IMG/VR virus record: IMGVR_UViG_3300048110_000031
Location: 1 to 26,397 of that record
Source of the DNA: a virus
DNA: 26,397 nucleotides
Strand: one strand, 5' to 3'
Shown here: piece by piece, positions 1 through 26,397 of the stretch
Layout: the number at the start of each line of letters is the position of its first letter
Numbering within the stretch: position 1 is the first letter of the stretch
Notes under the pieces: model-generated
Seen by the model: the letters and a program-made list of their open reading frames with translations, nothing else
What the model was told of the DNA's origin: nothing
Database searches by the model: none
Program-made: the position numbers and the translations under genes

Positions 1-50
1 TCGGCAAGGAGTACCATGTACTCTTCTAGAAATTCATTTGATAGTGGCAT
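1..50 (-). CDS. Partial gene, start of probable gp16-like internal virion protein
   Basis: An ATG at 50-48 overlaps the TAA of the upstream gp15-like gene by one base (TAATG), a common translational-coupling arrangement in this genome. Sixteen codons are visible, beginning MPLSNEFLEEY, before the window ends. The assignment rests on position only: in T7-like phages the gene after gp15 encodes gp16, the large ejected internal core protein that carries a lytic transglycosylase domain. None of that domain is visible here, so another structural protein cannot be excluded. Confidence 0.5.
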   Translation of the reverse strand, partial: MPLSNEFLEEYMVLLA

Positions 51-2401
51 TAATTATCTCCTTGTATTAGGCCGTCATCCATATGTTCAACGGGTTGTCT
101 ATTCATTCGGACATACATTTTACTAAACTCACCTTCGCTGTCTTTCATTCCTTTAAGAATGTAGACAACCATGTATTGTCCTGTTGGTGTTCCGTCTTCT
201 CCGTTGATTGGTTTGACTTCAATAGCTTTAGCACCATTAGGCAAAGCGTGTGTGTATTGCAGTCTTTCAACGGTCATGTCGTTATCCCCAATCTTTTCGG
301 GGAATGCTTCATTAAGTTCTGCCATAGATGTTTCTAAGCTGACTGCTTGATTATCGTCTGTGCTAACAACTGTTTTAACTTTGCTAAACGCAATCTCTTC
401 AAGCATTCTAATTTTATCGTTGTAAGATTTAGCAACCAAGTTTTCAATTCCTTGCTCTACCATACGTCCTGCAATTGTGCCTTTACCTGTTCCAAAGACT
501 TCTTCGTGTGTGTATGTCATTCTAGTTTTAACTGTTTCACCTTTAGGGTTAACAATTTCTACTAAATCCAGGATAGGTTTACCTAGGCTATCTACCATAA
601 CAAACGTGCCATCTAGATAAGGCACAAGTGTCAAATCATCGGCATCATATTGTGGGAATTGTTTAGCAACGGTAATTGCAATCATAGCACTTTTAGTTTC
701 TAAGTTTGCCAAGTCAGTGCTTGCCATTGGAAACTTACGTTTGTTCCAAACTTGGTCATTAATAACAACATAGGTAGATTCTAGATGTTGTTGTGTTGCA
801 TCTACAGCTTGGTCTAAAGCCACGCCAGAGTTAAGATACATTTGTAACAAACCTCTAGCATTTACTCTAGCCACACCACTAAGGTTGCCACCGTCTAATT
901 CAAATCCATCCAACTCTTTGTTAAAATCTGTAAGACTGATAACTTCTTTCCAATAATTATTACCTAGCTGTTGGGCTTTCCACGCCTTAATAGCTGCGGT
1001 AGACAAATCATTCTCACCAGTTTGCATAAGCAAGTCGATAGATTTGTAATAAGCTTCTTGTGAATCTGACAGGTAATCAGCCGCAGGATTGTTTACAATT
1101 CCTTTTTGATTCATTTTTTGCCAAAGCTTATATCCCAGAGTAACTCTATCCATTCCTGCTTCGTCATAAATTTCATCATTGTTTGGAGCTGCTATACCTG
1201 CAAGAAGAGTGTCTTCCATTTGCGGAATAACTACACCATTCCTTCTGGCTAAATCCATTAGCTTATCTTCGGCTGCTATATAAGCCATTACAGTTTTTTG
1301 TTCTTCTGAAAGGGTTACACCTTTAAGAGCAGGGTTTTCTGGGTCATTTAATTTTGCCATTTCTTTAGCAATAAAATCATTTCTAATTATTTCTACACCG
1401 CTTCTAAGGTCTTTCTTAGATAAGTTAGCTGACCTTGCATTACCATTAAGCAATGCTGTAGCAGGTGCTAAATCAACAACACTTTTCTTTGCAATCGTTC
1501 TAATTTGTTTAAGAATACTTGCTGATTTTTCTGCGGTTGTTGATGTGTTTAAAAATGATGGTAGTTCACCTTTAGCACCACGTTTGTGGTTTAGGTATTC
1601 CTCAACAGCTTTTAGTGTTTTAGGATTACCATCAGATGTAACAATAGCTTGCTCTAGCATATTCAATAAAATTGCATTGGCTGCGTTAGGATTGATAGGA
1701 TTAGCCTTACCCGACATTGTAGAGTAATCTTTCATCTTACCAACTTCATCACGCCATACAGCTTCTACGTTAGCAATAATGTCAACGATAGGTGCTTTCG
1801 GGTCAGCCGAAAAAGCCTGTTGGAATTTAGTATAGACAGTATTTTCTAAAGCTTTGATTTTACCTTCTTCTTGTGCTTTTAATTGTACACCTTGCCAAGC
1901 TGTCTTAGCTTCGCCCATGACTGACACATAGCCACGCTTGTATGATTCACCTTTGCCATCAAAGTTTCTCTCAACTGTGCCATACCATGCATCTAGGTCA
2001 GCCGTTTCCATATCATTAGGAGCAGTTTGATTTAGTGTTTCAATATCTTGCAACGCATGAGACATACCAAAGTTTACGTTCAGTACATTCTCTGCATATT
2101 TTTCTTTTAGTGGGAGTGTCCTAGGGTCATTGGCATCCATCAACTTTTTGATTTCGTCTGGGTCTGTAATGCCGTCATTCTTTAAAACATCAAAAGCAGT
2201 TTGTGCTTCGGTTCTAATTGTCTTTAAATTACTATCTACATATTTATCAAAACTTCTATTAAAGCCACGCATTGATTCAGCAATCTGTAACAACTCATTT
2301 GACTTAGGTGCTTTTAGATTCGTAGCGACAGTTGATTGGTAATACACTCTATCTGTACCGCCTCTGTAGGTTGTTCCCCCACTATACTCATTGTCAGCCA
2401 T
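50..2401 (-). CDS. Internal virion protein, T7 gp15-like
   Basis: This 783-aa protein is close in length to T7 gp15 (747 aa) and occupies the gp15 slot between gp14-like and probable gp16-like genes. In T7, gp15 belongs to the internal core stacked on the portal and is ejected into the cell to form part of the periplasmic DNA-entry channel. The sequence is mostly alpha-helical in character, rich in Ala, Lys, Glu and Asp, with no signal peptide and no clear membrane segment. The N-terminus (MADNEYSGGTTYRGG) is Gly/Tyr rich and looks flexible. An AAGGAG-type ribosome site precedes the ATG. The call rests on synteny, length and composition; there is no enzymatic motif to confirm it. Confidence 0.75.
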   Translation of the reverse strand: MADNEYSGGTTYRGGTDRVYYQSTVATNLKAPKSNELLQIAESMRGFNRSFDKYVDSNLKTIRTEAQTAFDVLKNDGITDPDEIKKLMDANDPRTLPLKEKYAENVLNVNFGMSHALQDIETLNQTAPNDMETADLDAWYGTVERNFDGKGESYKRGYVSVMGEAKTAWQGVQLKAQEEGKIKALENTVYTKFQQAFSADPKAPIVDIIANVEAVWRDEVGKMKDYSTMSGKANPINPNAANAILLNMLEQAIVTSDGNPKTLKAVEEYLNHKRGAKGELPSFLNTSTTAEKSASILKQIRTIAKKSVVDLAPATALLNGNARSANLSKKDLRSGVEIIRNDFIAKEMAKLNDPENPALKGVTLSEEQKTVMAYIAAEDKLMDLARRNGVVIPQMEDTLLAGIAAPNNDEIYDEAGMDRVTLGYKLWQKMNQKGIVNNPAADYLSDSQEAYYKSIDLLMQTGENDLSTAAIKAWKAQQLGNNYWKEVISLTDFNKELDGFELDGGNLSGVARVNARGLLQMYLNSGVALDQAVDATQQHLESTYVVINDQVWNKRKFPMASTDLANLETKSAMIAITVAKQFPQYDADDLTLVPYLDGTFVMVDSLGKPILDLVEIVNPKGETVKTRMTYTHEEVFGTGKGTIAGRMVEQGIENLVAKSYNDKIRMLEEIAFSKVKTVVSTDDNQAVSLETSMAELNEAFPEKIGDNDMTVERLQYTHALPNGAKAIEVKPINGEDGTPTGQYMVVYILKGMKDSEGEFSKMYVRMNRQPVEHMDDGLIQGDN

Positions 2402-2414
2402 TATATCTCCTTAG

Positions 2415-2906
2415 TTATTGTGCTGTTGCTACCTTGTAATCAGTGTACGCAGACGCTGAATCAATCGCTAATCCCATCATACTAGGCTTCTGCGGAATAG
2501 GTTGGCTATACCAAACACTTTCCATAGCACCGTATGCTTCCATACGTTTACGGTCTAGTGACGCTAGGTCACCTTCAAAGCTTGCTTGGTTCTGATTGAA
2601 ATCTAAGTTTGCGTCTGTGTTAATATCTCGTATGATTGCACCTGCATTACCTGCACCAAGATTTAACATCTTAGCTACCGCAGCTCTACGTTCTTTTCTT
2701 AATTTTAAATCTGCTCTTACTTTGTCTTCTGCTTTGGCCTGTTGGTTTTGGTCAATAGCATTAATGTCTGTAAGATAACCCCGTGTAGCCCGTCCTCTAT
2801 TGGCCGCATTTATCGCCTCTTGCTGTCTTGCTTTCTGCTTTTGGCCTTGGTATTCCATGACCTTTCCGCCAATTGCAAGGGCAACTTGTGCTTCGGGTGT
2901 ACACAT
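2415..2906 (-). CDS. Internal virion protein, T7 gp14-like
   Basis: A 163-aa protein, slightly shorter than T7 gp14 (196 aa), in the correct slot between gp13-like and gp15-like genes. In T7, gp14 is ejected first and is thought to form the outer-membrane pore of the DNA-ejection conduit. It starts MCTPEAQVALAIGG, resembling the MC-plus-small-hydrophobic start of T7 gp14. A long charged helical stretch rich in Gln, Lys and Arg follows (about residues 20-80), then an Ala/Gly-rich segment around LNLGAGNAGA, and an Ala/Ser-rich C-terminus. The start is supported by a GGAG ribosome site and a one-base gap to the upstream gene. Confidence 0.72.
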   Translation of the reverse strand: MCTPEAQVALAIGGKVMEYQGQKQKARQQEAINAANRGRATRGYLTDINAIDQNQQAKAEDKVRADLKLRKERRAAVAKMLNLGAGNAGAIIRDINTDANLDFNQNQASFEGDLASLDRKRMEAYGAMESVWYSQPIPQKPSMMGLAIDSASAYTDYKVATAQ

Positions 2907-2907
2907 A

Positions 2908-3372
2908 TTATCTTCTCCTCATTAGTAAATGGAACGGTAAATTTGCGTGTCCATAATTTCTTGTCTCCATAATTTGGAAGCCACAAAATTCCAACCATTT
3001 GACAGATTTATAATTCCTTATGTCTATCCAATTAAAGATAAACTCATAATCTTTGTTTAATTCTTTGACCCACTTACGACACAACTTTATAAATTGTGGT
3101 TTGTGCATTTCGTCAAAAAGTTCTTCGCTAGTCAGCATCCATGCCACACCCCAATCTGGGGCATTACTAGCAACCACGCCAAACATCCCAATGATTTTTT
3201 CTTTATCACTTATCATTGTATAGATATCAGAGTTTGGTTTTGTAAATGGTAATACCAAAGCTTGAAAAGCATCTACATTATCTGATGCTCGTATTTCATC
3301 TAAGTCACTTTGTTTTATTTTATGGTGTAACTGTAGGACATCATCCAGAACACCTTTTCGTACATATCCCAT
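2908..3372 (-). CDS. T7 gp13-like protein, GNAT acyltransferase-like fold
   Basis: A 154-aa protein in the position of T7 gp13 (138 aa), a small protein needed for assembly of infectious T7 virions. The family is often annotated as a GNAT-like or DUF2833 acyltransferase. Supporting features are the N-terminal helix, the central IIGMFGVVASN strand-like segment that resembles the GNAT beta-4 region, and the late segment IDIRNYKSVKWLEFCGFQ. That last piece matches the common GNAT pattern in which Asn and Ser/Lys precede a helix ending in a GF turn. It may be a structural descendant rather than an active enzyme. Its ATG overlaps the stop of the tail tubular B gene. Confidence 0.7.
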   Translation of the reverse strand: MGYVRKGVLDDVLQLHHKIKQSDLDEIRASDNVDAFQALVLPFTKPNSDIYTMISDKEKIIGMFGVVASNAPDWGVAWMLTSEELFDEMHKPQFIKLCRKWVKELNKDYEFIFNWIDIRNYKSVKWLEFCGFQIMETRNYGHANLPFHLLMRRR

Positions 3373-5873
3373 TATATTGAGGCTGCTCTATTCTTATAAT
3401 ACCCTTCTATCTCTGCGGATATGAAGTGACATGGTAAATGACTTGTTGATGTAATCGTAGCTGTATACTTTGTATTCTCTGATTGAATAGGAACACTAAA
3501 TACACCACTATCAATGTTTGGTTGTCCAATTAAAGTCGATGAGCCACCAACAATATTACCTGTCATTGTATAATCGTATGACGGTTTGTTATTAGCTGCG
3601 ACTGTGACTTTAAAGAAACCAGAATCTTCATAAGCAAGTTTCATTGTTCTAATCTGATAACGTCCACTGACTATAGAGGCAGTGCTTTCACCACCTTTTC
3701 TAATGTATTGGGTACTAAACTGATAAGTAGAAGTATACGCTACTCCTAATAGGGCAGACGTATGATTTCCTGCAACAGTGATAGCTGTACCGACTTGACT
3801 TACTAAAGGCAAATCTGAGCCGTTAGATGCTCTAACAACTTTGATTGCTTGTGTTGTGTTGTACGGTAAAGTGTACGTTGTCTGGTCTGTACCTGCATTG
3901 TATGTACCTGTAACAGCCGTAAGCATATCTAGATGTACAGGAAAATTTAATCCACTATAGTTTGGATTACGCAAATCAATACGGCCTAGCTTTGTGTTAG
4001 TGTTTTCGTTGTACAACACATAGACATAGCTATCGTACTTTTCCGCTGATAAAATTTCTATACCAGTAAAATCCCACACTGACCATGATGACTGTGCTTT
4101 CTTATCTGAATCCCAAAAGTATTTATAGATATACATCTTACTAGCATAGTTAGGTGTTATTGCCCCGCTAGGCGTGTATTCAGTTGTGTTAGTAGTATCT
4201 AAAGTGTCATGTACTAGGCCAATCAAAGTATCTTCAACATCATTACTAACTATCTTATGTATTCCTGTTGGTATCAAAGAACTAACACCTACAGTTAAGT
4301 TCATACCATCATTAACTAAACTATCATCATCAGCAAAATATTCGACAATAGAAGTTTTATCATTTCTACGTTGTGCAAAATAAACAAACCTACCTGCATC
4401 AGCGGGTTTGACATCTGTATCGTGACTGAAAGATGAAGTCTTTGTAAGTACAGCCGTTGTAGGCGATACCGCATCACCAGATGACTCAAGCACATACTGT
4501 GATTCTTGTGAGAACAACAATAGCTGTTCGTTAAAATCAATTGAATTATATAGTTTGTTAACAGTTGTTCCAGATGCAGCAATATCAATTGGGTCTGTAT
4601 CTAATACATCTGTTCCTGTTGTAATAAAGAAGTTAAAGAACTGAGCGTTTTCTGTCAGTACCAAACTTTGGTCTGCAAGAATGCCAAGTCTGTTTTGAAA
4701 GAACGTAAGGTTTGTAGCTTTCTTATTGACAAACGATGGGGCAGGGTTGGTGTCATTATCACCTGCAACTCTGTCTGTCCAATCAACTTGTTTAAATGTA
4801 AATGTACCATCATTATTATTAATAAGAGCATGAGGCATTGTAGAATTATCAACACCAAGTTTTACATCGGGTGCTACAGTCTCTGACCAGATACCACCTG
4901 CTTTGTGTCTAACATAATAATCACCAAGAGTTTCACCTTCTTCACCAGTAATTTTAATAATCATATCTACTTTAGCGTAGTAAGGTAAATCAGAGAAATC
5001 CTGGATTTCATCTTTAACAGCATACATAGCTTGGTTACCAAAACCATCGGTAGTTGTTACTGTGTAAGTTTTACTTTGGTCATTAAGCCTGCCGTAGGCC
5101 ACGTTCTCATATTTAGTAAATGTAAATTTAGAAGTAATTGAAGAATAGTTTGCTAGTCCTTGTGTTGTACTAACAGTTGCCCCACTGTCACTTCTTATTG
5201 TTCTGAAACCAATACCATCGGCAGAACTAGACCAATCGGCAGAAGATGTTCCATATAAAAGAATATCAATGATTTTGTTCGTATCTCTAAACTGACTATC
5301 AGTGCTAGAGTCATTTCCTGTAGGCATTTGAAACTGTACTTCATAACCGTATGACCAATCTTGATGGGTTAATTTAACTGAATACTCACGACCATAGTTT
5401 GAACTTTTACAGTAAACTAAAAATTCTTCTACTTTGGCTGCGGTAGTTGCAGTGTCTTCTAGAATAGTTTTCTCCGTGTTGGCTACAAAAGTATAATCAG
5501 CAATGTTAACAAATTTTAAATTGTTTATTGGATTAGTTGTAGCAAGATAACTTGTGCCATTAGGTGTGCTTACAGTCTTTTGGTTACCTGCCAAATCATA
5601 AACTTTTGGTGTGGCGTTATTAGTAAAGACAGCAACATACTGGTCATCAGAGTCACGGTTAATCCAGTGTACGGCAGAATTGTTTGGAAAGGCAGTGCTA
5701 GACAGGACGTTAGCAATGTGGTGTAGAGATGGGCGTTTGCTTAACCCTTCCACAATGTTAGACTGAAAATTTATTTGTGTCTGTCCTTGGGCAGGATTAC
5801 GCTGAACGGGGTTCTGTTCACTGATACCATTAATAAGATTTGGTATTGATTGTGATGTAAGCCTAGTTGCCAT
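3372..5873 (-). CDS. Tail tubular protein B, T7 gp12-like (nozzle)
   Basis: At 833 aa this matches the size of T7 gp12 (794 aa), the hexameric nozzle at the tip of the short tail. It lies directly downstream of tail tubular A, as in T7. The start MATRLTSQSIPNLINGISEQNPVQR is characteristic of the family: members typically open with a phrase of the type 'iPNLiqGVSQQP...R' followed by a segment that names the 'vQGlskRP' region, seen here as NIVEGLSKRPSLHHI. The body is rich in Thr, Ser, Asn and Tyr and beta-strand prone, including repeated short YxVTTT and TxTxT stretches. The segment NLTFFQNRLGILADQSLVL (about residues 390-408) resembles the conserved 'fyqnRLgfls' block. No signal peptide is present. 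Confidence 0.9.
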   Translation of the reverse strand: MATRLTSQSIPNLINGISEQNPVQRNPAQGQTQINFQSNIVEGLSKRPSLHHIANVLSSTAFPNNSAVHWINRDSDDQYVAVFTNNATPKVYDLAGNQKTVSTPNGTSYLATTNPINNLKFVNIADYTFVANTEKTILEDTATTAAKVEEFLVYCKSSNYGREYSVKLTHQDWSYGYEVQFQMPTGNDSSTDSQFRDTNKIIDILLYGTSSADWSSSADGIGFRTIRSDSGATVSTTQGLANYSSITSKFTFTKYENVAYGRLNDQSKTYTVTTTDGFGNQAMYAVKDEIQDFSDLPYYAKVDMIIKITGEEGETLGDYYVRHKAGGIWSETVAPDVKLGVDNSTMPHALINNNDGTFTFKQVDWTDRVAGDNDTNPAPSFVNKKATNLTFFQNRLGILADQSLVLTENAQFFNFFITTGTDVLDTDPIDIAASGTTVNKLYNSIDFNEQLLLFSQESQYVLESSGDAVSPTTAVLTKTSSFSHDTDVKPADAGRFVYFAQRRNDKTSIVEYFADDDSLVNDGMNLTVGVSSLIPTGIHKIVSNDVEDTLIGLVHDTLDTTNTTEYTPSGAITPNYASKMYIYKYFWDSDKKAQSSWSVWDFTGIEILSAEKYDSYVYVLYNENTNTKLGRIDLRNPNYSGLNFPVHLDMLTAVTGTYNAGTDQTTYTLPYNTTQAIKVVRASNGSDLPLVSQVGTAITVAGNHTSALLGVAYTSTYQFSTQYIRKGGESTASIVSGRYQIRTMKLAYEDSGFFKVTVAANNKPSYDYTMTGNIVGGSSTLIGQPNIDSGVFSVPIQSENTKYTATITSTSHLPCHFISAEIEGYYKNRAASI

Positions 5874-5882
5874 TTATTTTCC

Positions 5883-6494
5883 TTAAATTACTTGAGTTCT
5901 AGTACGGTTAATAATGTAGTATTGGCTGTAGTTGCCAGTTAGTACATTGTAGTCACCCGCTCTTGCATCAGCTTGCTCAAAGGTAATGTGTGCTTCTTCT
6001 TCATCTTGTAATGCAAGCTTATTAAGTTCCAGTGAACCCATATATCTAGCACAGAAACGTCTTGCAGATTTGACTGCAATGTAGTGCCTAGCATATTGGG
6101 GAAGGTCTTCATACTGTTGTACCAAAACATAATCAACAACTGGGTTGTAAGTAAAGATATCAGTATGGTTTTTTAAATCATATAGAAAGCCACCTCGCTG
6201 AGTGTATGCGTAGGTTGCTTGGTATGGGGCTGCGACTTCTAGGTGTACGCAGTTTGTAGGTAGCACAACTTTGTTACTACTGTTTCTTTGTAATGTGACT
6301 TCATTCTCTGTATTAAAGTGCCATCCTTGTGACTGCACTGACATAGAAGTTTCATCAAGTATATTCTTTGCGATAGCGACATCTGAACCAACACCAGTAG
6401 TTGATGATATTGTAGATACAGGGGCTTCACCAATAAATGACAGCATGGTGTTTATCGCCTGTAGTTCTGTCGTAGCTGTAATTTGTGTTGTCAT
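5883..6494 (-). CDS. Tail tubular protein A, T7 gp11-like (gatekeeper/adaptor)
   Basis: A 203-aa protein, close to T7 gp11 (196 aa), which forms the dodecameric ring linking portal to nozzle. The family signature is visible: an opening of the form TELQAINTMLSFIGEAPVSTI, followed by the helix IAKNILDETSMSVQSQGWHFNTE and later LPQYARHYIAVKSARRFCARYMGS. These match the usual 'aiN.mL..iGe.pV' and 'GW.fNte' blocks of gp11-type proteins. It is the first gene after the capsid terminator and is followed by gp12-like after 9 bases. It has a usable ribosome site (AGAGGGAAACC) just 3' of the terminator U-tract. Confidence 0.92.
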   Translation of the reverse strand: MTTQITATTELQAINTMLSFIGEAPVSTISSTTGVGSDVAIAKNILDETSMSVQSQGWHFNTENEVTLQRNSSNKVVLPTNCVHLEVAAPYQATYAYTQRGGFLYDLKNHTDIFTYNPVVDYVLVQQYEDLPQYARHYIAVKSARRFCARYMGSLELNKLALQDEEEAHITFEQADARAGDYNVLTGNYSQYYIINRTRTQVI

Positions 6495-6504
6495 GGTTTC
6501 CCTC

Positions 6505-6544
6505 TAAAAAAAAGAAAAGGCAGGGATTTTACTCCCCACCTTTC
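6505..6544 (-). terminator. Intrinsic terminator after the capsid gene (T7 T-phi position)
   Basis: Read on the minus strand, an AAAGG-T-GGGGA arm pairs with TCCC-TG-CCTTT around an AAAA-type loop (hairpin 6516-6543). It is followed at once by TTTTCTTTTTTTTT. This is a classic GC-rich hairpin plus U-tract and lies 20 bases after the capsid stop codon, the same position as T7 T-phi. It is expected to be partial, so that capsid mRNA exceeds tail mRNA. Confidence 0.88.
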
Positions 6545-6563
6545 CTTGGTTTATTATTAACAA

Positions 6564-7559
6564 TTAGGCTTCTTTAATGCCCACTGCTGCTTCTGGTCTT
6601 AGGACGCCATGACCCATTGCGTATTTCGCAACCATCAATGTACCTTGACGTCTAATGTCGTATTCCATTTCGGAAGACAAGTCCATTAGCTTAACAGTAC
6701 CCGCTGCACTAGGGTGACAGACAAGTGCCACATAGTTAGCAAGGTTTACTTGTTGTGGATTAGAACCACCTTGAGTAGCAGAACCGCCCGGAACGCCTGT
6801 ATTAGACGAAAGGTCAGCAGCAATATCACCAAAGTGAGCAGTTGGAATTAGTTCAATTCCTGCTACCTTTAGGATTTTACCATCAGCTACACCACCGTTA
6901 GCACCACCAGAGAAATCTACGTTGACTGCATTAGTTGCATTAGCCATTTTGTAGTATTCTTCTAGTCTGATGAAAGCTTTTCGTCCTTCTTTAGGAACAT
7001 AGTTTTCATCAAGTTGCTTCGCCGCATCAAACAATGAATCAATCATTGCATTGGCCGCTGTCGCTGCTGTACCAGATGCGATACCAGTGTTCGTTAGAAC
7101 TGTACCAGACGCATAGCTAGTGTCAGCTACGTTGGCCGCACCTTGAGCTGCTTGACCGATAGTTTGCAAGATGTGCTTATCCTTTTGGAAAGCCAATGCT
7201 CTACCGATTTCAGTCGAATACGCAGAACGTACATCCCAGTGATTCTTAGCTTCTTCCAAATTTGATAGGAATACGCTAGATACTAGCAAGTCGTTAATTG
7301 TAATCGTCTTCTCGTTATGGTTTACATCACTACCTGTAATTTCAGTTCCAGGAGTATGGTAGGCTGCATCGATTCTGCCCATTACTGGGAAAGTCGCTGA
7401 CTTACCATTAGCGATAGAACGAACCATTTCCGCTCCCGCTGTTACTGTAGCTTGTTCAAACGATGTAAGAACTTCACCACTAAAGATTTTAAGAAACAGG
7501 GCATCTTCTGAACCTGATGCGTTGACTCGACCAACGCTTACTGGGGCTGCATTTGCCAT
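6564..7559 (-). CDS. Major capsid protein, T7 gp10A-like
   Basis: A 331-aa protein, close to T7 gp10A (345 aa), carrying the HK97-like major capsid fold of podoviruses. Typical features include the N-terminal segment ALFLKIFSGEVLTSFEQATV, the block SIANGKSATFPVMGRIDAAYHTPGTEI, and the C-terminal MEYDIRRQGTLMVAKYAMGHGVLRPEAAV, which is a hallmark of T7-like capsids. It is flanked by the scaffold gene upstream and by a strong terminator downstream. The start is set by a GAAGGAGAATATAC ribosome site. The 135-base gap upstream is where T7 carries its strongest late promoter (phi10); I could not identify one by eye. Confidence 0.95.
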   Translation of the reverse strand: MANAAPVSVGRVNASGSEDALFLKIFSGEVLTSFEQATVTAGAEMVRSIANGKSATFPVMGRIDAAYHTPGTEITGSDVNHNEKTITINDLLVSSVFLSNLEEAKNHWDVRSAYSTEIGRALAFQKDKHILQTIGQAAQGAANVADTSYASGTVLTNTGIASGTAATAANAMIDSLFDAAKQLDENYVPKEGRKAFIRLEEYYKMANATNAVNVDFSGGANGGVADGKILKVAGIELIPTAHFGDIAADLSSNTGVPGGSATQGGSNPQQVNLANYVALVCHPSAAGTVKLMDLSSEMEYDIRRQGTLMVAKYAMGHGVLRPEAAVGIKEA

Positions 7560-7694
7560 AGTATATTCTCCTTCTTGAGATTGTTAGATTTAAGTTTATT
7601 TAGAGACTTAACGCCTTCACTTAATTCCAGATTGTCTCCCTCAAGAGGTCTTTCTTTGTCGTTCTGGCAGTTGCCACACATAAGTGTCGCACAA

Positions 7695-8426
7695 CTAAAG
7701 TTGGCTATTACTTATCTTGTTCTGGACATCATTTCTGAAAGCTTCATCAGATTGATATCTAGGGTCTTTCATAGCCGTAGTCACTTCAGCCCAAGAACGG
7801 TATCCACCTTTGGCTTCACCCGCTGAACGTCCTCTAACTAGATTCGGTTCAATACCTTCGGCTGCTGAGTATCGTGCCTGTAATCCCATGACAGCAAGTT
7901 TAGTTTGCTCAATGTCACGACCATTGACAGTCACATTGTATGCATCAATTTCTTGTGCATTCAAATTTTGTTTAGCCCATTGCATCATGTCAGTGTAGTT
8001 ATCATTACCGCCCACCAAGCCTTTGATTTCTCCTGCTCGTTGGTTAGCCAATGCTTGCTGACCGTTAATAAAAGCATCAACATAATCTTTAGTGATGCCC
8101 GCCTTCTCCAGTGCTTGATATGACTTTTCGTCAAGTTGACCATTAGAGTCATATTCTTGTTGAAGACTCTCCATAGATAAACCTGCGGATTCGACAGCTT
8201 CTTCCGCTTTATCTATATTAAGGTTTTCTTCTTTAGCAGTGTCGGAACTTTCTGGAGTTTCCGCAGGTTTACCTAGTTTGCCTTCCAATTCACCGTAGGC
8301 TTTCGCCATATCTTCTGGTGAGGAAAACTTTTCTGGCAACCAATCTGGTCTTGAAGGTTGTTCTGTAACTTCTTCTGGCTTTTCAGAAGCAGTAACACCT
8401 TCATTGATTGTAGTTGTTTCTACCAT
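7695..8426 (-). CDS. Capsid assembly scaffolding protein, T7 gp9-like
   Basis: A 243-aa acidic protein lying between portal and capsid genes, as in T7 (gp9, 307 aa). It acts inside the procapsid to direct capsid protein assembly and leaves before DNA fills the head. The N-terminus contains SRPDWLPEKFSSPEDMAKAYGELEGKLG, the recognisable 'PDWLPEKF...pe.lA.aY.eLE.klg' signature of podovirus scaffolds. A Glu/Asp-rich low-complexity linker follows (about residues 60-85), then a helical region. The C-terminus is basic with aromatic residues, suitable for capsid binding. An AAGGAAACACAA ribosome site supports the ATG. Confidence 0.92.
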   Translation of the reverse strand: MVETTTINEGVTASEKPEEVTEQPSRPDWLPEKFSSPEDMAKAYGELEGKLGKPAETPESSDTAKEENLNIDKAEEAVESAGLSMESLQQEYDSNGQLDEKSYQALEKAGITKDYVDAFINGQQALANQRAGEIKGLVGGNDNYTDMMQWAKQNLNAQEIDAYNVTVNGRDIEQTKLAVMGLQARYSAAEGIEPNLVRGRSAGEAKGGYRSWAEVTTAMKDPRYQSDEAFRNDVQNKISNSQL

Positions 8427-8436
8427 TTGTGTTTCC

Positions 8437-10002
8437 TTATTGTGGTTTAGTTAAATTGTTCGCCACTTGAGGTGCAACAGACTGGGCAGTTTGCTCCATC
8501 ATTTGTTGTTGTTGCATCTCTTGTGCCTGTTGTTGTTCAGCCTGTAATTCCTCTTGAGACTTAATTAAGCCTTCAGTATCTATTCCATGACTGTTCGCCA
8601 TACGTTGGATTAAATCTCCAATGTTTAGCATTGACACGGCTTGCGGATTAATCTGGGCAAGCTGTGCAATTTCTGCGGTGAACTCCCTAAGTTTCTCTAG
8701 GTCATTCCCTCTACCAAGTGCTTCAACACCTGTGATGATAGTGGGCTTCACAGTGCCTTTTGGTAAGTTAGGTATCTCACCCTTCTTACTCATTCGTTGC
8801 ATAAGCAATCTTACAATAGGCAATTGTAATTCTTGTGACAACAAACTGTAGACACCACCAAGGGCAGTCTCTAGTTCGTTTGCCATGTATCTGATTTCAG
8901 TGCTTGTCACTCTTTCCGCATCACGTTGTACGGCTGCGTTTAGCAAGAACGCAAAGGACAAACGCTGTTCAAATTTTCCAATAGCTGACTCTACTACACC
9001 TAAGTCATAATGCTTTTGTGCTTGTAGTACATCAACATCACCTGCTTGGCCTGTAATGATATCACCATTACGGGTCATCGCTAAGTCACGTTTCTTTGTG
9101 CTTGAATTTGGTTTGACAAGGAACACAACCTTTGAACTGGCCGCAGCTCCTTCAACTAAACTTCTTGACAATCCTTCTAACGACTTGAGGTCACCGATAT
9201 ATTGCTCGACATACGACCTGCCGTAATCCTCATTGTCTACGGATATCATTCTCAACGGCAAAAATGGAAAGTTCTCTTCGGTAAATTTACCAATGCTTGA
9301 CGGTATTTTGACACCGTGTAATTCTTGACAAACATAAAAACCATTATCTGGTAATTTATAAATGTGTGTGTACACATCACAATCATCTGTTGATTTAATA
9401 TCTTCAGAAGACATATGTGCATACGCAATTTCTTGTGCTTCATCTGGCAATGCTTTTATAGAAATGTTTTCTTTAACAACAATTTCCAGGATTGAGCCAC
9501 CGTCATCACGTTTGATAACGTATTGGTCTAGTGGGTATACTTTCATCTTACCTGCTTTAGGCAAGTGGAGAAGTACATTACCACCAATAAGCAAATGCTT
9601 TAGGGCTTCAAATACAGGTACTCGCATCGCATCTGTTTCAATCCTACCCATAACTTCACGTTCAATTTTACTTAGGACTTTTTCAATCTGCGTTTTTACT
9701 TCGGGATTGTTTTCAGCTTCGGCTTTAGCTTTGCCATCGACTGCTAGTCTAAAGAATGGTTGGTTTGGGGGAAAGAGTAATAGTAAAAGTTTACTGGCAA
9801 GGTTGTTAACACCTCGACTGCCTACACTTTGGTAAGGCGTATATAAATCACTTGTTGCTTCAAAGCCACTAGCTACTATTACATGGGGGATGGTTAGTTC
9901 GGAACAGTCTCTACCTCTATCAAGATAATGCTCACGGTACTGAGCCATAGTCTCATATCGTCCTTCGGCACTATCATTTATAGCGGTATTTGAATATTCC
10001 AT
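8437..10002 (-). CDS. Head-tail connector (portal) protein, T7 gp8-like
   Basis: A 521-aa protein matching the length of T7 gp8 (536 aa), the dodecameric portal through which DNA is packaged and ejected. Family features visible include the early YREHYLDRGRDCSELTIPHVI, the segment SVGSRGVNNLASKLLLLLFPPNQPFFRL (about residues 60-88), and the later VTSTEIRYMANELETALGGVYSLLSQELQLPIVRLL, all standard for podovirus portals. The last 50 residues are very Gln/Met rich (runs of QQQ), a low-complexity tail. It begins the virion block after two small genes and precedes the scaffold gene by 10 bases. Confidence 0.95.
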   Translation of the reverse strand: MEYSNTAINDSAEGRYETMAQYREHYLDRGRDCSELTIPHVIVASGFEATSDLYTPYQSVGSRGVNNLASKLLLLLFPPNQPFFRLAVDGKAKAEAENNPEVKTQIEKVLSKIEREVMGRIETDAMRVPVFEALKHLLIGGNVLLHLPKAGKMKVYPLDQYVIKRDDGGSILEIVVKENISIKALPDEAQEIAYAHMSSEDIKSTDDCDVYTHIYKLPDNGFYVCQELHGVKIPSSIGKFTEENFPFLPLRMISVDNEDYGRSYVEQYIGDLKSLEGLSRSLVEGAAASSKVVFLVKPNSSTKKRDLAMTRNGDIITGQAGDVDVLQAQKHYDLGVVESAIGKFEQRLSFAFLLNAAVQRDAERVTSTEIRYMANELETALGGVYSLLSQELQLPIVRLLMQRMSKKGEIPNLPKGTVKPTIITGVEALGRGNDLEKLREFTAEIAQLAQINPQAVSMLNIGDLIQRMANSHGIDTEGLIKSQEELQAEQQQAQEMQQQQMMEQTAQSVAPQVANNLTKPQ

Positions 10003-10011
10003 TTATGAACC

Positions 10012-10236
10012 TTAAACAGTTGGGATAGATACGTTACTTACGCCAGTGCCAGATGTATTGACATCAGTCTGTAGCATATTTGTACCTGTCTTTTTCTTTT
10101 TCTTTGCAGCCACTTCCGCTGTATCCTCACCCGCAATTTCCAATTCTGGTGCTTGCTCATCTGGTGATTGAACACTAGATACTGGTGGTGGTGCTACAGG
10201 TTGTGGTGCAGGACTTCTGCTTCCGCCTAGACACAT
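10012..10236 (-). CDS. Small gp7.3-like protein (Pro-rich with Lys tract)
   Basis: I place the start at the ATG at 10236, giving 74 aa, because AGGAG lies 7 bases upstream; the longer frame to 10281 has no such site. The protein starts MCLGGSRSPAPQP, has a Pro/Val-rich segment, an acidic stretch, then a KKKKK tract. It ends in a Thr/Ser/Gly-rich tail finishing NVSIPTV. T7 gp7.3, a small tail-assembly protein just before the portal gene, has a similar plan of a Lys-rich region and a Gly/Ser tail. Position and composition support the comparison, but similarity is too weak to be sure. Its N-terminus resembles that of the next gene upstream. Confidence 0.55.
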   Translation of the reverse strand: MCLGGSRSPAPQPVAPPPVSSVQSPDEQAPELEIAGEDTAEVAAKKKKKTGTNMLQTDVNTSGTGVSNVSIPTV

Positions 10237-10280
10237 ATTGCTTCTCCTTCTATTTGTAATTGTTAATATCCTATTTACCA

Positions 10281-10517
10281 TTAGTAAATATTTAGGTTAT
10301 TCGTCTTGTTGTAATTATCATCAACAATACTTAGCCCACTAGATTGGACGATAGTTCCGCCCCCGCTAGGGCTATCATTACCAGAATCATTATTGTTCTG
10401 ATTAGATACCACTGGTTTGGGTTCGGGTTTAGGGTCATAGATATTGCCGTTATAATATTTTGAGGAATCATACTGACGATGAGTTGGTGTTGGTGAACTG
10501 CCTCCGCCCATGCACAT
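10281..10517 (-). CDS. Small low-complexity protein with MCMGGG start
   Basis: The frame extends to a TTG at 10523. The ATG at 10517 sits 6 bases after AGGAG and is the better start, giving 78 aa. It begins MCMGGGSSPTP, then continues with Tyr/Asn/Pro-rich and Asn/Asp/Ser/Gly-rich low-complexity sequence, and has no enzymatic motif. The shared MC(L/M)GG-S-SP opening with the neighbouring 74-aa protein suggests that the two are diverged relatives or share a docking element. Position directly before the portal gene suggests a minor virion or assembly role, which is inference. Confidence 0.55.
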   Translation of the reverse strand: MCMGGGSSPTPTHRQYDSSKYYNGNIYDPKPEPKPVVSNQNNNDSGNDSPSGGGTIVQSSGLSIVDDNYNKTNNLNIY

Positions 10518-10519
10518 AA

Positions 10520-10708
10520 TCAACTCCTTTTGTTTAGTATGTTTTCGTCACCTCTAGCTTTCAAAAGTAATAGAAAATCAACAACACTTCGTTGTCCTGC
10601 TTTAAACCATACTTCTCTATCAGAATCTTTTAGACTCGCAGGTTCACTTGGATACACTTCGTTTAGTTTTTCTAGTAACTCTTCTACAGTTATTGGTAAT
10701 TCATCCAT
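10520..10708 (-). CDS. Hypothetical protein, 62 aa
   Basis: A small acidic protein starting MDELPITVEELLEKLNEVYP, with a predicted helix at each end and a central DREVWFKAGQRSVVDFLLLLKAR segment. I do not recognise it. It lies between nrdB (36-base gap) and the MCMGGG protein (coding ends 3 bases apart), so it is probably part of the same transcript. The ribosome site is weak (AGAAAG). The regular amphipathic pattern and tight packing with neighbours argue that it is real. Confidence 0.6.
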   Translation of the reverse strand: MDELPITVEELLEKLNEVYPSEPASLKDSDREVWFKAGQRSVVDFLLLLKARGDENILNKRS

Positions 10709-10744
10709 TTTAATTCTTTCTAATAAGGGAAGTAATAAGGCTCT

Positions 10745-11692
10745 CTACCAGAGAGAGCCAGTTGTTGAACCCTTGCTGTATTCAGTAGCACGGTTCTCAA
10801 AGAAGTTTGTATGTTCAACTCCGTTCAAGACCCAATCCAACCACGGCAATGGGTTATCTTTAATTTCATAGTTAGGCTTGAGGCCAAGCTGTAACAATCT
10901 CCTGTCAGCAATGTGACGAATGTACATCTTAACTTCATCGGCAGACAAACCTTGTATACCGCCTTGCTCAAAAGCGAGGTCAATAAATTTATCTTCCAAG
11001 TCAACCATGTCTCTACAGATTTGATAAAGGGTAGCTTTAAAATCATCTGTCCATATGTGCTTGTTTTCATCAACAAGAGTATGGAAAAGCTTAATCATGT
11101 TTTCTACATGGTGGCTTTCATCTCGTATTGACCAAGTAACAATCTGGCACATACCTTTCATTTTACCAAACCTTTGGAAGTTCAACAACATAATGAAAGA
11201 GGCAAACAATTGTAGCCCCTCACCAAATGCTGAGAACACTGCCAAGTCTCTGGCTTTAGACTCAATACTATCACCACGTTCTTCAAACAAATAATTATGT
11301 TTGTCAGCCATTGCTTGGTAATCCTGGAATGCTTGGTATTCTGAATCGGGCAAACCAATTGTATCGTTAAGCAATGAATAAGAATGTGCATGGTTAGCTT
11401 CACTGGCTGCAAAAGCAGACAACATCATCCTTACTTCGGGTGGTTTAAACATTGGAATATATTTATCAAGATATGCTTGAGCAATATCCACATCACCTTG
11501 CGTAAAGAATTTTAGAATCTGTGTTACCAAATTCTTTTCTTCATTAGTTAGGCGTGAGTTCCAATCTTTTACATCTTCCATCATCGGCACTTCACTGGGT
11601 AGCCAATGCATTTTCTGTTGAGTATCGTAAGCTTCAAAAGCCCACGGATATTCAAAAGGTTTATAGTGGGTTCGTTCTTTTTGTAGTGGCAT
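10745..11692 (-). CDS. nrdB: Ribonucleotide reductase class Ia, beta subunit
   Basis: A 315-aa diiron-tyrosyl radical subunit that generates the radical used by NrdA to reduce ribonucleotides to deoxyribonucleotides. The metal ligands can be placed against E. coli NrdB: D67 (D84), E98 and H101 in SEANH (E115, H118), E158 in FGEGLQLF (E204), and E192 and H195 in RDESHH (E238, H241). Y105, seven residues after E98, matches the radical tyrosine Y122. The C-terminal tail ends in TTGSLW and is presumably the piece that docks into NrdA. It follows nrdA by 5 bases in the same direction. Viral NrdB proteins supply dNTPs for genome replication in nutrient-poor hosts. Confidence 0.95.
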   Translation of the reverse strand: MPLQKERTHYKPFEYPWAFEAYDTQQKMHWLPSEVPMMEDVKDWNSRLTNEEKNLVTQILKFFTQGDVDIAQAYLDKYIPMFKPPEVRMMLSAFAASEANHAHSYSLLNDTIGLPDSEYQAFQDYQAMADKHNYLFEERGDSIESKARDLAVFSAFGEGLQLFASFIMLLNFQRFGKMKGMCQIVTWSIRDESHHVENMIKLFHTLVDENKHIWTDDFKATLYQICRDMVDLEDKFIDLAFEQGGIQGLSADEVKMYIRHIADRRLLQLGLKPNYEIKDNPLPWLDWVLNGVEHTNFFENRATEYSKGSTTGSLW

Positions 11693-11697
11693 TTGTT

Positions 11698-13494
11698 TTA
11701 TCCTTCACACATTATACAGTCTGACTCTCCAACGTAGTCATCCCGCTTTTTACGTTCTATCTTATTTGATATTATTTCTGCTCTTCGTATTGCTTCAGAG
11801 CGACAGTAGTAAAGCGTCTTAACTTTCTTTCTCCACGCTTTCATATGTAGTTCATGCAGTTCACGAATGTCCACATCCGCAGGTACAAAGATATTTAAAC
11901 TTTGACTCTGACAAATGTAAGGTTGTCGTTGAGCTGCCTTTTCTACTAGCCAGTTCTGGTCTATCTCAATGGCAGTAGAGAACACTTCTTTATCCCAATC
12001 ATCTAGTTCTTCTAGGTGCAGTACAGAGCCACGCTTGGCAATGATACTTGTCCATACCTTATCAGTGTCCAAACCTAATTCCGCTAATCGCTTTTGCAGA
12101 AATTTATTTTTCATCAAAAATGAACCGCTCATAGTTTTATGAACATAGGCATTTGCCCTATAAGGTTCTATCGATGGGCTTGTACCACCACATATAATTG
12201 AACTGGTAGCATTGGGAGCAACAGCAATGACATTGGCAAACCGTAGTCCAGTGCCAACCATGTCTGGTGCTTCACCTCGTTCCTTACCTAAAGCAACATT
12301 AGTTTCCATTGCTTGTGTATGGATGTGCCTAAAGATAACATTATTTCTAGACGCACCCAATGCACTAGCAAAAGGAATGTTCTTTGATTGTAGATATGAA
12401 TGATAACCCATAGCCCCTAGACCAATACTACGTTCACGCATTGCGGAATACTTTGCTTTGGCTAGAGAGTCTGGAGCGTTATCAATAAAGAACTGCAACA
12501 CGTTATCTAAAAATCTAATGACATCGGGAATAAACATTTTGTCTTTTTCCCAATCATCAAACTTCTCAATGTTTAGAGAAGATAGACAACAGACCGCAGT
12601 CCTGTCTTCGCTTGTTGGCAAAGTTATTTCAGTACAAAGATTTGATTGATGTACTTTTAAACCCAGAGTTCTTTGACTCTGTGGTAAGCCTTCGTTAACC
12701 GTGTCTGAAAAGAAGATATACGGTTCGCCTGTTGCCACCCTTGTTTCCAAAATCTTTTGCCATAGCTGTCTTGCGGAGACAGTAGAAACAACAGACCCAC
12801 TATGAGGGTCAACAAGTTCCCAACTATCATCTGCGTTCCTATCATTAGAACACTTATCAATGATGTGCATAAACTCATCAGTAATATTAATGCCGTGATG
12901 AAGATTGAGACACTTTCTGTGAATATCACCACCACTGGGTTTACGAATTTCCAGAAACTCTTCAACCTCTGGATGGCTAATGTCTTGATATACTGCATAA
13001 CTTCCTCTCCTTGTTTTACCTTGTGAAAATGCAAGCATCTCTGAATCAACGATGTGCATAAATGGAATTGAACCAGACGATTGTGAACCACCAGATGTGG
13101 CCTCACCGTCTGAACGTATGTGACCCCAATAGCCACCAATGCCACCGCCTACTGAAGCAAGCCAAGCATTCTCTGTGAAGTGACTTGTCAATCCTTCACG
13201 ACTATCTGGAACATAATTTAAAAAGCAACTAATAGGCATACCCTTTTTAGTACCACCGTTTGTTAGTACAGGTGTTGCAAACATAAACCAAAGTTGTGAG
13301 GCATAATCATATATACGTTGTGCCATCTCTGGTGTGTCTGAAAAGGTACGGGCTACACGGGCAAAGGCATCCTGCGGTGACCCCTCATCGGGTAAGAGAT
13401 ATCTATCTCTCAAGACTTTCATTCCTTGTTCCGTGATTAGTTCATCACGACTGTAGTCAATTTCAATAAAGTATTCTAATTTGTCGTGACTCAT
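11698..13494 (-). CDS. nrdA: Ribonucleotide reductase class Ia, alpha (catalytic) subunit
   Basis: A 598-aa catalytic subunit, much shorter than E. coli NrdA (761 aa) because the N-terminal ATP-cone domain is missing: the radical-site segment PISC (C90) starts within the first 100 residues. Active-site residues are present: C90 (E. coli C225), N285/C287/E289 in NLCTEI (N437, C439, E441), a cysteine at 302/303 (C462), and Y562-Y563 in KTLYYCRSE (Y730-Y731). The C-terminus CIMCEG carries the redox-active CxxC pair. Loss of the ATP cone should remove dATP feedback inhibition of overall activity, which is a known property of several viral and bacterial enzymes. The start overlaps the upstream stop as ATGA. 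Confidence 0.96.
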   Translation of the reverse strand: MSHDKLEYFIEIDYSRDELITEQGMKVLRDRYLLPDEGSPQDAFARVARTFSDTPEMAQRIYDYASQLWFMFATPVLTNGGTKKGMPISCFLNYVPDSREGLTSHFTENAWLASVGGGIGGYWGHIRSDGEATSGGSQSSGSIPFMHIVDSEMLAFSQGKTRRGSYAVYQDISHPEVEEFLEIRKPSGGDIHRKCLNLHHGINITDEFMHIIDKCSNDRNADDSWELVDPHSGSVVSTVSARQLWQKILETRVATGEPYIFFSDTVNEGLPQSQRTLGLKVHQSNLCTEITLPTSEDRTAVCCLSSLNIEKFDDWEKDKMFIPDVIRFLDNVLQFFIDNAPDSLAKAKYSAMRERSIGLGAMGYHSYLQSKNIPFASALGASRNNVIFRHIHTQAMETNVALGKERGEAPDMVGTGLRFANVIAVAPNATSSIICGGTSPSIEPYRANAYVHKTMSGSFLMKNKFLQKRLAELGLDTDKVWTSIIAKRGSVLHLEELDDWDKEVFSTAIEIDQNWLVEKAAQRQPYICQSQSLNIFVPADVDIRELHELHMKAWRKKVKTLYYCRSEAIRRAEIISNKIERKKRDDYVGESDCIMCEG

Positions 13495-13805
13495 CCTTTG
13501 TATCCTTTCTCTATTTGTTTTTCTAAATTAGCTAATGCTCTCCATGCAACTTGCCCCCAATCTTCATCAAGTATGTGTCGCATCATAGCATCAAGTTCAT
13601 CACCAGATTTACTTCTATCCCAATGCAATGTCTCTGGTGTTTGACCATGTTGCAGTCCACCTTTCAGTGATACCTTGGCAACACAAGCTAGTGCATTAGG
13701 GAAATATTTTATAACACCAGTGTAAACAGGGATGGCTTTTCTTTCGGCTGCATCGTCTGGCAACGGTTTTATAAATTCAAATGTAGGTTGGTCTATATCT
13801 GCCAT
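13491..13805 (-). CDS. Predicted dATP/dGTP diphosphohydrolase-like protein
   Basis: A 104-aa protein with the short conserved pattern of the phage dATP/dGTP diphosphohydrolase N-terminal family (formerly DUF5664). In that family a KYFPxAL-type helix leads into a Lys/Gly turn, W..S, and a final helix with H at the metal site. Here the pattern reads GVIKYFPNALACVAKVSLKG, HWDRSKSGDELDAMMRHILDED and WGQVAWRALANLEKQIE. Members are MazG-like all-alpha folds; some remove pyrophosphate from purine dNTPs. It overlaps nrdA by ATGA and the exonuclease gene by 13 bases, so it sits inside a nucleotide-supply operon. Family placement is by eye from these blocks. Confidence 0.6.
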   Translation of the reverse strand: MADIDQPTFEFIKPLPDDAAERKAIPVYTGVIKYFPNALACVAKVSLKGGLQHGQTPETLHWDRSKSGDELDAMMRHILDEDWGQVAWRALANLEKQIEKGYKG

Positions 13806-14533
13806 AGCTTCACCTCACCTGTCTTCTTGTCGTATTCACCGTGGCGTAAAATCCTGGCCACCCTTGCTTGTTGCAATGCATCTTGCTCATTCATGCCCGC
13901 CTTCTCATAGGCTTTAACAACAATCTCCCACATATCTTTTACTGGCATATCTTTGTCAGCTAACATTTTATTAGCAGTGACTGCCCCAACTTTTGGTACG
14001 CCAGAGTATCCGTCAACAGTGTCACCTGTCAGAGTCTGAATCATGTGAAAGTGGTTAGCTTCGTTTAGTGAAATCTTTTGTACTGTTTCACCATCACGAC
14101 AATAGTTACAAGGCACACCCATAAAGTCCTTATCTATAGAACAGATAATAGTTTCATCTTTAGATGGCTTTGTAGCTAAGATACCAAGTACGTCATCAGC
14201 TTCTAAGCTAGTATAGAATACAGCTTTGTATTTTTTAATTAGATGACTACGCATATCACCAAGCACTAACGGCTTACGCTTTTGTTTACGATTGTCTTTG
14301 TATGTTGGCAGTACATCTTTACGAAAATTCTTGGTGTCCGTAATAGCCACTACAATAGAATCAGCTTTTAGTTTTTTCTTTAGTGCATCAATACCATCAT
14401 CAACCATCTTCATGGCTTCGGGTGTGTATGAATGCAATGTCCATAGGTTATCATCCCACTTAATAGGCTGTTCAGATTTGACTGCCGATTGATATGCAAT
14501 GATGTCACCATCGATTAACAATGTTCTTTTCAT
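13793..14533 (-). CDS. 5'-3' exonuclease, T7 gp6-like
   Basis: A 246-aa FEN/PIN-type nuclease, somewhat shorter than T7 gp6 (300 aa). Acidic metal-binding clusters are visible: D8 and D10 in LLIDGDIIAYQ, the ADD of SLEADDVLGIL, the DKD of CSIDKDFMGV, and the helix-turn-helix-like DGYSGVPKVGAVTANKML with its Asp and Gly spacing. A basic segment, YKDNRKQKRKP, fits the arch that contacts DNA. In T7 this enzyme removes RNA primers and degrades host DNA to nucleotides for reuse. Its position after DNA polymerase and before the RNR genes fits that role. The ribosome site is AAAGGAAACTAAA. Confidence 0.92.
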   Translation of the reverse strand: MKRTLLIDGDIIAYQSAVKSEQPIKWDDNLWTLHSYTPEAMKMVDDGIDALKKKLKADSIVVAITDTKNFRKDVLPTYKDNRKQKRKPLVLGDMRSHLIKKYKAVFYTSLEADDVLGILATKPSKDETIICSIDKDFMGVPCNYCRDGETVQKISLNEANHFHMIQTLTGDTVDGYSGVPKVGAVTANKMLADKDMPVKDMWEIVVKAYEKAGMNEQDALQQARVARILRHGEYDKKTGEVKLWQI

Positions 14534-14545
14534 TTTAGTTTCCTT

Positions 14546-14935
14546 TTAGTCTACGAGGTTTGCGGATTTAAACACTTCGGATAATGGAATGAGTACGCAT
14601 TTGGATTGCCATCCATCACCAATCATCTTTGTGTTGTCTTTAAATTTCTCAACAATCTTTTTGAGAATGGGTACTTCAAACATAATAATAGCGTAGTTTG
14701 ATTTACCTCTTGCTAGTATGTGAAACCAGTAGTCGGCTTCTGTAACTGATAGGCCAGATGGTTTACCACGGCATTCTATTTCAATAGCTATGTTACCTGT
14801 CTTGTGCCACCAATCACGTTCTGTTTTAACTTCTATCTTATCTTTTGATTCACCTAAGATAGATGCCACCATTGCTTCACGTTCTTCACCAAACTTTAAA
14901 TCGATGTCGAACTTATTAGTATATGTTTTTGTCAA
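14546..14935 (-). CDS. PD-(D/E)XK nuclease-like protein of unknown role
   Basis: A 129-aa protein whose middle reads KIEVKTERDWWHKTGNIAIEIE followed by CRGKPSGLSVTEADYWFHIL. A strand with Glu, an Asp after a Lys/Arg-rich turn, then TGN and an acidic beta strand (EIE) is the arrangement of small restriction-endonuclease-like folds, and the 'RGKPSGL..TeADYW' block is a motif I associate with uncharacterised phage proteins of this type. The usual ExK lysine is not evident (the strand reads EIECR), so activity is uncertain. It overlaps DNA polymerase by ATGA and precedes the exonuclease, suggesting a role in DNA processing or host DNA breakdown. It is not endonuclease I, which is encoded separately. 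Confidence 0.6.
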   Translation of the reverse strand: MTKTYTNKFDIDLKFGEEREAMVASILGESKDKIEVKTERDWWHKTGNIAIEIECRGKPSGLSVTEADYWFHILARGKSNYAIIMFEVPILKKIVEKFKDNTKMIGDGWQSKCVLIPLSEVFKSANLVD

Positions 14936-16683
14936 TGTGTTTCGCTCCAGTTGTTCCCGATTTTATATTCACCATCCAGAGGCAACCTTATCCCAAGGTC
15001 TTTCCCTGCACGGTCAATACAATCAACCGCCAACTGACCGACTTCTTCAGCCAAATGTGTAGGCACTTGAATTTGAATCTCATCATGTATCCAAAGCAAT
15101 TGAGTAACATCATCATATTTTTTTATGGCGTTGTTAAACTCGACTAACCATTGCTTGGCACAACAAGCCCCTGCTCCTTGAAGCAAAGTATTGAGTGATG
15201 AAAATTTATTTCTTACTTTTATAAGTCTACCATCAAGGCCGACAAGGTATCCCCTATCCGCAGCCGAATGTACTTGCTCAATTAATTTGGCTAGTGCGGG
15301 CATACGATTTAGGAATCTTTCTTTGACAAGCTTGGCTTCTTTGTTTGTCTTGCCTGTCACTTCAGCAATCTTTCCAACACCACCACCGTAAAGCCAACAA
15401 TAGAAAAATCGTTTCGCTAGGTCACGACTTTCTAATCCCGCAGCTTCTTGGTTTGCAGTGTGGATATCACCATCCAAAACTATCTTGGCGTATTCACCAT
15501 TGTCTATCTTATGTAAATAGTGGGCGAGTAATCTGGTTTCGATTCCGCTTTGGTCAACGCCAACCATCTTGTAGCCTTTCGGCACGGTAAACAATTCTCT
15601 AAACTCTTTCCCGTATGGTGCATAGACCGCAGGTACTTGTTGAAGGTTGGGGTTGCTTGCCGTGCTACGGCCTGTCACCGCTCCGTTAGTATTAACAGAA
15701 CCATGTAACCTGCCGTCCTTCATTAGTTTTAGATAAGCTTGTTTACCATCCCCCAACATACCAAGTCGCTTCTCTAAGAGGAAGTATTCAGCGAGTAGTT
15801 TGGCTTCGGGGAATGGTAACTGGTTTAACACACGGTCATCCACCTTGGGTGAACCATCGGGTGTAAATTCTTTAGGCTTCCAATCGTGTAAAGTTTTTAA
15901 CCTGTCAGCAATGTGTTGTCTTGATGACGGATTAAACTGTGTATGTGATACCTTTATAAAAGGCTCACCCTTTACATATCCTCTGGCTTTGTTGTTAACC
16001 TTTGGAATAAATTCTGTACGAACTTCGATGGGTGGGAACACTTCTTGCAGTTCTTGGGCAATCGCTTCTCTCTTGGATGATAGCTTCGCATATAGTGTTG
16101 TCGCTTTTTCTGTATCAAACATGATACCGTATTGTTCTTGCCTTGATATGATTTCACAAACTTCATGCTCCAATTTAATTGCTTGTTCTGAGTATCTCTT
16201 AGCAAGCATACGTTGAAATAAAGTATGAGTGGTATGGCAATCTTGTATGCAGTAGTCCAACATCTCTTGTGTAAACTCTGACCAATCTGTTTCTATCTCC
16301 TGCTTTGGATTACCAAGACGTAACCCCCATGCTTTCAGTGAATGGCTGCCCCATAGTTTTGTAGGGATTGCTTTTGACTTTGTGTCGATATCAAAAACAT
16401 CTGGGTAGATTAACCTTGACCCAACTAAAGTATCAAACACCCTGTTAGGTTTAAGGTCTGGATAGAACTTTAGTAACTGAGGTATGTCATACTTTATTAT
16501 GTTATGACCAATGATGCATACTGCTTTGTTTAAAGCATCCACACCTTCTCTTAGACTACCAGTGCATTGTTTGGTGTCACTGTAAGTTGAGACTACATTA
16601 GAATGTATATCTTTAATAACTATGCAGTGTACCTTGGTTGCATCTAGACCATCAGTTTCTATATCAAAAACTAATTCGCTCAT
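14932..16683 (-). CDS. DNA polymerase, family A, T7 gp5-like with 3'-5' exonuclease
   Basis: A 583-aa replicative polymerase, compact compared with T7 gp5 (704 aa). The proofreading domain keeps D7 and E9 (VFDIETDG), D66 (GHNIIKYD) and D148 (YCIQDCH). The polymerase domain has motif A D377 (GVDQSGIETRLLAH), motif B K424 and Y428 (AKRFFYCWLYGGG), and motif C D534 (WIHDEIQIQVP). Y428 corresponds to T7 Y526, the residue that lets T7 polymerase accept dideoxynucleotides. The short length suggests that the T7 thioredoxin-binding loop is absent or reduced, so processivity would need another factor or be lower. The start is fixed by TAGGAGAAACAA. It presumably works with the primase-helicase and SSB encoded just upstream. 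Confidence 0.96.
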   Translation of the reverse strand: MSELVFDIETDGLDATKVHCIVIKDIHSNVVSTYSDTKQCTGSLREGVDALNKAVCIIGHNIIKYDIPQLLKFYPDLKPNRVFDTLVGSRLIYPDVFDIDTKSKAIPTKLWGSHSLKAWGLRLGNPKQEIETDWSEFTQEMLDYCIQDCHTTHTLFQRMLAKRYSEQAIKLEHEVCEIISRQEQYGIMFDTEKATTLYAKLSSKREAIAQELQEVFPPIEVRTEFIPKVNNKARGYVKGEPFIKVSHTQFNPSSRQHIADRLKTLHDWKPKEFTPDGSPKVDDRVLNQLPFPEAKLLAEYFLLEKRLGMLGDGKQAYLKLMKDGRLHGSVNTNGAVTGRSTASNPNLQQVPAVYAPYGKEFRELFTVPKGYKMVGVDQSGIETRLLAHYLHKIDNGEYAKIVLDGDIHTANQEAAGLESRDLAKRFFYCWLYGGGVGKIAEVTGKTNKEAKLVKERFLNRMPALAKLIEQVHSAADRGYLVGLDGRLIKVRNKFSSLNTLLQGAGACCAKQWLVEFNNAIKKYDDVTQLLWIHDEIQIQVPTHLAEEVGQLAVDCIDRAGKDLGIRLPLDGEYKIGNNWSETH

Positions 16684-16700
16684 TTGTTTCTCCTATATTG

Positions 16701-16910
16701 TTAATGTAAAGTGCAGAGTCTTACTGATATCCGCTCCGCTGCTTCGTTCTCCTCTTCTAAAACTCCAAGGGCTGAATCAATCATTAAGTAAGAGGGCAAC
16801 GATGCTACCTCTATCTCAACGTGCAATCCTGGATTCTGCATTACTTCTGCCAATGCATCCATGATGACCTTCGTCCACTCAAGACCCTTCTCATCAAAAC
16901 TCTTGGACAT
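16701..16910 (-). CDS. Hypothetical protein, 69 aa
   Basis: A small acidic, mostly helical protein starting MSKSFDEKGLEWTKVIMDALAEVM, with no motif that I recognise. Its first 17 bases overlap the end of the primase-helicase gene and it ends 17 bases before DNA polymerase. It therefore lies where T7 carries small accessory genes (the 4.x series). Packing and direction argue that it is a real gene; function is unknown. Confidence 0.6.
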   Translation of the reverse strand: MSKSFDEKGLEWTKVIMDALAEVMQNPGLHVEIEVASLPSYLMIDSALGVLEEENEAAERISVRLCTLH

Positions 16911-18468
16911 ATGTAGACTCCATCAGAATACCTTTGGTTGTGTCGTAAGTTAATGTACCTGCCTCACCACAATCACCACTATGTCTATTCTTCAAAACTC
17001 TAACAGTAGTCTCATGTTGGTTCTCACTGTCTTGCTGATTTCGTTCTAGTCCTAAAACCATATCGGACAGTTGAGCAATGGCGTGTGAACCTCTCAAAGA
17101 ATTTAAGCTTGTCATCTTACCTGCTTCAAATCCTTCATCACCGCTTGGCCTACGCAAGTGAGACACAAGCATCATGCCTACACCTGTCTCTTCAGTAAGA
17201 CAACGTAAGGCAGTCATTGTATTGTCAATCAATCTACGCTCATCACCATCGGCAATAGAACTTACAATGATTGATAAGTGGTCTAAGAATATCCAACCAC
17301 ATTCACATCCTTTGGCAAGGTATCTAATCTTCGATAACAAATTGTCAGCCATCGATGAACCAAAGTGATTGTATAAAAAGAACCTGCCGTTGCCGACAGT
17401 CGCATCAAAAGTATTTCTAAAGTCTTCATCCGTCACACCTTCTCTTGATAAGTGCAATGGCTTTTGCATTTCGATACCCATGATACCAAGGGCTGTTCTT
17501 TGCATTGACTCTTCCAATGCTACATAGCCAACAGTCTCACCTTGTTTAAGTAAATGGTGTGCTATCTGTCTTGCAAATAAACTTTTACCTATACCACTAC
17601 CTGCGGTCACGGTTACAAGTTCTGACTTTCTCATTCCACGGGTACGCCCGTTAAGATTTTGAAAAGGATAAGGCACTGACTTGGTGTCATCAATCTTGTG
17701 AACGATGTCATAGATATCTGCACCCGATACAATACCGTCTGGTGTGTATGGCTTTGCATTCCAAAATGCTTTGACAAGTTCTTCGCCTTTGCCTTCAACC
17801 AACATCTCGTTGGCATCCTTCAAACCAAAGTTCATTATCTTTGCTTTTTGTGGTGCAAATAATTTAGCACATTCATCCGCAGCTTCACGCCCGTGAACGT
17901 CTTGGTCAAAACAAAATGTAATAGTTTCAAATTTATCTAGCCATTCCATGTTAGCTTGGATGTCACGCTTCGCACCCTTGCTACCAGACTTGATTGAAAC
18001 TACAGGCCATTTGTTACCAAGCATTTGACTCATGCTCATGGCATCAACTTCGCCTTCGCAAACTGTCACGTTCTTGCCCGAACCAAATAGGCTCTGACCA
18101 AACAGTTCAGTTTCTTTTGCTGACCCCAACCATTGGAAACTCTTATCTGGGTAACGCAACTTCTGTGCTTTTATATTACCTTGCTTGTCATGGTAATTGG
18201 CAATCTGTACAGGCTTACCGTTGTACTTGCCGACCCTATAATTAAATTTCTTAATGGTGTCTAAACTTAAACGCCTACTACTAATAGCCGATAAGTCACC
18301 AGTGATGAGTTCACTGGGAACACTTTCCGTTTCCATCTGTTCTCCTATATGAATTGAAGTATGCTTGCCACAACCGAAACAATAACTATGCCCGTCACTG
18401 TAGACTGCTACGTTATCTTTGCTTCCGCATGAATCACATGGAGCATGATGGACAAAGTCACTTTCCAT
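16894..18468 (-). CDS. Bifunctional DNA primase-helicase, T7 gp4-like
   Basis: A 524-aa protein close to T7 gp4 (566 aa), which unwinds the fork and lays primers for lagging-strand synthesis. The N-terminal zinc ribbon has C11, C14, C30 and C33 (C-x2-C-x15-C-x2-C). The primase TOPRIM domain shows E138 in CEGEVDAM and the acidic FCFDQDVHG around residues 186-193. The DnaB-like helicase domain has Walker A GSGIGKS (290-296), Walker B WIFLDHLSI (about 392-400), the VSHLRRP segment (about 435-441) and a late KNRHSGD. A strong terminator lies just upstream of this gene, so its expression depends on readthrough or on a promoter that I cannot identify. The start follows TTTAGGAGACAAAG. Confidence 0.96.
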   Translation of the reverse strand: MESDFVHHAPCDSCGSKDNVAVYSDGHSYCFGCGKHTSIHIGEQMETESVPSELITGDLSAISSRRLSLDTIKKFNYRVGKYNGKPVQIANYHDKQGNIKAQKLRYPDKSFQWLGSAKETELFGQSLFGSGKNVTVCEGEVDAMSMSQMLGNKWPVVSIKSGSKGAKRDIQANMEWLDKFETITFCFDQDVHGREAADECAKLFAPQKAKIMNFGLKDANEMLVEGKGEELVKAFWNAKPYTPDGIVSGADIYDIVHKIDDTKSVPYPFQNLNGRTRGMRKSELVTVTAGSGIGKSLFARQIAHHLLKQGETVGYVALEESMQRTALGIMGIEMQKPLHLSREGVTDEDFRNTFDATVGNGRFFLYNHFGSSMADNLLSKIRYLAKGCECGWIFLDHLSIIVSSIADGDERRLIDNTMTALRCLTEETGVGMMLVSHLRRPSGDEGFEAGKMTSLNSLRGSHAIAQLSDMVLGLERNQQDSENQHETTVRVLKNRHSGDCGEAGTLTYDTTKGILMESTYVQEF

Positions 18469-18483
18469 CTTTGTCTCCTAAAT

Positions 18484-18524
18484 AAAAAACCCTAGGCATC
18501 TTGGCGAACCAAAAAGACCTAGGG
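18484..18524 (-). terminator. Intrinsic terminator with UUCG-capped inner stem
   Basis: On the minus strand CCCTAGG (18524-18518) and CCTAGGG (18496-18490) form a 7-bp outer stem. Between them TTGG-TTCG-CCAA gives a second stem closed by the very stable UUCG tetraloop. TTTTTT follows immediately. It lies after endonuclease I and 16 bases before the primase-helicase ATG, so it should reduce transcription from early genes into replication genes, or stabilise the 3' end of the upstream mRNA. Confidence 0.85.
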
Positions 18525-18575
18525 CTGTACGACACACAACTGTAGTACATGATTGTTGTAAAATTTTTTGCCTGT

Positions 18576-18989
18576 TTATGCAACTGGTTTCTCATAGAGC
18601 CACTCCGTTGGTATAAACTTGTCAGCGTATGGGAATCCGTTTCGCTCACACCACATAGCGTAAGTTGTTTTAGACTTCTTAGAAATCCTGGACTTGCTAT
18701 TGCTGAAAACAAAACGGATATCCCTCTTCGGATGATGTTTCTTTACGAGTATCATCTTCTGACGGTCTGAAGTTAGAAGCTGACCTTTGCATTCAATTAT
18801 GATTCCATTGTTAAGAACAAAGTCGGGAGTGTACCTATGTTCTTTCTCTGGACGGACATAATTAAGAACCAACTTTTCATATTCAAAGGGGATAGATAAT
18901 GAATTAAGTTGATTTGCAACGGCCTCTTCTAACCCAGACCGATACTTAGAAGTCCGATTCGCTCTTTGAATCCTCTGATACTGATGCAT
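18576..18989 (-). CDS. Endonuclease I (Holliday junction resolvase), T7 gp3-like
   Basis: A 137-aa protein clearly related to T7 endonuclease I (149 aa). The catalytic residues are all present with T7 spacing shifted by one: E21 in RSGLEEAV (T7 E20), D56 in YTPDFVL (D55), and E66 and K68 in GIIIECKG (E65, K67). Further shared blocks are LNSLSIPFEYEKL, HPKRDIRFVFSNS and CERNGFPYADKFIPTEWL. The enzyme resolves branched DNA before packaging and breaks host DNA. The gene overlaps the SSB gene by 44 bases, an unusually long overlap, but a GAGGAAACCAAAG ribosome site supports this ATG. Confidence 0.96.
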   Translation of the reverse strand: MHQYQRIQRANRTSKYRSGLEEAVANQLNSLSIPFEYEKLVLNYVRPEKEHRYTPDFVLNNGIIIECKGQLLTSDRQKMILVKKHHPKRDIRFVFSNSKSRISKKSKTTYAMWCERNGFPYADKFIPTEWLYEKPVA

Positions 18990-19530
18990 CTTTGGTTTCC
19001 TCTTTTTCTTGAACGTATCCTACTTCCTCATCGAAACCAAAGCGACCTGCACCGCTCGTACCTTCTACATACTGGATGACTTGAACAGCCCTTAGTCTAA
19101 GACTAACTCCTGCTCCAACCATTGATGTATAGTACGGAGCAATAGCACCGTTCACTTTCATTTCAGACCCTGCGTAAATGTTATGCTCTAGCATGGGCGT
19201 TCCCTTCGCATCAAATACTGCGGGTTTGTATGCAGCTTTTGATTTGAATTTGATAATGACTTTACCAGTTGGGTTACCCTCTTGGTCTAGTTCATCAGCG
19301 TAAGGACGATTAGCTTCCTTACATGGTTTGCTACCAAGCTTCTTCTTCTGCTCTTTGACATTCTCATCATAAACAGAATCGATTTGTGTGATAACAGGTT
19401 GAGCATCTTCTTTAGTAAGAATGAGATTCACCTTGTATTCACCTTCCTCATTAAACTTAGTATCTGGAGTAGACAGATAAGGAAAAGCTGCCACTCCTAC
19501 TGGTGTTGTAAATGCATTTGACATTGCCAT
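18946..19530 (-). CDS. Single-stranded DNA-binding protein, T7 gp2.5-like
   Basis: A 194-aa protein in the gp2.5 slot (T7 gp2.5 is 232 aa). It begins MAMSNAFTTPVGVAAFPYLSTPDTKFNEEGEYKVNLIL, the usual start of phage gp2.5-type OB-fold proteins. It ends in a long acidic tail closing SESDF with a terminal Phe, the feature that in T7 contacts DNA polymerase and helicase and competes with DNA for the binding groove. The ribosome site is AAGGAGACTAAAC. It lies 90 bases after RNA polymerase, in a gap that carries one copy of the ATCCRCCAACGGAT motif. Confidence 0.93.
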   Translation of the reverse strand: MAMSNAFTTPVGVAAFPYLSTPDTKFNEEGEYKVNLILTKEDAQPVITQIDSVYDENVKEQKKKLGSKPCKEANRPYADELDQEGNPTGKVIIKFKSKAAYKPAVFDAKGTPMLEHNIYAGSEMKVNGAIAPYYTSMVGAGVSLRLRAVQVIQYVEGTSGAGRFGFDEEVGYVQEKEETKDASVSEDSKSESDF

Positions 19531-19603
19531 GTTTAGTCTCCTTGTTGGTTAATAATAACCTTCAGATAATCTTTACCCTTCAGTCTAATAGGGAAGGTAT
19601 TGT

Positions 19604-19617
19604 ATCCGTTGGCGGAT
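19604..19617 (-). promoter_or_regulatory. ATCCRCCAACGGAT motif, copy upstream of SSB
   Basis: On the minus strand this reads ATCCGCCAACGGAT, then ACAAT. It differs by one base from the motif at 22116-22129 upstream of RNA polymerase. Both are intergenic, both point in the direction of transcription, and both precede key genes. The ATCC-N6-GGAT ends are palindromic. It may be a phage RNA polymerase promoter element or an operator; neither is proven. Confidence 0.5.
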
Positions 19618-19620
19618 TGG

Positions 19621-22083
19621 TTATGCGAAAAAAAAGTCACTGCTCAATACCAAGTCTAAATCAAAGTCACCTTTTGGTGGTACTTCGGGTAGCTTTTTCT
19701 TGCTCTTTTCATCCAGTACAGGCTCGACTGATTGCTTGATACTTTGCAACAAATCGTAGTCCTTATACATCTCAACAAATGTGAAACGAATGCTGTCTGC
19801 AAGCTTGTCGCAGTCGGCAGCCACAGTTCCATATGAGTCGTGAACATTACAGAATGACTGAACACCTTTTTGTAAAGCATCGACTGTTGTTAAGAAAAGA
19901 TGGGCAGAATCCTGGGAATGGATTGCATTAGGTGGCAGTGAGTTACCTGCTTTTAAAACTGCAAGCTTCTCTGTCTCCTCATGTATCCTTGGCCTTATAA
20001 TCTCACCAAACAATTTAGTCTCGACCCTCTTTAACCGTAGTTCGGGATAAGATTGCACGACAGGAAAACCAGAAGGTGACACCCATCGTATCGGTAAATT
20101 ATTTTTTGCCATAATTCTTGCGGTCTTTTGCAAGTAGTCCATAGACACACGGGCAGAGTTTATTATCTCACCAATTGAATCCCAGATGATGCCCGACAAA
20201 AATGTACAGGCTTTAAACTCTTGTGTGCCAAATGGATGTACATCACCCTTGTCTCCACGCTTGGTCAAATCCTCAAGCACAAAGTCGGAGCAACTGTATC
20301 TAGTTGAACCATACGGCAGGGTCATTATTGCTCTTTTGCAGGTAGACCTTTTGACTCCGTATTTAATCCAAAGCATAGCAAGCGGGTTGTCTATCTTGGT
20401 AAGTGCTTCGGTTACATTGTCAGCTACAATTTGATAGACATCATTAGGTACGTCACCAGTTTGTATAAGGTTTACGGCTTGAGCTGCAACAGGGTCACGT
20501 TGGATTGCTGAGTAATGTTGGATGCCGTTACAACTTCCATCCATTGAGCAAATAAAACGAGACACATATCCATAGCCATGCTTTTGAAACTCCGCCCACT
20601 CTTTGCACCATGCTAAGAATGACCAAGGCTTGTCTGCCTGTTCCCACTCACGGTGGGTGTAAGGGTCTTCGGCTATTGCTATGAATGAATCAGAACTATC
20701 ATTGACCCACTTAACCCGTACATCATAACTATCTTTGTCATAGCCATACAAGTTAGCACCTTGGACACCAAGCCAGAACGCCCCGTTGTTCTCTTCGGTG
20801 ATTGGCTTGCCGTTAGCAAACAAAAGCAATGCCTTTGCATAGTCTACTGACTGACCATTTAAATAATTTGGCACATGGTATGCCCGACCCCGAAAGTCTA
20901 AGGTGTGTGGCATATAGATTTCTGGCTCATCTTTAAATTTACCTGCAATCCATAGCACCTTACTCAAGTGCAGCCGTTTAGATTTTATCCTTGCATTTTC
21001 CGTATGCACCTTGACAGCTTCCGCACGGTAGGCTTTACGAGCCTTCGCATTCTCCGCAATGTCATGCGGTTTTTGTGGTAGCGGGAGTAATTCGGCTTTT
21101 GGTAACCCGCCAACATCGATGCTATTATCCCAAACATGATTCAGTACCTCATATATAAAAGTGTTAATGACATAAGGCGTTGACTGCATCGCATTGATAC
21201 CATCAATCACCACGGGCATGGAGTGCTTCTCCAAGTCTTGTAAGTTTTTCTTGTCTCTATATTTTACCAGTTGAAGTGGTTTGACATGGCGTGAATAGTA
21301 CCCACCACCGATAACTTTTTTATCTTCCCAAGATTTTGGGCGAACCAAAGTCGGGAAGTATTCGGGAGCAAGCAACTCCATAAACCCATTTCTATCTTTA
21401 ATCCATTCCATAGTTTTTTCTGTAGCAACTAGCGATACAATTTTCTTTACGCCATTGCCTTTCTTGTCAACTTCAACAAGGCCAGTATGTTCTATGAATA
21501 GTTCGATAAGTTTGTAGCCAACATGAACCTTCTCTGTTCTTGTCCATGCAGGTACTTCAACACCATCTCTTACTGCGGATTCCCGCATCTTCCTACGCTT
21601 GTAACCATAGCCAAAGCTACGCTTATCAAGGTCACGCTTTACGACCCCATATAATTCTGGGTTCTTGTCTTCAAAGAAACGTAGCCACATTTCTGTTTCT
21701 ACATTCTTACCAATAGTGATAGCAGTGGATGTTAACTGTCTATTGATTGTGATTGAGTTAATGATGGTCTTGGCTGCAATCAAACAGGCTACCTCTGGTG
21801 GTATCTGTTCAAGCAACTTCACGGCAATCGGTGTTGCCCCTTTGGTGCGGTTGCCTTCATCGACAAAAGCAATTAGCCCTTGTGCCATTGGGTCAATGCT
21901 CGACCCCAATAAAGTTTTACCATAATTAGAGAACGACTCTTCGCCACGCTCTTTATGTTCTTGTACCCTCTTGTTAAATCTGTTGATTCCAAGAGTCCTC
22001 ATCTCAAGTTCAAGGGCAGTCTGTCGCTCCAAATCTTTAGATGATATTTCGATTAGCTTTACTAATTCGTTAGGTAATTCCAC
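19621..22083 (-). CDS. Single-subunit DNA-directed RNA polymerase, T7 gp1-like
   Basis: An 820-aa polymerase (T7: 883 aa) that transcribes the middle and late phage genes. Catalytic residues align with T7: D515 in SMDGSCNGIQHYSA (T7 D537), K583 and Y591 in CKRAIMTLPYGS (K631, Y639), and D749 in CNVHDSYGT (D812). The distance from D749 to the C-terminus is 71 residues, the same as in T7. The protein ends SSDFFFA, matching the T7 FAFA foot that contributes to the active site. The start codon is GTG at 22083, set by TAGGAG 7 bases upstream. The leader carries a hairpin, a repeat motif and, further up, the attachment site, so regulation of this gene is probably tied to lysogeny. Confidence 0.97.
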   Translation of the reverse strand: MELPNELVKLIEISSKDLERQTALELEMRTLGINRFNKRVQEHKERGEESFSNYGKTLLGSSIDPMAQGLIAFVDEGNRTKGATPIAVKLLEQIPPEVACLIAAKTIINSITINRQLTSTAITIGKNVETEMWLRFFEDKNPELYGVVKRDLDKRSFGYGYKRRKMRESAVRDGVEVPAWTRTEKVHVGYKLIELFIEHTGLVEVDKKGNGVKKIVSLVATEKTMEWIKDRNGFMELLAPEYFPTLVRPKSWEDKKVIGGGYYSRHVKPLQLVKYRDKKNLQDLEKHSMPVVIDGINAMQSTPYVINTFIYEVLNHVWDNSIDVGGLPKAELLPLPQKPHDIAENAKARKAYRAEAVKVHTENARIKSKRLHLSKVLWIAGKFKDEPEIYMPHTLDFRGRAYHVPNYLNGQSVDYAKALLLFANGKPITEENNGAFWLGVQGANLYGYDKDSYDVRVKWVNDSSDSFIAIAEDPYTHREWEQADKPWSFLAWCKEWAEFQKHGYGYVSRFICSMDGSCNGIQHYSAIQRDPVAAQAVNLIQTGDVPNDVYQIVADNVTEALTKIDNPLAMLWIKYGVKRSTCKRAIMTLPYGSTRYSCSDFVLEDLTKRGDKGDVHPFGTQEFKACTFLSGIIWDSIGEIINSARVSMDYLQKTARIMAKNNLPIRWVSPSGFPVVQSYPELRLKRVETKLFGEIIRPRIHEETEKLAVLKAGNSLPPNAIHSQDSAHLFLTTVDALQKGVQSFCNVHDSYGTVAADCDKLADSIRFTFVEMYKDYDLLQSIKQSVEPVLDEKSKKKLPEVPPKGDFDLDLVLSSDFFFA

Positions 22084-22100
22084 TAGCTTTCTCCTATTCT

Positions 22101-22119
22101 GGATTAAAATAATTAATCC
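22101..22119 (-). other. Hairpin in the RNA polymerase leader
   Basis: A perfect 7-bp inverted repeat, GGATTAA-TTATT-TTAATCC, ends 17 bases before the GTG start of RNA polymerase and just before its ribosome site. It is AT-rich with no following U-tract, so it is not a typical terminator. It overlaps the ATCCRCCAACGGAT motif by four bases. Confidence 0.55.
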
Positions 22120-22129
22120 GTTGGTGGAT
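22116..22129 (-). promoter_or_regulatory. ATCCRCCAACGGAT motif, copy upstream of RNA polymerase
   Basis: On the minus strand this reads ATCCACCAACGGAT, 33 bases before the RNA polymerase start. A near-identical copy precedes SSB, and a degenerate one (ATCCGTTG-CGG, other orientation) lies at 22281-22291 in the integrase 3' end. It adjoins the left arm of the inverted repeat around the attachment site, so it could also be an arm-type integrase site. Confidence 0.5.
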
Positions 22130-22159
22130 AGTCGCTAAACTGTACGTTTACTTAGGTTT

Positions 22160-22235
<76 letters not shown>

Positions 22236-22275
22236 ACATAAAAAAAACGTAACAGTTTAGCGGTCTATACATTAT

Positions 22276-23229
22276 TTATACCGCAACGGATACAGGAAAA
22301 TGATTTCTCTCATCCGTTCCAGGATTGTGAGATAACACCTTCATTGCATCCATAACCGTCTTATTATTTAACTTAGCGTACTGCATAGTTGTCTTGATAT
22401 CTTTGTGACCCATGATTTCTTTGACCACATAAATATCGACCCCACGCTGTACTAATCTTGATGCAGTCGTATGTCGTAACATATGAATACAAAAAGACTC
22501 ATCTTCTTCTTGGAAAGCAGTTCTCACTTCTTCCCGCCAGTTTCTCTGTACTGCCCAATAGTTATTAGGAAATACAGGTTCATCAGCTTTCTTACCAACA
22601 CAAAGGTCAAGCACTATCTCTCTAGCCCGTGGGATAAGCGGGATGATGCTATACTCGTTGTTGTTCATGTGCTTCCTGTCATACAAGTTGATGAAGTTTC
22701 CGCTGCGGTCAACATCACCTACTAAGAAGCCCTTCTTTTTACATGATGCAGGTGCATTACTATTGTGACCAATAGTTTCGGATAGCCGTAATCCTGTATC
22801 AATTTGGAATAGATAAAGATTCAAAAACTCTTCCATCTTTTTAGCTTTTAAAATCTCAACCAACCGCAGCTCCTCTTCGGGTTGCATGAACCTAAGTCGA
22901 TGCGACCCCTTTTCTCGCCAATCAAAATGTAAAGGCTCAAAGTCCTTCCCATAAATGCTTGGCTTGGCCTTGGCGTACTTTATCAAAGATGACAAAGCAC
23001 TGTAGTAGTGATTGATTGTTGAACCCGACAGTTCACGCTTGTCCAAAGCTTCTTCCAAACGCTCAATGTCTAAGTCATCAATCTCATTGACTAACTTTTG
23101 CGACCCAAAGAAATTAACAAGCCACTTGGCTCGTGATTTCTGTGCCTTATCTTTCTTGTTCCACACTTTAACACTTACCTTGTGGTACAGTTCCGATATG
23201 GTTCTAGGGTCATACTTTTTGTGTGTCAT
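22276..23229 (-). CDS. int: Tyrosine-type site-specific integrase
   Basis: A 317-aa phage integrase with a SAM-like N-terminal core-binding domain (about residues 25-95) and a complete catalytic domain. All six signature residues can be placed: R148 in DTGLRLSE, K186 in YDRKHMNN, H249 and R252 in HMLRH, H275 in MGHKD, and the nucleophile Y284 in TMQYAKL. It would join the phage circle to the host tRNA-Phe gene through the core at 22195-22235, just downstream of its stop codon. It follows the MarR-like gene by 10 bases and is probably co-transcribed with it. No separate excisionase was recognised; the ribbon-helix-helix protein upstream could serve that role. Confidence 0.95.
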   Translation of the reverse strand: MTHKKYDPRTISELYHKVSVKVWNKKDKAQKSRAKWLVNFFGSQKLVNEIDDLDIERLEEALDKRELSGSTINHYYSALSSLIKYAKAKPSIYGKDFEPLHFDWREKGSHRLRFMQPEEELRLVEILKAKKMEEFLNLYLFQIDTGLRLSETIGHNSNAPASCKKKGFLVGDVDRSGNFINLYDRKHMNNNEYSIIPLIPRAREIVLDLCVGKKADEPVFPNNYWAVQRNWREEVRTAFQEEDESFCIHMLRHTTASRLVQRGVDIYVVKEIMGHKDIKTTMQYAKLNNKTVMDAMKVLSHNPGTDERNHFPVSVAV

Positions 23230-23239
23230 AGTATTATCC

Positions 23240-23563
23240 TCATTGTTCTGTTAGTGATTTATAAACCCGATTACCTTTATTGGTAAGACGCACTAACTTA
23301 CGCCTACGTTCCATCGGGTCTTCTATTGCTTCAACCAAACCAAATCCTGGTTGAGCTGCAATCTTTATTTTACTAAGGATGCTGACGTTCCGACTAACGG
23401 AACTTTGTGCGACCCCTAGTTTAGCTTTTAGTTCGGTCATGCTGATTCCCCTTGAATCTTTATGCATCCCGACAAGTAGGAACAGTGACATACATTGTGC
23501 TTGCATCTCTCCGTTAAGCTTTCTAAATTCTTCGATTGCTTTGAACAATCCTTTAGCATTCAT
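23240..23563 (-). CDS. MarR-like winged helix-turn-helix regulator
   Basis: A 107-aa protein with the core of a MarR-type winged helix: ISMTELKAKLGVAQSSVSRNVSILSKIKI reads as helix 2, turn and recognition helix. The wing-like stretch after it ends in the characteristic 'DpmeRRRKLVRLTNKGNRVYKSL', which closely follows the MarR pattern 'D.RdrR...l.LT.kG..l'. It is shorter than most MarR proteins (about 140 aa) and lacks much of the dimerisation helix at the C-terminus. Placed directly before the integrase, it is a candidate regulator of lysogeny or of integrase and RNA polymerase expression. The ATG follows AGAAGAGGGAGT. Confidence 0.85.
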   Translation of the reverse strand: MNAKGLFKAIEEFRKLNGEMQAQCMSLFLLVGMHKDSRGISMTELKAKLGVAQSSVSRNVSILSKIKIAAQPGFGLVEAIEDPMERRRKLVRLTNKGNRVYKSLTEQ

Positions 23564-23605
23564 ACTCCCTCTTCTGTTCCATTTTATTTACAGTCGTGGC
23601 GGAAC

Positions 23606-23740
23606 TTACCGACCCTTCAGATATATTCTGATGTAACCTACGTCTATCCATCTTTCATGCTCATCAGCGTCTGTCGAAAACCCGACCCACCGATTCCATG
23701 ACTCAACATAAATCGAAAAAAAATATAAATTTAAATACAT
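23606..23740 (-). CDS. Small hypothetical protein, 44 aa
   Basis: This reading frame is shorter than usual gene-calling limits. It starts at an ATG preceded by AAAGGAAAAGACA, a good ribosome site, and ends 42 bases before the MarR-like gene. The product is rich in Tyr, Trp, Phe and charged residues (for example VESWNRWVGF and HERWIDVGYIRIYLKGR). It resembles a folded or membrane-edge peptide more than random translation. I do not recognise it. It sits first in the probable regulator-integrase transcript. Confidence 0.5.
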   Translation of the reverse strand: MYLNLYFFSIYVESWNRWVGFSTDADEHERWIDVGYIRIYLKGR

Positions 23741-23753
23741 TGTCTTTTCCTTT

Positions 23754-23822
23754 CTATATTGTTGGTGAATCACACGGGCGGTCATCAGACCACGCTTTTA
23801 TTTTCGCTACCTCTAGACTCAA
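23754..23822 (-). CDS. Possible 22-aa leader peptide with TTG start
   Basis: A TTG at 23822 follows GAAGGGGGTGATTAAA, a nearly complete match to the anti-Shine-Dalgarno complement. The frame runs 22 codons to a TAG just before the ribosome site of the 44-aa gene. The strong ribosome site is the main reason for listing it; the peptide itself (LSLEVAKIKAWSDD...) shows nothing recognisable. It may be a leader peptide or only a ribosome-loading site. Confidence 0.25.
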   Translation of the reverse strand: MSLEVAKIKAWSDDRPCDSPTI

Positions 23823-23842
23823 TTTAATCACCCCCTTCAAAA

Positions 23843-23871
23843 ATTATAGTTAAACGACCCACAGTATCCAT
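23843..23871 (-). promoter_or_regulatory. Possible host promoter for the regulator-integrase transcript
   Basis: A perfect TATAAT lies at 23848-23843 on the minus strand, with a weak -35 (ATGGAT) 17 bases upstream. TGTGGGTCG at 23863-23855 lies between the two boxes. GTGGGTCG is also the core of the tandem repeat at 26277-26302, so this may be an operator site. The rest of the gap 23741-23937 holds only the possible leader peptide and the hairpin listed separately. Confidence 0.4.
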
Positions 23872-23881
23872 TAACGTATTA

Positions 23882-23923
23882 ATTGCAATAAAAATAAATT
23901 CCTGGAAAGCTGCAATAGCTTCC
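23882..23923 (-). terminator. Terminator-like hairpin after the ribbon-helix-helix gene
   Basis: On the minus strand GGAAGCT-ATTGC-AGCTTTCC forms a hairpin with one bulged base, followed by AGGAATTTATTTTTATT, an interrupted U-rich tract. It starts 15 bases after the stop of the ribbon-helix-helix gene. It would end the early transcript before the lysogeny module. Part of it is one copy of a 20-bp repeat also found at 26260-26279. Confidence 0.5.
23894..23913. repeat. 20-bp direct repeat, copy 1
   Basis: ATAAATTCCTGGAAAGCTGC is identical to 26260-26279, about 2.37 kb away, and the match ends exactly at both borders. The two copies flank the whole early gene block. This copy is inside a terminator-like hairpin. 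Confidence 0.85.
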
Positions 23924-23937
23924 CAAGAATCCAAGAT

Positions 23938-24117
23938 TTAAGCGTGGGCTTCAATAAAGTTATCCACCGCTTTACGAATTAAATCCGCAACAGCTACCTG
24001 CGAGTTAGCATCTACGCTTTGCTTAAAAGCCATTTGCTTTAGCTTGTCGTAGTTACGAACCTGCAAGTTCACATTGTATGTGATGGTGGGTTCTTTAATC
24101 TTGTTTGGCCTTGCCAT
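23938..24117 (-). CDS. Ribbon-helix-helix DNA-binding protein, 59 aa
   Basis: A 59-aa protein beginning MARPNKIKEPTITYNVNL, with ATG at 24117 preceded by AAAGGAGAGACTT. The plan is a short basic arm, a beta strand with alternating residues (TITYNVNLQV), then two helices (NYDKLKQMAFKQ and SQVAVADLIRKAVDNFIEAH). This is the Arc/MetJ/CopG ribbon-helix-helix fold in which the strand pair enters the DNA major groove. Such small proteins act as repressors, plasmid copy control factors or excisionase-like factors. It is the last gene of the early block, and a palindromic or tandem site such as 26277-26302 would be a natural target. That link is inference. Confidence 0.8.
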   Translation of the reverse strand: MARPNKIKEPTITYNVNLQVRNYDKLKQMAFKQSVDANSQVAVADLIRKAVDNFIEAHA

Positions 24118-24128
24118 AAGTCTCTCCT

Positions 24129-24368
24129 TTAGTTGCCTATCGAATCGTTGACGTACACCCTTAGATGGGTGGAGAGGGCGATAGGTTGCCCACTTTCATA
24201 TCTACGCCAATTTGCCTTTGCTTCATCGTTCATATGCTGACCTTTGACCACCACATGGTAGCGGTCTTTGTTAAGGTAAGCTTTGAGTTGCCCTATGAAT
24301 GCTCGACCCTCTTGGTTGTTAGGAATCTCCGCAAACTGATAGCGACTAAGGTTTGGTTTCTTGTTCAT
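24129..24368 (-). CDS. Hypothetical protein, 79 aa
   Basis: A small basic protein beginning MNKKPNLSRYQFAEIPNNQEGRAF, with a central segment KAYLNKDRYHVVVKGQHMNDEAKANWRRY that could form a strand-helix DNA or RNA contact. I do not recognise a family. It overlaps the cysteine-rich gene upstream by ATGA and precedes the ribbon-helix-helix gene by 11 bases, so it is part of the early operon. Small early proteins of T7-like phages commonly bind and redirect host enzymes, which is a general possibility only. Confidence 0.65.
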   Translation of the reverse strand: MNKKPNLSRYQFAEIPNNQEGRAFIGQLKAYLNKDRYHVVVKGQHMNDEAKANWRRYESGQPIALSTHLRVYVNDSIGN

Positions 24369-24559
24369 GTATTTACTCCATGTTCATTGATACAATGGTT
24401 ACAGACTAATAATGAGTCTTGGACAATTTTTGGGAATTGCTCAAGTAAATGAGCAACCCCGCATTGTTGGATATCGTCTTTTGTGAACCCATCAAACCCA
24501 CACATTTCTTCATGGTGGTGTTCATTGGCACAGATACCACAGTTAAAAATATCATCCAT
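24365..24559 (-). CDS. Cysteine-rich, probably zinc-binding small protein, 64 aa
   Basis: This 64-aa early protein has C7-x2-C10 near the N-terminus, C20 after a His/Glu-rich stretch (EHHHEEMC), C33, and C53-x2-C56 in LLVCNHCINEHG near the end. Two CxxC knuckles about 43 residues apart suggest a zinc ribbon or a treble-clef-like fold, with the middle forming a helix (AHLLEQFPKIVQDSL). No catalytic residues of an HNH nuclease are clear. It is joined to its neighbours by a TAATG overlap upstream and ATGA downstream, so the three are translationally coupled. A host-factor-binding role is plausible but unproven. Confidence 0.7.
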   Translation of the reverse strand: MDDIFNCGICANEHHHEEMCGFDGFTKDDIQQCGVAHLLEQFPKIVQDSLLVCNHCINEHGVNT

Positions 24560-24792
24560 TATTTTAACTCCAATACTACGTCACGTTTTCTAAGTTTTAG
24601 TTCACCCGCATTTAGGTTGAACCTTCGATACTGATGCAAATCAGCATCCCATACAGTCACATGGTTTTTACTATCTCTAGTAGCCTCTATGAGCCTACCG
24701 TGAAAGTGACGGACGTTACCATTAACTTTGGTAAAACTTCCCGATACAAAGTGACCTTTGAAAGCGTTTAGTAATGTTTGTTTCTTGTTCAT
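24559..24792 (-). CDS. Hypothetical protein, 77 aa
   Basis: Two ATGs are possible; I choose 24792 because it lies 8 bases after AGGAG and overlaps the methyltransferase stop as ATGA, whereas the ATG at 24798 is only 2 bases from the ribosome site. The protein begins MNKKQTLLNAFKGHFVSGSF and is basic. It looks beta-rich: VRHFHGRLIEA, HVTVWDADLHQYRRFNLNAGE and VVLELK could form a small barrel of SH3 or OB type. I do not recognise a family. The VTVWDADLHQYRRFNL pattern suggests a nucleic-acid-binding or protein-inhibitor fold, as inference. Confidence 0.65.
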   Translation of the reverse strand: MNKKQTLLNAFKGHFVSGSFTKVNGNVRHFHGRLIEATRDSKNHVTVWDADLHQYRRFNLNAGELKLRKRDVVLELK

Positions 24793-25787
24793 AAGCATAA
24801 CTCCTTATTGTTGTGTTTGATGCTCTTTAAGATGTGAGCAATGACATCGACCGTAAATCCGTTACCAAGCATTTTATAGCGTTGGGTATTCGATACATGG
24901 TCAGTGTATCCTTCGGGAACTGTTTGAAGGCGTTCAGCCTCAAGCGGTGTAAGCTTACGCCATTTGTATGGCTCAACGAAAACTTTAGGTTCACGATTGC
25001 CACCCGTACAAGCGTTAAGCGTTGGTGACTTGCCACTAGAATGATAGACACGTTTGATAGTGTCATGTCCGTTGATGTCAGCGTTGCCAACATGAATCAG
25101 ACCCTCATTGCTAAACACAAGTTGCCTACGGTGTTTTTCAAAATAAGATTTGAGGTTACCGCCTTTGAAATAGTTGGCATCGATACAATGTGATTTGGTA
25201 CGGTCAGTGCAACCGTCTTCCAAAATGTCATGCAAGTAAATGCCTTGGTCAACAATCTCATCAATAGGCAAGTTAGTCCAATATAGACGCTTGCGGTTTT
25301 GTGCTGAGAATTTGTTGCTATTGATTTCGATAGGCTCGACCCCAAGATATTTACTGATAACGTCTTGAGATTCTTTTTTCATCTTGACGTTTTCAAGTAG
25401 GAAATATTTAGGGTTCAATGCATCTTTAAGTTTAACAAACTCAAAGAATAGTTTTGAACGTGGGTCATCAAAGTTTAATTGCTTACCCGCAAAACTAAAA
25501 CCTTGGCATGGCGAACCACCGATAAGCAAATTGATGTGCCTATATGTATTGTCGGCAATCTTGAGCATTCCCGCCTTGCCATTGTTATATGTGATTGTGT
25601 CAAGCTTAGTGATGTCACCAAGTTGGACGGTATCTGGAAAGTTGGCTTGATGTACCTTGATTGCATAAGGGTCAATTTCTGACGCACAATACAATGACGG
25701 TGTGATGCCTAGTCTTTGGAGGGCAAGACGCCCCCCACCTAGACCATCAAAACAACTTAGGACTTGTAAGTTATCTTTGAGTAACAT
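24789..25787 (-). CDS. DNA (cytosine-5-)-methyltransferase
   Basis: A 332-aa enzyme that would transfer a methyl group from S-adenosylmethionine to carbon 5 of cytosine. The C5 family motifs appear in order: motif I SCFDGLGGGRLAL (about 11-23), motif II SEIDPYA, motif III GDITKL, motif IV GGSPCQGFSFAG with catalytic C94, motif VI LLENVKM with E132, motif VIII QNRKRLYW (163-170), and motifs IX-X in LTPLEAERLQTVP and YKMLGNGFTVDVIAHIL. The region between VIII and IX, the target-recognition domain, is about 110 residues, so a single specificity is likely. No restriction enzyme gene is adjacent. As an early gene it could protect phage DNA from host restriction or modify regulatory sites. It is TAATG-coupled to the upstream gene. 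Confidence 0.95.
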   Translation of the reverse strand: MLLKDNLQVLSCFDGLGGGRLALQRLGITPSLYCASEIDPYAIKVHQANFPDTVQLGDITKLDTITYNNGKAGMLKIADNTYRHINLLIGGSPCQGFSFAGKQLNFDDPRSKLFFEFVKLKDALNPKYFLLENVKMKKESQDVISKYLGVEPIEINSNKFSAQNRKRLYWTNLPIDEIVDQGIYLHDILEDGCTDRTKSHCIDANYFKGGNLKSYFEKHRRQLVFSNEGLIHVGNADINGHDTIKRVYHSSGKSPTLNACTGGNREPKVFVEPYKWRKLTPLEAERLQTVPEGYTDHVSNTQRYKMLGNGFTVDVIAHILKSIKHNNKELCL

Positions 25788-26167
25788 TATTTTGCCCCCA
25801 TTGGAAAGTTAGCTTTTGCCCATTGTGTCGTAGCTTTGTAACGAGACACAGAACCTTTCTTTTTGTAAATCCAAGGATAAGTGCGACCCTTTGAATTGTA
25901 CTCAAGAAGTTCATAAAGTGGATGGTCAACTGTTGGGTCAACACCCTCAAGCTTAGACCAAAACTCCAAATCTTTTTGGCCTTTGGTTTTTGCACCATCG
26001 ACCCGCAAAACTAATTTGAATGTGGCCTCATCGGGATTGTATGAACAATTGCCAAGTTCCCATGTGACGTTCTCAAGTTCAGACAGTTCAGCAAACCTAT
26101 TGGTCAACTTCATAAAGTCTTGTCTAAACTTTTGTAAGATTGGTTTATTTAATTGTGTAACTTTCAT
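25787..26167 (-). CDS. Hypothetical early protein, 126 aa
   Basis: The first gene after the early promoter. It begins MKVTQLNKPILQKFRQDFMKL with an N-terminal helix, has a beta-like middle (NVTWELGNCSYNPDEATFKLVLRV), and ends with KKKGSVSRYKATTQWAKANFP. The motif 'elGn.sYnp...f.lkl' resembles a conserved phage protein of unknown function that I have seen annotated only as hypothetical. Its stop overlaps the methyltransferase start, so the two are coupled and may act together. The ATG follows GAGGTAGTACAA. No catalytic motif is apparent. Confidence 0.7.
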   Translation of the reverse strand: MKVTQLNKPILQKFRQDFMKLTNRFAELSELENVTWELGNCSYNPDEATFKLVLRVDGAKTKGQKDLEFWSKLEGVDPTVDHPLYELLEYNSKGRTYPWIYKKKGSVSRYKATTQWAKANFPMGAK

Positions 26168-26201
26168 TTGTACTACCTCATATTTAGTTGTGTGAGTGGT
26201 C

Positions 26202-26229
26202 AGTATAGCAGGTAAACATACTTATGCAA
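26202..26229 (-). promoter_or_regulatory. Host sigma-70-type early promoter, extended -10
   Basis: On the minus strand TTGCAT (26229-26224) and TATACT (26207-26202) are separated by 16 bases, with TGC just before the -10 (extended -10). Transcription would start near 26195, about 28 bases before the first early gene. Host RNA polymerase should use it to transcribe the early block before phage RNA polymerase is made. Confidence 0.72.
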
Positions 26230-26247
26230 TCCGTTTATGCATTTAAT

Positions 26248-26271
26248 CCAGGAAAAGATATAAATTCCTGG
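26248..26271. repeat. CCAGGAA-N10-TTCCTGG inverted repeat
   Basis: Perfect 7-bp arms separated by an AT-rich 10-bp spacer, centred about 30 bases upstream of the -35 box of the early promoter. Each arm contains a CCWGG site (CCAGG, CCTGG). The spacing of about 17 bp between arm centres suits a dimeric DNA-binding protein. Confidence 0.75.
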
Positions 26272-26279
26272 AAAGCTGC
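26260..26279. repeat. 20-bp direct repeat, copy 2
   Basis: ATAAATTCCTGGAAAGCTGC, identical to 23894-23913. Here it overlaps the right arm of the inverted repeat and runs into the tandem 13-bp repeat. Confidence 0.85.
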
Positions 26280-26302
26280 GACCCACTGGTGCGACCCACT
26301 GG
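26277..26302. repeat. Tandem 13-bp direct repeat, TGCGACCCACTGG x2
   Basis: Two perfect, directly adjacent copies of TGCGACCCACTGG. On the minus strand the core reads CCAGTGGGTCGCA. The 13-bp period places the two sites on different faces of the helix, unlike typical 10-11 bp spaced operators. A related TGTGGGTCG lies in the possible promoter at 23843-23871, and CGGTGGGTCGG occurs in the 44-aa ORF. The rest of the window to 26397 holds an A/T-rich stretch and no gene that I can support. Confidence 0.85.
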
Positions 26303-26397
26303 ATTTTTAATGAATCACAAAAAAAAGACTTCGCAGGATGCTCAAGGGCGGGTGTTGTTGGTGTTGGATATAGTAAAGCCCCATAAACACATTAAAA

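Follow-up and report, generated by a model that had tools for sequence, protein, structure and literature searches.

We identify a 107-aa protein, predicted to be a MarR-type winged-helix regulator, as the probable controller of a lysogeny cassette (microprotein–marR–int–attP–RNAP) in a marine T7-like podovirus, where it would act as a dimer on three palindromes and restrain the phage RNA polymerase (RNAP) together with the genes that this polymerase serves. The window, i.e., the whole stretch of DNA analyzed, is a 26.4-kb IMG/VR fragment in which all large genes lie on the minus strand. Its gene content, with several names resting on our reading of the ORFs, appears to comprise RNA polymerase, SSB, endonuclease, primase/helicase, DNA polymerase, ribonucleotide reductase, and structural genes. 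The closest relative found, L002, carries a MarR protein that is 97% identical; after it, the nearest by MarR sequence are S42-C7 and pelagiphages.

A MarR-Type Protein Encoded Directly Upstream of the Integrase

The marR gene (23240..23563, minus strand) is real: its ORF is intact from ATG to stop and was unbroken when the record was searched with it. Relatives of the protein occur in 52 phage records (tblastn, best E 1e-30), and the profile phrog_9665 ("transcriptional regulator") matched it over residues 4–106, i.e., its whole length (E 1.5e-27), as well as 38/38 family members. Pfam MarR_2 gave a subthreshold score for the window protein (19.7 of 27 bits, short of the curated Pfam criterion) and was matched by 20/38 family members at E 0.01, the best at 3.6e-8, while a search with the family profile retrieved 26 PDB sequences, nearly all of them named as MarR-type regulators. 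An AlphaFold2 model built on a 38-row alignment gave a confident winged helix (pLDDT 89.7), and the Foldseek PDB matches listed were of MarR type, the best query TM-score being 0.74 for the MepR–DNA complex 4lll; the best viral structural match was gp0.7 of cyanophage P-SSP2. We therefore file the protein under the MarR family because of fold and profile, not Pfam score. The first-pass annotation had proposed a MarR-type winged helix, to be abandoned if structure prediction gave another fold, and the confident model with its MarR-type matches supports that proposal. A CI-type lambda repressor was considered and rejected, as the HTH_3 match fell below the cut-off and a second oligomerization/cleavage domain was lacking.

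Across the family alignment, S57, R58, R87, and G97 are invariant and D82 nearly so, meaning that the recognition-helix arginine and the D/R residues of the wing are kept. Compared with L002, marR has a dN of 0.016 against a dS of 0.256 and is thus under purifying selection. S57, R58, and G97 align with S66, R67, and G106 of pMarR (gp0.7) from P-SSP7, in which DNA binding requires R67, the effect of Ca2+ requires S66, and self-association requires G106 (PMC9692554). By analogy, the window protein probably binds DNA through R58 and self-associates through G97.

The first-pass annotation had further supposed that MarR might sense small ligands or oxidation, coupling integration to host metabolism, and that its short C terminus altered dimerization or ligand sensing. 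The C-terminal helix in the model is short (residues 95–105), and bacterial proteins sharing the winged-helix fold (MepR 4lll, MarR 5h3r, and PcaV 4fht; query TM-score up to 0.74) differ in being about 30–40 residues longer, with a full C-terminal dimerization helix. However, shortness is common to the whole phage family, and altered dimerization is not supported; self-association is retained in the P-SSP7 homologue (125 aa), where it depends on the glycine matching invariant G97. Ligand or redox control is a common property of the bacterial MarR family, and Ca2+, to which the tested homologue responds, raises the DNA affinity of P-SSP7 pMarR about fourfold (PMC9692554). Yet the family has no conserved cysteine (the sole one, C24, appears in the alignment only here and in L002), and the long dimerization helix of classical MarR proteins is absent family-wide, so that we regard a metabolically controlled switch of this kind as very unlikely. 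What stands of the earlier idea is a regulatory role in the lysogeny decision, which is plausible and had already been proposed by others.

A gap of 10 nt separates marR from a 317-aa tyrosine integrase (22276..23229, minus strand; Phage_integrase, 64 bits; phrog_1) that starts at 23229, in agreement with the adjacency noted at first pass. Farther downstream, beyond attP, lies the T7-like RNAP gene (19621..22083, minus strand; ORF, Pfam, and PHROG matches), the proposed regulatory target. In order and direction (marR–int–attP–RNAP), the window fits a temperate T7-like cassette. The marR–int–RNAP order recurs across the phage records inspected, although P-SSP2 has no annotated integrase in the int slot, and in almost every viral contig of sufficient length; the phrog_9665 family occurs in marR–int–attP–RNAP order in pelagiphages, LUZ100, P-SSP7, and other T7-like phages. 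The marR–integrase pair is not new, having been published for several T7-like phages, and a role for it in lysogeny had already been proposed.

Putative Promoter and Terminator, and Attachment Site, of the marR–int Unit

A sigma70-like promoter (TGGATA-16-TATAAT, 23843..23870, minus strand; 10/12 match) precedes the microprotein–marR–int unit. It is the best such match on either strand in 19.4–26.4 kb, a region in which sigma70-like matches overall were fewer than in shuffles. Behind it in the upstream direction is an intrinsic-terminator-like hairpin (23895..23933, minus strand; 17 pairs and a T-rich tail), which may isolate the unit from the upstream early genes. The first-pass annotation had thought a single transcript for marR and int probable; because of the 10-nt gap, the unit's own promoter behind a terminator, and the co-transcription of the LUZ100 homologues (PMC10134795), we likewise consider that the two genes are probably co-transcribed. 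Just before the hairpin, a small ribbon-helix-helix-like protein is encoded at 23938–24117 (minus strand); the slot adjoining marR holds a comparable small protein in P-SSP7 and S-TIP37.

Between the integrase and RNAP genes lies an attP identity segment (22195..22235, minus strand) that covers 41 nt from the 5' end of a tRNA-Phe(GAA) gene, with one mismatch to tRNA-Phe genes of alphaproteobacterial genomes; the cassette thus has a tRNA-derived attP beside its integrase, as expected of a temperate one. The attP/operator spacer is identical to that of L002 at 192/192 positions and the marR promoter region at 100/101 (292/293 together), compared with 88–95% for coding DNA.

The attP segment is flanked by two inverted-repeat arms, CGCTAAACTGT on the minus strand (22252..22262) on the integrase side, identical in L002, and ACAGTTTAGCG on the minus strand (22133..22143) on the RNAP side. 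Inverted repeats of that score were found in 60/88 related spacers vs. 33/264 shuffles; the arms lie about 50–60 nt to each side of the attP core, are present in most relatives, and differ in sequence among them. They are unlikely to be MarR operators, since in most phages their sequences are unlike the palindrome described below, and are more likely to be integrase accessory sites; the integrase is XerC-like in appearance, with no obvious arm-binding domain.

A search for an integrated relative in bacterial genomes found none among the three loci matched. Two of these (L189 and L190) have marR-like genes with no T7-like RNAP nearby, and the third, L188, is a contig of phage origin within a Marinimicrobia MAG. 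L188 carries the same cassette and a tRNA-Phe attP, 36 nt of which recur in a complete tRNA-Phe of that MAG, reflecting either a host link or contamination of the MAG.

A Conserved Microprotein Precedes marR

The marR–int unit is led by a gene for a conserved 44-aa microprotein (23609..23740, minus strand). Members of this family (42–44 aa; invariant residues E13, E29, and D33) precede marR in 98/126 MarR-positive loci with enough upstream sequence, in nearly all cases 31–125 nt before it, and occur in none of the MarR-less RNAP loci. The dN/dS for the window/L002 pair is 0.07, indicating purifying selection, and the gene is unannotated in several deposited genomes. None of the 38 members matched a PHROG, nor did the window copy match Pfam; the model is all-beta (pLDDT 90), with no convincing PDB match to the predicted structure. 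The microprotein is possibly an antirepressor, an excisionase, or a cofactor.

Candidate Operators and Their Association with marR

Comparison of spacers revealed a 20-bp palindrome, roughly TATSC-N6-GSATA, with 5-bp half-sites 11 bp apart and a 6-bp spacer. The genomes in which it had initially been spotted by eye were then also those scored with a symmetrized matrix (PWM) built without any after-RNAP site. The three best matrix matches in the 26.4-kb window are O-ssb (CCAATCCGCCAACGGATACA on the minus strand, 19601..19620), the top match, which follows the RNAP stop codon with no intervening nucleotide and lies outside the training set; O-rnap (ACTATCCACCAACGGATTAA on the minus strand, 22113..22132), a training site between attP and RNAP; and O-marR (AGTATCCATTAACGTATTAA on the plus strand, 23863..23882), the third best match and also a training site, which overlaps the -35 element of the marR promoter. 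At score 12, these three matches, two of them training sites, compare with 0.6 in resampled window sequence, so that single sites are only modestly significant alone. The regions suggested at first pass for binding assays (22100–22300, 23840–23875, and 19600–19620) each hold or overlap one copy. A fourth candidate near 26230 was discarded because its matrix score was too low.

Across phages, the presence of the palindrome is linked to that of marR. At a 1% shuffle threshold, the after-RNAP palindrome was found in 45/65 distinct MarR-positive phages but in only 1/12 MarR-less relatives (Fisher p 1e-4, treating related phages as independent), and 38 of the 45 copies sit at one fixed position. 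Upstream of marR, a site was present in 26/97 regions vs. 4.9 expected. These p-values are optimistic, since the phages share ancestry and the consensus came from the very genomes on which it was tested. Counting against the proposed role, the cyanophages lack an after-RNAP site, their RNAP and SSB genes being directly adjacent. In MarR-less relatives, RNAP runs directly into a TTAAAGTACCCATAGTAGAA-like element, whereas in MarR-positive phages this element follows the palindrome. The element, seen after RNAP in the window (19531–19600) and in loci L042–L066, MarR-less and MarR-positive alike, may be a phage RNA polymerase promoter.

Some T7-like relatives have an integrase without marR (L047, L058, L061, and L066), and the palindrome is absent from those tested among them. 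In these four, the integrase lies only about 50–60 nt before RNAP, with no attP spacer. The first-pass annotation would have given up its proposal if related phages formed lysogens without marR. HTVC022P, which is reported to integrate (PMC12753301), has marR, in keeping with the proposal; the marR-less, integrase-bearing relatives do nevertheless exist.

The palindromes might instead be recognized otherwise, as RNase III-type hairpins, as integrase or excisionase sites, or by the microprotein, with MarR binding elsewhere. RNA processing sites are known near gene 1 of T7, a palindrome within a transcribed spacer could fold into a hairpin, and another symmetric element is present in the arms around attP. 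However, the palindrome arms are short (5–7 bp), some copies are far from attP, those of LUZ100 are located within promoter spacers, ahead of the point where the transcript begins, and RNAP-bearing relatives without marR lack palindromes. On this evidence, recognition by something other than MarR seems improbable.

The motif GGGTCG was also examined. It occurs 18 times at 18231–26297, always on the coding (minus) strand of the early third, and not at all in 1–18230, against 2.9 copies expected; the count is likewise 12 to 0 in L002, a skew not seen in other phages. Its spread over coding DNA on one strand rules it out as an operator, and it is perhaps a primase site or another polar motif.

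Comparison with Characterized Phages

In LUZ100, marR and int are co-transcribed from promoter P3, and its MarR has been proposed to repress expression of the phage RNAP (PMC10134795). Its gp10 is 46% identical to the window MarR, is encoded directly upstream of the integrase in the early region before RNAP, and is accompanied by a palindrome of the same type. Unlike the window, LUZ100 infects Pseudomonas, has a phage promoter, phi1, before RNAP, and has a complete tRNA-Leu gene between marR and int. We found the LUZ100 palindrome between the -35 and -10 elements of P1 and P2, two host promoters that had been mapped by transcript sequencing, and upstream of the RNAP, SSB, and DNA polymerase genes; the accessible sections of PMC10134795 contain no description of operator copies in P1 or P2.

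HTVC019P, HTVC022P, HTVC131P, and other HTVC019P-type pelagiphages share 45–54% MarR identity with the window, as well as the same gene order, a tRNA attP between int and RNAP, the microprotein gene, and the after-RNAP palindrome, but differ in their att tRNAs (Cys and Leu) and half-sites (TATGC/GGATA). Pasto, a Rhizobium/Agrobacterium phage, is reported to lysogenize (Boeckman et al. 2022, via citing papers). A profile match (E 1.4e-16) places its HTH protein in the same family, and the gene for this protein overlaps the integrase; Pasto differs from the window in the length of the HTH protein (137 aa), in its half-sites (GTCAC), and in extra genes between int and RNAP. Seven GTCAC-N6-GNGAC palindromes lie in 14 kb of Pasto, among them copies some 500 nt ahead of RNAP and 13 nt beyond it, and the 11-mer TAGTCACTCAA, with the same N6 geometry, occurs in four copies before RNAP, after it, and in the early region.

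P-SSP7 pMarR is 37% identical to the window protein, keeps all three of the functional residues, and likewise has an integrase next door; it differs in its 125-aa length, its lack of an after-RNAP site, and its demonstrated activation of a host gene. The window protein might accordingly be a host-takeover factor that acts mainly on host promoters and host RNA polymerase in early lytic infection, its place by the integrase being merely inherited gene order. The P-SSP7 protein activates a host promoter (host rne) and contacts RNAP alpha (PMC9692554), marR of HTVC022P is an early lytic gene (PMC12753301), and the key residues are conserved. However, the palindromes at fixed phage sites depend on the presence of marR, they occupy phage-borne promoters in LUZ100, and cassette and sites are strongly conserved. 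We consider a mainly host-directed role unlikely, and favor regulation of the phage's own lysogeny cassette.

A Model for MarR in the Lysogeny Cassette

In the model that we favor, a MarR dimer would bind the 20-bp palindromes through the two 5-bp half-sites 11 bp apart. Binding at its own promoter would autoregulate marR–int, while binding between attP and RNAP, and again after RNAP before the replication genes, would restrain RNAP and the genes it serves. This restraint would give time for integration at tRNA-Phe and silence the prophage, and escape from MarR binding would commit the phage to lysis. As attP lies between int and RNAP, integration would part RNAP from the early promoters. Moreover, the att tRNA reads toward RNAP here, so that prophage RNAP would come to lie behind the host tRNA promoter with O-rnap between them. 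Confinement of the attP–RNAP operator to phages with this orientation was also considered but is not claimed: sites were found in 35/43 sense vs. 20/35 antisense spacers (p 0.03), the latter keeping a weaker conserved site, and this comparison lends weak support to the host-tRNA-promoter arrangement. Integration itself is suggested by analogy with the HTVC019P-type phages and Pasto, and we infer that MarR binds these palindromes, that repression is the effect, and that this phage forms lysogens.

Several observations count against the model. In HTVC022P, whose infection is mostly lytic, marR, int, and RNAP are all expressed early (PMC12753301), and expression of marR by itself therefore does not shut RNAP off. 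The one biochemically tested member, that of P-SSP7, is an activator of a host gene with loose DNA binding (PMC9692554). LUZ100 (PMC10134795) and S-TIP37 (PMC8776855) gave no stable lysogens; S-TIP37 integrates without lysogeny and was reported to have no repressor homologues (PMC8776855), but we find that it does carry a marR family gene upstream of int. A broader generalization, that temperate T7-like phages share one switch made of a MarR repressor and the microprotein (as antirepressor, excisionase, or cofactor), with fixed palindromic operators whose half-sites co-vary with the repressor and an attP–RNAP operator that locks the prophage, is possible and we put it forward only tentatively.

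The proposal that this MarR family acts in lysogeny dates from 2022. PMC10134795 cites Boeckman et al. 2022 for binding sites around the RNAP promoter, and PMC11321410 cites the same work. What is probably added here is a candidate operator map and a linked microprotein. Integrase-bearing T7-like phages are common in the sea and may or may not keep their prophages silent; one engineering study reported no repressor homologue in T7-like cyanophages. The operator map, with three sites here, P1 and P2 in LUZ100, and seven in the stretch of Pasto, opens the proposed repressor to direct testing, and the microprotein linked to marR is a new candidate player. The palindrome, in turn, offers a sequence marker by which the capacity of a T7-like phage for a temperate life cycle might be assessed.
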